Shown here: positions 1 through 64,000 of the stretch, one piece after another
Numbering within the stretch: the first letter of the stretch is position 1
Layout of the letters: each line of letters starts with the position of its first letter
NCBI GenBank assembly: GCA_029242745.1
Contig: JAQWTI010000005.1
Span: forward strand, 62,001 to 126,000
Reading direction: 5' to 3'
Length of the DNA stretch: 64,000 bases
DNA from: Acidimicrobiales bacterium
GTDB lineage: Bacteria; Actinomycetota; Acidimicrobiia; Acidimicrobiales; MedAcidi-G1
The notes under the pieces: generated by a model
Seen by the model: the letters and a program-made list of their open reading frames with translations, nothing else
Databases searched by the model: none
What the model was told of the DNA's origin: nothing
Translations under genes and position numbers: made by a program

Positions 1-539
1 CCAAATGTTTCAAGGTGCAGGAAAGGGAAATGGGCAAGATCTAGGAAGTTGTCGGCCATCTGGGCGGCACCTGCATTCCACTCCCAAGGTTCAAGTGGGC
101 AATTCACAAAATTCGGGTCATTGTGCTCCGGAACCTCTGGAAGCCCGACAAGTGGTGGCTCAGGGGCCAGCCAGACCAAGCCCAGGTGGTCTTGGATGTC
201 AACAGCCATCTGGCAGTTCGCCCGAGGTGGAATTGGAAGAGAGGGTGACTGTGCTGGGATCCGCACGCACGTGCCATCCATCGCATAGCGGTAACCGTGA
301 TAGCCGCACTGAAGAGTTCCATCAACGACAGATCCTGCGCTAAGAGAAGCCAATCGGTGTGGACACGTATCTGGAAAAGCAGCCAGTTCACCATTGATGC
401 GAACCACGCACCAGAACTCACCTAGGAGTTCCACCTGCAGCGGAACCCCCTCCTTCGCCTCCTCTGATCTAGCAACTGGATGCCAGCAATTTCGCAAGGC
501 TGGGTGCTCGTTATCGAGCCATACCGTTTCTTTCTCCAT
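1..539 (-). CDS. Rieske non-heme iron oxygenase, alpha subunit (C-terminus beyond window)
   Basis: The gene starts at the ATG ending at 539 and runs off the window start, so only 179 residues are visible. A Rieske [2Fe-2S] motif is clear: C59-P-H61, then 16 residues, then C78-G-Y-H81. The start of the catalytic domain carries the mononuclear iron motif NFLDLAHFPFLH, with D167, H170 and H175 as expected ligands. This arrangement is typical of VanA-like (O-demethylase or N-demethylase) one-component oxygenases that need a separate reductase. It is the last visible gene of the minus-strand methylated-amine block, which would fit oxidative demethylation, but the substrate cannot be read from half a protein. 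The family call is firm; the role is inference. Confidence 0.9.
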   Translation of the reverse strand, partial: MEKETVWLDNEHPALRNCWHPVARSEEAKEGVPLQVELLGEFWCVVRINGELAAFPDTCPHRLASLSAGSVVDGTLQCGYHGYRYAMDGTCVRIPAQSPSLPIPPRANCQMAVDIQDHLGLVWLAPEPPLVGLPEVPEHNDPNFVNCPLEPWEWNAGAAQMADNFLDLAHFPFLHLETF

Positions 540-567
540 ATCTAATCCCCTAAGCAATTCGAGTTGA

Positions 568-723
568 TTAAGCGAAGCCGATTTCCTCACACCAATTCCC
601 GCAGTGCCTCACAGCCCCCGTTGGGTCAAGTCTCCAGGAGTCGGTTTTCTCACCGGACAACTTTCCGTAGTCCACTCCGCTCCAGCGCATGGTCGAACCC
701 AAACTAAACAACAACCCGTTCAT
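568..723 (-). CDS. possible small protein (51 aa) between grdA and the Rieske gene
   Basis: A 51-codon open frame starts with an ATG five bases downstream of the grdA stop, so it could be translationally coupled. It fills most of the otherwise empty 540-728 gap. The predicted peptide is polar, begins MNGLLFSLGS, and has a CGNWC pair near the C-terminus. I recognise no family. The tight spacing and the CxxxC pair are the only support. It may be chance. Confidence 0.25.
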   Translation of the reverse strand: MNGLLFSLGSTMRWSGVDYGKLSGEKTDSWRLDPTGAVRHCGNWCEEIGFA

Positions 724-728
724 AGCAG

Positions 729-1187
729 TCATTCTGATTCCGAGGCTCGTGTAACTTCAACCAATAGATCTGATTCCAGAGCGTCAAGCATCACTCCAAT
801 TTCAGACAAGTAAGTCTCCGAATCAGACTGCTCCGCTACCCGCTCATCCAGTACATGAATAACTGGCAATCCAAGAGACACTCCAGCCAGCGGACCTGCA
901 TAACTGGGGTCTCCATTTGTAACCGTTTGAGTCACGATCTCTGTACTGTCACGATCGGGCGTGCCCAAAACAACGACGACATTATCCTCACCATTTTCTT
1001 GAACGGTCTCAAGAATCTTTGTTTGATCATCCAGATCAACAGCTCCAGCAGACGTTCAAACAAAGCACTGGGTAAAGGACACCACTTCTCGTGCACCCGC
1101 CGATCTGGCTATCGCTGCAATGGCCGGCCCAGGAATACCGTCACGCTCACCTATAGCAATAATGCACTTTCCACTCAACTCTGTCAT
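729..1187 (-). CDS. grdA: selenoprotein A of a glycine/sarcosine/betaine-reductase-like complex (UGA = Sec44)
   Basis: Full length is 152 residues, matching the usual 150-160 of GrdA. Reading through the in-frame UGA at 1058-1056 (codon 44) gives CFVUTSAGAVDLD, the hallmark GrdA motif with C41 and U44. The N-terminus (IGERDGIPGPAI) and the C-terminal stretch TVTNGDPSYAGPL also match the family. In clostridia GrdA is the small redox selenoprotein that takes the carboxymethyl group from component B as a selenoether and hands it to component C. The ATG lies just after the grdC stop and is preceded by AGAAGGG. Without Sec readthrough only an 79-residue fragment (729-968) is predicted. No thioredoxin pair, its usual reductant, is adjacent. 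Confidence 0.93.
1023..1039 (-). promoter_or_regulatory. candidate bacterial SECIS hairpin in grdA
   Basis: Downstream of the UGA at 1058-1056, the mRNA has a perfect six-base-pair stem (UUGAUC / GAUCAA) closing the five-base loop UGGAU. The loop begins 22 nt after the UGA and has G at its second position. These features fit the published bacterial SECIS rules (apical loop roughly 16-37 nt after UGA, a G in the first two loop bases). The structure is read directly; SelB binding is inferred. Confidence 0.75.
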
Positions 1188-1188
1188 G

Positions 1189-2646
1189 TCAACCCTTCTG
1201 ACCTTTGTTTGTTTTGGCATTTCGAGTCAGGACAAACGACATCCCATCAGACATCTCCGTCATTCGCCCCAAAAACAGGCTTCCCTTGGCATAAAACATT
1301 GTGTGATTCGCGTTGCCACTAGTCAGGCTGCGATATGCATGCCCAAGAAAAGGAATAGCTGATGCGATGTGTCCTTGCGTCGGCGAAAATCCAGGCATCC
1401 CATAGCGGTCTACAAAATCAGACATTTCGTCTCTAGTAATTTCTTTCCGCTGAACAGCAAGGCTCGCGAGCACCCGGTAATTGGTACGTGGAGTATTTCC
1501 ACTTCCTTGTGGTTCGGTGATATCAGGGTCATGGAGTTCGGTTGCATAGCGATCAACATCCAAAATTCCCAAACCCTTTCTGATCAGAGGTTCGACAATT
1601 AATGCTTCGGCAATGGCCTGGGGTGACGAGCCGGCTGCAACTGTGTGACGACCGATCGACTCAAGATCAATTATTGGGCTAAAGCCATCATCCTCTCCGA
1701 TGAGAACCGCGACTGAGGCTAGAACGTCTTCGAGAATGGGCATGTTATTTCGCAAATGCCCTTGGAACTTCATTCCTAATTTGGCCAGTGATCCTCCACC
1801 AATGACCGCAACGTTCTTATAGAGACCGCTAGTAACTAGTGCTGCCCCTACGACTATCGCGTGATTTGGTGCACAACAGAAAGCTTTGATATCTGAACCT
1901 GTGGCGTTTAAACATCCAGAGTTTTCAGCCACCGCTTTCGCAAGATTTCCTCCACCCCGCTGGTATCGGTCTCCAATAGCCTCTTCACCACATCCAATCA
2001 CATAACCAATTTCGTTACCGCTGTCACCATCGTTATTGAGTAAACGTAAAGCGATTACCGCAGAAGACTTCGAGGTCAAGTTCTCCAGCACTATCTCTGC
2101 ACTCAAACTTGAGTCCTCACTATGACCATTTTCTACACATCCAATGAATTCATGTCCCTGATATAGGGGCAGTGCGCCCCGACATTCAACTAGGTCTTTC
2201 AGGGTCTGCTGCGGAGTTCCATCACCCAGCAATTCCAAATCATTCTCGTTAAACCACTTGGCTCTGGAGAGTGCATCTCGATGGCGGTCTATGTATCGCG
2301 AATCGAGTCGAAGAAGGTTGAAGGGATCTATCGCTGCCGTGAGACAGAGGAACAAACCCTCTTCGACAATCTCACCATCGGGACCAACTGAACTAGAATC
2401 CTCGAAGGATCGACGATACCAAGGCCTCTCAACGCCAGCCAAATCCTCAGGAGTATGGTTTCCGATAAATACCTGGTGAGGGGGATACTTGATTGCGTCT
2501 TCAAACGAGCGTGCAGAATTTAAAATATCATCAAGAATCGTAGAATTGGACGTAATTTCACGTTGCGGTTTGGAACCATGTCTAATTAAGTTTGGAACGT
2601 GCGATAAGCAAAGTTTTACTGACTTAATACAGGGAAATTGTTCCAC
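1189..2646 (-). CDS. grdC: glycine/sarcosine/betaine reductase component C subunit GrdC-like
   Basis: The product is 485 residues with a GTG start; the codon two upstream is a stop, so no longer frame exists. The N-terminus (LCLSHVPNLIRHG, then HQVFIGNHTPEDL) and the thiolase-like stretch IKAFCCAPNHAIVVGAALV followed by NVAVIGGGSLAKLGMKFQGH are characteristic of GrdC. In clostridia GrdC and GrdD form component C, which releases the two-carbon unit from selenoprotein A as acetyl phosphate. No GrdD is found here, so the acceptor may differ, for example CoA given the thiolase-like fold; that is speculation. It sits between grdB and grdA, with a 34-base gap after grdB and a stop one base before the grdA start. 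Confidence 0.9.
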   Translation of the reverse strand: MEQFPCIKSVKLCLSHVPNLIRHGSKPQREITSNSTILDDILNSARSFEDAIKYPPHQVFIGNHTPEDLAGVERPWYRRSFEDSSSVGPDGEIVEEGLFLCLTAAIDPFNLLRLDSRYIDRHRDALSRAKWFNENDLELLGDGTPQQTLKDLVECRGALPLYQGHEFIGCVENGHSEDSSLSAEIVLENLTSKSSAVIALRLLNNDGDSGNEIGYVIGCGEEAIGDRYQRGGGNLAKAVAENSGCLNATGSDIKAFCCAPNHAIVVGAALVTSGLYKNVAVIGGGSLAKLGMKFQGHLRNNMPILEDVLASVAVLIGEDDGFSPIIDLESIGRHTVAAGSSPQAIAEALIVEPLIRKGLGILDVDRYATELHDPDITEPQGSGNTPRTNYRVLASLAVQRKEITRDEMSDFVDRYGMPGFSPTQGHIASAIPFLGHAYRSLTSGNANHTMFYAKGSLFLGRMTEMSDGMSFVLTRNAKTNKGQKG

Positions 2647-2680
2647 AACTTATACCAACACCTTCCTACTTAACTCTCAT

Positions 2681-3994
2681 TTATTGGGTTGGTCCGTCTA
2701 AAGTGAAGATGGTCGGGCCGGACACAGATATACCCAAACAATTCACCGCCAACTCAAACAACTTGGCTCGGTATGTCGCCTCTTCAGCGGGAGGAAGTTC
2801 TGGTGCTCCAGTTGGATGAGTGACAGCGGCACCCTCCACTATTCGATTTACTCCAAGAGACTCAGCCAACGAAGGTATTGCAGTCACCAAGACCGCCGGA
2901 ATCCCAGCCTTGTCAAACTGATTCACAAGCGTAGACCCGCTACGCGTTCCTGTTCCTCAAGTAGAGGTTGCTATTACCGCATGCACCCCTGCGTTATGCA
3001 GTTCAGCAGCGATCTCATCCCCAATCCTTCGCATTGCAGGCATCGAACCCTGATTACCAGTGGTTGAGTAGACGTATTCATGCAAGGAGAACCCACCTTT
3101 GGGTTCTTGTTTTCTCGCCATGTCTAAGGGAACCATCCAATTCGGGTTCTCATTGGAAGCACTCGTATCTATGCCACCGTGAATAACTTCGAATTCTTCT
3201 GACATTAAACTGGCCACACGCTCCACTGAATAACGGAACCACCTATCCGCTCGACCTGAGTTCAACCGGTCCGGGTTCCCAGACGGAACCAAGCCGCCCT
3301 CTGTCACCAGGGCAAGAACAGGTTCGGTATTAGTGGCTTCGAGCGCACTCGGCTGCACTATGTCGTAATCAGGGAGTGGCCACTCGGTTAAACACGGATG
3401 GCCCTCGATTTTCGACAGCAAAAGGTCTATTGCTCGCTTTGACCCACGGTCCGGAGAAACTTCGTTCAGACGGATACCTCTAGAAAGCAATAGCGAGGAA
3501 GCAGCAGACCAGCCTCCATCAGATCCTAGATACGAACTAGCACCAGCAGCCAAGTCTTCTAACGCTTGCCCCATCCCGCCAGTTGAATCTGAGGTACGGA
3601 GAATTGGGATCTCCGCTCTATGGAGTTCGACTGCAGGATTGTTCTCCGACATTGCCATGAGTGCTGGAAGACCCAGACGGTCTATCGCGACAGAACAAAC
3701 TTCGCCACAGGCCATTCCATACCGGCCTGCGTTAAAGGCGGGTCCAGCAATAAGAAGGTCAGCATCCAGAGCACGCAGAAGGCCTTCAACTACTTCCGCA
3801 GAAGTCGAGGAATTCATGCTGAAGTAGTTATCACCCGCGAAAATAGTTCCCACCACCTGGCCCGCCTCCCCAAGCAACTCATTTAAACGAATACCTGGCC
3901 CCACAGGGCCTTCTCGGAACTCTGGAGGATGACCAGCAGCCTCTTCCCCCCCGAGACCAACAAAAAATTGGTTTAGATAGTGGACAATCTTCAT
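2681..3994 (-). CDS. grdB: selenoprotein B of a glycine/sarcosine/betaine-reductase-like complex (UGA = Sec346)
   Basis: Reading through the UGA at 2959-2957 (codon 346) gives 437 residues, the normal GrdB length; stopping there would give 345 residues and orphan the rest. The Sec context is TSTUGTGTRSGSTLV, the expected GrdB/GrdF/GrdH active-site pattern. Other family landmarks are MKIVHYLNQFFVGLGGEEAA at the N-terminus and AGPAFNAGRYGMACG around residue 84. Component B binds the substrate amine and, with the GrdE-type partner just upstream, makes the Sec-carboxymethyl intermediate passed to GrdA. The sequence alone does not tell glycine, sarcosine or betaine specificity. AGGGGGC precedes the ATG as a ribosome binding site. 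Confidence 0.93.
2929..2945 (-). promoter_or_regulatory. candidate bacterial SECIS hairpin in grdB
   Basis: After the UGA at 2959-2957 the transcript forms a perfect six-base-pair stem (GCGUAG / CUACGC) with the loop CGGGU. The loop begins 17 nt after the UGA and its second base is G, inside the known bacterial SECIS limits. Its sequence differs from the grdA hairpin, as expected for coding-region SECIS elements. SelB recognition is inferred. Confidence 0.75.
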
Positions 3995-4073
3995 CTATTC
4001 AGCCCCCTGCGTGAAAGGTGGAATCTAAGAGCACCGGTGCGCACCATTGCCACTTGCAAACGTTCGCTCATAC

Positions 4074-5387
4074 CTAATGAGACCTTGCAGTAACGTTCGT
4101 GAACCCGAACTGGTTGGTAGAACCGAGAAGACCACTTAACGGATAGGAGAATGGTCCGCTGGGACTCGACTCAGCGTTAAGCAACGAAGTGCCTCCTATG
4201 ACAGCATCAACTTGGGGGAAACTAAAACTCTCCTCATAGTTCCCTGTACTAATAATCAAGTCAGCTTCTCTAACAAAGTGGACAAACCCAGAATCTGACG
4301 GATTTGGGGCCATCTCCATCGATAAGACGGTGGTCGGGATCCCCGACTGTTCCAACTTTTGACAGATCATCATGGTGTCGACACAAGGATGTCCACCACC
4401 TGCGTAGTTGATGATCGCACCATCAGGCTTAAGGAGCTGCGCCAGCGTCGTGGCGTGCCCAGTTAATCGCTCCTTACTTTCTCGGGTATCGCCGTTCGTG
4501 AATAGCACGACCCCAAGGAATTCCAGATCCTTCCCGCTCCGAGCGTAAAGGTCATGAATGATGGGATGGTTCTGGACCACGTAGGTAAGTTCCCGCATGC
4601 AGGCAATCGCGTTCCACCCACAAACGAGAGCACCATCGAGAATCTCGTTCGGATGAACCATCGTTGGCAGATGGGCTGGCCCTCCAATAGCCCCTCCACC
4701 AGGCTCAATCTCACCATAGATATAGGGAATTGATAACTGATAGAGGTAGACCACACCCGGTAAATCAGGGTTCGGACTGGTGGGCAGATCAAACGTAGCC
4801 ACCTCGTTAGGCTCAGATCCCGCAGCGGCCGATGCCATATAAACACTGGCTTTTAGTCCCGCTGCCCGTATAGCTCGATTAAGAGAAACCGCCTCAGGAG
4901 TACCTTCAAACACATTCAGTGGTGGCCGGGTGTCGTCGCGTAGATATTTCGCTGGCTTTACATCCACAACTAGGTTCGCAAGATCAGAAAATGGACTGAA
5001 CCCACTGCACGAATCAGTCATGTCAAAAAAGGCTTCACGCCAGTACGTAGATTCACCCGGCACGGGCTCTGCCACCTCAACTACGGCAGCACCTCGCAAA
5101 ACAGCAGTCCGCCCCTTGCCGACAGTCTGCGGAGTCGAGAGAAAACCTGGGAAATCAGCATTACCACCACCCAGGCGACAACGAGGTTCCACGGCATCCA
5201 CCACGTTGATGACACGAAGGCTGTCCCCGGGATGAGCCACATGGAGCGTCACATCTTCAAAGTGATCATCTTCGAGCAAATGTGCTCGAAGTTCATCATG
5301 ATTAATTACTAGTGAACTTCCGTCTAAATATGTTTTATTTCCGAACGTGATCTTGGAGATATCGTAATATGCAAGTTCAAGCGGCAT
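4074..5387 (-). CDS. grdE: GrdE/GrdG/GrdI-type substrate subunit of component B
   Basis: The product is 437 residues, similar to clostridial GrdE proproteins. The N-terminus (LELAYYDISKITFG), the early motif RVINVVDAVEPRC and the C-terminal half (DGALVCGWNAIACMRELTYV around residues 251-270, then NHPIIHDLY) follow the family pattern. In clostridia this proprotein is cleaved at an internal cysteine to give a pyruvoyl group that forms a Schiff base with the amine substrate. Around that site the present protein has C256 and C263, but as I recall the family's Asn-Cys pair, it is offset here, so processing is uncertain. It lies upstream of grdB with a 79-base gap. A GAGG-containing site precedes the ATG. 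Confidence 0.85.
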   Translation of the reverse strand: MPLELAYYDISKITFGNKTYLDGSSLVINHDELRAHLLEDDHFEDVTLHVAHPGDSLRVINVVDAVEPRCRLGGGNADFPGFLSTPQTVGKGRTAVLRGAAVVEVAEPVPGESTYWREAFFDMTDSCSGFSPFSDLANLVVDVKPAKYLRDDTRPPLNVFEGTPEAVSLNRAIRAAGLKASVYMASAAAGSEPNEVATFDLPTSPNPDLPGVVYLYQLSIPYIYGEIEPGGGAIGGPAHLPTMVHPNEILDGALVCGWNAIACMRELTYVVQNHPIIHDLYARSGKDLEFLGVVLFTNGDTRESKERLTGHATTLAQLLKPDGAIINYAGGGHPCVDTMMICQKLEQSGIPTTVLSMEMAPNPSDSGFVHFVREADLIISTGNYEESFSFPQVDAVIGGTSLLNAESSPSGPFSYPLSGLLGSTNQFGFTNVTARSH

Positions 5388-5430
5388 TTAAAACCTCAAT
5401 TTTGAATTTATTTTTAAGTCGCATCTTGAA

Positions 5431-6405
5431 TTAACTACCTATATTCACTGGATTCAGTCCAAGAATCTCGCGCGCTTGCTTTGGTGTAGCTACTTCCCTG
5501 TTCATGTCTTCTGCGATCCGCTTTATACGAGAGACCATCTCAGCGTTACCGCTCGCTTTCTGCCCTTTCTTGAAGTACAGATTGTCTTCAAGTCCAACTC
5601 GTACATGTCCTCCTAATACGAGGCCCATCACATTCATTGGCATCTGGTACACACCGGTACCAATTACCGAAAACATCGCTCCATTAGGGAGCTCGCTGAC
5701 CAAGGACATCAGACTTGCTGGAGTGGGATAAGCCGCCATACCAACTCCCAACACAAACTGAACCATGAACCGCTCTTTTACATGCCCATTATCAATCAGA
5801 TCCCGAAGCACCCAATATTGGCCCGAGTTGTAGACCTCAAACTCAATGTTGAACCCACGTTCTTTCATCACAGAGGCGTAGTGATTCAGTTCGCCATATG
5901 TAGTTGAATCACAGGTGTCAAACTCCAGTTGTCCACGTGGATGTGGAATGTCATCGGGCCGTTCAGCCATGACGAACTTCGACATCGCCGGACCAAGATT
6001 CAATGTCACGACGTCCGCAGCCGGGACAGCGTCAAGTGGGCAATAACGTTCTTCTGTAGTCAGAGTTGGCCCACCGCCTGTGCTGTTATTGATAACGACA
6101 TCTGGACAAGCTTCTCGCACAAGCTCGTTGATCTTTCCGTATACCTCAGGGTTGCCGGTGCACTGACTCCAATCTTCAGGGTCGCGCCCATGGATATGAA
6201 TCTGGCTTGCACCAGCTTCATAGGCCTTGAAAGCTTCTTCCGCTATTTGCTCTGGTGTTTCAGGGACAGCAATATTTGCCTCTTTCCCGTGAAAACCGCC
6301 ATTAACGGCAGCGGTAATAATGGCTGGCGGAAGTTGAGAGCGACCTACTTTTTCCATCCAGACGTAAGGATCTCGATAGTCCCACTCAGTCTCATATGTC
6401 GTCAT
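5431..6405 (-). CDS. beta-keto acid cleavage enzyme (BKACE, DUF849 family)
   Basis: The protein is 324 residues when begun at MTTYETEW; a longer GTG start at 6417 is rejected because that GTG is part of the GGTGGAG ribosome binding site. BKACE enzymes are zinc-dependent and condense a beta-keto acid with acetyl-CoA, releasing acetoacetyl-CoA and a new acid or CoA ester. The zinc motif HIHGR near residue 76 and the distal GGHVRVGLEDN motif are present. Family members include 3-keto-5-aminohexanoate and dehydrocarnitine cleavage enzymes; the latter gives glycine betaine, which would connect well with the Grd-like genes downstream. That link is inference. The start overlaps the end of the preceding amidohydrolase by 14 bases. 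Confidence 0.88.
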   Translation of the reverse strand: MTTYETEWDYRDPYVWMEKVGRSQLPPAIITAAVNGGFHGKEANIAVPETPEQIAEEAFKAYEAGASQIHIHGRDPEDWSQCTGNPEVYGKINELVREACPDVVINNSTGGGPTLTTEERYCPLDAVPAADVVTLNLGPAMSKFVMAERPDDIPHPRGQLEFDTCDSTTYGELNHYASVMKERGFNIEFEVYNSGQYWVLRDLIDNGHVKERFMVQFVLGVGMAAYPTPASLMSLVSELPNGAMFSVIGTGVYQMPMNVMGLVLGGHVRVGLEDNLYFKKGQKASGNAEMVSRIKRIAEDMNREVATPKQAREILGLNPVNIGS

Positions 6406-7306
6406 TTCTATCTCCACCTGTAGATACCAACTTGAACAGTTGGCATGCGGTTTTACCCATTATGTTTTCGTATACATCTTCACTAATGAGAGGCGCCTCG
6501 TCGGACGCCAGTGAAATGGCATTTGCAGCCTGGTACATGTCCTTGCAATCTGTGTTATCTGAACCGAACATGACTTTGTTCAGACATTCATATGACTTCA
6601 ATTTCTTTAAAGCCTTGTAGGCCTCACCTACCGGATCATGCGGAGCCATACCGTAAGGGCCCCATCCGGAGAGTTCGGTATAAAAGTTTGGGTGCTTGGC
6701 TATCACTGCTATTGCTTCATCGACCCACGGATGGCCTAGGTGCGCTACTACAACCTTCAGATCAGGGAAATCCCGGCCTAAACGGTCTAGGTAAACAGGC
6801 CTCTGATGCTCCATTGTTGTATTAGTTGTCCGAGTCCAACCTAGATGGATCTGAACAGGTATATCAAAAGATAAACACTTTTCATAAAACGGATCTAAAC
6901 GGCGATCATCCGGACGGTAGTGGTGATATGTGGGTAAAAGTTTTAATACTTTAAAATCATATTTTTCAACACACCGATCTATTTCATCTAAGCTTGCATA
7001 CACATCAACGAGGGGATCTATGCCAATTACTCCAAATAAACGATCCGGAAACATTGCACATTGGCGGGCCGTGTAGTCGTTTGGGACGTACATGTTTCTG
7101 TCATCTAAATAATCAGGGTGGTAGGTGTTGCGCCGTATATCGCCTCCCTGAATCAGACCAATGTCAATATTCGTTTCATCTAGAAATTGCACAATCTCGA
7201 CACCACCGACCGAAGTCGGTTCAAAACCAAACTGTTCCCACCACCACCACGCCGGCGTATGTTCATCAATTAGGCCAAGGTGAAGGTGGCAATCAACTGT
7301 CGTCAT
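6392..7306 (-). CDS. amidohydrolase family protein (amidohydrolase_2 type), paralogue with intact metal motifs
   Basis: The product is 304 residues from the ATG at 7306. A longer frame to 7501 only overlaps the neighbouring gene and its extra residues look non-coding. Metal-ligand motifs of the COG2159-type fold are seen: CHLHLG at the N-terminus, VQIHLGW mid-protein, VVAHLGHPW and MFGSDN near the end. Such enzymes act as decarboxylases or hydrolases on small cyclic or carboxylated compounds; the substrate here is unknown. It is a close paralogue of the gene at 7329-8237, separated by 22 bases, and precedes the BKACE gene. Confidence 0.85.
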   Translation of the reverse strand: MTTVDCHLHLGLIDEHTPAWWWWEQFGFEPTSVGGVEIVQFLDETNIDIGLIQGGDIRRNTYHPDYLDDRNMYVPNDYTARQCAMFPDRLFGVIGIDPLVDVYASLDEIDRCVEKYDFKVLKLLPTYHHYRPDDRRLDPFYEKCLSFDIPVQIHLGWTRTTNTTMEHQRPVYLDRLGRDFPDLKVVVAHLGHPWVDEAIAVIAKHPNFYTELSGWGPYGMAPHDPVGEAYKALKKLKSYECLNKVMFGSDNTDCKDMYQAANAISLASDEAPLISEDVYENIMGKTACQLFKLVSTGGDRNDDI

Positions 7307-7328
7307 CTTCACTAATCTCGAACCTGAT

Positions 7329-8237
7329 TTATGAGATTTTGTACAACTTAGAAGCAGTACCACCAAGAATTGCGTCAAGTTCGTCTTGGCTAAACGGTTC
7401 TCCTCCACGCTCTTCGGCAACCTTGTTGAGCCCGTAGTAGAGATCAGAAACTTTGCCCACAGTGCCAAATTCCCGAGCCTTGTCGGCATTGTCAGTTCCA
7501 AAGATCACTCTGTCAAGAGCACCATAATTACGGAATTTGGATAGTACGTCATACAACTGACCGCTATCACCACCAGCGAAGTAGCACATATCAGCATGGA
7601 AGTTGGGGTGCTTTGACACCAATGCGATGCACTGGTCTATCCACGGGTAGTTCACAAACACAATGACCTTAAGGTCTCTGTGCCTACGTCCGACTGAATC
7701 AAGAAGCACCGGATCCCCGTACTCGAGCATTGCAGTACGAGTCGGGGTCATACCCGTAAAAAAGTGCACCGGGACATCGAGTTCTTGTGCCTTACGGTAC
7801 AGCGGGTCAAGGTCTCGATCGCCTGGGGAGAAATGGAGATAACTCGGAAGCAACTTCATCGACCTGAAGTCAAGTTCGGTAACACAGCGCTCCAACTCGA
7901 TAACGCTCCCTGGAAGGTCGCGAAATGGGTCAATGCATGCCACTCCGTACAGCCGACCCTTGTGGAGTTCGCATTGTTCGGCTGTCCAGTCATTTGGAAT
8001 GTAGATCAAACCAGCAGACTCTTCGGGATAGTCAGGGTGAAAAGTAGTCCGTCGGATATCACCGCCTTGGACTAAACCAGCATCCATTTCATTTGCATCA
8101 AGCAAGTCGACAATCGCTTGACCGTCAGTAGAAGCCCAGTCTTCAACACCGTACATTCCGTACAACTCTTCCATCCACCATACAGGGACTTGACTTCCGA
8201 CCATTCCTAGATGTAGGTGGCAATCAATTTTAATCAT
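7329..8237 (-). CDS. amidohydrolase family protein (amidohydrolase_2 type), diverged paralogue
   Basis: This 302-residue protein is collinear with the 6392-7306 product: both start with CHLHLG, share GGDIRR with H-P-D-Y, and end with a GSDN/GTDN motif. Two positions that carry histidine in the sister protein are changed: the HLGW segment reads FFTGM, and AHLGHPW reads VFVNYPW. D in GTDN and the N-terminal HLH remain. Either the metal is held differently or this copy is a non-catalytic partner of its sister. It lies between the GcvT-like gene and the sister gene, in the same direction. Family membership is clear; activity is not. Confidence 0.8.
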   Translation of the reverse strand: MIKIDCHLHLGMVGSQVPVWWMEELYGMYGVEDWASTDGQAIVDLLDANEMDAGLVQGGDIRRTTFHPDYPEESAGLIYIPNDWTAEQCELHKGRLYGVACIDPFRDLPGSVIELERCVTELDFRSMKLLPSYLHFSPGDRDLDPLYRKAQELDVPVHFFTGMTPTRTAMLEYGDPVLLDSVGRRHRDLKVIVFVNYPWIDQCIALVSKHPNFHADMCYFAGGDSGQLYDVLSKFRNYGALDRVIFGTDNADKAREFGTVGKVSDLYYGLNKVAEERGGEPFSQDELDAILGGTASKLYKIS

Positions 8238-8302
8238 TTCTAATAACTCCTTTTAAAACATAAAATATTGATTTCAAGAAAGTTTTTTTAATATCCTGAT
8301 AA

Positions 8303-9511
8303 TTATGTCCTTAGATGTCTACGGAAAGGAAGTTCCGTGAGGTGACCCTCCAGTTCGTACTCACAATCGCCCGATAGCCAAACCAGCAACACCTCGTTTC
8401 CTTCAACAGCAGCTGAGGAATCAACGTGCGCTAACCCAACAATTGTTTTCAGGGTGTACGCCCAAGTAAGACTTGTTACGTAACCAACTGCTTCAGACTC
8501 TTTATTCAACTGATAAATATTTCTGCTTACCTTCGGCAACGCCGGTCCAAATTCAATTTCCATCAGATTACGAACAGAATCGTCAGTTAGTTCAAGTCCA
8601 ATCAAGCGATCTGGTGGTCCGCCAGCAGCCTCTTCCTCGATTAGGGCTTGCCTGCCAACAAATTTTTCTTTAGAAAAATCGACAAACCGACCAAGGTTCA
8701 ATTCGCCAGGTGAACACTCCTGCCGATTGTCAGGGTAGGAATCAACCCCATGCCAGATCCCTGCCCCCTTGTAGTCGGATCCGATAATTAGCAATCCAGC
8801 TTCGACTCGCGCTACGTCGATGGCATACTCGCCCGCTGGAATCAGATCGAAGGGGGCCCCGGACTCAAAAAGGGCATCCCAAACATTTTCGGCGACCTCC
8901 GGAGCTACCCATAGTTCGTATCCGAGCTCACCAGTGAAGCCCTGGCGTATTACACGAACTTCAGATCCACCTATCTCGCAAACTCTGCTTCTCGAAAATC
9001 TGAGGTCCGCAAGAGACCCTCCAGTGGCGCTTTCAAGGAGATCTCGCGACTTCGGACCCTGTAGCGCCAAGATCCCAAAGGTGCCCGTTATGTCAACGAC
9101 ATCAACCTCGAGGTCGTTACTAAACAATCTGAACCAGTCCTCATTGGGCCCTGCTACCAAAATAAAGGAGCTCTCTTGGTCTCGCAATATCAGGCCATCA
9201 CCGACCACTTTCCCCGCTTGGTTGCACCAAGGAGTGTAGATAATCTGTCCAATTTCTTGGCCAGAAACATCACGAGTGACCACATCGTTAATCAACTGCA
9301 ATGCATCAGGCCCGTAAATATGCAACTTCCAGAGCGGCGACATTTCATTAACCGTTGCACTTTCACGCATAGCAGCCAATTCTTTGCGCGGATCCGTATA
9401 AACGTCGACAACAAAATAATCACCCCACCGGTACCACTCACCCGTGGAAGTGGCAGCTTCCGTTCGCGAATGGAACGGAGTTCCCATGACTCGAGTCGCT
9501 GGATTACTCAT
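8303..9511 (-). CDS. GcvT-like aminomethyltransferase (folate-dependent demethylase family)
   Basis: The product is 402 residues, with the T-protein fold: N-terminal WKLHIYGPDALQLINDVVTRD, the central FGILALQGPKSRDLL, and RQGFTGELGYELWV. The family moves a one-carbon unit from a methylated amine to tetrahydrofolate, as in glycine cleavage, dimethylglycine/sarcosine demethylation and DMSP demethylation. No glycine cleavage H or P protein is nearby, so a stand-alone demethylase role is more likely than glycine cleavage. Its ATG overlaps the stop of the ABC ATPase gene (ATGA at 9508-9511), which suggests translational coupling between uptake and the first catabolic step. Substrate is inferred only from context. 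Confidence 0.82.
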   Translation of the reverse strand: MSNPATRVMGTPFHSRTEAATSTGEWYRWGDYFVVDVYTDPRKELAAMRESATVNEMSPLWKLHIYGPDALQLINDVVTRDVSGQEIGQIIYTPWCNQAGKVVGDGLILRDQESSFILVAGPNEDWFRLFSNDLEVDVVDITGTFGILALQGPKSRDLLESATGGSLADLRFSRSRVCEIGGSEVRVIRQGFTGELGYELWVAPEVAENVWDALFESGAPFDLIPAGEYAIDVARVEAGLLIIGSDYKGAGIWHGVDSYPDNRQECSPGELNLGRFVDFSKEKFVGRQALIEEEAAGGPPDRLIGLELTDDSVRNLMEIEFGPALPKVSRNIYQLNKESEAVGYVTSLTWAYTLKTIVGLAHVDSSAAVEGNEVLLVWLSGDCEYELEGHLTELPFRRHLRT

Positions 9512-10365
9512 TTATCTAACTCATTATCTATATAGATCGGGTGATCCTGATCAGCTTTATCCAACGATTCAGTCAATCTGTCACAAAGTTGATGGAACTC
9601 AGGCGTGAGCATCAATGCACGGTCGCGCGGGCGATCAAAAGGCACTTTTTCGATCAGTTTGATCTGGCCAGGCCGTTCGGTGAGCACAACGAGTCGGTCC
9701 GCCAGGAACACCGCTTCCTCCACCGAATGGGTGATCAACAAGGTCGTGATTGAGTCACGAGACCAAATGTCCTGGAGTTCAATATTCATTTGTCTACGTG
9801 TAACAGCGTCAAGAGCACCGAACGGCTCATCCAGGAGAAGAACATCCGGCTTGAGAGCAAGCGCTCGAGCTATGGCGATTCTCTGCTTCATGCCGCCAGA
9901 CAACTGTTTCGGTCTGGATTTCTCAAAACCAGCCATCCCAACTAGGGAGATAAGGCTCTCTATTCTTTCAGGATCGGGCCGGACTCCCGCAGCCCGGAAG
10001 GGCAACGCCACATTCTCCCAGGCGGTGAGCCAAGGAAGCAGCGCATGATCTTGAAAGGCAACCCCTAGCCGGTGACCTTTCGCCAGCTCCGAAGGCTCGG
10101 CACCATTAATACGAACTTCACCCTCTGTAGGCATCTCAAGAGAAGCGATCATCCGAAGGATCGTGGACTTGCCACAACCCGATGGACCAATAATCGCCAC
10201 AAATTCACCTTCAGCAATATTGATTGAAACTCCATCAACAGCCCGCAAACGCTTGCCTTGCCCAAGATCAAACTCCTTGACAACGCTACGCACCGCGATT
10301 CCCGCTTCTGCAAGAGCGTGCACCCGAGAAGCATCATTCTCTGTCTGGAAAGTGTCTCTATCCAT
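9508..10365 (-). CDS. ABC transporter ATP-binding protein, nitrate/sulfonate/taurine (SsuB/TauB) type
   Basis: The 285-residue protein has Walker A GPSGCGKST, Q-loop FQDHALLPWLTAWENV, signature LSGGMKQRIAIARAL, Walker B VLLLDEPFGALD and switch THSVEEA. This matches the NitT/TauT subfamily that works with NMT1/THI5-like receptors, and the C-terminal domain of the receptor encoded just upstream is of that type. No permease gene is found between 1 and 16 kb, so the membrane partner must be encoded elsewhere. The start is separated from the receptor gene by 183 bases containing a strong hairpin; the stop overlaps the GcvT-like start. Confidence 0.93.
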   Translation of the reverse strand: MDRDTFQTENDASRVHALAEAGIAVRSVVKEFDLGQGKRLRAVDGVSINIAEGEFVAIIGPSGCGKSTILRMIASLEMPTEGEVRINGAEPSELAKGHRLGVAFQDHALLPWLTAWENVALPFRAAGVRPDPERIESLISLVGMAGFEKSRPKQLSGGMKQRIAIARALALKPDVLLLDEPFGALDAVTRRQMNIELQDIWSRDSITTLLITHSVEEAVFLADRLVVLTERPGQIKLIEKVPFDRPRDRALMLTPEFHQLCDRLTESLDKADQDHPIYIDNELDK

Positions 10366-10482
10366 GGAAACGAAACCCTCTTGTTACTAAACCGATGCAT
10401 TAATCGAGGAACTCTCAAATACTTCTTGGCCTGAACCCAACCAGAAGAACCTAAAAGAGGTCACGTGCTGAAATGGAACTGC

Positions 10483-10519
10483 CGTGTGTGGGTACCCAAA
10501 GAGCGGGTACCCACACACG
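10483..10519 (-). terminator. strong intercistronic hairpin between receptor and ATPase genes
   Basis: A perfect 15-base inverted repeat with a seven-base loop lies 30 bases after the receptor stop codon (arms 10483-10497 and 10505-10519). No run of T follows on the minus strand, so it is not a classic intrinsic terminator. It may stabilise the receptor mRNA or partly terminate, giving more receptor than ATPase. That role is inferred; the structure is read directly. Confidence 0.6.
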
Positions 10520-10548
10520 TTGCCTGCGAGCAGGCTGTAAACCAAGCT

Positions 10549-12621
10549 CTAGTTGCTGCAATCCAAGAGCGAAGGTCGACAATCTCCAAATGCCTCATCG
10601 AGGACCGACGTATCGATCATCAAAGCAGGATCAGGAAGAGGATCAACTCCACTCAACTCCAAGACATCCCACATCGGGCCCGTCATCAAGTCGTAATCGA
10701 GGGTGAAGAGGCCGTCCGTTGCAGTCAGGTCGCTTTCCATTAGCGGCACCTGCGCGTAATGAATGTAGATCTGGTATGAGATGTCCATACCCACATCCAC
10801 GCCACCACCCAAATTGGGGGAGCCGTTGTACATCACATCCATCGCTGTTTCAGGATCAGCAAATGTTGCCTCCCAACCCTTGACGAGCGCCCGCATCATC
10901 CCGACGACCGCTTCACGATTGTTGTCGAGGAAATCCCGACTAGTGAAGACGATGTCGTCATAGACCTGCTGGCCCATCTCGGCATACGAAACAGCAATAT
11001 TTTCAATTCCCATGCCGTCTAGCACCACGGGATGACTATTCATGTAATTGACCATTCCGTCAACTAAGCCCTCAGCCACCGGCGATGGATCCCATCCCAC
11101 CGGGACCATCTCATAGCATCCCGGCTCAAGGCCATTCTGCAGAAGCAGAGCGTCAAGGGGAATGATGTCACCAGGTGTTGCACCAATCTTCTTGCCACAA
11201 ATATCTGCAGCTGTATAGATCGGATTGGCGGGCAAAGAACTAATACCAAGAATTCCTTGCTGGAGCCTTGTTCCAAGTATTACGAAATCTTCACCCTCGT
11301 TGACAGATTCAGCAATCATGTTCAAATTGCCAAACCCGACATCCGCTGCACCACCCGCAAGGATCTGAGTGGGATGAGGAACATTGGGCCCACCAAACTC
11401 AAAGATTGGCTCGATGCACTCATCTGTGAAATACCCAAGTTCGTCAGCCATGTAATAGCCAGCGAAACCTGGGTCGGCTATCCAGTTCAGCCTCATCCGG
11501 ATTGGAGTGAAATCGCCACATGCCTGTTCTTCTTCAGGAGCAGCACCAATAAACGGCACAGCAAACGATCCATCCAAAACCCCCGCTAGTCGAGCGTTGA
11601 ACAAGTCCATTGTTTCAGCAGGAATTTCCGCAGCAGCGAAGTCAGAATGCACAAACAACTCAAATGCGCCCTCACTCATTGGGGTGTTTATGTACTCCTG
11701 CCAGTTGCCATTTTCGATGTCTTCCACCATCATCCGGAAGTTCACACCGAACTTGGACCACATCGAAGCAACAACGTTTCCAGGAGCCAAAGCTGACTCG
11801 TCATACACATAACCAAAGCCTGACAGGTCTCGTTCACCAACTTCGGCAAGCATCCCAAAAGAGTTGGCGTTACCACAGGCCATGAACACATCTGCGCCCT
11901 GATCCGCCTGGGCAGCAGTTGCTTCCTTCGCAAGCGCTGCATCTATCCAACTGCCAAGGAACGCATCAAGCCTTGTCGCAGCTGGATTGACCTCCTGTGC
12001 CCCGATGAGGAAAGCTTCAACTGACGCCCGACATACAGGGATGTCGTAACCAGAATTGGAACCCAAGATCCCTGTCTCAGAGATACCGCCAGCAAGGATC
12101 CCAGCGAGATAAGCAGGCTCATGCATATTCATCGCGTAATCAACGACATTCGGCCCTTCGACCCCACACCAACCTCCGCACGATCCTTGCCAAGCAAAGT
12201 GGCTATTGGGGAAGTCTGGCGCCAACTCGTGGATCGGCGCTCCGTAGTCAAAGGAGTGACCAATGATTAGATCAACACCATCATTCGCAAAGCCACTCAT
12301 GACCCGGGTAGCACCCTGAGCATCGAACGGCGCGTTCTCTACGACCTGGAGATCAATTAGTCCTTCGGCTTCAAGTTCCTTGACACCCTCGTAAGCAGCC
12401 TGACACCACGAAAGATCATTTATCGCGCACGGTAAAAGGATGGCAACACTGACTTTTTCAGCCGTGTCCGACCCACTGTCATCTGCAGGTGCAGTCGTAG
12501 CAGGTGCGGCAGTAGTTGCAGGTGCTTCAGCAGCAGGTGCGGACCCTTCATCAGAATCCGAACCGCATGCCCCTGCCACAAGTGCAAATAAGCAAAGTAA
12601 CGAAATGATGCGTTTAGACAT
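10549..12621 (-). CDS. lipoprotein receptor fusing a BMP-type and an NMT1/THI5-type substrate-binding domain
   Basis: The preferred start gives 690 residues beginning MSKRIISLLCLF, with a GGGGGA site upstream. A lipoprotein signal ends at C19 (VAGAC), followed by an Ala/Thr/Pro-rich linker. Residues about 45-355 look like a BMP/PnrA receptor (SVAILLPCAINDLSWCQAAY, then GHSFDYGAPIHELAPDFP). Residues about 365-690 look like an NMT1/THI5 receptor (IRMRLNWIADPGFAGYYMAD, ILAGGAADVGFGN). The two halves belong to different transporter families, so the fusion is unusual. The downstream ATPase fits the second half. It is the first gene of the long minus-strand catabolic run and probably defines what is imported; the ligand is unknown. 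Confidence 0.9.
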   Translation of the reverse strand: MSKRIISLLCLFALVAGACGSDSDEGSAPAAEAPATTAAPATTAPADDSGSDTAEKVSVAILLPCAINDLSWCQAAYEGVKELEAEGLIDLQVVENAPFDAQGATRVMSGFANDGVDLIIGHSFDYGAPIHELAPDFPNSHFAWQGSCGGWCGVEGPNVVDYAMNMHEPAYLAGILAGGISETGILGSNSGYDIPVCRASVEAFLIGAQEVNPAATRLDAFLGSWIDAALAKEATAAQADQGADVFMACGNANSFGMLAEVGERDLSGFGYVYDESALAPGNVVASMWSKFGVNFRMMVEDIENGNWQEYINTPMSEGAFELFVHSDFAAAEIPAETMDLFNARLAGVLDGSFAVPFIGAAPEEEQACGDFTPIRMRLNWIADPGFAGYYMADELGYFTDECIEPIFEFGGPNVPHPTQILAGGAADVGFGNLNMIAESVNEGEDFVILGTRLQQGILGISSLPANPIYTAADICGKKIGATPGDIIPLDALLLQNGLEPGCYEMVPVGWDPSPVAEGLVDGMVNYMNSHPVVLDGMGIENIAVSYAEMGQQVYDDIVFTSRDFLDNNREAVVGMMRALVKGWEATFADPETAMDVMYNGSPNLGGGVDVGMDISYQIYIHYAQVPLMESDLTATDGLFTLDYDLMTGPMWDVLELSGVDPLPDPALMIDTSVLDEAFGDCRPSLLDCSN

Positions 12622-12912
12622 CCAGTATCCCCCAATATCTAGCCCGACCACAAGGTCGGTATTGGTGGGGACCCCCGGATGGCAAATAAATCGGTCCCTC
12701 TTCCACCTCCGGACAAACTTTGTTCTATCACAACTTTTACTTATGTGCGACCGTCACTTGAATTGAAATCCTCAAACCACTCAATGGACTAACAAGGAGT
12801 GAATCCTGCTCTTGATTCAGCACCCCGGTAACCCGCTAGTTTCACAGCCGCACATCAGCCTTCCGCAACTGACAATAAGCGCGACCTGACAAAGATCGAG
12901 GAGAATAAAGCG
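12622..12912. promoter_or_regulatory. divergent intergenic region, expected promoters for both catabolic operons
   Basis: This 291-base gap separates the minus-strand receptor operon from the plus-strand dehydrogenase/P450/HD genes. Promoters for both must lie here or within. I see no convincing -35/-10 pair or long inverted repeat by eye. A GAGGAG ribosome binding site occurs just before the dehydrogenase ATG. No regulator gene is adjacent. Confidence 0.4.
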
Positions 12913-13869
12913 ATGAATCAAGAACAATTGCCTACGAGAGTTCTAGTAGTCGGCGCGGGCACAATGGGTCATTCGATAGCACAAGTTTTTGCTCAAGCAG
13001 GACTCGTTGTTGACCTAGCTGATACCAAAACTGAAACCCTAGATTTGGCTCTCAAAAATATTGAAACAAACATGTCGACTATAAAAAAGTTTGAAGGATT
13101 GTCTTCGAATGAGACTAAAAAGTCTATTAAACTTACGTTAGACAAAATTAAACCAACAGTAGACCTGCCTGCGGCTGCATCGAATGCTGATATTGTATTT
13201 GAAGCAGTTTATGAATCTGTAGAAGCAAAACAAACAGTTTTTAATATTTTAGAAAAACATATTTTAAAAGAAACAATAATCGCAAGCAACACGTCAGTGC
13301 TTGACTTGTTTAAAGAAACAAATCTTCGTTATCCAGAACGTCTCGTGTGCGCTCACTGGTTTGCACCTCCTCACATCGTTCCTCTCGTAGAAGTCGTGGG
13401 TGGACCTGATACGTCCGAAGACGTTGTAAACCAAACCGTTTCATTTCTTACGTCAGTTGGAAAACGACCATTGGTAATGAAGAAATTTATTCCTGGCTTC
13501 ATTGCAAACAGAATCATGATGGCGATGGCGGACGCAGCTGAAGAACTCCTCGATTCAGATGCTGCCACGCCCGAAGATATTGACTACGCAATTATGACGA
13601 GTGTCGGTGTCCGTCTTGGTGTAGTTGGCATTTTTCAGAGCTTAGATTTTAATGGATTAGACCTTATTGCAGGAGACAGAAGTCTTAATGAACTTCCTGA
13701 TTACCTCCGAACAAAACTCCAAAATGGTGATCTTGGTGTTAAAACTGGCCGAGGCATATATCAGTACGAAGCCGATTCACAGACCCAGAGTTTAAGGCAG
13801 CGAGACCTTTCTTATCTTGCTGTACTAAAGGCGCTTGAAGGTAGCAGCAACTTTCGTCCACTTCGTTGA
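12913..13869 (+). CDS. 3-hydroxyacyl-CoA dehydrogenase family hydroxyacid dehydrogenase (carnitine-dehydrogenase-like candidate)
   Basis: The 318-residue protein has the NAD-binding motif VLVVGAGTMGHSIAQVFAQA, an acidic residue at the end of strand two (VDLAD), and the catalytic segment AHWFAPPHIVPLVEVVGG. The C-terminal domain motif PGFIANRIM is also present. The PPH after the catalytic His resembles L-carnitine and L-gulonate dehydrogenases more than classical 3-hydroxybutyryl-CoA dehydrogenase, which has HFFNP. If it oxidises carnitine, the product dehydrocarnitine is a known BKACE substrate; this is inference. The gene is strikingly AT-rich, with AAA and ATT codons, unlike its neighbours, which suggests separate acquisition. 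GAGGAG precedes the ATG. Confidence 0.8.
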   Translation: MNQEQLPTRVLVVGAGTMGHSIAQVFAQAGLVVDLADTKTETLDLALKNIETNMSTIKKFEGLSSNETKKSIKLTLDKIKPTVDLPAAASNADIVFEAVYESVEAKQTVFNILEKHILKETIIASNTSVLDLFKETNLRYPERLVCAHWFAPPHIVPLVEVVGGPDTSEDVVNQTVSFLTSVGKRPLVMKKFIPGFIANRIMMAMADAAEELLDSDAATPEDIDYAIMTSVGVRLGVVGIFQSLDFNGLDLIAGDRSLNELPDYLRTKLQNGDLGVKTGRGIYQYEADSQTQSLRQRDLSYLAVLKALEGSSNFRPLR

Positions 13870-13926
13870 CACCAATAATATTTATTAATAAACCTGTTAC
13901 TCAACTAAGTAAAGGTGGCTCACACC

Positions 13927-15150
13927 ATGGATTTATCTAACGAATCCGATGCCATTAAGCCAGTTGCAGACCCCGCTACCGATTATGACCTCCTTGATAA
14001 GTCATACGTGGAGAACCCACTGCCAATCTGGGACGACCTTCGCCAACGTTGCCCTATAGCCCACACAGAGCGGTGGGGAGGCTCATGGATGCCTACTCGT
14101 TACAAGGACGTCCAAGCGCTGGCTAGGAAAGTTCCAATTCTCTCTTCCCTTTCCAACATGGCGTTTGATCTCCCTGAAGGGCTGAATTCTGACCTACTCA
14201 CCGGTCCCAAAGCGGGCGCTCCTATCAGTGCAGACCCTCCTGAACAGACTTGGACGCGGCAAGCGCTGCTTCCCCACTTCACGCGCACAGCCGTTGAAAC
14301 ACAGCGATCCTTTACGGAGGGAGTGTGCGAAAATCTCATTGACTCATTTATCGAAGACGGGAGATGCGATGCCGCATCGCAGTATGCCGAACAGTTAACT
14401 CCACAAGTCCTCATACACATCCTTGGCCTAGACAAAGATGCTGGCGCCGAGCTAACCGGCTGGGTAAACAACCTTCTGGATGTCGGCCTCGAAGGCACCG
14501 AATGGACCAGGTACTGGCACTTGATTAGAAATTTTTTTGCCAAAGAGGTCCAGAACCGTCGGGCCTATCCGCGCAACGACTTCATTTCAGCGCTGAGCCA
14601 AGCCAAATTTGGTGAAGAACTATTCCCTGAGGAAATAGTCGTGGGAATGTGTGCTCTGCAACTAGTCGCCGGGATAGACACCACTTGGTCCGTTATCAGT
14701 TCTGCAATCTGGCATTTTGCTACCCACCAGATAGACCGACAAAGAATGGTGTCAGACCCATCACTATGGAATAGCGCCGTCGAGGAAATGTTGCGGTTCT
14801 ATTCCCCCGTAACCGCAGGTCGGAACGCTCTTGAAGAGACGGCTTATGCCGGCGTAATATTTCAACCTGGAGACAAGGTTCTGCTGAACTTCCCAGCCGC
14901 CAACCACGATCCAGAGATCTTCGAAGATCCCCACACGGTACGGCTCGACCGAGAAGATAACCGTCATATTGCCTTTGGTGTTGGAATCCACCGATGCACC
15001 GGGCTTCACCTCGCCCGGATGGAGATACAAGTTGCACTCAGGGCATGGTTCCATCGGATTCCAAACTTCACCATTGAAGACCCGGAAGCCGTCATCTGGG
15101 CTGGTGGAGGCACCCGAGGTCCACGATGCGTCCCTGTGCTATTCACTTGA
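13927..15150 (+). CDS. cytochrome P450
   Basis: The product is 407 residues from the ATG at 13927; an upstream GTG at 13915 belongs to the AAAGGTGG ribosome binding site. The I-helix oxygen-activation motif AGIDTTW, the K-helix EEMLR and the heme-binding FGVGIHRCTG with its cysteine ligand are all present. It is a soluble bacterial P450 with no membrane anchor; ferredoxin and reductase partners are not encoded nearby. Context with a Rieske oxygenase and GcvT-like protein would fit oxidative N-demethylation or hydroxylation of a small amine, but the substrate cannot be assigned. It follows the dehydrogenase gene by 57 bases and is probably cotranscribed. Confidence 0.95.
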   Translation: MDLSNESDAIKPVADPATDYDLLDKSYVENPLPIWDDLRQRCPIAHTERWGGSWMPTRYKDVQALARKVPILSSLSNMAFDLPEGLNSDLLTGPKAGAPISADPPEQTWTRQALLPHFTRTAVETQRSFTEGVCENLIDSFIEDGRCDAASQYAEQLTPQVLIHILGLDKDAGAELTGWVNNLLDVGLEGTEWTRYWHLIRNFFAKEVQNRRAYPRNDFISALSQAKFGEELFPEEIVVGMCALQLVAGIDTTWSVISSAIWHFATHQIDRQRMVSDPSLWNSAVEEMLRFYSPVTAGRNALEETAYAGVIFQPGDKVLLNFPAANHDPEIFEDPHTVRLDREDNRHIAFGVGIHRCTGLHLARMEIQVALRAWFHRIPNFTIEDPEAVIWAGGGTRGPRCVPVLFT

Positions 15151-15278
15151 GATGATTCTCGGCCTAATCTCTGCCGGATCCAAGAGGGCTCGCAGGTGCC
15201 GCTAGAACTCTCTCCAGATCGGACGATGTCTCAACTAAAGATCTGCTGCAATTGCCCAAGGTCTAGAAGGATCCAACA

Positions 15279-15872
15279 ATGCCAAATCCAATAGTTAAAT
15301 CAACTTCGCTGAAGACAGTCAGTTTTGTTCGTATGGCGGACATGACCCTCAATGATGCAAAAATTATTACCGACCATTACGAGGCCCACGAATCTGAAGA
15401 CGTCGTAACCCAGGTGCTCGGACTCCTTCACCAGTTGAAAGGCCCAACGTTTGGCTATCAGATTGACCGCTTTGACCACAGCCTGCAATGTGCCACTCGG
15501 GCTCTACGTAATGGCGAACCCGACGAGATCGTGGTAGCAGCATTGCTACACGATGTAGGAGAATCAATTGCCCCGTGGAACCACAGTGCCGTAGCAGCAG
15601 AAATTCTTAAGCCCTATGTAGAAGAACGTACTTACTGGATTGTTCGGCATCACGGTCTCTTCCAGGGGTACTACTACCGCCATCTAGAAGGTGGGGACCG
15701 TAACGAGCGTGACATGTACCGAGACCACCAGTGGTTTGATGACTGCGTTGCCTTCTGTCAGGAATACGACCAAAACTGTTTTGAACCAGACTACGACGAA
15801 CTTCCGGTTGCAGAGTTCGAGCCTCTCGTCTCAGAATTCTTTAAAAATGGATTGAAGCAGCCGGGCTCCTAA
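15279..15872 (+). CDS. HD-domain protein, possibly PhnZ/TmpB-like diiron oxygenase
   Basis: The protein is 197 residues, with HD-fold metal motifs: H67 in FDHSLQCA, H91-D92 in LLHDVGE, H102 in WNHSA, and H124-H125 before GLFQGYYY. AGAAGGA precedes the ATG. Small HD proteins of this shape include PhnZ and TmpB, mixed-valent diiron oxygenases that cleave hydroxylated phosphonates; TmpB yields glycine betaine. I cannot confirm the gating Tyr/Glu pair of that group, so a phosphohydrolase role remains possible. It follows the P450 gene by 128 bases on the same strand and closes the catabolic block. Confidence 0.75.
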   Translation: MPNPIVKSTSLKTVSFVRMADMTLNDAKIITDHYEAHESEDVVTQVLGLLHQLKGPTFGYQIDRFDHSLQCATRALRNGEPDEIVVAALLHDVGESIAPWNHSAVAAEILKPYVEERTYWIVRHHGLFQGYYYRHLEGGDRNERDMYRDHQWFDDCVAFCQEYDQNCFEPDYDELPVAEFEPLVSEFFKNGLKQPGS

Positions 15873-15973
15873 CTAACAAACTGCCCAGTCGCAGTAACCA
15901 GAAAACAACCAAGGCCTACGACTGCGGCAATTAAGGCTGCAATAAGCGTCAAACAGCCACCATCCGGAAGCAT
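15869..15973 (-). CDS. possible 34-residue single-span membrane peptide
   Basis: A short minus-strand frame encodes a peptide with a clear hydrophobic core (LIAALIAAVVGLGCFLV). Its stop overlaps the end of the HD-domain gene on the other strand. No good ribosome binding site is visible. It is offered only because the gap has no other content and the hydrophobic pattern is clean. Confidence 0.22.
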   Translation of the reverse strand: MLPDGGCLTLIAALIAAVVGLGCFLVTATGQFVS

Positions 15974-16058
15974 CTAAGAAAAACCAACTCCCGCCAACAA
16001 CGCAGTCGTGAAAGAGACCAAATGTGGGCTCCAGAGCGGTCGCAATAGGCTACGGCCC

Positions 16059-16652
16059 ATGGATACTTCTAAAGTCAGGTCCGGCGCTGACCGCGACGAC
16101 CTTTCTGACGAGTCAAGTACCCAGCACCCCTTAGGGCCATTGGGCACATCCCTCGACAGCGCCGTCGACCAGGCCTGGGAACGGCTCCGGGGTCAGCCCA
16201 CACTGGATCGCGTGTTTTATATAGCTAGTGAACTAGGTGACTTCAGTCTGGTCTGGCACCTCTTGGGTACCGCTAAAGGAGTAATTGGCCGCCAAGGTAC
16301 ACGCGAGACAACACGGCTGGCCTTGGCGCTGTTTGCCGAGTCCGCACTAGTCAACGGAGTAGTCAAATCGGCGTTTCGCCGGGACCGACCAGTGCACGTT
16401 GGTGATCGCCCACACGATCTACGTCAGCCTCTTACCAGCAGTTTTCCGTCAGGCCACGCATCCGCTGCTTTCCTCGCTGCGACCCTGCTGTCGGAGCGGT
16501 CCAAAGTGAAGCCGGCTTGGTACGGTCTGGCCTCCATTGTCGCCGCATCACGGATCCACGTCCGAATGCACCACGCCAGCGACGTAGTAGTTGGAGCAGG
16601 AATCGGATTGGCTGTTGGTCGCACGATCCGAAAACTCTTCGCGCTTCGCTAA
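16059..16652 (+). CDS. PAP2-family phosphatase
   Basis: The acid phosphatase signature is complete: KSAFRRDRP, then SSFPSGHAS, then SRIHVRMHHASDVVVG, supplying the Lys-Arg, Ser-Gly-His and Arg-His-Asp catalytic residues. From the ATG at 16059 the product is 197 residues; a GTG at 16008 would add 17, and neither has a clear ribosome binding site. The N-terminus is polar, followed by a few moderately hydrophobic segments, so it is probably a small membrane-associated lipid or diphosphate phosphatase. It stands alone, convergent with the small gene at 16687. Confidence 0.85.
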   Translation: MDTSKVRSGADRDDLSDESSTQHPLGPLGTSLDSAVDQAWERLRGQPTLDRVFYIASELGDFSLVWHLLGTAKGVIGRQGTRETTRLALALFAESALVNGVVKSAFRRDRPVHVGDRPHDLRQPLTSSFPSGHASAAFLAATLLSERSKVKPAWYGLASIVAASRIHVRMHHASDVVVGAGIGLAVGRTIRKLFALR

Positions 16653-16686
16653 ACCACAATCTCGTCTAGTGACGAAACTCACGATT

Positions 16687-16872
16687 TCAATTAGTCGGCG
16701 CAGCCTCAAGTTCAGCGTCGCTCGAAGCAAGCAGCAGGCGAAGATCCAAGAGAAGGTCAGCCACCTCCGAGGCGGCGATCAACTCACGACTATGCGTGGT
16801 TCCCAAACCCCGGTCGATTATGGCGCGGATCTCGTCAATCGTCGCTGTATCGAGCATCTCGGTCACGGCCAC
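16687..16872 (-). CDS. small conserved-looking protein of unknown function (about 60 aa)
   Basis: The frame encodes a charged, helix-prone peptide (TIDEIRAIIDRGLGTTHSRE, then LLLDLRLLL). A second GTG two codons in is better placed relative to the GAGAGG site. It lies downstream of the F420 oxidoreductase on the same strand with a 110-base gap. No family recognised; leucine- and acid-rich composition and codon use look genuine. Confidence 0.5.
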   Translation of the reverse strand: MAVTEMLDTATIDEIRAIIDRGLGTTHSRELIAASEVADLLLDLRLLLASSDAELEAAPTN

Positions 16873-16982
16873 ATCCTCTCGCTGTTCGTCGATAATTCCA
16901 ACCCTAGACGCGCTCCGATGAGAATCCCATCACCTATTCAGTTCTGTCTGCATAAAAGACAATTTACTTCGTCGCTGCTTGG

Positions 16983-17966
16983 TCAGGTTCCCTTGGGAGC
17001 GAGCTCTCGGATGGCCTTATCTGTGTCCACCCCAGCCAAAGGCACGATGCTCAGCACCGGCGTAGTAATTCCAGCTGCTACGTACCGCTCGATGTGCATC
17101 CGACAATCTTCGACACTGCCGTGCACCAGCAGGTCATCAACTATCTCCTCAGGTATAGCCACCAGTGATCCTGATCGGTCACCCGCATCCCAACGTTCCC
17201 AGTGCTCACTCAGCAAATCAGTCCGACCCATCCACTCATGAAAGGCCCGGTAGACGGGCACATTTACATAAGCAGCCAAAAGACGTTTGGCCTGGGTAAC
17301 CACGACGTCTCTATCAGTTGACGGGCAGACAAAGAGCCGGGCAATTACCTCAGGTTGAATGCGGCCAGCCACCGACGCAGCGTCCCGCACAACGGCCGTC
17401 ACAGCGGCGGCATCTTCGACTGACAACCAGTTGACAACGACCCCGTCGGCTTCACGCCCAGCCAAGCGGATCATGCCCTCACGTAAAGCGGCCACCATGA
17501 TCTTGGGTGGCGCTAAAGGTGTGTTGGCTAGTCGGAAGCCCGCAATGTCAAAACTCTCAAATGACTCAGTGACTTTCTCGCCAGTAAACGCCGCTCGCAA
17601 AAATCTAACGGTGTCTCGTACTCGGGCGAAAGGTGCCTCAAACTCGATGCCATTCCATCGCTCGACTATCACGTTCGACGACGAACCAATGCCCAACACG
17701 AAACGCCCTGGCGCCGCAGCAGCCATCGATGCCGCGCTCTGGGCCAACAGCGCAGGACCTCGAGTGAACACCGGGAGAATGGCCGTACCGAGACGAAGTT
17801 CGGGTGCCCAGGTCGAAGCAAGAGCCAACGGAGTCAGACCGTCGTAGCCATCAGACTCGGCCGTCCAAGCATCGGTATAACCGAGGTCAACTAGGGCTCG
17901 AAACCGCTCGGCTTGGTCCATCAGCGGTCCGGCAAAGGGCACGGTCATTCCGTAGCGTCTGGTCAC
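16983..17966 (-). CDS. luciferase-like F420-dependent oxidoreductase
   Basis: The 327-residue protein has the LLM-class barrel pattern: GYTDAWTAESDGYDGLTPLA, LRLGTAILPVFTRGPALLAQ, GRFVLGIGSSSNVIVE and ADGVVVNWL. Acidimicrobiia and mycobacteria carry many such enzymes, mostly using coenzyme F420, and cofC in this window shows the cofactor is made. The substrate is unknown. It follows the thioesterase gene by eight bases, so the two probably share a transcript and may act on the same acyl compound. Confidence 0.88.
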   Translation of the reverse strand: MTRRYGMTVPFAGPLMDQAERFRALVDLGYTDAWTAESDGYDGLTPLALASTWAPELRLGTAILPVFTRGPALLAQSAASMAAAAPGRFVLGIGSSSNVIVERWNGIEFEAPFARVRDTVRFLRAAFTGEKVTESFESFDIAGFRLANTPLAPPKIMVAALREGMIRLAGREADGVVVNWLSVEDAAAVTAVVRDAASVAGRIQPEVIARLFVCPSTDRDVVVTQAKRLLAAYVNVPVYRAFHEWMGRTDLLSEHWERWDAGDRSGSLVAIPEEIVDDLLVHGSVEDCRMHIERYVAAGITTPVLSIVPLAGVDTDKAIRELAPKGT

Positions 17967-17974
17967 AGTCCCTC

Positions 17975-18853
17975 TTAAACAGATCGAGGGTTACGGAACT
18001 GGCAGGTCTGGCTAGCAGTGGCCAGGAGGTGGCCGCTTTCTGACCAAAGGTGAACTGTGCCGTGGGCATAGCCATGGACCAAGCTCCCAACTCGCACGTC
18101 CACGAGGATCCACTCAGTGTTGACTGGGTCCACGACTCGCAGGGTGTTATCGACACTCTGACCACCGCCGAGACCACCACCGACAGCCTCGCGCCCACCC
18201 CAGGGCACATAGTCACCGAGCACAGCGAGGAACGCCGGATCGACAGTTAGATGACTAGGCACCCGAACCCACATGGCTACCCGGCCGTCTTCCATGGCTG
18301 GTTCATGGTCCTCGGTCCGCCCTCGGACTAGCCGACGTTCAAGATTGGTCGAGACCGAACGATTGGTGCTTCTGCTGGGAAACGGCTGGCAGTCCATCGG
18401 GGCCGGTGCATCGGGTGGCGAGATCCAGACGCCCGAGCGATTTACGTTGCGGCGACCCAGCGTTGCCATGACTGCGATGACATCTCGGCCACCAACATGG
18501 CCGCGGGCCCGGGCTTGGGTGGTGGCCCGCCCTTCAGCCAGCATCTCAACCTCAAAAGTGAGGAGCTCCCCGGGTAGCGCATGAGAGATAAACTGGCCAG
18601 TGGCCCACACCAGCGGACGTTCAGCGTCCACCTCGAGGGCTCGAACGGCGGCACCTAGGCCGGTGCCACCAAACAACCGGCCAGCCCCAGAACAATGATC
18701 CTCCGTCAACGGAAGGTTCCAGACGCCCGGCAGGTCCCCTCGCACGAGTTCTTCGCTGAGATACGACCGCCATGACATCTCTGGATGATGCCGCCTGAAG
18801 CAGGCGATCCACGCACCCGGCGTGAAAACAGTGTTCAGAGACACAATCCCCAC
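17975..18853 (-). CDS. acyl-CoA thioesterase (double-hotdog, TesB-like)
   Basis: The full frame gives 292 residues; an internal ATG at 18778 gives 267 (beginning MSWRSYLSE) and may be the true start. Features of the TesB/thioesterase-like group are FGGTGLGAAVRAL in the first hotdog, LVWATGQFISHALPGE, and a C-terminal hotdog with DVRVGSLVHGYAHGTVHLWS. Such proteins hydrolyse acyl-CoA thioesters. It lies directly upstream of an F420 oxidoreductase gene. The family assignment is moderate to good; the substrate is unknown. Confidence 0.75.
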   Translation of the reverse strand: MGIVSLNTVFTPGAWIACFRRHHPEMSWRSYLSEELVRGDLPGVWNLPLTEDHCSGAGRLFGGTGLGAAVRALEVDAERPLVWATGQFISHALPGELLTFEVEMLAEGRATTQARARGHVGGRDVIAVMATLGRRNVNRSGVWISPPDAPAPMDCQPFPSRSTNRSVSTNLERRLVRGRTEDHEPAMEDGRVAMWVRVPSHLTVDPAFLAVLGDYVPWGGREAVGGGLGGGQSVDNTLRVVDPVNTEWILVDVRVGSLVHGYAHGTVHLWSESGHLLATASQTCQFRNPRSV

Positions 18854-18885
18854 CGACTGTCACACCCCAGCCTGATAATTGGGAT

Positions 18886-19053
18886 ATGAATGAAAAGCTT
18901 CCTTTCCCAACAGAAATCTCAACTGCTGCACTCCGCTCCGACATGCATCACCTTGATGCCAAAACCCGAGAAATTGGACTAGCTGGCATAGCTGGTGTCC
19001 GGGCGATTCTCGCCTCTTCCGCCCCTGCGGTTCCCAGCAGGCAGCCTGGATGA
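18886..19053 (+). CDS. possible small protein (55 aa)
   Basis: In the 490-base gap between the thioesterase and SCP2 genes a plus-strand frame begins MNEKLPFPTEIS and continues through an amphipathic stretch HHLDAKTREIGLAGIAGV. No clear ribosome binding site precedes the ATG, so it would be weakly translated or leaderless. No family recognised. Amino-acid composition looks protein-like, but support is slight. Confidence 0.3.
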   Translation: MNEKLPFPTEISTAALRSDMHHLDAKTREIGLAGIAGVRAILASSAPAVPSRQPG

Positions 19054-19222
19054 TCGCAGTTACCCCGTTTGGCGCTAAAACTCAGGGCCAAAAAAGATTA
19101 TTGACCACGCCGATTTGGAATTGTTCCCGGCAACTAGATAGCCCCCTCAACTTCGCGCTCAAGTAACGAGTGGAGTCGAACCTCAAGAGCTAGCGCCTGG
19201 AACTAGTGGGCCGCAGGCCCTC

Positions 19223-19254
19223 TGAACTAATCGCACCTGTCGATCATTAGTTCA
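19223..19254. repeat. inverted repeat in intergenic region
   Basis: A perfect nine-base inverted repeat (TGAACTAAT / ATTAGTTCA) with a 14-base spacer lies about 90 bases past the end of the SCP2 gene, next to a small GGGCC-GCA-GGCCC hairpin at 19208-19220. It could be a terminator-like structure for the mca-SCP2 operon or an operator. The remainder of 19054-19345 shows nothing else recognisable. Confidence 0.4.
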
Positions 19255-19345
19255 TGAGATCTGTGGGGATTCCATCAACAAAACCATCAAAAGGCTTTGT
19301 GAGCCGACTGAGCAGGAGCTACCCACAAAGGTCGAGAGGTCCGGT

Positions 19346-19741
19346 TCAGAAGTCACTGCGTTCTGCAAGGCCAGCCAGCAGGTCGTCCCACTCGTCAGAC
19401 CCAAACACCGGACGCAGATCAAATACATATCGCGTGTAGGCGTCTTCAACCTTGCATCGGCCCGTCATGAAGGCAACGTTGGCATTCAGATCCCCAGAGA
19501 ATTGGGCCACTGCATCAACGTACTTCCAGGTGACCGTAGCCTCAGCTTCTCCGTCCTTCCCAGAAATAACCTCAGCGATACGCCCATCTACTACCACTAG
19601 GCGAAACTGCACCTTGCCATGGGGTGTGCTCGTGACAACGAAACGCACCACACCATCCACACCTCTTCGCTTTGGTAGCACCGATCCACCATCTGCCAGT
19701 GCCGCAATCCACTCCGCAGATAGGAATGAGAAGTCGGCCAT
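19346..19741 (-). CDS. SCP2 sterol-carrier-domain protein
   Basis: The 131-residue protein has the single-domain SCP2 pattern: an N-terminal helix, VDGVVRFVVTSTPHGKVQFR, a GKDGEAEATVTWKYVDAVAQ strand-helix unit and LNANVAFMTGRCKVEDAYT. Such small proteins bind lipid or acyl ligands. Its ATG overlaps the mca stop (TAATG at 19743-19739), so the two are coupled. Function in relation to mycothiol metabolism is not obvious. Confidence 0.75.
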   Translation of the reverse strand: MADFSFLSAEWIAALADGGSVLPKRRGVDGVVRFVVTSTPHGKVQFRLVVVDGRIAEVISGKDGEAEATVTWKYVDAVAQFSGDLNANVAFMTGRCKVEDAYTRYVFDLRPVFGSDEWDDLLAGLAERSDF

Positions 19742-20667
19742 TAAGAAACCATCTCGGTCCGGATACCGGCAAAGAGGTCGTCCTCATGACCCTCAGCAGG
19801 CAGAACACTAGATGGATCCACCGAATAGCCGTCCACATAACAGGCTCCCAGACGGTAATCATCGAACGGATGCACGGTGCGGGCCACATCATCAGGCAGA
19901 CCAAACCAGAACTTTGATGCTGGATCGATTTGAGTGGCGTGAGCCAGCAGAGCCTCTCCGCGCACGTCCCAATGATCAGTGGTGGATACCTGCGTAGTGA
20001 TCAAGTGGTCCTTGGATGGGCGCTCGAACCACCACTCGTCGTAAGGGGAGTCCAAGTCCAGTTCGAGAAACTTTTCGTGCAGGCCAGCGATGCGGGCCCG
20101 TGACCACATTGTGTAGTACAGCTTCAACGGCTGCCAGACCGGACCCGCCTCCGGGTAACTGTCCGGGTCTCCGGCTGCGTGGAATGCCGGTACGGAGATG
20201 TCATGAACCTGAACGTGATCCGGGTGGTCGTACTCCCCTCGTGCGTCAGGATAGGTAACGATGACCTGCGGTCGAACTCGCCGGATAATCGCCACGAGAC
20301 GACCCACTGCCTCATGAGTATCAGCGTTAGCGAAAGCATCCGGCCGGGAGTTGTGATCTGAGTCCTTCATGCCCGAGTCTCTATAGCCCAGCATGACCAC
20401 CTCGTCGTAGCCAATGATCTCAGCGGCCTTAGCCAACTCGGCTCGTCGAACTGCTGAGAGATCAGAGAGGACCTCAGGAACGTCCATAACAGGGTTCAGA
20501 ACATCACCTGCCTCCCCTCCGGTGCAACACACCAGAACACAATGCACACCCTCGGCATGCAGGGCAGCCACCGTGGCGGCCCCCTTTGATGCTTCGTCAT
20601 CAGGATGGGCATGCACGGTCAGTAGTCGCAGCGGTGCGGCGGCAGAAACAGGATTGAAGTTATACAC
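19741..20667 (-). CDS. mca: mycothiol S-conjugate amidase Mca
   Basis: The 308-residue protein is a PIG-L/LmbE-fold zinc amidase: HAHPDDEASKGAA supplies the first zinc motif and YDHPDHVQVHD the second. Length and the C-terminal region match Mca rather than the shorter or differently ending MshB deacetylase. Mca cleaves mycothiol conjugates during detoxification, giving a mercapturic acid for export. Its presence implies mycothiol as the low-molecular-weight thiol and supports an actinobacterial source. It is the first gene of a two-gene operon with the SCP2 protein. Confidence 0.85.
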   Translation of the reverse strand: MYNFNPVSAAAPLRLLTVHAHPDDEASKGAATVAALHAEGVHCVLVCCTGGEAGDVLNPVMDVPEVLSDLSAVRRAELAKAAEIIGYDEVVMLGYRDSGMKDSDHNSRPDAFANADTHEAVGRLVAIIRRVRPQVIVTYPDARGEYDHPDHVQVHDISVPAFHAAGDPDSYPEAGPVWQPLKLYYTMWSRARIAGLHEKFLELDLDSPYDEWWFERPSKDHLITTQVSTTDHWDVRGEALLAHATQIDPASKFWFGLPDDVARTVHPFDDYRLGACYVDGYSVDPSSVLPAEGHEDDLFAGIRTEMVS

Positions 20668-20776
20668 AGCGGTTGACGGTAGCGCCCACCTATCGGCTCC
20701 CGGTAAAAACCTTGACAGGGATCAGCCGTCACTCGGGTGTACCTTGGGCCTTCCAAACGAAGCGAGGAGCGAACCA

Positions 20777-21226
20777 ATGGATCCCGAGGCTTGGCGTTGG
20801 ATCTGGCTTGGTGCAGCTGCGTTATTTGTCGTCGGTGAGATCGCTATGACCGGTGCTTTCTTCCTGCTGCCGTTTGGTGTTGGTGCTACAGCGGCCACCA
20901 TCGTGGCCTTCGCTGGTGCTGGAGAGGTCTGGTCGTGGCTTGCCTTCGTTGCCGTATCGACCGCTGCATTTGCCGGGCTACGCCCAATGGCTCGACGAAT
21001 GGAGCGCGGAGGCAATCCAGTAGGAGTAGGTGCAGATCGCCTGGTGGGTGAAACTGGAGTCGTGACCAGCGAACCAGACACTGCTGGCACCCGTCTGGGC
21101 ACAGTACGAATCGGTCGAGAAAACTGGCATGTTGAGTCCTCCGACGGCGTACCGTTACCAACGGGGACCCCCGTTCAGGTTGTACGTATTGAGGGCACCA
21201 GAGCTGTTGTCAACCCTGTCGACTGA
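20777..21226 (+). CDS. NfeD-like membrane protein
   Basis: The product is 149 residues from the ATG at 20777; the longer frame to 20414 runs antisense through mca and is rejected. Three hydrophobic segments (IWLGAAALFVVGEIAMTGAF; LPFGVGATAATIVAFAGA; LAFVAVSTAAFAGL) are followed by a C-terminal OB-fold-like domain with GETGVVTSEPDTAG and VQVVRIEGTRAVV. NfeD proteins pair with SPFH proteins, and the next gene is one. The role is membrane organisation or quality control. Confidence 0.85.
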   Translation: MDPEAWRWIWLGAAALFVVGEIAMTGAFFLLPFGVGATAATIVAFAGAGEVWSWLAFVAVSTAAFAGLRPMARRMERGGNPVGVGADRLVGETGVVTSEPDTAGTRLGTVRIGRENWHVESSDGVPLPTGTPVQVVRIEGTRAVVNPVD

Positions 21227-21258
21227 CCCCTGCTGATCTCCTACGAAAGGTCGTTCCC

Positions 21259-22275
21259 ATGCCCATCGCCGTTGTTGTACTAGCCGTTGTCGCTGTGGTG
21301 GCGTTCATCTTTGCTGCTTCCAGCGTAAAGATTGTCCGTCCCTACCAGAAAGGGATAGTGGAACAGCTGGGCCGCTACAAGGCCACCGTGGACCCAGGCC
21401 TAAAGGTCATTATTCCCGTCATCCAGTCACTCGCTCGGGTGGATATGCGTGAACAGGTCATCGATGTGCCTCCACAAGAGGTCATTACCAAGGACAACGT
21501 GACGGTCACTGTCGACGCAGTCATCTACTACGAACCGACCGACGCCCAGCGACTGATCTACAACGTGGCCAACTTCATGCTGGCTGTTACCAAGTTGGCC
21601 CAGACCAACCTCCGGAACGTGATTGGTGATATGTCACTAGACAATGCCCTGACATCACGAGACAACGTCAATGTCTCCCTCCGTGAAGTGCTTGACGATG
21701 CAACCGACAAGTGGGGCGTAAAAGTTGTCCGTGTCGAGATTCAGCGGATTGACCCTCCTGCCGACGTAATGAATGCCATGCATGAACAGATGAAAGCCGA
21801 ACGCACCCGTCGGGCTGTGGTGCTTGAGGCTGATGGCACCCGAGAGGCAGCAATCACGCGGGCTGAGGGTGCAAAGCAGGCAGTGATTCTGGCTGCCGAG
21901 GGTGTGCGAGAGCAGGCCGTCCTCGAAGCCAACGGCGAGTCAGACGCCATCCGAGCCGTTGCCGATGCAGAGCGCTACCGCCAACTTACGGTGGCCGAAG
22001 GTGAAGCCGAGGCAGTTCGCAGCGTCTATCAAGCCATCCACGATGGCGACCCGACACCCGACCTGCTAGCAGTCAAGTACCTCGAGGCCCTTGGAACAAT
22101 CGCTGATGGACGGGCTACCAAGATCTTCATGCCCGCCGACTTGGGTGCAAGTCTCGGATCAATCGGAGCGATCGCCGAACTGTTTACAGGTCAAAATGGC
22201 AGCGGAGAGAATCCACGCTCGATATCTGAACCGACTCAAACAGACGAATCAGTCGACACCAAACCAGTGGACTAA
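21259..22275 (+). CDS. SPFH/Band 7 protein (stomatin/QmcA-like)
   Basis: The 338-residue protein begins with one membrane anchor (VVVLAVVAVVAFIFAASSV) followed by a Band 7 domain: RPYQKGIVEQLGRYKATVDP, DVPPQEVITKDNVTVTVDAV, and SLREVLDDATDKWGVKVVRV. The C-terminal half is a long Ala/Glu-rich coiled coil typical of oligomeric SPFH scaffolds. Encoded 32 bases downstream of the NfeD-like gene, its usual partner. It convergently meets the TrkA-C gene. Confidence 0.95.
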   Translation: MPIAVVVLAVVAVVAFIFAASSVKIVRPYQKGIVEQLGRYKATVDPGLKVIIPVIQSLARVDMREQVIDVPPQEVITKDNVTVTVDAVIYYEPTDAQRLIYNVANFMLAVTKLAQTNLRNVIGDMSLDNALTSRDNVNVSLREVLDDATDKWGVKVVRVEIQRIDPPADVMNAMHEQMKAERTRRAVVLEADGTREAAITRAEGAKQAVILAAEGVREQAVLEANGESDAIRAVADAERYRQLTVAEGEAEAVRSVYQAIHDGDPTPDLLAVKYLEALGTIADGRATKIFMPADLGASLGSIGAIAELFTGQNGSGENPRSISEPTQTDESVDTKPVD

Positions 22276-22307
22276 CTAGGCAACGGATCTCTGTTGAGAA
22301 GAGCCGG

Positions 22308-23528
22308 TCAGACTGTGGGTACCAACTCGTCCTCGCCTTCGTCGTTCTCCACGAGTTCCCAGCCGAACATGGCTGCCAGGAGAGCCTGACCCTCATCCGG
22401 ACCACTGGCAATAACGTCGTCTCCTGCCGAAAGGCATACTTGGCCGCGCGGCCGGTAGAGGTAGCCACCCCCACGCCGCACCGCCAAGACTGTGAAACCA
22501 GGTTCGATATTTAATTGAAGATCCTTCAGTGTGGATCCGTCGACCGGACTTGCAGCAGCTACGGGGTAGTGGACCACCACTTCGTCGGTCTCTCCCAAGG
22601 CAATACCCAGAATCGGATGAAGTTCCTCACCCTCCTCAACTAACCAAACCATCGCCCGAGCCTGGTCACCCAGATCCTCGGCGGCCTCAGCGAGGTGCAG
22701 CAGACCTCGAAGTGACGATGGGTCGAATCCGTCAGCGGCTGCTCCCAATACCCACAGCTCAAGGTGGTCCTTCATCTCATCAAGTCGTTCCTCAAGGTGG
22801 CCAACCTCTGCGGCTAGTCCTCGATCCCCTAACACCAGTGCGCTATAGGCAAGCCCAACAGCAGCTTCGGACAGGTTCTTCATTTCGACCAAGACATCCA
22901 CGGCCCGGTCTAGGTCAGTAAGCACGTCACCATCATCAGGGCGAAGTGGCTCCCAGACTGGAGCGGCGGCCAACTCGCGTAAGCGAGTAATTCCATCGGG
23001 TGACCCATGCAGAAATAACACGTCACCAGGAACTAGCACCGTGTCTCCATCTACATCAGTGATCCACTGCCGAAATCTACGCACGGCCATGACACGCATT
23101 CCAGCCTGCACAGTTAGCTCGAGCGCTGAAAGTGGGCGGTGAGCCATGTGAGAGCCCTCGCTGACTAGCACCCGATGAGAAACCTCCTCAGCATCGGACA
23201 GATCGGCCACCAACTGGCGAGGAATACCCAACCGGTGAGTCACGATCCGGGCGATGTCTACTGCATCGTTGGCCATACGCTCGATCGCTGACACCACCTG
23301 AAGCACTGAGGACATTCCTTCAGCGTCGCGTGGACTCCGTCCGGCCAATACACACACAGCGCGCATGTCGTGGACCAACTCGCTCATTTGCTCCTCGAGC
23401 TCGTCGACTTCCTCAGCCATATCAGGATCGCCGAAGTAGACCGCGGCGTAGGCCAAATCCACCATCAACTCTGAGGTGTCCTTGGCTTCGGCCAGCATGG
23501 CCCGCAGTGTCCGTGGTCTCTCGTCCAT
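22308..23528 (-). CDS. duplicated PhoU/TrkA-C cytosolic regulator of cation transport
   Basis: The 406-residue protein contains two copies of a PhoU-like helical unit followed by a TrkA-C-like RCK domain. Each RCK half carries a similar motif: MRVMAVRRFRQWITDVDGDT with VLVPGDVLFLHGSPDGITRL, and FTVLAVRRGGGYLYRPRGQ with LSAGDDVIASGPDEGQALL. TrkA-C domains bind ligands that gate cation transporters. It lies 72 bases downstream of the MgtE-type transporter on the same strand, so it most likely regulates it. Confidence 0.85.
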   Translation of the reverse strand: MDERPRTLRAMLAEAKDTSELMVDLAYAAVYFGDPDMAEEVDELEEQMSELVHDMRAVCVLAGRSPRDAEGMSSVLQVVSAIERMANDAVDIARIVTHRLGIPRQLVADLSDAEEVSHRVLVSEGSHMAHRPLSALELTVQAGMRVMAVRRFRQWITDVDGDTVLVPGDVLFLHGSPDGITRLRELAAAPVWEPLRPDDGDVLTDLDRAVDVLVEMKNLSEAAVGLAYSALVLGDRGLAAEVGHLEERLDEMKDHLELWVLGAAADGFDPSSLRGLLHLAEAAEDLGDQARAMVWLVEEGEELHPILGIALGETDEVVVHYPVAAASPVDGSTLKDLQLNIEPGFTVLAVRRGGGYLYRPRGQVCLSAGDDVIASGPDEGQALLAAMFGWELVENDEGEDELVPTV

Positions 23529-23600
23529 TACTTCCTCACTCGTTGCCTGGAATCAGTGTATTTGCTACCCGTTCACGGCTTAATAAAGAGCGCCGGTGAT

Positions 23601-24815
23601 TCATGCCACCCCCAAGGCCAACATGGCCAGAATCAGGGTGAAAACGCCCACCAAGTCAAGCACTGACAAAACCATGGGGATGCCATAGGTGTCGGGATCT
23701 ACACCAAACCGGAAGGCGGCCATCGTGGTGTAGTACGCCACAATGACGACAAGCATGGTCACCAACGCCCCAGCAATCAGGACTACAGCCAGCATGTGAA
23801 CCAGTCCCGGCGTAGTTTGCCCAGTAACTACGGATGCCCAGTGGGCGAGGCACCCACACAGTGCGAGAATCGGTACAGCAACTAGACCCACTGAACGTGC
23901 CTCACGAACACTGGATCGACTCGGCAGTGATGTGGCGTCATCGAGGCCTAGATGGAAGTGGGTAGACAAACGACTGGACAAGATTCCCCCAAGAGCCCCA
24001 GCGGTCCCTAGAAACGCAGGCAACAGCACGAGAATTGCCTCTGCCGCTAACAGATCATCGAGGCGTTTTTCGATGGCCACCCCAGCCACTAGGTCCAACA
24101 CGCCTGCGACGATCAGCACCGGCACAGACTGACGAACGATCCGGCGCACCTCATCCAGAGGAGTACGCCATGCGGCCACCAAGACCACCAAAGCCAAGGC
24201 CAACAACCCCAATCCTAAGACATCGGTCAGACCAGCTCGATCGGCCAGTACCGCTGCCACCACAAGGGCCGGCACAGTCGCTAGGTCCCCTAGCGTCGAC
24301 ACCAGGGGTGACATTACGTTGTCGAGGTCCCACCCCAAGCGGACGGAGCCAGCGGCCAGTCCGGCAGTTACCACACCAACCACGACCGAAGCCAACAGGC
24401 CACCAACTGTTGAGATGACTACAAAGTCGGCTAGCGACATTGTCGGAGCGAGGCCAAACGCCACAGCCGCGCCCCGGGCTAGCACCCCAAGTACTGCACT
24501 CAGCACCAGTGAGAGCGCCGCCGCCCCCAGCATATTCTGGCCCACTACGCCATCAGAACGGATCGACAGGCGGAAGGTTCCAGTGTGTACTGCTGTGCCT
24601 AAACGGCTTCCAACAGCCCCAAAGACATTGCCCCGCAAGGCAATCGCGCCCGGAACTAGAAGTAGCAGACCAGGGAGATCAGTCAGCGTTCCCTCAGCAG
24701 AGGCCAGTACCAGGCCACCGGCAGAAGCAGCCACCACCCCGATAGCGAGCGCGACTAATCGCTGCCGAGTGTCGGCCACCCGAACGGCTAGTGGAGCACG
24801 GGACGATGAGTCCAT
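23601..24815 (-). CDS. MgtE/SLC41-type divalent cation transporter
   Basis: The 404-residue membrane protein has two homologous transport halves with MgtE signature segments: LLLLVPGAIALRGNVFGAVG with SRLGTAVHTG, and LLPAFLGTAGALGGILSSRL with STHFHLG. About ten hydrophobic segments are visible. It lacks the cytosolic CBS gating domains of classical MgtE, so gating may be supplied by the TrkA-C protein encoded next. Transport of magnesium or a related ion is inferred from the family. Confidence 0.85.
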   Translation of the reverse strand: MDSSSRAPLAVRVADTRQRLVALAIGVVAASAGGLVLASAEGTLTDLPGLLLLVPGAIALRGNVFGAVGSRLGTAVHTGTFRLSIRSDGVVGQNMLGAAALSLVLSAVLGVLARGAAVAFGLAPTMSLADFVVISTVGGLLASVVVGVVTAGLAAGSVRLGWDLDNVMSPLVSTLGDLATVPALVVAAVLADRAGLTDVLGLGLLALALVVLVAAWRTPLDEVRRIVRQSVPVLIVAGVLDLVAGVAIEKRLDDLLAAEAILVLLPAFLGTAGALGGILSSRLSTHFHLGLDDATSLPSRSSVREARSVGLVAVPILALCGCLAHWASVVTGQTTPGLVHMLAVVLIAGALVTMLVVIVAYYTTMAAFRFGVDPDTYGIPMVLSVLDLVGVFTLILAMLALGVA

Positions 24816-24882
24816 AGCTACCAGTGTGCTGCATTCCCAACAACCAGCACGACTCTTTCTCTAGATCTTGTTTTCAGAAAGC

Positions 24883-27800
24883 TCAGCGAAAGTCTCGAGA
24901 CCGGACTGGTAAATGGACCTTGAGAGGTTTGATCCGCTCAGCCACCACATTTACAACTCCCTCAACAGCCTCTACCCGACCTCGAACAGATAGCGCCGCG
25001 GCGTCTATCGCGTCGCAGTACCTTGCCCGGCAGCCCACTGAGACAATCACGTTGATCAGACCGGTCTCGTCCTCCAGATTTATAAAGGTGATCCCACCAG
25101 CTGTCTGGGGTCGCTGTCGATGAGTGACTACTCCCGCTACCCAGACACGAGCACCATCAACCACCATTTGGAGATCTGCCGAAGTGATCACCCCGTCAGC
25201 AACCAACTGATCGCGTATAAAGCGTGTGGGGTGACCATCCGGAGAGACCCCTGTGGCCCACAGGTCGGACCAGGCCTCAGCAACTTCATCCATAGCGGGC
25301 AGGAGTGGCGGTACGGTCCCAGTCACTATCCCGGCTAGGCGGTCCGGTCCAGTGGCTGCTAACGCACCCGCTGTCCAGAGAGCCTCTCGGCGGCCAGCGT
25401 TGAAACAGGTGAAAGCCCCGGCAACAGCCAATGCCTCCATAGTTTGTCGTCCTGGGTCAATCCGTCGCTGGAGGTCCTCAATTGAATCGTAGGGTCGGCC
25501 TGCCGCTATGGCCTTGGCCAAATCAGCTCCAATGCTTCGGATAGACCCGATCCCCATCTGCAGCACTAGCCCCGGACTTTCCCCTTCCAGCGATGCCACT
25601 TCCTTGGACTGGTTCAGATCAGGGGTCCGGACCTCCACTCCATGGCGCTGGGCATCCTGAACTAGCGAGTGCGGCGAGTAGAAGCCCATAGGTTGAGCGT
25701 TTAGGAGGCCAGCATAAAACGCTGCTGGATGGTGATACTTCAACCAGCAACTGGCATAAACGAGGTAAGCAAACGACACGGCGTGGCTCTCTGGGAATCC
25801 ATAATCAGCAAAGGCCGCTAACTTCTGCCAGACCTGCTCAGCCACGTCAACCGGCACCTCTAGATTCCCTGCCCCATCCAGAAACCGTTGATGGAGATCC
25901 TCCATGCGGCTGTGGCTGCGCTTCGAGCCCATAGCTTGGCGCAACTGGTCAGCCTCAGTGGCTGTAAAACCGGCTACGTCGATGGCCAACTGCATCAGTT
26001 GCTCTTGGAACAACGGAATTCCTAGTGTCCTAGCCAGAGCATTCTCACAGAGGGGGTGCAGGTACGTGACCGGCTCACGACCGCTTCTACGTCGAATGTA
26101 GGGATGAACTGACCCCCCTTGTATGGGGCCCGGCCGAATCAGGGCGATCTCCACCACCAGGTCATGGAACTGGCGAGGTCGCAGCCGGGGCAAAGTCGCC
26201 ATCTGGGCCCGGCTCTCGATCTGAAACACACCGATAGTGTCCGCTGCGCAAATCATGTCGTAGACGCCATCTTCCTGGGGTAGGTGGGCTAAGTCGACCT
26301 CAATCCCCTCGTGAGCAGCCACTAGGTCCACGGTGTGGTGAAGAGCGCTGAGCATCCCTAGCCCCAATAGGTCGAACTTGACCAAACCGATGGCACTGCA
26401 ATCATCCTTGTCCCACTGGAGCACACTGCGGCCTGCCATACTCCCCCACTCCACCGGGCATACCTCAGCTATTGGCTGATCAGAGACCACCATGCCACCC
26501 GAGTGGATGCCGAGGTGGCGTGGGGTGTTGCATAGTTCATCAGCCAGAGTCGCCACATCGTCCGGCAGCCCAGAACTAGATCGGATTGGACCCCGGTGGT
26601 CCAGCCCTTTGGCAAAAGCGTCCTGCTGGCCTGAGGAATAGCCCAGAGCGCGAGCAACGTCACGTACAGCGGATCGGGGCCGATAGGTAATGACATTGGC
26701 TACCTGGGCGGCATGGCCACGGCCGTAACGGTTGTATACGTACTGGATGACCTCCTCACGTCGCCCACTCTCGATGTCTAAGTCAATATCTGGTGGAGTC
26801 TCCCGTGCCGAAGAGAGGAAACGTTCAAAGAGGAGGCCCAAGCCCACGGCGTCGGCATTGGTGATCCCCAGCGCATAGCAGACTGCTGAGTTGGCTGCCG
26901 ACCCCCGGCCTTGGCAATAGATCTCGGATCGGCGGCAAAAAGTCACGATGTCATTCACCACCAAGAAGTAGCCCGAGAAGCCCAAATCGGTGATGACATC
27001 CAACTCTCGATCGATCTGTGCCCATGCTCCGGCCACCCTTTCGACGCCGCGGGGCCCATACCGGTCAATAGCCCCATTGGTGACTAGTTCTCGGAGCAGA
27101 CCCATCTCGTCGAGCCCATCAGGGCACGGGTATGGCGGTAGGCCAGGAGTGACCAGCCGGAGGTCGAAGGCGCACCGACTCCCTAGCTCATCGGCTGCCG
27201 CCACCACTCCTGGGAACCGAGAGAACCGATGGGCTTGCTCAGCACCCGAACGAAGATGGGCCATGCCAGCCGCCGGGAGCCATCCGTCAAGCTCGTCTAG
27301 CGACCGGTGGGCCCGGATAGCGGCCATGGTGGTGGCTAGTCGGCGGCGGGTCGGACGGTGGTAATGAACGTTGTTGGTGGCCACCAACGCAGCACCAACG
27401 GCCCCTGCCAACTGGGACAAAACGGTGTTGCGTTCGGCGTCTAGTGGATGCCCATGATCCCACAGTTCAACCACCACTCGGTCGCGGCCAAACCGATCTA
27501 CTAAGTCATCGAGTGCTCGGCGAGCCGCTACTGGGCCGTCAGTCGCCAGCGCCGCAGGGACGATTCCCTTCCGACAACCGGTGAGAACCATCCAGTGTGG
27601 ATCGATCCCGGCCAGTTCAGTAAGGCGGTCCAACGAGAGCCGAGGGTGGCCCTTCCTGCCTGCCAACTGGGCCTCGGCGATGGCTGTCCCTAGATGGGCG
27701 TAGCCACTCGAATCAGAGGCTAGAACCACAAGGTGGACACCCATCGGATCAGGATTTCCTGTACGAGTTGAGCGGTTAATTTCTGGAAGTTCCAGAGAGA

Positions 27801-28140
27801 GCTCACTGCCGAAGATGGTGGGTAGGTCATAGGCCCGAGCCGCCTCCGCAAAGCGGGCCACCCCGTAGAAGCCGTCATGGTCGGTCAAGGCCAAAGCAGT
27901 CAATCCAAGACGTACCGCCTCGGATACCAACTCGTCAGGAGATGAGGCTCCGTCAAGGAAACTGAAGTGAGAGTGGCAGTGAAGCTCCGCGTAAGCGGGG
28001 CCCGTTCGGTCTGATTTTGTCTCCAGAGGAGAGCCAGCAACAGCCCGCTTGAGCACCTTGTGAGAAATCAGGTTGAACGGGTGATCAGATAGACGACCCT
28101 CCATTTCTGACCAATTCATCTTGGAATTGAATTGGCCCAC
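24883..28140 (-). CDS. dnaE2: error-prone DNA polymerase DnaE2
   Basis: The 1085-residue product has the DnaE2 layout: an N-terminal PHP domain (YAELHCHSHFSFLDGASSP, ALALTDHDGFYGV), the polymerase core with the acidic triad segment ETPPDIDLDIESGRREEVI, a helix-hairpin-helix region and a C-terminal OB domain (VWVAGVVTHRQRPQTAGG). It replicates past lesions with ImuA' and ImuB, both encoded at 50.8-53.3 kb. The GTG at 28140 is used here; an ATG at 28119 (MNWSEMEGRLS) is an alternative. A 24-nt perfect palindromic SOS box lies only eight bases upstream, so expression should be LexA-controlled. Confidence 0.96.
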   Translation of the reverse strand: MGQFNSKMNWSEMEGRLSDHPFNLISHKVLKRAVAGSPLETKSDRTGPAYAELHCHSHFSFLDGASSPDELVSEAVRLGLTALALTDHDGFYGVARFAEAARAYDLPTIFGSELSLELPEINRSTRTGNPDPMGVHLVVLASDSSGYAHLGTAIAEAQLAGRKGHPRLSLDRLTELAGIDPHWMVLTGCRKGIVPAALATDGPVAARRALDDLVDRFGRDRVVVELWDHGHPLDAERNTVLSQLAGAVGAALVATNNVHYHRPTRRRLATTMAAIRAHRSLDELDGWLPAAGMAHLRSGAEQAHRFSRFPGVVAAADELGSRCAFDLRLVTPGLPPYPCPDGLDEMGLLRELVTNGAIDRYGPRGVERVAGAWAQIDRELDVITDLGFSGYFLVVNDIVTFCRRSEIYCQGRGSAANSAVCYALGITNADAVGLGLLFERFLSSARETPPDIDLDIESGRREEVIQYVYNRYGRGHAAQVANVITYRPRSAVRDVARALGYSSGQQDAFAKGLDHRGPIRSSSGLPDDVATLADELCNTPRHLGIHSGGMVVSDQPIAEVCPVEWGSMAGRSVLQWDKDDCSAIGLVKFDLLGLGMLSALHHTVDLVAAHEGIEVDLAHLPQEDGVYDMICAADTIGVFQIESRAQMATLPRLRPRQFHDLVVEIALIRPGPIQGGSVHPYIRRRSGREPVTYLHPLCENALARTLGIPLFQEQLMQLAIDVAGFTATEADQLRQAMGSKRSHSRMEDLHQRFLDGAGNLEVPVDVAEQVWQKLAAFADYGFPESHAVSFAYLVYASCWLKYHHPAAFYAGLLNAQPMGFYSPHSLVQDAQRHGVEVRTPDLNQSKEVASLEGESPGLVLQMGIGSIRSIGADLAKAIAAGRPYDSIEDLQRRIDPGRQTMEALAVAGAFTCFNAGRREALWTAGALAATGPDRLAGIVTGTVPPLLPAMDEVAEAWSDLWATGVSPDGHPTRFIRDQLVADGVITSADLQMVVDGARVWVAGVVTHRQRPQTAGGITFINLEDETGLINVIVSVGCRARYCDAIDAAALSVRGRVEAVEGVVNVVAERIKPLKVHLPVRSRDFR

Positions 28141-28148
28141 CCGTTGAC

Positions 28149-28172
28149 AGTATCGAACATATGTTCGATACT
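28149..28172 (-). promoter_or_regulatory. LexA (SOS) box of dnaE2
   Basis: A perfect 24-nt palindrome contains CGAACATATGTTCG, matching the Gram-positive/actinobacterial SOS consensus CGAAC-N4-GTTCG. Its downstream edge forms a GATACT that can serve as -10, placing the transcript start within a few bases of the GTG, so the message may be leaderless. The identical 24-mer occurs upstream of imuA'. Confidence 0.92.
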
Positions 28173-28219
28173 CAACTTATTTAGACTGCCCAGCCCTTCA
28201 CGACTTAAAACCGTGGCTG

Positions 28220-28843
28220 TTACTCGATCAGACCCTTGACTAAACCATCAACCTCTGGTCCACAGTCACTCAGATCGCCATCAGCGATGCAGGGCTGGCC
28301 CAGCAACTGGGCCACCAACTTGGCACCTAAGCCACCGAACATCCCCGCCGTTGTGGTCGTAGCAACCGGCACAGTCGTAGCAACCGGCACAGTCGTAGCA
28401 ACCGGCGGCAAAGGAACGGCCGCAACGGAAAGTCCGCGCTCTGCATTCATAGCCAAGTGAGCCCGCTGGGTCCCCGGCCCATACCAGCCATCAGCCTCAA
28501 TTCCCAGAACGGTTTGCAACATCACAGCCGCCTGGCTAGGTCCCCAGACGTAGGGTGCAGTGAGCACTACTTCCGCGTCTAGAGCCGCCATTCCTCCCAC
28601 GAGGCTCGTGGTAGTTGCTGGGATAACAGCAACGCTCCTAGTGGTAGTTGTGGCTGGCGCGGCAGTCGTAGCGGGAGGTGCCGTGGTAGACGGAGGAGCC
28701 GCAGTAGTGGACGCCGGTAGTGGGGAAGCAGATGATGGATAGAGCACCGGGCGAATAGACGGCTCCGCAACTCGCGCTGCACCCACAACGCCAACACCCA
28801 CGAGGGCGAGCGCGCACACAAAATTAAAAATTCGACGAAACAC
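28220..28843 (-). CDS. secreted or anchored protein with Thr/Ala/Pro-rich linkers and a peptidoglycan-binding-like domain
   Basis: The 207-residue protein starts with a hydrophobic export or anchor segment ([16 protein letters not shown]), followed by a long linker of Thr, Ala, Pro and Val. Residues about 95-140 ([20 protein letters not shown], then [13 protein letters not shown]) resemble a PG_binding_1 repeat. A second linker includes VATTVP repeats encoded by an 18-bp tandem repeat at about 28359-28406. Similar signal-linker-PGBD proteins are common in Acidimicrobiia cell envelopes. Function is unknown beyond wall association. Confidence 0.7.
28355..28406. repeat. 18-bp tandem repeat inside the wall-protein gene
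   Basis: GTAGCAACCGGCACAGTC is repeated in tandem with a third partial copy. It encodes VATTVP units in a low-complexity linker, so unit number may vary between strains. Confidence 0.7.
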
Positions 28844-28966
28844 TCTCCCAGCCTCGCACCAGACAGTGCTCGATCCGTGGCACTCCGCAAATTACGCTTC
28901 AAAATTGATTGGATTGGAATTGACAATTTGTCAAATCCAGCCTCCGAGAATAGCTATCCTGAGACC

Positions 28967-30526
28967 ATGAGCACTTCTTCGAATGCGGGTGTAGGCACAT
29001 TTGAACCAGCCGATTTCAACCCCGCCACCTTCGACCCTTCCCGATTCGGCTTGGCCACCGAGATCGTCAACAAAGTTGGCTATGAGCGCAGCGTGGAACG
29101 CTTCCGATCCCGGGGCATTGCCCTACCCACCTTCGCCCAGATGGGCAATCCCTCAACCATCCCCGAAAACATCCGGGCCTCGCTAGTTGGCGTTGATCGC
29201 AACGCAGCCGACGCCCGAAACCTCTACCGAGTCCACTGGTACAACGACCTCCACGGAGGGCTAGTAGACCTGCCCGAACACGTTGTTCTACCAACCGAGT
29301 TGACCGGTGTCCCATCACCGATCATCGTTGCATTTGGTAACCGATTCCCAATGATCGGTGCCCACAAGGTGCTGGCCGCATACTCCTGCTTGGTCCCGAG
29401 AATTGTCACTGGTGAGTACGACCCCACCTTGCACCGGGCCATATGGCCATCGACAGGCAACTATGCCCGAGGTGGTGTCGCCATCTCTCGCCTCATGGGT
29501 TGCCGCGGTGTTGCTGTGCTACCTGAGAACATGAGTCGCGAACGGTTCGAATGGCTCGAGGAATGGATTGCCGACCCAGGAGATGTAATCCGCACCACTG
29601 GTTCAGAGAGCAACGTAAAGGAGATTTACGACGCCTGTGCTGAATTGGCCAAGGACCCCGGAAACTTCATCCTCAATCAGTTCTCCGAATTTGCAAACCA
29701 CGTAGGCCACCACGAAGTCACCGGGCGTGCGCTTGAGCACCTGTACCTCCACCATGCCGCTCAGCGACCCGGTCTACGGCTGGCCGGCTACGTTGCCGCC
29801 TCAGGTTCGTCCGGGACTCTGGCCGCCGGAGAGCGCCTAAAAGCAGATCATGGGGCCCGTATCGCTGCGGTCGAAGCGCTGGAGTGTCCAACGATGCTCT
29901 ACAACGGCTACGGAGAGCACAACATCCAGGGCATCGGAGACAAGCACATTCCGCTTATCCACAATGTCACAAATACCGATGTGGTGGTAGGTGTGTCAGA
30001 CCAGGCATGCGACGAGTTGGGCGTAGCCTTCGCCACCGCCGAGGGGCGAGCACGCCTTTCCGCTGCAGGCGTGGATGACGCAGTGCTCGGTACTCTCGAC
30101 CACTTCGGCCTATCCAGCATCTGCAATGTCGTTGCGGCAATCAAGGTATCTCGAGAATTGGATTTGGGCCCCGATGATGCCTTGGTGACTGTGGCTACCG
30201 ATGGCGGCGAACTCTACGGGAGTGAACGAGAATCGATGTTGGCCGGCCGATACGCCCAAGGATTCACTGACGCCGATGCCGACTCAGCCATCGCCACCCA
30301 CCTCCATGGCGCCGACACCGACCATGTCGAGGTCCTGACAGAGACGGCCCGCAACCGTATATTCAACCTTGCTTACTACACCTGGGTTGAACAGCAGGGC
30401 ATCGAGTTCGCCGACTTTGAGGTTCGTCGGAACCAAGACTTTTGGCGCCACATCCAGACCTTCGCCCCATCATGGGACACCATGATCGACGAGTTCAACG
30501 GCCGCACCGGGGTGCTGGCCGACTGA
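28967..30526 (+). CDS. fold-type II PLP-dependent enzyme (cysteine-synthase superfamily), unknown substrate
   Basis: The product is 519 residues from the ATG at 28967; a longer frame to 28877 is rejected as it crosses the promoter region. The likely PLP lysine is in [11 protein letters not shown] near residue 127. [13 protein letters not shown] matches the substrate Asn loop, and a Gly/Ser-rich phosphate loop is plausible at [15 protein letters not shown]. It is longer than cysteine synthases (about 310). The next gene, 17 bases downstream, encodes a second PLP enzyme of the same fold. Both may process one amino acid. The reaction is not assignable by eye. Confidence 0.78.
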
Positions 30527-30543
30527 ATCGAACCAATCAGTTG

Positions 30544-31782
30544 ATGCCGGTCCTGGCCAATCGTCCCCCAGGTTGGTTTGGGGCTCCTCCAGACGCAGTC
30601 TGGCCTAAGCCTTCGACCCCTCTGGCCAATGACACCAATCCCTTTGTCGCCTTCCGAACACTTCTGTGGTCGCATCACCGAGCGCTTTCCGCCGGTTGGT
30701 CCGACGCCCGGTTCGTGGATGCAGCGCGCCGCTTAGACGAAGCTGTTGCCGCCGTCGACGGTTGCGGATTTCGAACTACTCCACTGCTTCACCAGACGGC
30801 ATTATCAGCAGCCGTCGGCCAAACCGGTGGAATCTGGACTAAGGACGAGACCACAAACGTGTCAGGCAGTCATAAGGCCCGCCACCTATTCGGCTTGGCC
30901 CTCCATCTAATAATTGACGAGGTCCCAGCCGAGACGCCACTCGCCATATCCTCATGCGGCAATGCTGCGCTAGCTGCCGCAGTCGTGGCCAAAGCCGCCG
31001 GACGCCCATTGGTTGTCAATGTCCCTGCGTGGGCCGACGTGGCAATCCTCGATCGCCTCGACGACCTCGATGCCGACATCCGGATCTGCGAGCGACGCAA
31101 CGACGAAGAAGGTGACCCATGCATCCTACGATTTCGCGAATTGGTCAGCAATGGAGCGGTTCCCTTTACAGTCCAGAGCATCGAAGCACCATGGACTATC
31201 GATGGTGGCCGGACCCTTGGCTTCGAATTAGCGACTGAACTCACTGACCGTCAGCTTGCACCCACTCGCCTTCTTATCCAAGTCGGCGGTGCCGCTCTGG
31301 CCAGCAGCACCGTTCAGGCCCTAACTGACGCCGTGGACCTAGGCGGACCAGAGATCTTGCCCAAGGGCCGACCGGCGCTTGTCGCCGTGCAGACGGAGGG
31401 GTGCGCCCCTCTCGCCAGAGCATTCAACCGGATCGCTGCGGCTGACGATGCCATGGCTGCCATCCTCGAGCCAGATGGCCAATATATGTGGCCGTGGGAA
31501 AACCCCAGATCGCAGGCTACTGGAATCCTTGATGACACTACTTACGACTGGCGGCCTGTGGTGTTTGACATGCTGCTCGGCTCGACGACTGGCGGCGGCC
31601 CGGTGGTATCCCCTGAGACCGACGTAGTCGAAGCCCACCGCCTGGTTGAAGCCCACACGGATATAAAGGCTGACGCCACCGGCACGGCAGGCTTAGCTGG
31701 CTTGCTAACCGCACGGCGAGATGGCTGTATTGATGCCAGCGAGGAAATTGTGATCCTCCTTACAGGCGTAGAGCGTTCTTGA
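30544..31782 (+). CDS. fold-type II PLP-dependent enzyme (threonine-synthase/dehydratase-like), unknown substrate
   Basis: The product is 412 residues starting at MPVLANRPP; the open frame extends back into the preceding gene but only out of frame with it. The PLP lysine motif is NVSGSHKARH near residue 112, followed by SSCGNAALAAAVVAKAAGRP, the Asn-containing substrate loop typical of threonine synthase and dehydratases. A Gly-rich phosphate site is at LIQVGGAALASS. It is cotranscribed with the other PLP enzyme and convergent with the BMP transporter operon, ending six bases away. Confidence 0.78.
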   Translation: MPVLANRPPGWFGAPPDAVWPKPSTPLANDTNPFVAFRTLLWSHHRALSAGWSDARFVDAARRLDEAVAAVDGCGFRTTPLLHQTALSAAVGQTGGIWTKDETTNVSGSHKARHLFGLALHLIIDEVPAETPLAISSCGNAALAAAVVAKAAGRPLVVNVPAWADVAILDRLDDLDADIRICERRNDEEGDPCILRFRELVSNGAVPFTVQSIEAPWTIDGGRTLGFELATELTDRQLAPTRLLIQVGGAALASSTVQALTDAVDLGGPEILPKGRPALVAVQTEGCAPLARAFNRIAAADDAMAAILEPDGQYMWPWENPRSQATGILDDTTYDWRPVVFDMLLGSTTGGGPVVSPETDVVEAHRLVEAHTDIKADATGTAGLAGLLTARRDGCIDASEEIVILLTGVERS

Positions 31783-31788
31783 ACTGTC

Positions 31789-32721
31789 TCAGCGTTCCTC
31801 ACGACGGTAGGCCACACCCAACGCGGCAGGCGCTGGCGACGGTCGCTTCCGTGAACGAACGGATATAACAACAAGTACACCGACGGTCAGCACATACGGG
31901 AGCATTGATAGAAGAATCGGTGAAAACTCAACCCCAAAGGTCTGAAGTCGAGTTTTGAGTGCCAATGTGAGACCGAACAATAGCGCCCCAAGAGCCACCC
32001 GGCCGGGGCGCCAGGCACCAAAGATGACGAGCGCCACAGCGATCCAACCACGCCCAGCGACAATTCCCTCCTGCCACTGTGGCGTCAGAGACAAAGTCAG
32101 GTAGGCCCCAGCCGCCCCGGCCAAACCACCGCCAATGGCTACAGCCCCCATTCGAATAACTGCTACCGAGTGACCCGCCGCATCCGTAGTTGATGCCGAC
32201 TCACCCGCAGCCCTCACGGCAAGTCCGAGTCGCGTCCGCCACAGGATGAACCAAGACAAGCAACCAGCAACGACAGCCATATAGACAAACGGAGATTGGG
32301 TAAAGAGAACTGGTCCCGCCCAGGGGATGTCTGACAATAGACCCCAGTCGACTGGAACCAATTCGGCACCTGGCGGTCTTCCAACTGAGCCTCGTCCAAG
32401 GTAAGCCGCCAAACCAACTCCGAGGATGGTCAGCGATAGCCCTGACACCACCTGTTCGGCACCTAATACCACGGTAAAGAATCCGTGTATTGAGCCAATC
32501 AAAGCGCCTGCGACCACGGCCGCTGCTAAAGCCACCCACGGATTATTAGTCTGAAGGGCGACGACATAGCCCGATACAGCCCCCATCGCCATCATCCCCT
32601 CCACTCCAAGGTTCAAGATGCCTGACTTTTCGGCAATCATCTCGCCAAGTGCGGCTAGATAGAGCAAAGCACCAAAGGAAACTGTCGCCTCCAAAAGGCC
32701 GATAATCGACGCCTCGTTCAA
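31789..32721 (-). CDS. BMP-type ABC transporter permease 2 (nucleoside/ribose family)
   Basis: The 310-residue integral membrane protein has eight or more hydrophobic segments and the family motif ILNLGVEGMMAMGAVSGYVV, plus FTVVLGAEQVVSGLSLTILG. It is the second permease of a four-gene BMP-type system, like the YufQ/NupQ subunit. Its start overlaps the end of the first permease gene by four bases, indicating coupling. It is the last gene of the purine operon. Confidence 0.9.
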   Translation of the reverse strand: MNEASIIGLLEATVSFGALLYLAALGEMIAEKSGILNLGVEGMMAMGAVSGYVVALQTNNPWVALAAAVVAGALIGSIHGFFTVVLGAEQVVSGLSLTILGVGLAAYLGRGSVGRPPGAELVPVDWGLLSDIPWAGPVLFTQSPFVYMAVVAGCLSWFILWRTRLGLAVRAAGESASTTDAAGHSVAVIRMGAVAIGGGLAGAAGAYLTLSLTPQWQEGIVAGRGWIAVALVIFGAWRPGRVALGALLFGLTLALKTRLQTFGVEFSPILLSMLPYVLTVGVLVVISVRSRKRPSPAPAALGVAYRREER

Positions 32722-33821
32722 GGGGTTGTATCCGATTCACGACGAGTGGGTCTCAAAGGCTGCGCGTCAGCAACGTCCAACTCAACCTTGTAACGGCTCA
32801 ATACGCCTGCAGCAATAGCGCCAAACAAGATGAGGGCCTGCAAGACGGTGGATACCGAAGAAGATACACCCAAGGTCTGGATGCTCTGGCCGCCTATCTG
32901 CACAGCACCAAATAGAACGGCTACCGCTGCTACACCAGAGGGGCGCATGAGGGCAAGGGCCGCAACGATGATTCCAGCGAAGCCGAAGCCATTGGACAGA
33001 TTCTCAGTGATCCGATCCGAATTGCCGCTTAGCTCAATACCACCGGCGAACCCCGCAACGCCGCCAGATAGCACCAACACGGTGAGGATCTTGCGTTCCA
33101 GAGAGATGCCGGCATAACGCGCTGTCGCGCCAGCTGAACCGGCGACCCGCAACTCATAGCCCCATGCAGTGCGACTGGCAGCCACACCAAAGATGGCGAT
33201 CATCAGAGCGGCCAGCACCACACCCACATGGGCCCGCTCAAATAGAGTTGGAAGTTTGGCATTGTCAGCCAGCATGGAAGCCAACGGGAAATTCTGGGAT
33301 TCAGGGTCTTTCCACCAACCGTGGATCAACCACTGCAACAGACGTATGGCCACTTCGTTGAGCATCAGGGTGGTGATGATCTCGTTCACCCCTATGTGGG
33401 CCCGGGCCACTGCCGGCCCAAGAGCCAGCAGAGCGCCACCAACAATTGCTGCACCCAGCATGGCGGCGATCAGCATCAACGCCGGCCAGTCCCCACCCAC
33501 TCGAGCTACCCACGCTGCGCCCATGGCCCCAGCCATGATTTGTCCTTCAGCGCCGATGTTCCATAGACCCATTGAGCCCGCCACTGCGACCGCCAATCCC
33601 GCCAAGCCCAATGGGACAGCCCGGTTGAGTGTCACCGACCACGCCTTGGGTGAACCCATGGAAGCTTCAAACATCCGCTCGTAGATGCGTAGTGGGTCGT
33701 GCCCGGAACCCAAAAGCAGGAATACTCCAACCACCAGGGCCACCATGAGGCCGATTCCAAAAGCGAGGGGCTGGCCACCGCGGAGAACCTGTTCTCGTCG
33801 GACGAGGACCAGTCGGCTCAC
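32718..33821 (-). CDS. BMP-type ABC transporter permease 1
   Basis: The 367-residue membrane protein matches the YufP/NupP subunit, with the family motif WNIGAEGQIMAGAMGAAWVA and VNEIITTLMLNEVAIRLLQ. Ten or so hydrophobic segments are visible. It overlaps both neighbours by four bases (ATGA-type junctions), so ATPase and permeases are made in fixed ratio. Confidence 0.9.
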   Translation of the reverse strand: MSRLVLVRREQVLRGGQPLAFGIGLMVALVVGVFLLLGSGHDPLRIYERMFEASMGSPKAWSVTLNRAVPLGLAGLAVAVAGSMGLWNIGAEGQIMAGAMGAAWVARVGGDWPALMLIAAMLGAAIVGGALLALGPAVARAHIGVNEIITTLMLNEVAIRLLQWLIHGWWKDPESQNFPLASMLADNAKLPTLFERAHVGVVLAALMIAIFGVAASRTAWGYELRVAGSAGATARYAGISLERKILTVLVLSGGVAGFAGGIELSGNSDRITENLSNGFGFAGIIVAALALMRPSGVAAVAVLFGAVQIGGQSIQTLGVSSSVSTVLQALILFGAIAAGVLSRYKVELDVADAQPLRPTRRESDTTP

Positions 33822-35383
33822 GGACCTACCACCTCAGGGATTACGCAGGCACCATCTAGATGTCCCGCCATGGCTTCTCCGATTGTGCGTCGCTCAGCGG
33901 TAGTCGGTTCAAACTCGGCGACGATCCGGCCAGCGTGCATGACTAGAAGTCGGTCAGAGAGAGTCAGCAACTCGTCTAAGTCCTCAGAGATGAGCAGCAC
34001 AGCCGCACCAACATCACGTTCGGCCACCAGTAGGTCCTGAATAGCCTTGACCCCCTGGACGTCCAGGCCGCGTGTTGGTTGGGCTGCAACAACCACACTC
34101 GGATGCCCACGCAACTCCCGGCCCACCAACAGTCGCTGCAAGTTCCCTCCGGAGAGACCAGCAATCGAATGGAAAAGAGGGCCGGTCTGGATACGGAACC
34201 GGTCCACCAAGTCCTGACAGTGTGCAGTCGCACTCTCAGCATCGAGAAACGGACCACGGCAATGGTCCCGGTATGTACGCAGGATGGCGTTGTCGATGAC
34301 GTTCAGGCGGGGAGCCAGTCCGACACCCAAGCGATCTTCCGGGATGTAGCCCAATCCAGCAGAGAAACGCTGTCGTGGACTGGCAAAAGTCCTATCCTCC
34401 CCAGTTAGACAGACGGTTCCCGATTCCACTGAGCGAAGGCCTGCAATCACCTGCGCCAACTCACGTTGACCGTTTCCTGCAACACCAGCAATGCCGACGA
34501 TCTCGCCAGACCGAACAGTTAACTCAATACCATCGAGGGCGGGTAAACCTCGATCGTCCATGCATCGCAACTTGTGAACGGCCAAAAGCTCCTCTCCCAC
34601 TTGACCTGGTGGGGGCCTTTCACTAATTGCAGGAGAGGAGCCGACCATTAGCCCTGCCAGTTCAGTAGCGTCGGTGGACTCCACCGACAGTGACGCTGCC
34701 ACTGTCTTTCCACCTCTCAGTACGGTGGCTTCATCACAAAAACTGGTTACTTCCTGGAGTTTGTGGCTGATGAAGATTACGGCACGACCATCATTGGCCA
34801 TGTGTCGTAGCACAGCGGCCAGTTCATCAGCCTCGCCCGGAGTCAGAACCGCAGTGGGTTCATCTAGGACGAGAATCTGGGCATCTCGCCATAATGCCTT
34901 GAGGATTTCGACTCTCTGACGTTCCCCCATTGAAAGTTGCCAGACCATTCGGTCCGGCTCAGTGGCAATGCCAAAGCGTTCAGCCAACTCACCGACAGCT
35001 GATTCAATAGACGACCGTCGCACAATCCTTTCAGCGGCCCCCAAGACGACGTTGTCGGCCACCGTGAAGGATGGAATCAGACGAAACTCCTGGTGGACCA
35101 TCCCAATCCCAGCGGCCAATGCGTCAGCTGGGGTTCGGAAGTGGTGAATCTCACCGTCAATCCTGAGTTGACCGGCGTCAGGGCGATATACGCCAGCAAG
35201 AATATTCATCAGGGTGGACTTGCCTGCTCCGTTTTCACCAAGAACAGCGTGCACCGTGCCGGCAGATACACGTAGATCGGCTCCAGCATTGGCCACTACG
35301 CCAGGGAACCGCTTCCAAATACCCTGCAATTCCACAGCGAATGGCTGCCCAAGAGTGTCGGTGCTCGTCAACTCGTTCCTCAT
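33818..35383 (-). CDS. BMP-type ABC transporter ATPase with two nucleotide-binding domains
   Basis: From MRNELTSTD the product is 521 residues; an upstream start at 35452 is rejected because it would span the intercistronic hairpin. Two ABC domains in tandem are seen: first Walker A LGENGAGKST, signature LSMGERQRVEIL, Walker B ILVLDEPTAVL; second GVAGNGQRELAQVIAGL, signature LSGGNLQRLLVGREL. This double-domain layout is typical of YufO/NupO and RbsA-like proteins. It powers the adjacent permeases. Confidence 0.92.
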   Translation of the reverse strand: MRNELTSTDTLGQPFAVELQGIWKRFPGVVANAGADLRVSAGTVHAVLGENGAGKSTLMNILAGVYRPDAGQLRIDGEIHHFRTPADALAAGIGMVHQEFRLIPSFTVADNVVLGAAERIVRRSSIESAVGELAERFGIATEPDRMVWQLSMGERQRVEILKALWRDAQILVLDEPTAVLTPGEADELAAVLRHMANDGRAVIFISHKLQEVTSFCDEATVLRGGKTVAASLSVESTDATELAGLMVGSSPAISERPPPGQVGEELLAVHKLRCMDDRGLPALDGIELTVRSGEIVGIAGVAGNGQRELAQVIAGLRSVESGTVCLTGEDRTFASPRQRFSAGLGYIPEDRLGVGLAPRLNVIDNAILRTYRDHCRGPFLDAESATAHCQDLVDRFRIQTGPLFHSIAGLSGGNLQRLLVGRELRGHPSVVVAAQPTRGLDVQGVKAIQDLLVAERDVGAAVLLISEDLDELLTLSDRLLVMHAGRIVAEFEPTTAERRTIGEAMAGHLDGACVIPEVVGP

Positions 35384-35418
35384 CGAATCCTCAAAGCCAC
35401 CTTTGAGCAAGCACGGCA

Positions 35419-35445
35419 GCGCCGGCGGGTACTCCCCGCCGGCGC
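35419..35445 (-). terminator. strong GC-rich hairpin between BMP receptor and ATPase genes
   Basis: An 11-base-pair perfect stem (GCGCCGGCGGG pairing) with a five-base loop lies 23 bases after the receptor stop. As at 10483-10519 it sits between receptor and ATPase and lacks a following T-run, suggesting partial termination or mRNA stabilisation rather than full stop. Confidence 0.6.
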
Positions 35446-35467
35446 CACACATGTCTGATCAAAAAGA

Positions 35468-36547
35468 TTAACCAGTAGAGCCGATGACCCCCTCCACAAA
35501 GACCATCATGCTGAGCATTTCTTCATCACTCATGATGTCACCGCTCGACACTAGAACACTTCCATCCTGGGCATTAATCGGACCCTGGAAGGGATGAAAT
35601 GTTCCATCAAGTATCTGTTGTTTGCGCGCAGCAACTGCAGACTTCACTATGTCGTCCACATCATCGGCTATCGGTGCTAGGTCAACTATCCCATCTGCCA
35701 TTGAGCCCCAGTAATAACCACCCTCGTAAGTTCCAGCAGCGGCCTGTTCGATGACCTCCACATACCGCGGACCCCAGTTCCAAACTGGAGCAGTGAGGAA
35801 CGCTTCCGGAGCAAAGGCACGCATATCGGAGTTGTAGGCAACCCAACGAGCTCCAGCGGCCTCAGCTTTTTCTCCAGCAGCTGTCGAATCCTGATGCATA
35901 GCGATTACGTCTGCGCCCTTATCCAGAAGCGCCTGAGCTGAATCTCCTTCCACTACTGGATCGAACCAGGTGCTGGTCCAGACCACCTCAACGTGGGCGT
36001 CAGGATTCACTTCCCGAACTCCAAGCGTGAAGGCATTAATGCCACGAATCACCTCAGGAATTGGGAAGGCCGCGACATATCCAAGGTGATTAGATGTGCT
36101 AACCGATCCAGCAACCATTCCGGACAAGTAGCGAGGGTCGTACATGCGCCCGAAGGTGTTACCGAAATTAGATCCGTTGGCCTTGTAACCACCTATATGG
36201 TCGAACACCACATCTGGATACTCGGCGGCTAACGATTCCATGGCGTCCATGTAGCCAAAAGAAGTACCAAATATGACACTGAACCCTTGGTCGATGAAGT
36301 CACGAGCGTAGTTGGCGAAGTCTGCAGTCCCCTCAGGTACCCCTTCTACGAAGGCCGTCTCTACGCCGGTTTCCTCAGCTGCAGCCTGTCGACCCTGTTC
36401 ATGTGCCCAGGTCCAACCAGCATCACCTGGCGGCCCGATGTATATGAATGCCGCCTTCGTCGAACTATCACTATCCGACCCACAGGCAGTGGCGACAAGC
36501 GTCAGACTTAAAACAACGGCCAGCAACCCAAAGATTTGACGTCGCAT
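35468..36547 (-). CDS. BMP-family substrate-binding lipoprotein
   Basis: The 359-residue product starts at MRRQIFG, with GGAGGGAGGAG just upstream. A lipoprotein signal ends at the Cys of LVATACGS. The BMP/PnrA receptor fold follows: FIYIGPPGDAGWTWAHEQGR, VIFGTSFGYMDAMESLAAEY and GADVIAMHQDSTAAGE. Members bind purine nucleosides or related ligands; the surrounding purine-degrading genes support that. It is the first gene of the transporter part of the operon. Confidence 0.93.
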   Translation of the reverse strand: MRRQIFGLLAVVLSLTLVATACGSDSDSSTKAAFIYIGPPGDAGWTWAHEQGRQAAAEETGVETAFVEGVPEGTADFANYARDFIDQGFSVIFGTSFGYMDAMESLAAEYPDVVFDHIGGYKANGSNFGNTFGRMYDPRYLSGMVAGSVSTSNHLGYVAAFPIPEVIRGINAFTLGVREVNPDAHVEVVWTSTWFDPVVEGDSAQALLDKGADVIAMHQDSTAAGEKAEAAGARWVAYNSDMRAFAPEAFLTAPVWNWGPRYVEVIEQAAAGTYEGGYYWGSMADGIVDLAPIADDVDDIVKSAVAARKQQILDGTFHPFQGPINAQDGSVLVSSGDIMSDEEMLSMMVFVEGVIGSTG

Positions 36548-36682
36548 TGCTCCTCCCTCCAGCCACAACGGTTCAGACCTATTGGCCTTAGAGGCACCGA
36601 CGTGGTCCAAATCTGATACTGCCACAGCAACCCTCTAACCGCACCGTTGGAACAGGTGAAGTTCGTCTTGCCGTTACTTGGG

Positions 36683-36919
36683 TCAGGTACTCACGGTAAG
36701 TTGAAAGCTGACTCTCGTGGCACCGTTGCTCACCGCCGCACGCACCACAGCATCCGCAACATCGAGCACCGCTGCTGGCTCTCCCTCGATGGTCGTCCCA
36801 AACGGGCCAATATCTAAAGTTAGTCCAGCTTCGGCGGCAACGGCGATAGCAGCCTGCACGTGGGGGCCGGGCTGACCCTCCACAAAAGGTTCGATGGTGA
36901 ACTCGGCGACAATTGACAT
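36683..36919 (-). CDS. MTH1187/YkoF-type thiamine-binding-domain protein
   Basis: The 78-residue protein beginning MSIVAEFTIEPF has the small ferredoxin-like fold of the MTH1187 family (GLTLDIGPFGTTIEGE, VSFQLTVST). Family members bind thiamine or similar heterocycles. It lies between the 8-oxoguanine-deaminase-like gene and the BMP receptor, so it could bind a pyrimidine-like ligand connected with this operon; that is inference. A longer ATG at 36937 is possible. Confidence 0.75.
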   Translation of the reverse strand: MSIVAEFTIEPFVEGQPGPHVQAAIAVAAEAGLTLDIGPFGTTIEGEPAAVLDVADAVVRAAVSNGATRVSFQLTVST

Positions 36920-36981
36920 GCTGCCATCATGGCCCAACGATGTCAGGACATCAGTCCTCTAGCTCATCGAACTCAAATTCT

Positions 36982-38313
36982 TTAGTCCCATAGAAGTTGG
37001 GCTCGCTTAGTCAGATTACGGTGAGCAGCGCGCAAATCCATGCCAACCACGACACCGTCAGCCACGACGAAACCACCATTGACCAGCAAGTGGCGGACTC
37101 GACGGTCAGGGCCCAGCACCAAACCGGCCACTACATCGGCCATATCTCCGAGGTCGTCGCCAGGCCATACCGCCAGGTCGGCACGCATACCCACCCCTAA
37201 GCGACCAGCATCGGGCATCCCAAGACAATCAGCACCCCCCGCTGTGGCGATCTCGACCACATCGACTGGCATCAATGCATCAGGCCGCAGTTCACGTAGC
37301 CGGGCCGTGTAGAGGGCCTGCCGGAGCTCTGGAAATAGGCCTCCAACTTCGTTAGAGGCCACACCATCAACCCCCAGGCCTACGGGACATCCAGCAGCCC
37401 GCAAGTCAGTAACTCGACACATCCCGGCCGCTAGTCGTGCATTAGAAGACGGGCAATGAGCGATACCTGTTCTAGCGGACCCCAAACGCGTTATCTCGCT
37501 GTCATCAATATGAATTCCGTGGGCCAGCCATACATCGCTTCCTAGCCAGCCCCAGTCATCGAGCATCTCGACTGGTCTTCGGCCGAAGCGCTCAAGGCAA
37601 TGGTGCTGTTCGGCAAATGTCTCACAAAGGTGGGTATGAAGCCGCAGGCCATGCCGACGAGCCAACTCAGCTGACTCCACCATAAGTCCGGTAGTGACGG
37701 AAAACGGACTACAGGGAGCGACCGTCACCTGCACCATGTCACCATCGTGGTGCCGATTGATCACCGACTCTGTCGACGAAAGGATGGCGTCCCTCTCCTC
37801 CACCACATGGTCGGGCGGTAAGCCACCGTTGCTCTCGCCCAAGTCCATGGACCCCCGAGACAGGTGGAGGCGAATACCTACTATCCGAGCGGCATCTACG
37901 ATGGCGTCAAAAACAACGTCATCGCCACCTGGAACAAGGTAATGGTGGTCTGCAGCTGTAGTGCACCCAGTGGCGGCCAACTCGCCAAGACCAACCAGGG
38001 CAGCGGCGTGGACATCTTCTACCGAGAGGCGCCCCCAGACCGGGTAGAGCTCAACCAGCCACTGGAAAAGATCACAGCCGGTAGCCCGACCTCTGGTAAT
38101 CCATTGGTAAAGATGGTGGTGCGTATTAACGAGACCAGCCGTGATGACATCACCGTCACAGTGCACTACCTGGTCACCGGATTCTGCCGCAACGCTTCCC
38201 ACGGCGGTGACCCGACCATCGGAGATTGCCACGTCGCCGGGATAGCGAGCACCGCGCAAAACGAGGCGTCCAGCCAGCGGCCTCAGTTTCTCTCCAGAGG
38301 AAGTCTTATTCAT
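36982..38313 (-). CDS. amidohydrolase, 8-oxoguanine deaminase-like
   Basis: The 443-residue enzyme has the metal motif [15 protein letters not shown], mid-protein [26 protein letters not shown] and [21 protein letters not shown] is characteristic of 8-oxoguanine deaminase within the ATZ/TRZ group. The enzyme would convert 8-oxoguanine to urate and ammonia, matching the xanthine-dehydrogenase genes of the same operon. Its start overlaps the stop of the F420 oxidoreductase (38310-38313). Confidence 0.82.
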
Positions 38314-39311
38314 GGAGTCCAGTCAGCGAAGGTGTCGATCATCAATCGAACGTCGGGACCCAACGGATACAGAATCGGACAGGTGCAGCCGTCCGTCATG
38401 TACTGAGCTACCTTTTCTCGGACCTCGTCGGCTGTTCCCGCAGCACAAATCATCTGCACGACATCATCAGGCACCAGTTTGGAGGCGGCCACCACCTGTT
38501 CATGGGTGGCCGGCCAGGTTAGGACCCGCCCGATCTCTTCAAGCAGAGATTCAGGTACGCCCGAGGCCTTCATGATGTGGGGCTGCTGACCTAAATATTG
38601 AGTGACCATGAGACGGGCCCCATCAAGGGCCTCAGCTCGGGTTTCGGCAACTGAGCACACTACAAGCTGAGGGCGGTCCAAATCGTCTACCGAGCGGCCT
38701 ACCCGGGCCGCCCCATCGGCTAGGCGATCCATAGCCTTCCGGTTGTACTCGGGGGACACTAGGTAATTGAGCACTACACCATCGGCAATCTCGCCGGTAA
38801 GCTCCAGCATCCGATCACCAGTGGCTCCGATGTAGATCGGGACCTCCTTGGGGCGACGATCCTGATACACGTAGTCGAGTTCTACGCCATCAAGTTGCAC
38901 GAAATCTCCGTCATACGTAACTGTCTCATCTGCCAATAGGGCTCGACATGCCTCCACGATCTCTCGAATGGCAGTCAGCGATTTACGACGCCGTACACCA
39001 ACCTTGGTCGCCAGCGGCTCCCACCAAGCTCCAATTCCCAGAATTATCCGGCCGGGCGCCAAATCGTCAAGTGTGGAAAACGTGGATGCCAGACGGGCCG
39101 GGTTGCGGGTCCAGCAGTCGACTACCCCGGAACCAATTTTGATGGAGTCGGTGCAGGTAGCAAAGGCTGCCATTGGCACAACGGCATCTCGCACGAGCCG
39201 AGAGTCGGCCTGCCACACAGCCTCGAAGCCGCGCTGTTCGGCGTAGGTCACATACTCCATCGCCTCAGTGATGGGGTGTGCATCTTGCAGGTAGATGGCA
39301 AGTCGGGTCAT
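38310..39311 (-). CDS. luciferase-like F420-dependent oxidoreductase in the purine operon
   Basis: The 333-residue protein has LLM features: [59 protein letters not shown] and ADGVVLNYL. It resembles methylene-tetrahydromethanopterin-reductase-type proteins that use F420. Being inside a purine operon, it may reduce or oxidise a purine intermediate or ring-opened product; the sequence does not say which. Coupled by overlap to the downstream deaminase gene. Confidence 0.85.
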
Positions 39312-39325
39312 GATTTTTTCCTCTC

Positions 39326-40396
39326 TCAGATTTCGTCAAGTCGGCGATGCAGACGCAACGCTTCCTCACTAGCACGGGCCCGGACTTCACCAGCATCGAC
39401 CCGGGTCGGTTGGCCGTCAGACAGCACAACCACTCCATCAACTTCGACGGTACGGGGGGCAACACCGGTGGTGAAGGCCAAGCGCCAAGGATCCATATCA
39501 TCGTAATTCCAGGTGACCCGATCCTTACGGGCCTCTGGAAAGACATTCCACCCGCCCGCCAGCCACCCCCAAGCCACCTCAGGCGAGGCGGTGACATCTT
39601 CCTCTCGATGGCGTGCGTAGGCCAACCGGAACTCCTCAAGCATATCGGCCCCGATTCCGTCGGTTCCTAGTGCCATCGGGTTGGCGAAACGGGCCGGACG
39701 GGCATACCCAACCGAATTGTTCATATTGGACCGAGGGTTATGAACCATAGTTCCGGCTAACCCATGATCGCCCTCAAGGTGCACCCCGTGGATAAGCAAC
39801 CAATTCTCACTGGCTAGCGACCGCAGCCGATCAGCCGCGCCAGCGTCCACTGGCCCTTCCGCTACGTGGACGTGTACACCAACTCCGAGATCTGCGGCCA
39901 AACCAGCCGCTGTCTCCAAACTGTCGTCACTGCAGGTAAAGGCGGCGTGGATGCCGACCATCCCGTGTCCTCCAGCCCGCAAGTACCTCTCGTTCTCGGC
40001 TAGGCCCTGCTGGGCTCCGTCAAAACCGTGACGATCGGTGATCCCGTACGAGCAGGAGACCCGAATCCCAACCTCGGCGCAGGCTTCAGAAATAACGTCC
40101 AGTGATCCCTCAATGGCGTTAGGCGACTCGTGGTGGTCAACGATGGCAGTGCAGCCCCGCTCCAGCGCCTCGACGGCGCCCAGCATGGCCGACCAACGAA
40201 TCGACTCAAGGTCCAGTGCTCTGTCGAGACGCCACCACACCAAATCCAGAATCTCCGTAAACCCTCTTGGTGTTCGAGGTGGCGTCGGCATTCCCCTAGC
40301 AAGCGTCGAGTAAAGGTGGTGATGGGCACAAACCAAGCCCGGAGTCATACCTTTCTCCACCTTAGGGGTAGCGCTCAAGCCGTCAAGCTCCAGCAT
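39326..40396 (-). CDS. SsnA-like amidohydrolase/deaminase
   Basis: The 356-residue protein starts at MLELDGLSA with GTTAGGG upstream; a TTG at 40414 is unlikely. Metal motifs are [32 protein letters not shown] and [10 protein letters not shown]. This resembles SsnA/cytosine-deaminase-type aminohydrolases found in selenium- and xanthine-related operons of enteric bacteria. It probably deaminates a heterocycle generated or used by the molybdenum hydroxylases on either side. Confidence 0.8.
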
Positions 40397-40398
40397 CC

Positions 40399-42996
40399 CT
40401 AACGCCCATTCCAATCAACCCAGTGTTCTTGTTGGTCTAAGTCCGCCATTGGCAGGGAGTGACGCCAAATACCGTCACAGGAATGGAGCGCAGCGGCGAC
40501 CGCTCCGGCCGTGGGTACTAGGCCGATCTCCCCCACACCCTTGATCCCATAGGGAGCATCAGGCTGCGGTGATTCAACTAGACGGACGTCCACGGCAGGC
40601 ATGTCCTTCGAGCGAATTATGCCCAGGCTGCGCAGTGTGTCATTCTTGGGGCGGCCGTCACTATCGATCGGGAACCCCTCGGTCAACGCATAGCCAAGAC
40701 CCATGTGGACGGCTCCTTCAACCTGTCCCTCACACAACATTGGGTTCACCGCCCGCCCAACATCGTGGGCAGCTACCACGTGATCTACGTCGCCGGTCGC
40801 AGAATCCATGACCACCAGTTGAGCGGCATAGCCGAAAGTGGAGTGGATTATTGGATTCTCAACACCATCAGACATTGAGTTAGTCCAATCAACCCGGTAT
40901 TCACCCTCATAGTCGACACCTGTCCGACAACCGTCGACTAGAGCCTTCCGACAAGCATCAGCGATTGAGCCAGCACCCATAAGGGTTCCCCGGCTACCGG
41001 TGGTCTGACCAGCACCAAGCTCCCGGGTGGTGTCGACGATGACATCAACATTCTCTGGATCAACCTGCAACTCTTCAACGGCAACCTGAAGAGCAACGGT
41101 ATGGATGCCCTGCCCCATCTCGGTCCAACAATGTCGCACTTCTACTCGACCCTCAACAGTGAAACGAACAACAGCCCGGGCAATCTCCTTAAATCCATTA
41201 CCCAATCCAGAGTTTTTCAGGCCAAGGCCGAGCCCCACTGGCAGACCGGCTGCCACCGCTTTGTCATAGGCATCCTTCACCTCGTCTAGACAGGCTCGAG
41301 CGCCAAGACAGCCGTCATCCATGATCTGGCCGGGTCCCCACACCTTTCCTGGAGTAATGACATTGCGACTACGGATTTCCCAACCGGAGATCCCAACCTT
41401 CTCGGCCAAGCGGTCCAGTACTCCCTCCATGGCAAACTGCGCCTGGTTTGCACCGAAACCTCGAAATGCGCCACATACTGGGCTGTTGGTCCGAACGGCA
41501 GTGGCCTCAACATCGATGGTGGGCAGCACGTAGGGGCCGCTGGCATGGCCAGCTGCTCTCTCCAGAACCTTCATACCTACCGACGCGTACGGCCCTGAAT
41601 CTCCGATCATCCGTACCCAAAGTCCAGTAAGTAGGCCGTCTTGGTCGCAGCCGGCCCGATAAGCCATCCGGATCGGATGGCGCTTGGGATGCATAAGAAG
41701 CGACTCTTCGCGCGACAGGGTGCACCGCACCGGCTGGCCAGTGACCCAGGCCGCTAGCGCCGTGTGGGCCTGGTTGGACATGTCCTCCTTGCCCCCGAAG
41801 GCGCCGCCATTGGACACGAGTTCCACCGTGATCTGTTCAGTGGGTACGTCCAGAACTGAGGCGATCTGGTTCCGATCGTCCCAAACACCCTGACCACCCG
41901 AGTAGACATGCAGACCCGACTGGCTGCCGCCTACAGGCACGGCCAGCGTTGACTCTGGCTCCAAGAAGGCATGTTCAATCCGTTGGGTCTGGAAAATCTC
42001 TTCTACTACATGAGTCGACGCAGCCAGGGCTTGCTCGACATCACCACGGGCGTAACGAGACACTGAGAGCACATTGCCGTCAAGTTCCCATACGGCGTCC
42101 TCCTTAGCCGATAGGGCCACCACGGGGTCGCTGTAAACAGTCAGCGGCACGTAATCAACCTCGACCAGTTGTGCTGCCCGACGGGCGATCTCTCGGTCGT
42201 CGGCCACCACCACCGCCAGAACGTCACCAAGGTAAGACGTCCGTCCGCCCTGAGGAATCATTACTGGCCAGTCGGTGTAGATGATTCCTACCCGCAACGC
42301 CCCAGGAATATCCTCGGCGGTAAGCACCCGGTGAACACCCGCTACGGCCAGCGCCGCACTGGTGTCGATTCGTACAACATCAGCCCGGGCGTGATCAGTG
42401 AGCCGAAGGGCTGCGTGTAGCAGACCAGCAGGTCTCAGATCATCGATGTAGGGCCGGTCTCCGAGGGTCAGTTCGAGCGCCTCGACCTTGGCTACCGATA
42501 CACCAATTCCGCCAGTAGGTAATTCTACCGGGACCTCACCAGCGGCTAGAGAATCTACAGCATCAAGGATCTTTACGTAGCCAGTGCAACGGCAGAGGTG
42601 GGCGCCGAGATGCCGGGCGGCATCTCCTCGGGCCAAGACTTTGCCCTTATCGGCAGCCTTATCCAGCAGCGACTTGACCCGCATGACGATTCCTGGGGTG
42701 CAAAAACCACACTGCAGGGCTCCGTGCGCGGCGAAGGCGGCTGCGTAACGCTCTCGTTCCTCGGCTGCGAGACCCTCCAGCGTGGTAACTGAAGCACCCT
42801 CAATCTTGTCCATCGGCATCTGGCAAGCCACACGGGCCTTACCGTTCAGTAGGACTGTGCAACAACCGCATTGCCCGGATGGCGAACATCCGTCCTTAGG
42901 TGAGGTGACCCGCAACTCGTCCCGAAGGGCGGCCAAAAGGTGGGGATGGTCCTGCGAGGTTGCGACAGCCGTTCCATTCAGATCAAAGGTGGTCAC
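40399..42996 (-). CDS. xanthine-dehydrogenase-family protein with fused [2Fe-2S] and molybdenum domains
   Basis: The 865-residue protein starts with two [2Fe-2S] motifs (CSPSGQCGCCTVLLNGKARVAC; CGFCTPGIV with CRCTGY) in residues 1-150, followed by the large molybdopterin-cytosine-binding domain (GGAFGGKEDMSNQAH, CGAFRGFGANQAQFA). The catalytic Glu lies in GIKGVGEIGLVP. Such fused enzymes lack an FAD domain and may share the FAD subunit encoded at 47118-47990. It hydroxylates a purine or related heterocycle. Overlaps both neighbours or nearly so. Confidence 0.9.
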   Translation of the reverse strand: MTTFDLNGTAVATSQDHPHLLAALRDELRVTSPKDGCSPSGQCGCCTVLLNGKARVACQMPMDKIEGASVTTLEGLAAEERERYAAAFAAHGALQCGFCTPGIVMRVKSLLDKAADKGKVLARGDAARHLGAHLCRCTGYVKILDAVDSLAAGEVPVELPTGGIGVSVAKVEALELTLGDRPYIDDLRPAGLLHAALRLTDHARADVVRIDTSAALAVAGVHRVLTAEDIPGALRVGIIYTDWPVMIPQGGRTSYLGDVLAVVVADDREIARRAAQLVEVDYVPLTVYSDPVVALSAKEDAVWELDGNVLSVSRYARGDVEQALAASTHVVEEIFQTQRIEHAFLEPESTLAVPVGGSQSGLHVYSGGQGVWDDRNQIASVLDVPTEQITVELVSNGGAFGGKEDMSNQAHTALAAWVTGQPVRCTLSREESLLMHPKRHPIRMAYRAGCDQDGLLTGLWVRMIGDSGPYASVGMKVLERAAGHASGPYVLPTIDVEATAVRTNSPVCGAFRGFGANQAQFAMEGVLDRLAEKVGISGWEIRSRNVITPGKVWGPGQIMDDGCLGARACLDEVKDAYDKAVAAGLPVGLGLGLKNSGLGNGFKEIARAVVRFTVEGRVEVRHCWTEMGQGIHTVALQVAVEELQVDPENVDVIVDTTRELGAGQTTGSRGTLMGAGSIADACRKALVDGCRTGVDYEGEYRVDWTNSMSDGVENPIIHSTFGYAAQLVVMDSATGDVDHVVAAHDVGRAVNPMLCEGQVEGAVHMGLGYALTEGFPIDSDGRPKNDTLRSLGIIRSKDMPAVDVRLVESPQPDAPYGIKGVGEIGLVPTAGAVAAALHSCDGIWRHSLPMADLDQQEHWVDWNGR

Positions 42997-44294
42997 TGGT
43001 TGCGCCCCTCAACGATCCTCTTCGTTTCATTGTCAAAATCAGCGGCATCAAGAGCCAACAGGGTGTGAAGCAGGACATCGGCACCAGCGACTAGGTCGGC
43101 GGGCGCGGTGTACTCCGCTGGATTATGGCTAATCCCATCCCGGCTGGGAACAAATACCATCCCTGTTGGACAGACTCGGGCGAGCATCTGGGCATCATGT
43201 CCCGCCCCAGAAGGCATCTGGCGCACAGAGTGACCAAGCTCAGTTGCAACCCCCGCCACCGTCTCGACTACTCGATCGTCGAAGACCACCGGTTCAAAGC
43301 GGGCCAGAGTGCGTTCGGCAACCGTTACCCCCTCAGCGGTGGCAGTCTCAGCCACAAACCGCGCTAGTTCAGCCTCCGCATCGCGCAATAGCTTCTCATC
43401 AGTGTTACGTAGGTCTACGGTCATGGTTGCCAAACCCGCCACCACGTTCACTAAATCAGGATGCAGATCAAGTCGTCCGGCGGTAGCCACTTGGCGATCA
43501 GAGCGGCCATCACTCATCTCCAGCGCCAAGTGCCGCAGGTGAACGGCAATAGCTGCGGCAACATACCCTGCGTCGTGTCGCAGATTCATTGGTGTCGTGC
43601 CTGCGTGATTGGACTGTCCGGTGATCGTCAGTTCAGTCCAGGAAATGCCTTGAACCCCAGTGACAGCGCCAATGGTGATTCCCTCGGCCTCTAGGACGGG
43701 ACCCTGCTCGACATGTAACTCCACGAAAGCGTGCGGGACAGGTCCCGGACAAGGAGCTATCCCTCGATAGCCGATACGGGCCAACTCCTCCCCAACTATT
43801 GCACCATCGATGCCCACAATGTCGAGGGCCGCCTCAAGACCCAGACCACCCACGTACACGAGACTGCCCAACATGTCTGGTGGGAACCGCGCACCTTCCT
43901 CATCAGTGAAGAATGCGACAGCCACCGGATGCTCAGTTTGGACGCCATGGCGCTCCAACGTCTCGACCACCTCGAGGCCGGCCAACACCCCAAGGTTTCC
44001 GTCGTAACGACCTCCGGTCCGCACCGTATCTATATGACTCCCGGTCATAATCGGTGGCCCATTGATCCGGCCTGGCCGGGTGCCGATCACGTTCCCAATA
44101 GCGTCAACTGAAACTGATAAGCCAATTTCGCTCATCCAGGCCCCAACAAGATCACGCCCAGCACGGTCCTCGTCGGTTAACGCAAGCCGACAAGAACCAC
44201 CACCTTCGATTGGTCCAACTGTGGCCAGTTCTTCGATCCGTCGAATTAGGCGGTCGCCGTCGATCCTTAGATCGTTAGTGAACCTGGTATTCAT
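42993..44294 (-). CDS. M20-family Zn hydrolase, allantoate amidohydrolase/N-carbamoyl-amino-acid hydrolase type
   Basis: The 433-residue enzyme has the dimetal motifs MTGSHIDTVRTGGRYDGNLG and AFFTDEEGARF, plus LHVEQGPVLE and the dimer-domain ITGQSNHAGTTPM. The group includes allantoate amidohydrolase, ureidoglycolate amidohydrolase and beta-ureidopropionase. Between two molybdenum hydroxylase genes, an allantoate or ureide step of purine breakdown is most likely. Four-base ATGA overlaps join it to both neighbours. Confidence 0.88.
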   Translation of the reverse strand: MNTRFTNDLRIDGDRLIRRIEELATVGPIEGGGSCRLALTDEDRAGRDLVGAWMSEIGLSVSVDAIGNVIGTRPGRINGPPIMTGSHIDTVRTGGRYDGNLGVLAGLEVVETLERHGVQTEHPVAVAFFTDEEGARFPPDMLGSLVYVGGLGLEAALDIVGIDGAIVGEELARIGYRGIAPCPGPVPHAFVELHVEQGPVLEAEGITIGAVTGVQGISWTELTITGQSNHAGTTPMNLRHDAGYVAAAIAVHLRHLALEMSDGRSDRQVATAGRLDLHPDLVNVVAGLATMTVDLRNTDEKLLRDAEAELARFVAETATAEGVTVAERTLARFEPVVFDDRVVETVAGVATELGHSVRQMPSGAGHDAQMLARVCPTGMVFVPSRDGISHNPAEYTAPADLVAGADVLLHTLLALDAADFDNETKRIVEGRNQ

Positions 44295-46606
44295 CGAGCC
44301 TCTTCGGGGCTCACTCGGCCCTCTCGGCTGGCGAGGGCGATGTCGTCGGGACGAACCGGGACTCTCGGTAGATCCAAACCTGTTGCGGCCCGGATGGCAC
44401 CGGCCACGGCTGGTGTGGACGAGATTGTCGGCGCCTCTCCAATTCCCTTAGCCCCGAACGGAGCACCGGGTTCAGGCTGTTCAATGAGCGCGGCAACCTC
44501 CAAAGGTGGCATGTCGAGCGCAGTGGGGATGAGATAGTCAGTGAATGAGGGGTTACGAATGAGACCATCAACCACTTTGACCTCCTCCATAACAGCTAAG
44601 CCGACCCCCTGGGCTGCACCCCCTTCAAGTTGGCCGAGGGCCTGTAAGGGGTTGAGGATTCGACCTACATCCTGAGCAGTAGTGAGTTCAACAACCTTGA
44701 CCAAGCCGAGGTCGGGGTCCACATCGACAATGGCTCGATGGGCAGACACAGCGAATGACACATGGGCATCACCCTGTCCACAGTCGTCCAAAGGCAAAGT
44801 TGGAGCATGTTGGTGAACAATGGTGGCCTCTATTGGCTCTACGGTTAGCGAAGCCAAAGTCGGCTCTTCTCCGTTAGGCAATCCAACAACCCGTCCATCG
44901 AGTAGAGCCAAATCGTCGACAAGTACTCCATACTGATCAGCCACACGAGCCAGCAAATCTCGCCGCACGGCTTCGCAGGCCAATTGAACCGCTCCCCCAG
45001 ACATCCATGTCTGGCGACTAGCCGAAGTCGATCCAGCCGATCCGATGGAGTTAGTGGACGCCGGTTCCAGTACCACCTCTTCGGTTCGAAGCACCTCTCC
45101 CACAATTTGTCGAACAAGCGTCACGAATCCCTGACCGACCTCTGCGCAGGCAGTCGTTACCGTCACCAAGCCGCTGTGCATTACACAGCGGGCTTCACTG
45201 CTGTCATCAAAACCCTCGGAGAACATGAGGTTCTTGAAACCAAGAGCAACTGCCTCACCGCGAACAATGTGTTCCACGTCTGCGGTCCGGCCAGCACCAC
45301 CAGGCCGTGACATCGGTTCGTTAGGGCCACCTGCCGCCGAGGGATGAGCGGCACAAGCATCGAGAACTTCGACCACGGGGAGGGTTCCGGTGATCCTCTG
45401 TCCCGTGATAATTACGTCGCCGGAGGCCAAAGCGTTCTGGCGCCTTAGCGCTACCGGATCCATTTTGAGAGCGGCGGCCAAACGGTCCATCTGGGCCTCA
45501 TGAGCGAAGCAACTCTGAACCGCACCAAATCCGCGCATGGCGCCGCAGGGTGGGTTATCTGTACGCACCACCACTCCTTCGATATCAGCCGATGGGACCC
45601 TGTACGGCCCAGCCGCAAAACAGGTGGCGTTGGCTATGACATGGTGGCTACTTGATGCGTAAGCACCACCATCAAACAGAAGGCGCGCCTCAACTCGGAC
45701 GAGGTCACCAGTGCTGGTCGCGTAATGGCGGTACCACATGCGGGCTGGGTGCCGATGCACGTGACCATAGAAACTTTCATCACGCGAGTAACACATCTTT
45801 ACTGGCCGGCCAGTGTGCAGAGCCAGGAGGCACAGGTGGATATGGAGACTGATGTCCTCACGAGCACCAAATGCGCCACCTACTCCGGCCAGCGTGAGGC
45901 GGACTCGCTCTGCAGGCAGGCCCAGGCAAGCCGCTACCTGGTCACGATCGGTATGAAGCCATTGAGTCGCCACAGCAAGATCTACGCCTCCTTCACCGTC
46001 AGGAATTGCCAAACCAGATTCGGGACCCATAAAGGCTTGGTCTTGCATCCCTACTTCGTAGGTCCCCTCGACAGATACCAAATCTGAACGGCTTGCAGCC
46101 TCCTGATCTCCATGGCGGAGATGGATTCGACGTATGACATTGCCATCAGGATGGATGGGTGGTGCATCCTCCGCAAGGGTCGGGTCAAGAAGCGGCTTAG
46201 TCGGTTCGTAGTCCACCTCGACGGCGGCAAGCGCCCTGCGGACGGTATCCGGGTGATCGGCAGCTATTACGACAACGGGTTCGCCCTCATAACGCACAAT
46301 GTCTCGGGCCAGCACGGGTTGATCTGGTCGGTCTAGGCCAAAGTCGGGCGACCCAGGTATGTCCTCATGAGTTAGGACCGCGTGGACTCCTGGTAGAGCG
46401 AGTGCTGGACCAATGTTGATTTGTCGGATACGGGCCGAGGCGTGTGGTGACCGCAAGGTCCCACCCCACAGCATCTGGTCATGCCACAGATCGCTGGAGA
46501 AGACAAAATCACCAGTCACCTTAGGAATCCCATCCGGACGGGCAGCACTGTCACCGATCCGCGTGGTTGGGGTTTCCGTCCGCTGAACGGTGGCGGTGTC
46601 GACCAT
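44291..46606 (-). CDS. xanthine dehydrogenase-like molybdenum-binding subunit
   Basis: The 771-residue protein starts at MVDTATVQRTE, two bases after the [2Fe-2S] gene stop; the longer open frame to 46702 overlaps that gene and is rejected. Motifs of the Mo subunit are VGGAFGAREDISLHIHL, CGAMRGFGAVQSCFAHE and the catalytic Glu region FGAKGIGEAPTISST. With the [2Fe-2S] and FAD subunits upstream it forms a complete heterotrimeric xanthine-dehydrogenase-type enzyme, needing a molybdenum cofactor made elsewhere. Confidence 0.92.
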   Translation of the reverse strand: MVDTATVQRTETPTTRIGDSAARPDGIPKVTGDFVFSSDLWHDQMLWGGTLRSPHASARIRQINIGPALALPGVHAVLTHEDIPGSPDFGLDRPDQPVLARDIVRYEGEPVVVIAADHPDTVRRALAAVEVDYEPTKPLLDPTLAEDAPPIHPDGNVIRRIHLRHGDQEAASRSDLVSVEGTYEVGMQDQAFMGPESGLAIPDGEGGVDLAVATQWLHTDRDQVAACLGLPAERVRLTLAGVGGAFGAREDISLHIHLCLLALHTGRPVKMCYSRDESFYGHVHRHPARMWYRHYATSTGDLVRVEARLLFDGGAYASSSHHVIANATCFAAGPYRVPSADIEGVVVRTDNPPCGAMRGFGAVQSCFAHEAQMDRLAAALKMDPVALRRQNALASGDVIITGQRITGTLPVVEVLDACAAHPSAAGGPNEPMSRPGGAGRTADVEHIVRGEAVALGFKNLMFSEGFDDSSEARCVMHSGLVTVTTACAEVGQGFVTLVRQIVGEVLRTEEVVLEPASTNSIGSAGSTSASRQTWMSGGAVQLACEAVRRDLLARVADQYGVLVDDLALLDGRVVGLPNGEEPTLASLTVEPIEATIVHQHAPTLPLDDCGQGDAHVSFAVSAHRAIVDVDPDLGLVKVVELTTAQDVGRILNPLQALGQLEGGAAQGVGLAVMEEVKVVDGLIRNPSFTDYLIPTALDMPPLEVAALIEQPEPGAPFGAKGIGEAPTISSTPAVAGAIRAATGLDLPRVPVRPDDIALASREGRVSPEEAR

Positions 46607-46608
46607 AC

Positions 46609-47118
46609 TCACGGGGTCACGCCCTGCTCGCCTGCGGCGCGTCGGCTGGCGGCAGCAAGATTTATAGCCTCGAGAATCCGCCCATAGCCGGTGCAGCGAC
46701 AAAGGTTCCCAGAGACTGCCTCACGCACCATCAAGTCGTCAGGATCATCCTCGTCTTCAAGAAGAGCGTCCACAGCCATCAGCAAGCCAGGTGTACAGAA
46801 GCCACACTGAACAGCACCTGCATCCAAAAAAGCCTGTTGAACATCTGCCAGCCGGGACCCTTCCGAAGCGTCAGCGAGGCCCTCGACCGTAGTGACCGAA
46901 CAACCATCAGCCGCAGCGGCCAGCACTAGGCAACTACAGACAAGTTCATCATCGACACGCACGGTGCACGAGCCGCACTCCCCCTCCTCACAAGCGTTCT
47001 TAGATCCGGCCAAGTCGAGTCGCTCCCGGAGAACAAACAGAAGGCTTTCTCCAGGCAGGGCATCGACTACCTCACGCCTTTGTCCATTAATGGTGAGGGA
47101 AAGGACATCCGCAGTCAT
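46609..47118 (-). CDS. xanthine dehydrogenase-like [2Fe-2S] subunit
   Basis: The 169-residue protein has the plant-type cluster motif CEEGECGSCTVRVDDELVC and the second cluster motif CGFCTPGLL with NLCRCTGYG. It transfers electrons from the Mo subunit to FAD. Its start overlaps the last base of the FAD subunit's stop, and the Mo subunit begins two bases downstream, so all three are made together. Confidence 0.95.
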   Translation of the reverse strand: MTADVLSLTINGQRREVVDALPGESLLFVLRERLDLAGSKNACEEGECGSCTVRVDDELVCSCLVLAAAADGCSVTTVEGLADASEGSRLADVQQAFLDAGAVQCGFCTPGLLMAVDALLEDEDDPDDLMVREAVSGNLCRCTGYGRILEAINLAAASRRAAGEQGVTP

Positions 47119-47990
47119 TATTCAACCACCTTTGACGATCCAGGAAACGCACGACGGAGTGCACGTCCTGCTATTACCATCACGGCATGCCGCCGGTATG
47201 CAGCAGTACCACGGTGATCATCAATGGGACGGGCTGCGTCAGCCACTAGGCCAGCAAACTGGTCCACCAGATCGCTGTCGGGCGGAACCTCACCATCAAA
47301 ATCAAGCCGCTCGGCAACTAGTACCTCGGCCTCAATGGCCCGCACTGGTATTGGCGCTACCGAGCCGAGGGCCACCCTGACAGTCTTACCAAACCGGTCC
47401 ACAACTAGAGCTAGCGACGCTACGGCAATGACCATCGCGTTGCGGGTCCCGACCTTCAGGAACTCCTGGGGTCCATCCAATACCGGCACTCTCACAGCAA
47501 CAATTAGTTCGCCAGGAACGAGGGCATTGTCCTTGACGCCGACTACAAACTCATCAAGTGGGAGTCGACGGATACCTTCGACTGATCGCAGTTCGATCTC
47601 GGCTTCTAGCGCTGCAAGCACGGGCAGAGTGTCACCAGCCGGTGAGGCAGTGGCCAAGTTCCCACCAAGCGTTGCCGAGTTGCGGATCTGCGGGGAACCC
47701 ACGGTACGAGCCGCCTGAGCCAGTGCTGGGACTAACGATGCGATAGTTGGCTCTGTCAGGTCAGCACATGTCGTTCCGGCGCCGATACGCAAAACTTCGC
47801 CTCTCGCACCCTCCCTGCTCCAGCCCCGCATTTCGGGGATCCGACCAACGGCTACCACATCATTGATCGGGCGAATCCCACGATTCACCTCAACCATAAG
47901 GTCAGTCCCTCCAGCCAAGACAAGTGCGTCAGGTTTAGCCTTCATCGCCGCGCAGGCATCGTCTATTGAGGTTGCAATGGTCACTGGCAC
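47118..47990 (-). CDS. xanthine dehydrogenase-like FAD-binding subunit
   Basis: The 290-residue protein has the two FAD contact motifs LVLAGGTDLMVEVNRG and GSPQIRNSATLGGNLATASP. It is the first gene of the long minus-strand purine operon that appears to extend to 31789. The start faces the regulator gene across only 74 bases. Confidence 0.93.
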   Translation of the reverse strand: MPVTIATSIDDACAAMKAKPDALVLAGGTDLMVEVNRGIRPINDVVAVGRIPEMRGWSREGARGEVLRIGAGTTCADLTEPTIASLVPALAQAARTVGSPQIRNSATLGGNLATASPAGDTLPVLAALEAEIELRSVEGIRRLPLDEFVVGVKDNALVPGELIVAVRVPVLDGPQEFLKVGTRNAMVIAVASLALVVDRFGKTVRVALGSVAPIPVRAIEAEVLVAERLDFDGEVPPDSDLVDQFAGLVADAARPIDDHRGTAAYRRHAVMVIAGRALRRAFPGSSKVVE

Positions 47991-48020
47991 CTCTCCATGC
48001 TGCCGTGGAACTACACATTC

Positions 48021-48037
48021 GTCAACATTTTGTCAAC
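48021..48037. promoter_or_regulatory. direct repeats in the divergent purine promoter region
   Basis: Two GTCAAC half-sites (48021-48026 and 48032-48037) are spaced by exactly 11 bases, one helical turn, in the 74-base gap between the FAD-subunit gene and the regulator. They are a plausible operator for the adjacent regulator. Binding is inferred. Confidence 0.35.
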
Positions 48038-48064
48038 TATTTGGCATACAACTAAGGTGGGTCC

Positions 48065-48550
48065 GTGGCCAGCACAGCAGGCACCTCTGACCGAGGTTCA
48101 ACCACCAGCGACAGCATCGCGGGGTCTCACACCCCGAAAGAGGCTGTTTTGGCTGCGATGCAGCCAGTTGTCGAGGCCCTCGGAGGGACGCTCATACCAC
48201 TAGGCGACATAACCGACGACGACATAGAAGTGCACTGGGCTGGCACTGTCGTGGGCGTTGTCCGACTCCCTGACCCCCACCTTGACCTGCATAACGCTCT
48301 CCCAACCCTTATTGCCGAAGTGGAGTACGACATGGGTAAATCGTGTACCCAGATGAACAGAGCCCAAAAGCAGGCGGTGGTCACCCTGTTGAATGAACGC
48401 GGAGCATTCACACTTCGCAAGTCCGTAGAGGACGTTGCCCAGGCGCTAGGGGTGAGTCGGTTTACCGTCTACAACTATCTGGAGCGTGCTGAGTCAGACC
48501 AGCCAAGGAACGGACACACACAACCCGACCAGAACGGTCCAACATCATGA
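48065..48550 (+). CDS. DauR/YheO-type transcriptional regulator
   Basis: The 161-residue protein has an N-terminal sensor-like region and a C-terminal helix-turn-helix (NRAQKQAVVTLLNERGAFTL, then VEDVAQALGVSRFTVYNYL), the YheO/DauR C-terminal pattern. The GTG start follows AAGGTGGG. Encoded divergently from the purine operon and overlapping the amidase start, it most likely controls both. The N-terminal sensor is shorter than the PAS-like part of YheO, so the ligand is unknown. Confidence 0.8.
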   Translation: MASTAGTSDRGSTTSDSIAGSHTPKEAVLAAMQPVVEALGGTLIPLGDITDDDIEVHWAGTVVGVVRLPDPHLDLHNALPTLIAEVEYDMGKSCTQMNRAQKQAVVTLLNERGAFTLRKSVEDVAQALGVSRFTVYNYLERAESDQPRNGHTQPDQNGPTS

Positions 48551-50013
48551 CCCTCCCCAATTCCTCTCGTCTTTCCGCAGGTACCGATCTATCGCAAATC
48601 GACGCTGTCGGCCTAGCCGCCCTCATTCGCAGTGGTCAGTTGTCGCCTACTGAGGCAATCCAGAGCACCATCGACCGCATTGAGCACCTCAACGGTGAAT
48701 TGAATGCAGTTATTCATGAGCAGTATGAGCAGGCATTGGAACTTGCCGCTTCGCCCAAGCTTCCAGATGGACCGTTCCGCGGCGTCCCAATGCTCATCAA
48801 GGACCTGTGGTCCACTGAGGCCGGTCAGCCCCACCACGCTGGCAACCGCGCCCTTAAGGAGATGGGATTCATCGCGGATGCTGACTCCAACTTGGTTACT
48901 CGCTACAAACAGGCCGGCTTCGTCATTGTGGGTAGGACGAACACCCCTGAATTAGGTTTGGTGGCCACCACCGAACCCGAGGTATACGGCCCTTCACGAA
49001 ACCCGTGGAATACCAAATACAGCCCCGGCGGATCGTCCGGCGGTGCGGCTGCAGCGGTGGCCGCTGGCATCCTCCCAGCCGCCAACGCCAGCGACGGTGG
49101 CGGTTCTATCCGCATCCCAGCGGCGATGTGTGGTCTGGTAGGCCTGAAACCGTCTCGAGGTCGGGTCTCCCAGGGACCGCGCGAAGAGTGGTCATTTTCG
49201 TGTCAGCACGTGGTAACTCAGACCATGCGCGACACGGCAGCCATTCTGGATGCCTCAGCTCTCCCGTTTCCAGGCGACGGCGTGATCGCCCCCGATCATG
49301 GCCGACCCTATGCCGAGTGTGTTGAAGCCGATCTTGGACCCCTGCGGATCGGCTTTATGCCCGACAACCATCGCAGCGAAACCCATCCCGACTGCGTAGC
49401 AGCCACTCGGCGGACTGCGGACCTGCTGGCTGACCTTGGACACGCAGTAGTGGAGTCACGGCCTGAGGCATTCCTCCATCTTGGCGAATTAAAGGAACTG
49501 GCTTGGGCCTTTACCGTCAACTGGTCAGCCGGAGCCGTAGTTAATCTCCGAATCATCAGCGATCAGCTAGGACGGGCCCTGACCGTGGACGACGTGGAAG
49601 CTGGTACTTGGGCCATGGCTGAACGAGGGCAGGGTTACACGGCCCCGGACTACCTAAGGTCACAGGGGATCTTGGGCGACTGGCGCCGTTCCATGGCCTC
49701 ATGGTGGTCCGACTTTGATCTACTGCTCACACCCACCACCGCCCAACCGCCAGCCCAGATTGGCAAGCTCACACCCACTGATAGTGACCCCGTTCGGGGC
49801 TCGAGGGGCTCACTCCCATATTCGGTTTACACCTCACCCTTCAACTGCACTGGCCAGCCAGCGATCTCATTGCCTATGGGGTCATCGGACGGTCTACCGG
49901 TAGGGATACAACTAGTGGCGGCCTACGGCCGAGAAGACCAACTACTGTCAGTCGGTAGGCAACTCGAGCGAATTGCCAACTGGTCAGCGAGCCGGGCACC
50001 CATCCATGCCTAA
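48547..50013 (+). CDS. amidase signature family hydrolase
   Basis: The 488-residue enzyme has the Ser-cisSer-Lys triad context: Lys in PMLIKDLWS, the Gly/Ser motif [15 protein letters not shown] and the nucleophile region [17 protein letters not shown]. Its ATG overlaps the regulator stop (ATGA at 48547-48550). In this setting it may cleave an amide formed during purine or ureide breakdown, such as an oxamate- or carbamoyl-type compound; this is inference only. Confidence 0.93.
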
Positions 50014-50188
50014 AGGTTGCCACTCGCCAACAGGCCTACTCCGGTTCGTCTCTGACATGTTCAACCACTACCCGGCATCGAGCTTTTCTCTGACTCCAGC
50101 CCCACAAACGATGAGTTCCAGATGTAAATGGAGGCCCCAACTATTTGTCGGCAAATCCTGAAGCATGGACTTAGACCAATAATTCCAG

Positions 50189-50749
50189 TCAGGCATCGAG
50201 GACGCTGGTACCCGCTCCCTCAAGGTCAACAACTGGCGGTTCCGTCGACCAAGGAAAGTTGATCCACCGATCGGTGTGGCACCACACATACTCGCAGTCG
50301 ACCACCGACTGGGGCTTCTGGTAGAGAACAGCGGAACGGACCTCAGCGACCTGTGCAAGAGATGTCTCGCGTACTAGAGCCAGTGTGTGGCCAGTATCAG
50401 CAACATCGTCAACAATCAGAATTCGCCTATCGCCAAGATCCACCCAGTCAACGTAAGGAGGCAATATCACCGGGATGTCAAGATGTTCATCGACACCGGT
50501 GTAGTACTCGACGTTCATCACATAGAGATTCTTGACAGCCAGTGCGTAGCCCAACGAACCGGCCACAAACAGCCCACCCCGAGCGATAGAAAGAATCATG
50601 TCGGCCCGGTAGCCATCGTCAGCCACCATCTGAGCCAGCTCGCGGACTGCCTTACCGTAAATCGGCCAGTCCATTTCCTCGCGCTGGGGATTTTGCCCCT
50701 GGGGCTCATCTGCCACTTCTGTTTTACCCTTCGATGGTCGTGGCAACAA
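50189..50749 (-). CDS. purine-type phosphoribosyltransferase
   Basis: The 186-residue frame (161 if begun at MDWPIYGKA, 50674) has the PRPP motif RRILIVDDVADTGHTLAL and the upstream ILSIARGGLFVAGSLGYAL loop. It resembles xanthine-guanine/hypoxanthine phosphoribosyltransferases that salvage bases to nucleotides. Its position at the end of the purine island suggests it uses bases imported by the BMP system. It is preceded by an empty 175-base stretch. Confidence 0.88.
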   Translation of the reverse strand: MLPRPSKGKTEVADEPQGQNPQREEMDWPIYGKAVRELAQMVADDGYRADMILSIARGGLFVAGSLGYALAVKNLYVMNVEYYTGVDEHLDIPVILPPYVDWVDLGDRRILIVDDVADTGHTLALVRETSLAQVAEVRSAVLYQKPQSVVDCEYVWCHTDRWINFPWSTEPPVVDLEGAGTSVLDA

Positions 50750-50784
50750 AATCTACCCGATGAATGGCCGGCCGGTCATAGTCC

Positions 50785-52464
50785 TTAGTCGTAAGTGGCA
50801 GCAATCTTCCATTGACCATCTGCTAGAACCACCAGACGGGCTACACCGTCGGCTGTAACCACCTGAATTCGGACCCCACGACGCCGACGATGCTGATCCC
50901 ACCAGCGTTCGTCGATCGGCCACGGCCCAGCCCAAGCCGTTATTCGCTCCCTCCAGGTGGCCTCTGGATAAGGACGGACGAACGGCAAAGAAATAGCTAA
51001 CCGATTGGGCACCCCCGAAAGCCCACCCCGCCCATCTACGGTTACTGCAGTCCCCGTAGCATCTACCACCTCCACTACTACTGGATCGACATGAACAGCC
51101 GCTGGGAACGGCTGAGGGAGAGCACCTGGCCAAGGTGGGGTTTCTAGACTCCTACTCTTGTCCGATAATCCGCTAAGGCGTCCCTCTTGACCCGCCAACC
51201 CAGTTTCCTCTACCAGTTCAACAAACGGCGTTAGGGCCACCTGAGTATCAGGATCTCGCCCACCCTGCCACTCCGGGACCTGGACCGACCCCGGACCCAG
51301 TAATCCGACCACCCGGGCACATGCCTGCCCAGCCCGCTTATCGGCCGCCGAAGCCTCACCCCAGAACCCCAACTGGTGCCCCGAGGCCAATGCCACCTCA
51401 TCAGGCACCAATACCAGCAGAGTGATCCCTGAAGTGGGGCGAAGCGCCGGTGGTCCGTGCAACCACCCCTCCAACTGCCATCGCACCCGGTCAACTACTG
51501 CCGTGGGACTTAGTGTTCCCCCGTCACGCCAGCGACGGGAAATATGTTCCCCGTTTTCAGTCTCAACCTCGATCACGATCTGGGTACACGCAATCCCTCG
51601 AGATGAAAGTCGCTCGTGAAGAACCTCGGCAGCTAACCGGGCGGCAAAGACAGTTCGATCAATCTGTTCGACTGGTGGATCGAAAGCCGTGGGAACTGCT
51701 AAATCTGGCGAGACTGGACGGCGGCCTACCAGACGATCGTCAACCCCTGAAGCCAGACGGTGGGCATCGAGGCCATCAGCGCCGAAACGAGCAAGTACAT
51801 CGGCCGCCGGGAGAGCGGCAAAAGCCCCCAGAGTGACCAGACCCAACCGGACTAATGTGTTTGCTAGATCACCTTTCAGCCCATCCATCGTCAGTACCTC
51901 TACCGGTAGGGGTGCCAGAAAGTCTGGGCTACCACCCTGGGGGACGATCACCGCACCTTCTGGGGCCACGCCGCTACTGCGGGCTGCCAGACCGGCGGCG
52001 AACGCTCCGTCAGCCACCCCAATCCGACACTCCGGGTCTGTACCTAATCGAGACTGAGCAATAGCGGCTGTTACCACCTTGGTGGTATGGCGCACTAGAG
52101 CAACCTCCCCACCGAACAGTCGGATCGGACCCTGCACCCCGAACGAACACCAGCCGGGCCACTGGGCCGTCACCCACGGAGTAACTCCCTCCAAAGCGGA
52201 GATCACAGCCTCGAACCCACGGGCTTCTCGGACCTCATCGCGAGCCAAAACTCGGGCTTCTGGACAGAGGCGCTGGGCCTCGCAACGCCGCTGCCCCCGA
52301 GCTACACCGGCTCCCCGAGCCGGTGCCGTAGCCGCCACCACACGACCTGCCCCGAGTACTAAGACGGGCTCATCCGGATCTACCACCAGAGCGGTTAGGG
52401 GCCAGTCAGGACAGTCCACAACCAGAGTTCGAACAGTGGTTGGGGGAACGGTCAATCCAGTCAT
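50785..52464 (-). CDS. imuB: ImuB, Y-family-like mutasome protein
   Basis: The 559-residue protein has the Y-family fold without the usual catalytic acidic pair: RTLVVDCPDWPLTALVVDPD in place of the DxD region, then GAGVARGQRRCEAQRLCPEA and LVRLGLVTLGAFAALPAADV. It bridges ImuA' and DnaE2 in translesion synthesis and usually contacts the beta clamp. Its start overlaps the imuA' stop by four bases. Expression follows the shared SOS box. Confidence 0.9.
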   Translation of the reverse strand: MTGLTVPPTTVRTLVVDCPDWPLTALVVDPDEPVLVLGAGRVVAATAPARGAGVARGQRRCEAQRLCPEARVLARDEVREARGFEAVISALEGVTPWVTAQWPGWCSFGVQGPIRLFGGEVALVRHTTKVVTAAIAQSRLGTDPECRIGVADGAFAAGLAARSSGVAPEGAVIVPQGGSPDFLAPLPVEVLTMDGLKGDLANTLVRLGLVTLGAFAALPAADVLARFGADGLDAHRLASGVDDRLVGRRPVSPDLAVPTAFDPPVEQIDRTVFAARLAAEVLHERLSSRGIACTQIVIEVETENGEHISRRWRDGGTLSPTAVVDRVRWQLEGWLHGPPALRPTSGITLLVLVPDEVALASGHQLGFWGEASAADKRAGQACARVVGLLGPGSVQVPEWQGGRDPDTQVALTPFVELVEETGLAGQEGRLSGLSDKSRSLETPPWPGALPQPFPAAVHVDPVVVEVVDATGTAVTVDGRGGLSGVPNRLAISLPFVRPYPEATWRERITAWAGPWPIDERWWDQHRRRRGVRIQVVTADGVARLVVLADGQWKIAATYD

Positions 52465-53273
52465 GGGCGAACAGGGGCGCCTTCTGGGCCCGGAAGGAGA
52501 AGAATGTCTCGTCGGCCTTCAGGGGGAAGTCCTCGTCCATTCACAGATACGTATACCTGACGAACTCGCAGGCGATCCTGCTTCATGTCAGATCCAATGG
52601 TTGGGTCAGCATCTGACCCAACCCACGAGGCCTCGTTGATAGAGAAGTGAAAGTCTAGGCGTCCCGGCCAGCCGTCAATTAGATGGCCTACCCCGGGAGA
52701 CATGTAGACCAGCACCGACCCTCCCTCTCGGCAACGGGCTGCTAGACGTCGAACCTCAGCCGCCAAGGGGCGATGCCTAGGCGATACCAGTATCAAGTCA
52801 ACAGCCCCCACGAAAGCAGCTACTACCGGGGCCCACTGTTTGGGATCTGGAGCGTTTACCACTACGAGGCGTTTTAGGGCCACTCCGACTTCGGCTGCTG
52901 CCGCCAAGCCCAGATCATCGTCACCGACCACCACAACCCACGAACCGGTCTCGGTTGCCCGGGCCATTAGGGCCAGAGCCAAAGACCGGGCGCCAGAACC
53001 TGACACCCCCACAGTGATACCTCGCTGAAGGCCGTTGGGCAGCAGGCCTTTTAGAGCCTCGAGCACCGGAAGAACTCGGTCGGTAGCCAACGTGGTCGAC
53101 TGGACCCGGCGAGCCGTCTCGGCCAGAGAAGGTACGACTCGCAGTCCCGACTTAGAGGGACCCTCTTCCGAAAACAAGTGCCTCTCTAAAAGTTCCTCTG
53201 GAGGGAGGTCATCGAAAAGTTCGGGTTCGGCCAGCAGGGACCGAAGATAAGAAGTGGGCTGGGTTGAGGGCAT
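52461..53273 (-). CDS. imuA': ImuA', RecA-like mutasome accessory protein
   Basis: The product is 270 residues from the ATG at 53273, MPSTQPTSYLRSL; longer frames cross the SOS box and are rejected. The protein has a degenerate RecA-like core (GLLPNGLQRGITVGVSGSGA, then GSWVVVVGDDDLGLAAAAEV) and no good Walker B. Family members recruit ImuB and DnaE2 to damaged DNA. The GATACT edge of the SOS palindrome is six bases upstream of the ATG, so transcription should start at or within a base or two of the start codon (leaderless). This is inference. Confidence 0.85.
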   Translation of the reverse strand: MPSTQPTSYLRSLLAEPELFDDLPPEELLERHLFSEEGPSKSGLRVVPSLAETARRVQSTTLATDRVLPVLEALKGLLPNGLQRGITVGVSGSGARSLALALMARATETGSWVVVVGDDDLGLAAAAEVGVALKRLVVVNAPDPKQWAPVVAAFVGAVDLILVSPRHRPLAAEVRRLAARCREGGSVLVYMSPGVGHLIDGWPGRLDFHFSINEASWVGSDADPTIGSDMKQDRLRVRQVYVSVNGRGLPPEGRRDILLLPGPEGAPVRP

Positions 53274-53317
53274 TTGCCTAGTATCGAACATATGTTCGAT
53301 ACTAGGCAAATGCCCTC
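53266..53317. promoter_or_regulatory. 52-nt perfect palindrome containing the imuA' SOS box
   Basis: The sequence from 53266 to 53317 is its own reverse complement. At its centre is the same 24-mer SOS box as upstream of dnaE2, with CGAACATATGTTCG. Flanking arms extend the symmetry 14 bases each side, so a copy of the imuA' start ATGCCCTC appears in both directions. As RNA it would form a 26-bp hairpin ten bases after the stop of the membrane protein gene at 53327, so it may also act as its terminator. Confidence 0.9.
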
Positions 53318-53326
53318 TTCATCAGG

Positions 53327-54697
53327 TCAGCCCGTCATCAACACCAGGCCAAAAACTGTGTAAACGACCATCACCACCAGTAGCGGATATTGGCTTCGCA
53401 GGGCGACCATTGGTCGCCACGTCTCAACCGAACGATCATGGGCCAAGAGAACTCCACCAAGATGTCCACACACGATCGCTACCAACTGCACCCAACCTAC
53501 GGTGGTCGGCGAGACCCGGGTCCAGTTCACTGGACTATCAACTGTCCCAAAGAGATCCCACCCTTGACCGTAGGGGTCGGAGGCCCGCACGCTGAACAAC
53601 TGTCCCTCAAGCATGAGTAGAGAGAAGTAGTGGGCCACGTGGTACCCAAGCACAATAGGTAGTAACGAGTGTCCAAAACGCATCGAGAAGCCAGTCTCTC
53701 CGGTCAATCTCTCACCCATTCGCGCTGCCAAATGCCACGCAACCGATACCAAGCCCACCACCCAGAGCAGACCCAGCGTGCCCACCAGAGTCGCACTCCA
53801 CCCAACATGGCCTGCCGAAACATCGCTCCAGAACCGGGTCCGAGATACACCATCAAATGCCGTCGACCCGAGCACGATCAACAGAAGCGTCACCTCCGAG
53901 GACCGCAGGTCATCTACCGCTGCTCCAGTCAATGGAGTCCGTAGCACCAAACGGCCGGTCTGCCCTTGAACAACTCCCCCTTGAGAAGGCAACTGGCGAC
54001 CAAATGGCGCCAATCGCGCTAACAGGCCAAACAGGACGCCAAAACCTTCCGATCGTCGAGCCGCCTCCGCGCCCCACTGAGCAGCCATCCCGGCCACCAA
54101 CACCGTGTATCCGAGCGCCACCCACCCAAGAACCCGAGGTCTGGCACCGTCATGGTAGACAAGCTCCAACCACAGGAAAATCGAAACCGGCATGACCGCC
54201 AGCCATCCATCCTGTACCCACACTGGTACCCCATCTGACATTTCAGTCGACAAGCCCAAAGTCCCACGTCGCCCTCCACCCTTGCGAAGGTCCACCTGTC
54301 TGACCACCGTCTCCCACGGGCTAATCGACGACCACACCGGGCCAACTACTACCACCAATAGAGGCACAGCCACCCAGAAGGCCACATAGACAGCAACCGG
54401 AGAGAAATTCGCAGCCACATCGTCGACGCCGAAGAGACCCGCAGTAACCACCACAACAGCTATCACCCCAACAACCAGACGCAACATGGCCGTCCATCCC
54501 AGATACAGCGATGCCGCCCATGACGCGAGCGGCCGCCCGACGGAAAGATTTCTTAGCCGGGGCCGATGCCAGAGAAGCCCTAGGGCGGCAAACGACAGCA
54601 CTAAGGCCACCGCAGCGGACCACCCTGCCTGCCAGAGTGACAGCGGCAGATCAGTTCGCCCTCCAACCCCATGGGCCAGCAGGAAGGGACTAGTCAC
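53327..54697 (-). CDS. polytopic membrane protein of unknown function
   Basis: The 456-residue protein has about ten to twelve hydrophobic segments, for example WSAAVALVLSFAALGLLW, LVVGVIAVVVVTAGLFGV and WVALGYTVLVAGMAAQWG. No catalytic motif stands out. Its gene overlaps the stop/start of the upstream His-rich lipoprotein (ATGA at 54694-54697). The pair could form a transport or redox unit. It is followed by the SOS palindrome. Not recognised. Confidence 0.75.
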   Translation of the reverse strand: MTSPFLLAHGVGGRTDLPLSLWQAGWSAAVALVLSFAALGLLWHRPRLRNLSVGRPLASWAASLYLGWTAMLRLVVGVIAVVVVTAGLFGVDDVAANFSPVAVYVAFWVAVPLLVVVVGPVWSSISPWETVVRQVDLRKGGGRRGTLGLSTEMSDGVPVWVQDGWLAVMPVSIFLWLELVYHDGARPRVLGWVALGYTVLVAGMAAQWGAEAARRSEGFGVLFGLLARLAPFGRQLPSQGGVVQGQTGRLVLRTPLTGAAVDDLRSSEVTLLLIVLGSTAFDGVSRTRFWSDVSAGHVGWSATLVGTLGLLWVVGLVSVAWHLAARMGERLTGETGFSMRFGHSLLPIVLGYHVAHYFSLLMLEGQLFSVRASDPYGQGWDLFGTVDSPVNWTRVSPTTVGWVQLVAIVCGHLGGVLLAHDRSVETWRPMVALRSQYPLLVVMVVYTVFGLVLMTG

Positions 54698-55521
54698 GAA
54701 ACCTGAAGCTCGAAGACCACAATTCCGCCCGTATGCAGTTCCGCTTCGAAGATCCCCGGTATCGACGCCACCACCGGCAAGACCGCTGGAGATCCGTGGC
54801 CCACCTTTGCAGTCACGTCGTAGACATGGAGGTGGACTTCGTCTACCAAATCAGCTGTAACCGAAATTTCCACTCGAGCACCAATTGACACCTCGAAACG
54901 AGGAGCACCACCGACCACACGACCACCGGCTAACTCAACATTAAAACGCCGATCGGGCTCTTCCTCCCCCCCACGTTCCACAACTACGGTGGCTGTAGAG
55001 CCGATTGGCTTCCCGTCAACCACGTAGGTCCGGTGGTCATTCGATGAAAGAGTCACATCAACGACGTGAGAACCGTTAGTCAAGCCAGTGATCCGATAGT
55101 TCTCTTCAGCAATCATGGCTACCGACAAGCCGTTGACGACCACATGCAAATGTCCCTCTCCGGGCTGATGCTCCCTCTGTGTCTCAACCGGGACTAAATC
55201 CATTCCTGAGACTGAGGCCTTCAGAGCGATAGCTCCTGGGCCATCTGATGCAGCCACTAGTTCCAACGCTGGCAAAGCACCAACTCCACTGAGATCAATG
55301 GTCTCAAAATGGTCATGGCCCCCTTCGGTCATCGAATGGTCATGGCCCCCTTCGGTCATCGAAGATGCGGCACCATCTGAGCCAGTCGACGAACCACACC
55401 CAACTGATACCAAGACCATCGAAAGCAAGGCCAGCAATCGCAAGAATTGACACTGTCTCGGAAGACCACTTGAGGGTGGTTCAACAGTCAATTTTGATGG
55501 CTTGAAACGGCAGAGAGTCAC
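54694..55521 (-). CDS. His-rich lipoprotein with beta-sandwich (cupredoxin-like) domains
   Basis: The 275-residue protein has a lipoprotein-type signal (LLALLSMVLVSVGCGS), then two HDH units (SMTEGGHDH repeated), and two beta-rich domains. The middle part has GEGHLHVVVNG and NGSHVVDVTLSSNDHRTYV; the C-terminal part has VHLHVYDVTAKVGHG, suggesting metal binding, possibly copper or zinc. Coupled by overlap to the membrane protein gene downstream. The family is not recognised with certainty; metal binding is inference. Confidence 0.7.
   Translation of the reverse strand: MTLCRFKPSKLTVEPPSSGLPRQCQFLRLLALLSMVLVSVGCGSSTGSDGAASSMTEGGHDHSMTEGGHDHFETIDLSGVGALPALELVAASDGPGAIALKASVSGMDLVPVETQREHQPGEGHLHVVVNGLSVAMIAEENYRITGLTNGSHVVDVTLSSNDHRTYVVDGKPIGSTATVVVERGGEEEPDRRFNVELAGGRVVGGAPRFEVSIGARVEISVTADLVDEVHLHVYDVTAKVGHGSPAVLPVVASIPGIFEAELHTGGIVVFELQVS
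55314..55363. repeat. 24-bp tandem repeat encoding HDH units
   Basis: Two adjacent, nearly identical copies of a 24-bp unit encode SMTEGGHD repeats in the lipoprotein after the signal. The number of units could vary between strains. Confidence 0.7.
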
Positions 55522-55566
55522 ACGCTGACGCTACCAACTTGATCTCTTTGGGAAGGCTCCTCCAGC

Positions 55567-56223
55567 TTAGACAGCGTGCTGCTGAACCCATACATGCATA
55601 GCGATGCCCGAGGCGACTCCTGCGTTGATCGACCTCGTAGATCCGAACTGGGCGATCGAACAAACCATCGAAGCGACCTCACGAACGGCATCAGACAAAC
55701 CACTTGCTTCTTGGCCAAATACTAAAATGCAAGTTTCTGGCAAATCCGTCGACTCCAACGGCACGGCCCCTGGGAGGTTGTCGATCCCAACCAGTGGTAT
55801 GCCAGCTCCGACCGCCCAGACCACCAGGTCGCCGATTGTCGGATGATGCATCACGTGCTGATACCGGTCGGTGACCATGGCACCTCGTCGGTTCCAGCGT
55901 CGCCGCCCCACGATGTGGACGGCCGCGGCGCCAAAGGCGTTCGCATTGCGCACCACCGTGCCGATATTTAAGTCATGCTCCCAATTCTCAACTGCTACGT
56001 GAAAGGGATGTCGCCGATTGTCGAGGTCAGCCTTGATGGCGTCAACCGTCCAGTACCGGTAACGATCCACGACGTTGCGACGGTCTCCGACAGCGAGCAA
56101 CTCTGGGTCCAGCCGTAGATCATCAGGCCACGGTTCAGGGTGGGGGCCAACACCAATTCCATCCTCTGGGGCAGCGCCGTGAGTCACCGGGTCTTGCTCT
56201 GAATTCTTCTTCTCAAGCGCCAC
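55567..56223 (-). CDS. TrmH/SpoU-family RNA 2'-O-methyltransferase
   Basis: The 218-residue protein has the three SPOUT motifs: NIGTVVRNANAFGAAAVHIVG, LVFGQEASGLSDAV and IAQFGSTRSINAGVASGIAMH. These form the trefoil-knot SAM site. The substrate is a tRNA or rRNA ribose; which one is not clear. It follows the serine hydrolase gene by seven bases on the same strand. Confidence 0.9.
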   Translation of the reverse strand: MALEKKNSEQDPVTHGAAPEDGIGVGPHPEPWPDDLRLDPELLAVGDRRNVVDRYRYWTVDAIKADLDNRRHPFHVAVENWEHDLNIGTVVRNANAFGAAAVHIVGRRRWNRRGAMVTDRYQHVMHHPTIGDLVVWAVGAGIPLVGIDNLPGAVPLESTDLPETCILVFGQEASGLSDAVREVASMVCSIAQFGSTRSINAGVASGIAMHVWVQQHAV

Positions 56224-56230
56224 CGGAACC

Positions 56231-57463
56231 TCAGTCCACTAAGGCCTGGTTAACCAGGGTCCGCAGGTCCCACCTCAGCGACAGGTGGGCCGAGGAGGGC
56301 ACCAATTGGGCAAGGAATATGGTGTGTATCCCCTCAGTTGGGTCGATCCAGAAAGCCGTACTAGCCATCCCACCCCAGGAGGCTTCGCCACGCGTGGCGA
56401 GAATTCTCGCCTGGGCCGGGTCCTCTACGGTTGCAAAACCAAGGCCGAACCCGCAGCCGGAAAAGAACCCGGGCGTGTAGAGGTCGTCACCAACTTCATC
56501 GAGGTGTCGCCCGTCTGGAAGATGGTTGACAGTCATCAGCTGGACAGTGCGACTGCCCAGCACGCGCCGACCACCTAGTGCACCTCCTCCCAGCAATGCC
56601 GAACAGAAGCGGTGGTAGTCGGCCATGGTTGACACGAGGCCCCCACCACCGCTATCCCACGATGGCTCACGAAAGGCAGTGCTTAAGCCGCGGTCCAGGA
56701 GCGCTGGCTCCTCGTCAGATGAGAACGCGTAACACGACGTCATCCGTCGCAAGCTTTCGTCATTCACCTTAAAGCCAGTGTCAAGCATGCCTAAGGGATC
56801 CAAAATCCGGGCTTGCAACGCTTCGGCAAAGGGCCGTCCATCCACTACCTCCACGACACGACCGAGCACGTCGGTGGCCATCGAATACGACCACCGTGTT
56901 CCCGGCTGGTGGCGTAGCGGCAGAGTGGCGACCAAATCGATGCGCTCGGTCAGATTGCACCCCAGGTCGAGGGCGCCGAGCCCAACTTTTCGATACATCT
57001 CATCTACTGGGTGCTGGGTCAGAATTGAATAACTAAGTCCGGCGGTGTGTGTGAGCAGGTCGGCGATCGTGATGGGTCGCTCAGCGGGCACTGTTTCCGG
57101 AGCATCGGCTGTGCCACCAACGAAAACCTGCTGTCCAGCAAAGGCAGGAAGAAAGCGTTCCAGAGGGTCGCTAAGGCGGACTTGACCCTCCTCAACTAAC
57201 TGCATCACCGTCACCGAAGTGATCGGCTTGGTCATGGAAAAGATCCGCCAGAGAGAGTCAGTGGCAACTGGGACCACCTCTTCTCGGTTGGCCAGACCCG
57301 CCATCGAACGTAAGGCCACTTGGCCATGACGAGCCACCAATACGTCAGTACCAACCATGCGACCGTCCTCGACGAAGGCTCGCGCAAAGTCTGCGACCCG
57401 CTGAAGCCGACTAGGTTCAAAACCCAGATCAGTAGGGCTGGGTGTTGCGGGGTCACACCCCAT
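56231..57463 (-). CDS. class C beta-lactamase-fold serine hydrolase
   Basis: The 410-residue protein has the SxxK nucleophile motif in WRIFSMTKPITSVTV and a Tyr motif at RWSYSMATDVLG; a C-terminal HTG-like triad is not obvious. No signal peptide is seen. Such proteins are esterases, peptidases or D-aminopeptidases rather than true beta-lactamases in most cases. It is upstream of the SpoU gene in the same operon. The substrate is unknown. Confidence 0.85.
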   Translation of the reverse strand: MGCDPATPSPTDLGFEPSRLQRVADFARAFVEDGRMVGTDVLVARHGQVALRSMAGLANREEVVPVATDSLWRIFSMTKPITSVTVMQLVEEGQVRLSDPLERFLPAFAGQQVFVGGTADAPETVPAERPITIADLLTHTAGLSYSILTQHPVDEMYRKVGLGALDLGCNLTERIDLVATLPLRHQPGTRWSYSMATDVLGRVVEVVDGRPFAEALQARILDPLGMLDTGFKVNDESLRRMTSCYAFSSDEEPALLDRGLSTAFREPSWDSGGGGLVSTMADYHRFCSALLGGGALGGRRVLGSRTVQLMTVNHLPDGRHLDEVGDDLYTPGFFSGCGFGLGFATVEDPAQARILATRGEASWGGMASTAFWIDPTEGIHTIFLAQLVPSSAHLSLRWDLRTLVNQALVD

Positions 57464-57471
57464 GGCCTAAA

Positions 57472-57810
57472 TCAGCCTGCGTCGCCGGTCAGTTCGTCAT
57501 CGCTTGGAATTTCAACACCCTCGACCCAATAAAGGTAGAGACCGGCGATGATGTCCTCGATATCCTCGATGTCCTCTGCTCCAGCATCAGCCAGTTCCAA
57601 GGTGACGACGTTGCTATTTACGTGGATGCCTGAGATTCCGCCACGAGCGAACAAGCGCCGGGCAAGCTCATCAGTCGGCGTACATCCGGGAATCTCGTCA
57701 CCAGCACGGAAGCGCTCGTGACCCATACCAGTGATAGACCGGTTGGTCTCATACCGGACGACTCCGGAGCGAAATGACGGCTTAGAAACGACGGTGATTG
57801 GCTGACCCAT
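57472..57810 (-). CDS. small protein, possible NifU/Nfu N-terminal-like domain
   Basis: The 112-residue acidic protein has a central stretch TPTDELARRLFARGGISGIHV with NSNVVTLELAD, then EDIEDIEDIIAGLYLYW, reminiscent of Nfu_N domains that carry no cysteines. There is no CxxC cluster-binding pair. It sits eight bases upstream of the serine hydrolase gene. The family call is tentative. Confidence 0.55.
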   Translation of the reverse strand: MGQPITVVSKPSFRSGVVRYETNRSITGMGHERFRAGDEIPGCTPTDELARRLFARGGISGIHVNSNVVTLELADAGAEDIEDIEDIIAGLYLYWVEGVEIPSDDELTGDAG

Positions 57811-57821
57811 TGCTGGGCAGG

Positions 57822-58265
57822 CTAGCGGTCGACGCTCACTCCAGCGTCGGCTAGGTCAACTGGATCGCCACTTTGATCGCCCACCAAACCCCGATCTGCT
57901 CGATAAAGGCAACTGGCGAGCACAATCGACCCCAGACTCAACACGGTGTGCACCAACTTGAAGCCAATTTCATAGTCATCAAACAACATACCGATGCCGC
58001 GCACCGTCCAGAAAACGATGGTCCACAAACAGAACGCGGCGACCAGACGGGTCGACCCAAGCGGGCGACGGTGCCAGAGTCCCAGAGGCACGGTGGCCAT
58101 GAGGGCTGCAAGAACGAGAAAGATTAGGGCCACAACTAGCTGCCATGTCCGAGCTCCTGGAGCGAGGTCGTCGTCGCTGATCACATTGCGGATCCGGCCC
58201 ACCCAGACGACAGCTGTCCACGCCACTGCCAACCACAGGAGTCGGATCACATTACTCATAGTCAA
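57822..58265 (-). CDS. four-helix membrane protein of unknown function
   Basis: The 147-residue protein has four hydrophobic segments (LLWLAVAWTAVVWVG; LVVALIFLVLAALMATVPLG; LVAAFCLWTIVFWTVRGIGM; LVHTVLSLGSIVLASCLY). No family recognised. It lies between rnhB and the small protein gene in the same direction. Confidence 0.7.
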   Translation of the reverse strand: MTMSNVIRLLWLAVAWTAVVWVGRIRNVISDDDLAPGARTWQLVVALIFLVLAALMATVPLGLWHRRPLGSTRLVAAFCLWTIVFWTVRGIGMLFDDYEIGFKLVHTVLSLGSIVLASCLYRADRGLVGDQSGDPVDLADAGVSVDR

Positions 58266-58280
58266 AAATGGTATCGCCGG

Positions 58281-58973
58281 TTAGAAGAGGCGAACCAACC
58301 CGTGGCGCTCTCTGGCTGGCAGACCAACTGGTGGTAGGTCTTTCATGAACGACCAAGACCGTCTGTGAAATGCCGTAGCCCCCCACTCGGCTAGCCCCTG
58401 ACGATGAACAGGGCTTGGGTAGCCCTTCGACGTGGCGAACCCGTAACCAGGAAAGCGCTGGTCAGCTTGACGCATAATTCGGTCACGGGTGACCTTTGCC
58501 ACGATGGAGGCGGCGGCGATCGACAGGCTGGTGGTGTCGCCCTTCACGATCGTGTGGGCCCGCCCACCACCCACGAAGTCCCAGTTTCCGTCCAGCAGCA
58601 CCCTGTCAACTTTCAGATCAAGTTGATCCAGAGCTCGTTGGGCTGCAAGGCGTTGAGCGGCCGACATTCCCAGCTCGTCGCACTCATCGTTGCTCGCATG
58701 GCCCACCGACCAGGCGGTGGCCCATTCAGTGATACGGCCCAAGATCGCTTCGCGTTCCGGTTCGTTAAGCATCTTGGAATCACGGACCCCAGTGATCCGA
58801 CGATCGGCGTTGACCACAACGGCTCCAACGGTAAGTGGCCCTGCCCAGGAACCCTTGCCGACCTCATCCATCCCAGCCACTACGACATGTCCCGCAGACC
58901 ACAGCCGCCGTTCAGCAGCTAGGCCCGGCGCTCTCCCGCGGAGGGCAGCACGCATCCGGTTCCTTTTAACCAT
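58281..58973 (-). CDS. rnhB: ribonuclease HII
   Basis: The 230-residue enzyme has GMDEVGKGSWAGPLTVGAVVV (first Asp-Glu pair), DRVLLDGNWDF (third Asp) and AASIVAKVTRDRIM, with the downstream Asp of the active site. It removes RNA from RNA-DNA hybrids and misincorporated ribonucleotides. Nine bases separate it from the unknown protein gene upstream. A second ATG five codons in is possible. Confidence 0.93.
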   Translation of the reverse strand: MVKRNRMRAALRGRAPGLAAERRLWSAGHVVVAGMDEVGKGSWAGPLTVGAVVVNADRRITGVRDSKMLNEPEREAILGRITEWATAWSVGHASNDECDELGMSAAQRLAAQRALDQLDLKVDRVLLDGNWDFVGGGRAHTIVKGDTTSLSIAAASIVAKVTRDRIMRQADQRFPGYGFATSKGYPSPVHRQGLAEWGATAFHRRSWSFMKDLPPVGLPARERHGLVRLF

Positions 58974-58982
58974 GACCAGACC

Positions 58983-60467
58983 CTAGGACCTTGGCAGCCG
59001 ACCGGCAGGTGCGGCCAGCAGTGCTTCACCAGCAAGCTCAGAGCTCGAAAATGCACTGTCTAGCCCCGGGACTCGCAGGACAACTGGACCTTCTCCTAGG
59101 TGTGGTTCCAGTTGCCATAGGAAGGCTGGGCGGGTGCCATGCCAGCGGATGGCGAAGCCCAGGCGCCCCACAGGAGTGAATAATCCATGCACTTCGACCG
59201 GCTGGCCAAGCCAGGCGTCGGGCACGTCTACTAGAAGGTCCAACCCATCAGAGGAGCGACGGACCAAACGGTCGGCCAAACTTCGTAGTTCAGCAGCCGG
59301 ACCCACAGCAGCAACGGACAAGGCGGGCTCACCAGAACCGAATAGCCCGCCACCAAGCAACAAAGCGTCAGCGGCGGCCGTTGGGTCGCCTATTGCCTCG
59401 AATAGGCCAACTAGCGACGCAGCAGCGCAACGACCCTCCGGGCTATCGCCGCCGAGGCGTATGACCTCCTCTAACGAAAGGCCTTGATGTACAACTAAGG
59501 AACCATCAAAGTGCTTGGTTTCACGAGCCAGGGTCCAAAGGGCGGCCGTAGCCTCAAGGCGCTCAATTCCTGATCCCAGCCAACTCTTTCCAAGTCGATG
59601 AGCCGCCTCGTCTCCAAACCCCCATCGGGCCAACTCGACTACTACGGCTGCCGACGAGTCAGCCAACAAGGTGTCCACTAACGCCCGATGGACATCGACC
59701 CCATCTGGCAGGTCAACGGCAGTGGCGGCCTCAAGCCGCGCTTCCCAACCCGCTGCAACTCGATCGACGGGAGGCAAGACTGCTGACGGATTTTCAACTA
59801 AATCGTCAGTTGGAACTGCAAACCGCATGGCAGTCCGGTGAGGCAGCGGCACAATAAGTGCACCTGCGGCTGCCCCAATTCGGCAACGCACTGGTTCAGG
59901 CACCTCCTTAACCGCTAGACCACCAGTGACCTCAGCCCACAGGTCCCCCCTTGAATCCACCAGTGAGAACCGGCCGGGGTCACGGTCAAGAACCACGGAA
60001 GGGACCCCGTCGACGATGAGGCGTCGACCATCCACCGCCACGCGTCGGATTCGACCTCCTGCTGAGGCCTGAACAGCCACCGCCACAGCCACTGGGACGG
60101 ACGCCTCATTAGTCAACTCAACGACCACCGCCGGACCAGAGGAGCCGTCGGGCTGCGCTGCCCACGTGGTCGCCACGATGTCACCACCCGAGACGCGCAT
60201 CCGGGTCTCCAGCACCGGTGCCGGGCCGGGCCGGACTTGGCGGACTCCCGCCTCAATCGCCGGCGCGTACCACCGATCGTCTGCACCGATCCACCACTCG
60301 ATCTGATGGCCCAATCCGTGCTCCTGACCAAGGGGCCACACCGTGGCCCGGGAATCGACTAGAGCCAGAGGGCGGTCCCACGTTCCGACCCGGGTTCCAG
60401 CAGGCACCCTTGTACCTTCATCAGCTTGGTCGCGCCGAAACAGAAATCGGGAAAATGGTCCAGCCAT
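58983..60467 (-). CDS. protein of unknown function (494 aa) coupled to gpsA
   Basis: The start at MAGPFSRFLFRRDQ is chosen because its ATG overlaps the gpsA stop (TGATG at 60469-60465); a longer frame to 60539 lies inside gpsA. The protein is beta-rich in its first half and helix-rich later, with long runs of Val, Ala and Gly and no signal peptide. It vaguely recalls the N-terminal sandwich plus helical barrel of glycoside-hydrolase-like proteins, but no catalytic acid pair is convincing. Not recognised. Confidence 0.8.
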   Translation of the reverse strand: MAGPFSRFLFRRDQADEGTRVPAGTRVGTWDRPLALVDSRATVWPLGQEHGLGHQIEWWIGADDRWYAPAIEAGVRQVRPGPAPVLETRMRVSGGDIVATTWAAQPDGSSGPAVVVELTNEASVPVAVAVAVQASAGGRIRRVAVDGRRLIVDGVPSVVLDRDPGRFSLVDSRGDLWAEVTGGLAVKEVPEPVRCRIGAAAGALIVPLPHRTAMRFAVPTDDLVENPSAVLPPVDRVAAGWEARLEAATAVDLPDGVDVHRALVDTLLADSSAAVVVELARWGFGDEAAHRLGKSWLGSGIERLEATAALWTLARETKHFDGSLVVHQGLSLEEVIRLGGDSPEGRCAAASLVGLFEAIGDPTAAADALLLGGGLFGSGEPALSVAAVGPAAELRSLADRLVRRSSDGLDLLVDVPDAWLGQPVEVHGLFTPVGRLGFAIRWHGTRPAFLWQLEPHLGEGPVVLRVPGLDSAFSSSELAGEALLAAPAGRLPRS

Positions 60468-61516
60468 CAGGTTTCTGACGATCTGTGCCCGGCTGACTCG
60501 ACCTCTGGAACTGGTCGTCGAGCCATAAGTTCCGACCACACGTCGACAGGTGAGTGGCCATCCTCAAACACTCTCCGGACCCCAGCAGCGATCGGAACCT
60601 CAACATTTACTTTTGATGCCAGTTGGCAAGCCACTCCTGCCGTCCGTACGCCTTCGGCCACCTGTTCCATCCCGGCTAACACCTCCTCAGTCGGTACTCC
60701 TCGCCCCACCTGTTCGCCGACCCAGCGGTTTCGACTCTGGCTGCTCATACAGGTGGCCAGCGTGTCACCTAGGCCCGCCAGTCCGGCCAATGTTTTGAAA
60801 TCAGCGCCGAGCGCCACACCAAGCCGGGTCATTTCAGCGAGACCTCGAGTGATGAGCGCGGCCCTTGCGTTGTCTCCTGCATTCAACCCTTCCGCCATCC
60901 CAGCGGCTAAAGCAATAATATTCTTGACAGCCCCACCGATCTCACAGCCCACCAAGTCGTCGTTGGTGTAAATCCGTAGCCGATCTGAGGCCAACAGAGC
61001 TTGAATAGTAAGGGCGGCGGCCGGGTCGGTAGCTGCTACCACGCTGGCCGCGGAACGACCTTCCAGTATCTCTGTAGCCAGATTTGGCCCTGTGAGCACA
61101 CCGATTGGCCGGCCAGGCAGCACCTCGGCAGCCACTTGGCTCATACGCAGGCCGGTTCCTTGCTCAAAACCTTTGGCGAGACTTATTATCGGAACGTTGG
61201 CGCCAATAGCCGTCGCTGCGGCGGTCAGAGTAGACCGAAAACCGTGGGTGGGCACACCGGCAACCACGAGGTCAGCACCGCACACCGCCGCGAGTAGATC
61301 ATCCGTGGCTTCCAGTTCAGTGGGCAGATCGTGACCGTCGAGATAGCGTCGATTACCCCGCCCAGCAGCCACATCAGCTGCTACCTCAGGCCGACGGGAC
61401 CAAAGCACCGTGGATACAACCGGTGCCAGCAGGGCCGCCACCGTCGTGCCCCAAGATCCGGCACCAACCACCGCTACCCGGTGGGCCTTGGATCTGGTAG
61501 GCGTCCGTGGCGTCAT
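60467..61516 (-). CDS. gpsA: glycerol-3-phosphate dehydrogenase [NAD(P)+]
   Basis: The 349-residue protein has the dinucleotide motif VAVVGAGSWGTTVAALLA, the conserved ISLAKGFEQGTGLRMSQV and GVLTGPNLATEILEGR, and the catalytic Lys in GCEIGGAVKNIIALAAG. It makes sn-glycerol 3-phosphate for phospholipids. It is divergent from cofC with only 22 bases between starts, so the two promoters must overlap with coding sequence or be leaderless. Confidence 0.96.
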   Translation of the reverse strand: MTPRTPTRSKAHRVAVVGAGSWGTTVAALLAPVVSTVLWSRRPEVAADVAAGRGNRRYLDGHDLPTELEATDDLLAAVCGADLVVAGVPTHGFRSTLTAAATAIGANVPIISLAKGFEQGTGLRMSQVAAEVLPGRPIGVLTGPNLATEILEGRSAASVVAATDPAAALTIQALLASDRLRIYTNDDLVGCEIGGAVKNIIALAAGMAEGLNAGDNARAALITRGLAEMTRLGVALGADFKTLAGLAGLGDTLATCMSSQSRNRWVGEQVGRGVPTEEVLAGMEQVAEGVRTAGVACQLASKVNVEVPIAAGVRRVFEDGHSPVDVWSELMARRPVPEVESAGHRSSET

Positions 61517-61538
61517 GCCTTCACCCTAGGGTGTCGCT

Positions 61539-62135
61539 ATGTCTGGACTTGTCGGTGTGCTCATACCCGTGAAAGCCTTCAACGAGGCAAAGGGGCGCCT
61601 CGCCAGTGTCGTAGCCGCCGATATGCGCGCCGAACTGGTGCGGAATATGGCGGCCACAGTAATCGCAGCAGCGGCTCCCCTCCCGGTGACAGTGGTCTGT
61701 GATGACGACGAGGTTGACGTTTGGGCGCGTTCGGTCGGTGCGAGTGTGCTTCGGGTCCACGAGCCGGGCTTAAACCATGCCGTAGAGGCTGGAGTCGCTG
61801 CGCTGGCGGCCGCTGGGGTGGAAAGAGTTCTGATTGCGCACGCTGACCTTCCTAGGGCCACCCGACTGGACCACTGTACGACCACCGAGGGAATCACCCT
61901 GGTGCCCGACCGCCACCTAGACGGAACTCCGGTGATCGTGGTGCCGAGCAGCGCAGGTTTCCGTTTTGCGTACGGACCAGGTTCGTACGCGGCCCACGTG
62001 GCTGAGGCCGAGCGGCTGGGCCTTCCATGGCGAAGTCTGCACGACCCGGACTTGGCATTTGACGTCGACGATCCAGATGACCTCAAGGGCCTAGCAGACC
62101 TTGTCGGGACAAGAGGCTTTCAACCGATGGACTGA
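61539..62135 (+). CDS. cofC: 2-phospho-L-lactate (or PEP) guanylyltransferase CofC
   Basis: The 198-residue protein has the nucleotidyltransferase pattern VLIPVKAFNEAKGRLASVVA, VLIAHADLPRAT and DGTPVIVVPSSAGFRFAYGP with GS, plus DPDLAFDVDDPDDL, characteristic of CofC in F420 biosynthesis. It makes the activated lactyl or enolpyruvyl-PP-guanosine donor for CofD. Its presence supports F420 use by the two luciferase-like enzymes here. The 3' end overlaps the exporter permease gene tail to tail by 16 bases. Confidence 0.92.
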   Translation: MSGLVGVLIPVKAFNEAKGRLASVVAADMRAELVRNMAATVIAAAAPLPVTVVCDDDEVDVWARSVGASVLRVHEPGLNHAVEAGVAALAAAGVERVLIAHADLPRATRLDHCTTTEGITLVPDRHLDGTPVIVVPSSAGFRFAYGPGSYAAHVAEAERLGLPWRSLHDPDLAFDVDDPDDLKGLADLVGTRGFQPMD

Positions 62136-62965
62136 CTTCGGCGGGACCTCCGACCTCGGAGGCTCCGGCCGGCGGCACCAACTGAAGGTTCCCATCGGAA
62201 CCGCCGGGCCGCCACCACGGCACCCAAAATACCCCACGCTCCAATACGAGCCAACAGGACCAGATCCCAGGCTGAACCATCCTGAAAGGGATCGAATGCA
62301 TTCGAGAACGCCTCCACAAACGGCTTAAGCGGTAAGGCGTTACCTACGACCTGGAGCCACGCTGGGGCATCACCGATCGGTATGAAAACGTCGGATACGA
62401 AAGCAACTGGAAGGATGGTGGCATTGGCCAGAGCGGGAGATGACTGGCCAGAGGGCGCCAGAGCAGCCAAGGCCAGCCCGAGCATCGCGAAAGATCCTGT
62501 CCCAACCAGAAATGTTGTCACCGCCGCAGGTATCCCCCCAACATTGATTTCAACACCGTAGAGAGCGACACCGACGACCAACATGATCAACGCACCTACC
62601 AGAGCAATCGATACTCCGGAGAGCACTACCCCACCCAGGTAAACCCACCGGGGTAGCGGTGTGCTGCGAACCCGCCGAAGAATCCCTTCATCACGGTCGA
62701 TGGCTGTGGAGATCCCAATGTTCGTATAGGTCGCAGACACGGCGGTGAAGACAGCTAACCCGGGCGCGTAGAACTGAGCGAACTTCATCAAATGACCACG
62801 AGCGAAGATTTCACCAGCGCCATAAATGGTGCCGAACAGCAGGAGAAACATTAACGGGAAGACCAAGGTAAAGAATGCAGCAACTGGTACTCGCCGAAAC
62901 TTTCGGTTCTGGTAACCCACCTGACACACCAGCAGGCGTAATGGTGCTGGGAGCGAGTCAGGCAT
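62120..62965 (-). CDS. ABC-2 type exporter permease
   Basis: The 281-residue protein starting at MPDSLPAPLRLL has six hydrophobic segments (AAFFTLVFPLMFLLLFGTIY; VYLGGVVLSGVSIALVGALI; and others) and the ABC-2 region NATILPVAFVSDVFIPIGD. Its start overlaps the ATPase stop by eight bases. Together they form a daunorubicin-resistance-like exporter for a drug or lipid; substrate unknown. Confidence 0.9.
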   Translation of the reverse strand: MPDSLPAPLRLLVCQVGYQNRKFRRVPVAAFFTLVFPLMFLLLFGTIYGAGEIFARGHLMKFAQFYAPGLAVFTAVSATYTNIGISTAIDRDEGILRRVRSTPLPRWVYLGGVVLSGVSIALVGALIMLVVGVALYGVEINVGGIPAAVTTFLVGTGSFAMLGLALAALAPSGQSSPALANATILPVAFVSDVFIPIGDAPAWLQVVGNALPLKPFVEAFSNAFDPFQDGSAWDLVLLARIGAWGILGAVVAARRFRWEPSVGAAGRSLRGRRSRRSQSIG

Positions 62966-63923
62966 CAGATGGCCCTGTCGGTGCCCCATCACCGTCGACG
63001 GAATCTGGATAGCCCTCTAGGAGCCCCAGGTATACGTCCTCGAGGGTTGGCCGGACTACTTCAAGGTCTTCCAACTCGAGGCCACGATCCAGAGCCCAGG
63101 TGGTGAGCTGGTGTAGATCAGCAGTGGGTTCCTCAGTCCGGATCTCGAGGCGCCCATCAAGCACTCTGGCCTGTCCAGAAAGACCACCCAACAGGCCCTC
63201 AACAGTGCCATCTACTTTGACCGGGAAACGGATTCGGATCAACGTCCCGCGCTCCATCGACCGCCGCAACTCGTCGGGGGTTCCTTCAGCCACCGCCCTT
63301 CCGCCAGCGATTACCAGCACCCGGTCGGCTAACGCTTGCACCTCATCCATGTAGTGACTAGTCAGCACGATGGTGGTACCTAGCGTCCGGAGCCTGTCAA
63401 CCATTTCCCAAGCCTGTCGCCGGGCTGAAGGATCGAACCCGGTGGTCGGCTCGTCAAGAAACAGCAGGTCGGGGTCACCAATGAGACCTAGGGCTAAGTC
63501 GATTCGACGCTTCTGACCACCCGACAGACGGTGGGTGCGCCGGCCTCCAAGGCCGTCAAGACCAACGAGTTCCAGTACCTCATCGACTGGTCGACAACGG
63601 GAGTAACAAGAGCCGTAGTGGGCTAGAACCTCACGGACGGTCAGTTCTCGTTCAATGCCGACCTCCTGCAGCACAATACCTACGCGATCTCGAAACGCCG
63701 TCGAGGCTGACTCCGGGTCGTAGCCCAAGACCTCTACCGTGCCGACGTCACGGGTTCGATGCCCCTCAAGGATTTCCACTGTGGTCGACTTGCCAGCACC
63801 ATTTGGCCCTAACAGTGCAAACACCTCACCTGGATCTACATGGAATGAAAGACCATCAACCGCCCGGACATCTCCGTAGGACTTCCCGAGCCCGGACACG
63901 GTAAGAGCGGGGGTAGCAGGCAC
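62958..63923 (-). CDS. ABC exporter ATP-binding protein (DrrA-like)
   Basis: The 321-residue protein has Walker A LLGPNGAGKSTTVEIL, signature LSGGQKRRIDLALGLI, Walker B LLFLDEPTTGFDP and switch LTSHYMDE. A C-terminal extension with ADRVLVIAGGRAVAEGTPDEL is typical of DrrA-type exporters. Paired with the ABC-2 permease. The last 77 bases of the window upstream of it hold nothing recognisable. Confidence 0.93.
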   Translation of the reverse strand: MPATPALTVSGLGKSYGDVRAVDGLSFHVDPGEVFALLGPNGAGKSTTVEILEGHRTRDVGTVEVLGYDPESASTAFRDRVGIVLQEVGIERELTVREVLAHYGSCYSRCRPVDEVLELVGLDGLGGRRTHRLSGGQKRRIDLALGLIGDPDLLFLDEPTTGFDPSARRQAWEMVDRLRTLGTTIVLTSHYMDEVQALADRVLVIAGGRAVAEGTPDELRRSMERGTLIRIRFPVKVDGTVEGLLGGLSGQARVLDGRLEIRTEEPTADLHQLTTWALDRGLELEDLEVVRPTLEDVYLGLLEGYPDSVDGDGAPTGPSDA

Positions 63924-64000
63924 GGTAGTGAGGCTAGTCAGAGGCCTCTAGTTGCTTGGCCCTAAACAGACCTTTTAACTAGATGCGACTGCTGGCAGAC

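Follow-up and report, generated by a model that had tools for sequence, protein, structure and literature searches.

Predicted selenocysteine-containing GrdA and GrdB in a reductase operon of an Acidimicrobiales bacterium

The grd genes

The window, a stretch of 64,000 nucleotides from a genome of the order Acidimicrobiales, is predicted to encode the components of a selenium-dependent Grd reductase close to its first end:

729..1187, minus strand: grdA, selenoprotein A, 152 aa, with a UGA (predicted Sec44) at 1058-1056
1023..1039, minus strand: candidate bSECIS hairpin of grdA, 6 bp with a 5-nt loop and G second, from sequence and fold
1189..2646, minus strand: grdC, component C beta, 485 aa, without Sec; NF040746 597.7 bits (cut-off 450)
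2681..3994, minus strand: grdB, selenoprotein B, 437 aa, with a UGA (predicted Sec346) at 2959-2957
2929..2945, minus strand: predicted bSECIS hairpin of grdB, 6 bp with a 5-nt loop, from covariation over 20 sequences
4074..5387, minus strand: grdE-like gene, component B alpha, 437 aa; PF09338 314.2 bits (cut-off 22.2)

Ordinary gene calling had been expected at first pass to truncate the two selenoprotein genes, and GrdB translated with table 11 ends at 345 aa. Reading through the UGA restores the family lengths proposed there (152 and 437 aa), and the products match family models above their cut-offs. GrdA reaches 161.7 bits with PF04723 (cut-off 22) and 162.3 bits with NF040748 (cut-off 130), passing the curated threshold with Sec in CFVU. 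GrdB scores 383.8 bits with TIGR01918, over the subfamily cut-off of 65.45, and 356.3 bits with PF07355. Both motifs named for the Sec sites were seen, CFVUTSAGAVDL around Sec44 and TSTUGTGTRSG around Sec346.

Comparative evidence for selenocysteine

GrdA was found in 22 of 397 genomes of the order, a sample drawn from a larger group for both the GrdA and the SelA counts; the carriers span 8 families and 14 genera, and their GrdA genes have one TGA each (22/22). The Sec column of GrdB is a stop codon in all 32 aligned rows, two rows of the Grd alignments (L056 and L115) being one genome region entered twice. In other families of the order the TGA is kept in each of the 17 readable GrdBs, 3 of the 20 loci having no readable site. 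Every homologue examined thus carries TGA at the Sec site; in excerpts of a marine survey, the Pfam family of GrdB also includes 75 homologues with Cys (PMC2398784).

Comparison with two sister genomes points to selection on both sides of the UGA, with pN of 0.05-0.20 against pS of 0.60-0.81. In the 15 codons after the UGA, pS falls to 0.17-0.43, compared with 0.65-0.75 further on. The six-base-pair hairpins are as the first-pass annotation described them, with loops 22 nt (grdA, TTGATC-TGGAT-GATCAA) and 17 nt (grdB, GCGTAG-CGGGT-CTACGC) 3' of the UGA. Such hairpins alone are not rare: by a simple score over five operon genes, 303 of 1719 codon positions are at least as good as that of grdA and 100 of 1719 as that of grdB. 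Hairpin strength by itself was rejected as proof of a bSECIS element because equal hairpins are too common. The grdA stem is common to the two sister genomes (L044 and L050), and in GrdAs of other families it was not found in the same register. The grdB stem, held in constant register over 20 sequences, is paired in 93.6% of cells versus 79.7% in shuffles, and 15 cells are changed on both sides, compared with 4.0 in shuffles and 0-3 in slid registers. Two further measures were not above shuffles, namely pairs with two-sided change (3 vs 2.4) and further pair types (4 vs 4.4). An Rfam search of the window gave no matches.

The genome also encodes the decoding machinery that the first-pass annotation had proposed to look for and whose absence it had named as a ground for refutation. 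Genes for SelA (401.8 bits, cut-off 267.9), SelB (279.1 bits, cut-off 242.25) and tRNA-Sec (67.5, cut-off 47; also called tRNA-SeC by ARAGORN) lie on a single contig, and selD is present (343.6 bits) with one in-frame TGA of its own. SelA matches at E<=0.001 occur in 21 of the 22 GrdA genomes and in 247 of 397 overall (Fisher p 0.0003, uncorrected for kinship). No SelA match was obtained in the GrdA genome G236 (85% complete), and the one in G075 is weak (1.2e-8).

These data bear on whether the UGAs might instead be sequencing errors, signs of decay or stops translated as a different amino acid. Grd genes do occur in pieces in two loci of other families: GrdE, GrdB and GrdC each match in several pieces in L101 (genome G316), as does GrdC in L109 (G075), which means either broken genes or misassembly in these copies. 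None in this genus is fragmented, and the identical TGA across many assemblies (22/22 GrdA and all GrdB rows read), the selection downstream of it and the full Sec machinery make this reading extremely improbable. The conserved TGA, the two-sided selection and the covariation of the grdB hairpin bear out the central first-pass claim of in-frame UGA selenoproteins: comparative evidence shows, at the level of sequence, that the UGA encodes selenocysteine in both grdA and grdB.

Components of the complex

The GrdE-like protein lacks the pyruvoyl-forming cysteine of the GNC motif, reading CGWNAIAC in all three operons of the genus. GNC is absent from 24 of 31 aligned GrdE rows, including these three and a betaine-type GrdE; the 7 rows that keep it come from Bacillota glycine/sarcosine-type loci and Photobacterium. 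An AlphaFold model of GrdE (pLDDT 76.8) found nothing in the PDB at E<=0.001 with Foldseek, and a search of viral contigs with GrdE gave no relative. Around Sec346 of GrdB, the UxxCxxC pattern is replaced by UGTGTRS, with neither of the cysteines that usually follow Sec. The GrdB tree joins the sequences of the order at 97/92, to which a long-branch warning applies, and the GrdC tree neither supports nor rejects a single clade of all order sequences (p-AU 0.234). Sequence searches of the PDB with GrdE, GrdB and GrdC returned no matches.

In GrdC, C257 and H426 are conserved in all 31 aligned rows, and PF08545 matches residues 252-321 at 23.4 bits, under its cut-off of 24. Its AlphaFold model (pLDDT 47.8) was too poor and was set aside.

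GrdD, component C alpha, has a role in acetyl phosphate formation. It was over its cut-off in none of the 22 GrdA genomes of the order (in the genome studied, best 23.6 bits against a cut-off of 350), and another search placed it over the cut-off in none of 7 genomes besides a Tissierellia genome, G049, which scores 517 bits. Acetate kinase was found in 6 of the GrdA genomes and was absent from the other 16, including this genome and its sister. As the 22 genomes are 71-98% complete, a single missing gene is weak evidence, and it is the pattern over all 22 that carries the claim. Reductive cleavage by Grd complexes depends on thioredoxin. We saw no thioredoxin gene in the operon of this genus, but of the 20 other loci in the order, 10 have a thioredoxin-like gene separating grdC from grdA.

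The surrounding gene block

The grd genes of this genus lie in a conserved 15-gene block on a low-GC island, the gene order of which is kept in three genomes. The families in the block comprise Rieske oxygenases (including an NdmC/D/E-like trio), a GcvT-like demethylase, BKACE and ABC transporter genes. Features in or beside it within the window are:

1..539, minus strand: start of a VanA-type Rieske oxygenase gene, continuing beyond the window in locus L011
5431..6417, minus strand: BKACE (beta-keto acid cleavage enzyme); PF05853 269.8 bits
6392..7501, minus strand: Amidohydro_2 family protein; PF04909 128.4 bits; true start probably further in
7329..8237, minus strand: Amidohydro_2 family protein; PF04909 91.8 bits
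8303..9511, minus strand: GcvT-like, presumably folate-dependent demethylase; PF01571 177.1 bits
9508..10365, minus strand: ABC transporter ATP-binding protein; PF00005 128.6 bits
10549..12651, minus strand: substrate-binding protein, a Bmp and NMT1/THI5 fusion; PF02608 112.2 and PF09084 110 bits
12913..13869, plus strand: 3-hydroxyacyl-CoA-dehydrogenase-family protein, divergent; PF02737 166.1 bits
13915..15150, plus strand: cytochrome P450; PF00067 77.9 bits

Identity to the counterparts in the two sisters is 85 and 88% for the BKACE and 90 and 91% for the second amidohydrolase-family protein (7329..8237), and the dehydrogenase-family gene adjoins the operon in both sisters. The whole VanA-type gene shares 77% identity over 339 aa with L044:14303-15337 (Rieske and VanA_C domains); past it in L011, outside the window, lie ADA-like, NdmC/D/E-like and permease genes. 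The trio resembles the 7-methylxanthine demethylase NdmCDE as sections of one paper (PMC4408171) describe it, with a Rieske-less oxygenase, a reductase carrying an additional Rieske domain and an adjacent GST-like protein, a likeness in Pfam architecture only. Elsewhere in the order, the grd complex occurs without the block partners in the stretches examined.

Comparison with known Grd systems

The Bacillota glycine/sarcosine reductase consists of GrdA, GrdB/F, GrdE/G, GrdC and GrdD. The operon shares with it the Sec-containing GrdA (CFVUT) and GrdB (STUGT), the GrdE and GrdC families and a hairpin in the same register; unlike it, the system described here lacks GrdD, GNC, UxxCxxC and, in its own genome, acetate kinase, and occurs with a terminal oxidase. 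It is very improbable that the operon encodes an ordinary glycine reductase, turning glycine into acetyl phosphate and ammonia for ATP in a Stickland-like manner, perhaps when oxygen is gone. GrdA and GrdC do pass the curated thresholds of the models for the complex in general and the Sec sites match, but GNC, GrdD and, in this genome, acetate kinase are missing, the glycine model TIGR01917 gives 363 bits against a cut-off of 602.2, and the glycine GrdB motif as printed in part of PMC9751293 is unmatched (IHGG for AHGG, WMVP for RV[IL]P, and TTGNQGSM). The first-pass assignment to glycine/betaine-type reductases holds, refined in that a standard glycine reductase would have GrdD, the pyruvoyl cysteine and UxxCxxC, all missing here.

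Betaine reductase GrdH/GrdI of Enterococcus gilvus (L124) likewise has a GrdE without GNC, and passages of PMC10838667 state that GrdI is without a pyruvoyl site. Unlike the operon studied, the E. gilvus system has GrdD and keeps UGTCTRCG, and with the GrdH model NF040795 (cut-off 775) it scores 798.2 bits compared with 341.8 for the GrdB of the window. A betaine reductase could end a carnitine breakdown in which the dehydrogenase-family protein and BKACE yield glycine betaine, Grd frees trimethylamine, and the GcvT-like and Rieske proteins demethylate the amine. The pyruvoyl-less GrdE fits such a route, as do a weak match of the 3HCDH protein to carnitine dehydrogenase (103.8 bits, cut-off 592) and the best NCBIfam match of the GcvT-like protein, TMAO demethylase (193.7 bits, well short of the cut-off of 1100). 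We consider the route unlikely, given the low GrdH score, a best match of the dehydrogenase to an enzyme of vitamin B6 breakdown (183 bits, itself under the cut-off of 500), transporter families that do not point to betaines, and the ADA-like and amidohydrolase genes that it leaves unexplained.

A device for reductive detoxification or salvage of haloacetates or other alpha-substituted acetates, as opposed to a growth pathway, is about as unlikely, if marginally less so. According to the same passages (PMC10838667), FarB and FarE of Synergistota fluoroacetate reductase have also lost the CxxC and the pyruvoyl cysteines, respectively, and GrdE does match the FarE model NF053623. That match reaches 136.5 bits against a cut-off of 675, however, the sarcosine GrdG model scores GrdE higher (216.8), the operon differs, and the block looks catabolic, with its transporter, demethylases and BKACE.

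We also found Grd clusters in SAR202/Dehalococcoidia and in a Deltaproteobacteria/Myxococcota MAG. They share Sec-containing GrdA and GrdB and likewise have no GNC and, in the genomes searched, no GrdD, and differ in having UGTSTRSG for UGTGTRSG and a separate branch in the GrdB tree. A scan for relatives in named genomes, made with just two peptide patterns, gave 9 loci, to be read as a sample. Our literature search, limited to open-access papers, turned up none that describes Grd from Acidimicrobiia or SAR202.

Proposed function

We hypothesize, with a probability of roughly 0.7, that grdA, grdB, grdE and grdC encode a reductase complex of the glycine/sarcosine/betaine/fluoroacetate kind, in an aerobe variant whose acetyl acceptor is probably CoA. 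GrdE and GrdB would bind a substrate X-CH2-COO-, and the GrdB selenol would attack its alpha carbon and free X-H. Since GrdE lacks a pyruvoyl site, this attack would involve no Schiff base. The carboxymethyl group would move to Sec44 of GrdA, from which GrdC would accept it in the form of an acetyl thioester; analogy with the known enzyme makes C257 the probable site. Since GrdD was not found and the genome has no acetate kinase, the acetyl group is, on chemical grounds, most likely passed to CoA and not to phosphate. We infer both the substrate and the product of the complex; among the curated models listed, no substrate-specific one reached its cut-off. In this genus, the complex may form one step of the 15-gene catabolic block, which probably imports and demethylates an N-methylated compound, a substrate class suggested by the oxygenase and GcvT families.

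Oxygen and wider significance

Grd reductases are known from anaerobic fermentation. A haem-copper oxidase (COX1) is encoded in all 22 GrdA genomes, which shows a predicted capacity for oxygen respiration, not Grd function in oxygen. Part of a 2026 review (PMC13188914) attributes the rarity of selenoproteins in aerobes to the oxidation of selenols. One survey, as excerpted, counts 40.4% of Sec users as aerobic (PMC5029168), which makes Sec use by an aerobe unsurprising by itself. The Grd branch described here occurs in 8 families of the order, its carriers all encode a terminal oxidase, and it has no GrdD and lacks at least one of the two cysteines reportedly protecting Sec. It opens two questions to direct test, namely the working of a Sec reductase in an aerobe and the role of GrdC where GrdD is missing. 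Parts of the Sargasso Sea and GOS surveys report a single Sec-containing GrdA in each (PMC1088965, PMC2398784); gene callers that treat UGA as a stop truncate Grd proteins, so surveys may undercount them.

More tentatively, and with somewhat less than even odds, Acidimicrobiia-type aerobes and, separately, SAR202/Dehalococcoidia may run a GrdD-less selenium reductase in which GrdC gives acetyl to CoA. Reductive C-N cleavage would then feed the TCA cycle in a manner compatible with oxygen and not be fermentative. Within this genus, the reductase would finish an oxygenase-begun breakdown of an N-methylated compound, using a Sec site without its usual neighbouring cysteines.

The mycothiol and F420 neighbourhood described at first pass stands for its mycothiol part, as Mca, encoded at 19741-20667, scores slightly above its cut-off. 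The window also codes for luciferase-like proteins that may depend on F420.

Selenocysteine codons of the grd genes

The window's genome encodes a conserved Grd-type complex with conserved Sec codons, together with the machinery that decodes them, and lacks parts of the known reductases. The in-frame UGA codons that the first-pass annotation read as Sec44 of GrdA and Sec346 of GrdB lie where it placed them, and both families are recognised by profile, as are GrdC and GrdE. In the ordinary table-11 ORF list, GrdB ends at 345 aa.

The grd genes of the window
1187-729, minus strand: grdA, UGA at codon 44 (PF04723, 161.7 bits; NF040748, 162.3 against a cut-off of 130)
1189-2646: grdC, between grdA and grdB (NF040746, 597.7 against a cut-off of 450)
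3994-2681, minus strand: grdB, UGA at codon 346 (PF07355, 356.3 bits)
4074-5387: grdE, upstream of grdB (PF09338, 314.2 bits)

In a draw of 397 genomes from the order Acidimicrobiales, all 22 with GrdA have exactly one TGA inside the GrdA match. Among 20 loci from other families of the order, the GrdB site codon is TGA in all 17 that could be read, and the final GrdB alignment has a stop at the Sec column in 32 of 32 rows, of which L056 and L115 duplicate a single genome region. Comparison of the window with two sister genomes that carry the same operon gives, to either side of the UGA, pN of 0.05-0.20 and pS of 0.60-0.81; pS falls to 0.17-0.43 in the 15 codons that follow the UGA. These sequence comparisons provide strong evidence that the UGA codons are conserved beyond chance.

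The hairpins described after each UGA are both present, but are a weak argument alone because equally good ones are common: across the five operon genes scanned, 303 (GrdA) and 100 (GrdB) of 1719 codon positions have hairpins as good. The GrdA hairpin has no constant place across the families compared. The GrdB bSECIS stem keeps its register and covaries in 20 GrdB sequences, with 93.6% of cells paired (shuffle mean 79.7%, slid registers 25-52%) and 15 cells with two-sided change (shuffle mean 4.0, slid registers 0-3). Three of its seven pairs are invariant, three have two-sided changes, and the innermost is paired in only 12 of the 20; in the covariation control, two of five measures were no higher than in shuffles.

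Sec decoding and other selenoproteins

All four of the genes selA, selB, selC and selD, proposed earlier as a check, were found in the genome. On contig C46, selA (401.8 bits) adjoins selB (279.1 bits), and a tRNA-Sec, also called by ARAGORN, lies ~12 kb away; selD (contig C11, 343.6 bits) has its own in-frame TGA in a GUGCK motif. Of the 397 genomes, 247 have a SelA match at E<=0.001 (over the cut-off in 233); for the 22 with GrdA the figure is 21, one of them, G075, matching weakly (1.2e-8); a SelA match is absent from the GrdA genome G236, which is 85% complete. Probable further selenoproteins are two short PrdB-like proteins whose genes contain an in-frame UGA, PVUPLC (G000:C27:120147, L047) and PVUPVC (G000:C44:51175, L048). 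Most genomes of the family (45 of 48) have PF07355 matches, which are short at all but two places among the matches listed.

Every one of the 22 GrdA genomes encodes haem-copper oxidase subunit I. According to a 2026 review, selenoproteins are seldom kept by aerobic bacteria (PMC13188914), and a 2016 survey gives 40.4% of Sec users as aerobic (PMC5029168). In the GOS survey, GrdB homologues with Cys (75) outnumber those with Sec (5), and GrdA with Sec is counted once (PMC2398784). Our search of the open literature found no paper on Grd in Acidimicrobiia or SAR202. YqeB (280.9 bits, cut-off 220) and YqeC (132.4, cut-off 73), which mark the selenium-dependent molybdenum hydroxylase trait, are encoded ~19 kb before the window's start (L011:1455-3012, contig G000:C24), in a genome that also encodes a terminal oxidase.

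Differences from known Grd reductases

In the known enzyme, GrdD completes acetyl phosphate formation. The profile search placed GrdD over the cut-off in none of the 22 GrdA genomes and, in a separate search, in one of eight genomes (Tissierellia, 517 bits); a GrdD query against 43 stretches matched only the Enterococcus gilvus, Photobacterium, Acetoanaerobium and Tissierellia loci. The GrdD profile also gave weak, short matches (<34 bits) in 20 of the 22, like those in 7 of 14 control genomes; they are probably PlsX. Acetate kinase is encoded in 6 of the 22 and is absent from the window's genome and its sister.

At the position where glycine and sarcosine types carry SGNC, GrdE here reads CGWNAIAC; GNC occurs in 7 of 31 aligned GrdE rows, and every row of this order and of Chloroflexota/Myxococcota lacks it. 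GrdI and FarE are likewise described as lacking the cysteines (PMC10838667). The GrdB Sec motif is UGTGTRSG, and the 32 rows divide into UxxCxxC (8), UxxGxxC (15), UxxGxxS (3, this genus) and UxxSxxS (6). GrdC C257 and H426 are kept in 31 of 31 aligned rows, and C257 falls within a match to the ketoacyl synthase III domain that narrowly misses its cut-off (23.4 against 24).

The predicted substrate, X-CH2-COO-, would be bound without a Schiff base; the group would pass from GrdB to GrdA to GrdC, and the acetyl would go to CoA. None of the substrate-specific models listed reached its cut-off in the profile search.

grd loci elsewhere

GrdE, B, C and A occur together in 15 of the 20 loci from other families. 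L103 has no GrdE in its contig, and L096 and L109 stop early. L106 and L110 are limited to GrdC and GrdA, with no GrdB or GrdE beside them; their component B must be elsewhere or missing. In L101 (GrdE, B and C) and L109 (GrdC) the genes are split into several pieces, through decay or assembly error. Ten of the 20 have a gene of 110-135 aa with WG[PT]xCxxC between grdC and grdA; the one profile-scanned is a thioredoxin (PF00085, 65.7 bits), and, judged by motif, the Tissierellia locus has such a gene ahead of grdE. The GrdB tree places this genus on a long branch of its own (support 100/100), apart from the order's other families, a Chloroflexota/Myxococcota group and a Bacillota/Photobacterium group. 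A gammaproteobacterial set on a Photobacterium sp. DA100 replicon (L126) has two Sec GrdA motifs, GrdB, GrdE, GrdC and GrdD.

The gene block and its island

Fifteen genes occur in one order in three genomes: the window's, UBA2974 and contig PBOU01000033. They encode a substrate-binding protein, ATPase, GcvT-like protein, two amidohydrolases and BKACE; then GrdE, GrdB, GrdC and GrdA; and finally a Rieske oxygenase, an ADA-like protein, a Rieske-less VanA-type protein, a Rieske-fused reductase and GST. A 3HCDH-family gene diverges from the block. In the window's genome a permease gene comes straight after GST; in UBA2974 it lies at a greater distance, and the part of PBOU01000033 that was retrieved showed none. 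Within the 3-20 kb stretches of the 20 loci, this genus's partner genes are absent except for generic ABC ATPases.

The genes at L011:15060-18398 form an NdmC/D/E-like trio: a Rieske-less oxygenase, a reductase carrying a Rieske domain, and GST.

This trio has the architecture described for NdmCDE (PMC4408171). The Grd complex probably helps to break down an N-methylated compound. GC is ~0.48-0.53 from ~L011:6000 (a stretch reaching beyond the window's start) to ~16000 of the window and 0.57-0.61 over the remainder of the window, a difference that suggests acquisition by transfer; this low-GC island holds the whole block.

UBA2974 was deposited as Candidatus Microthrix, a name pointing to Acidimicrobiia. 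PBOU01000033.1, deposited as Planctomycetaceae bacterium, carries the actinobacterial block at ~66-90% identity and is probably a mis-binned contig. Further along the window (36982-47990), genes for an amidohydrolase, a luciferase-like protein, an M20 peptidase and a molybdenum-hydroxylase-type FAD subunit perhaps form a purine or heterocycle pathway.
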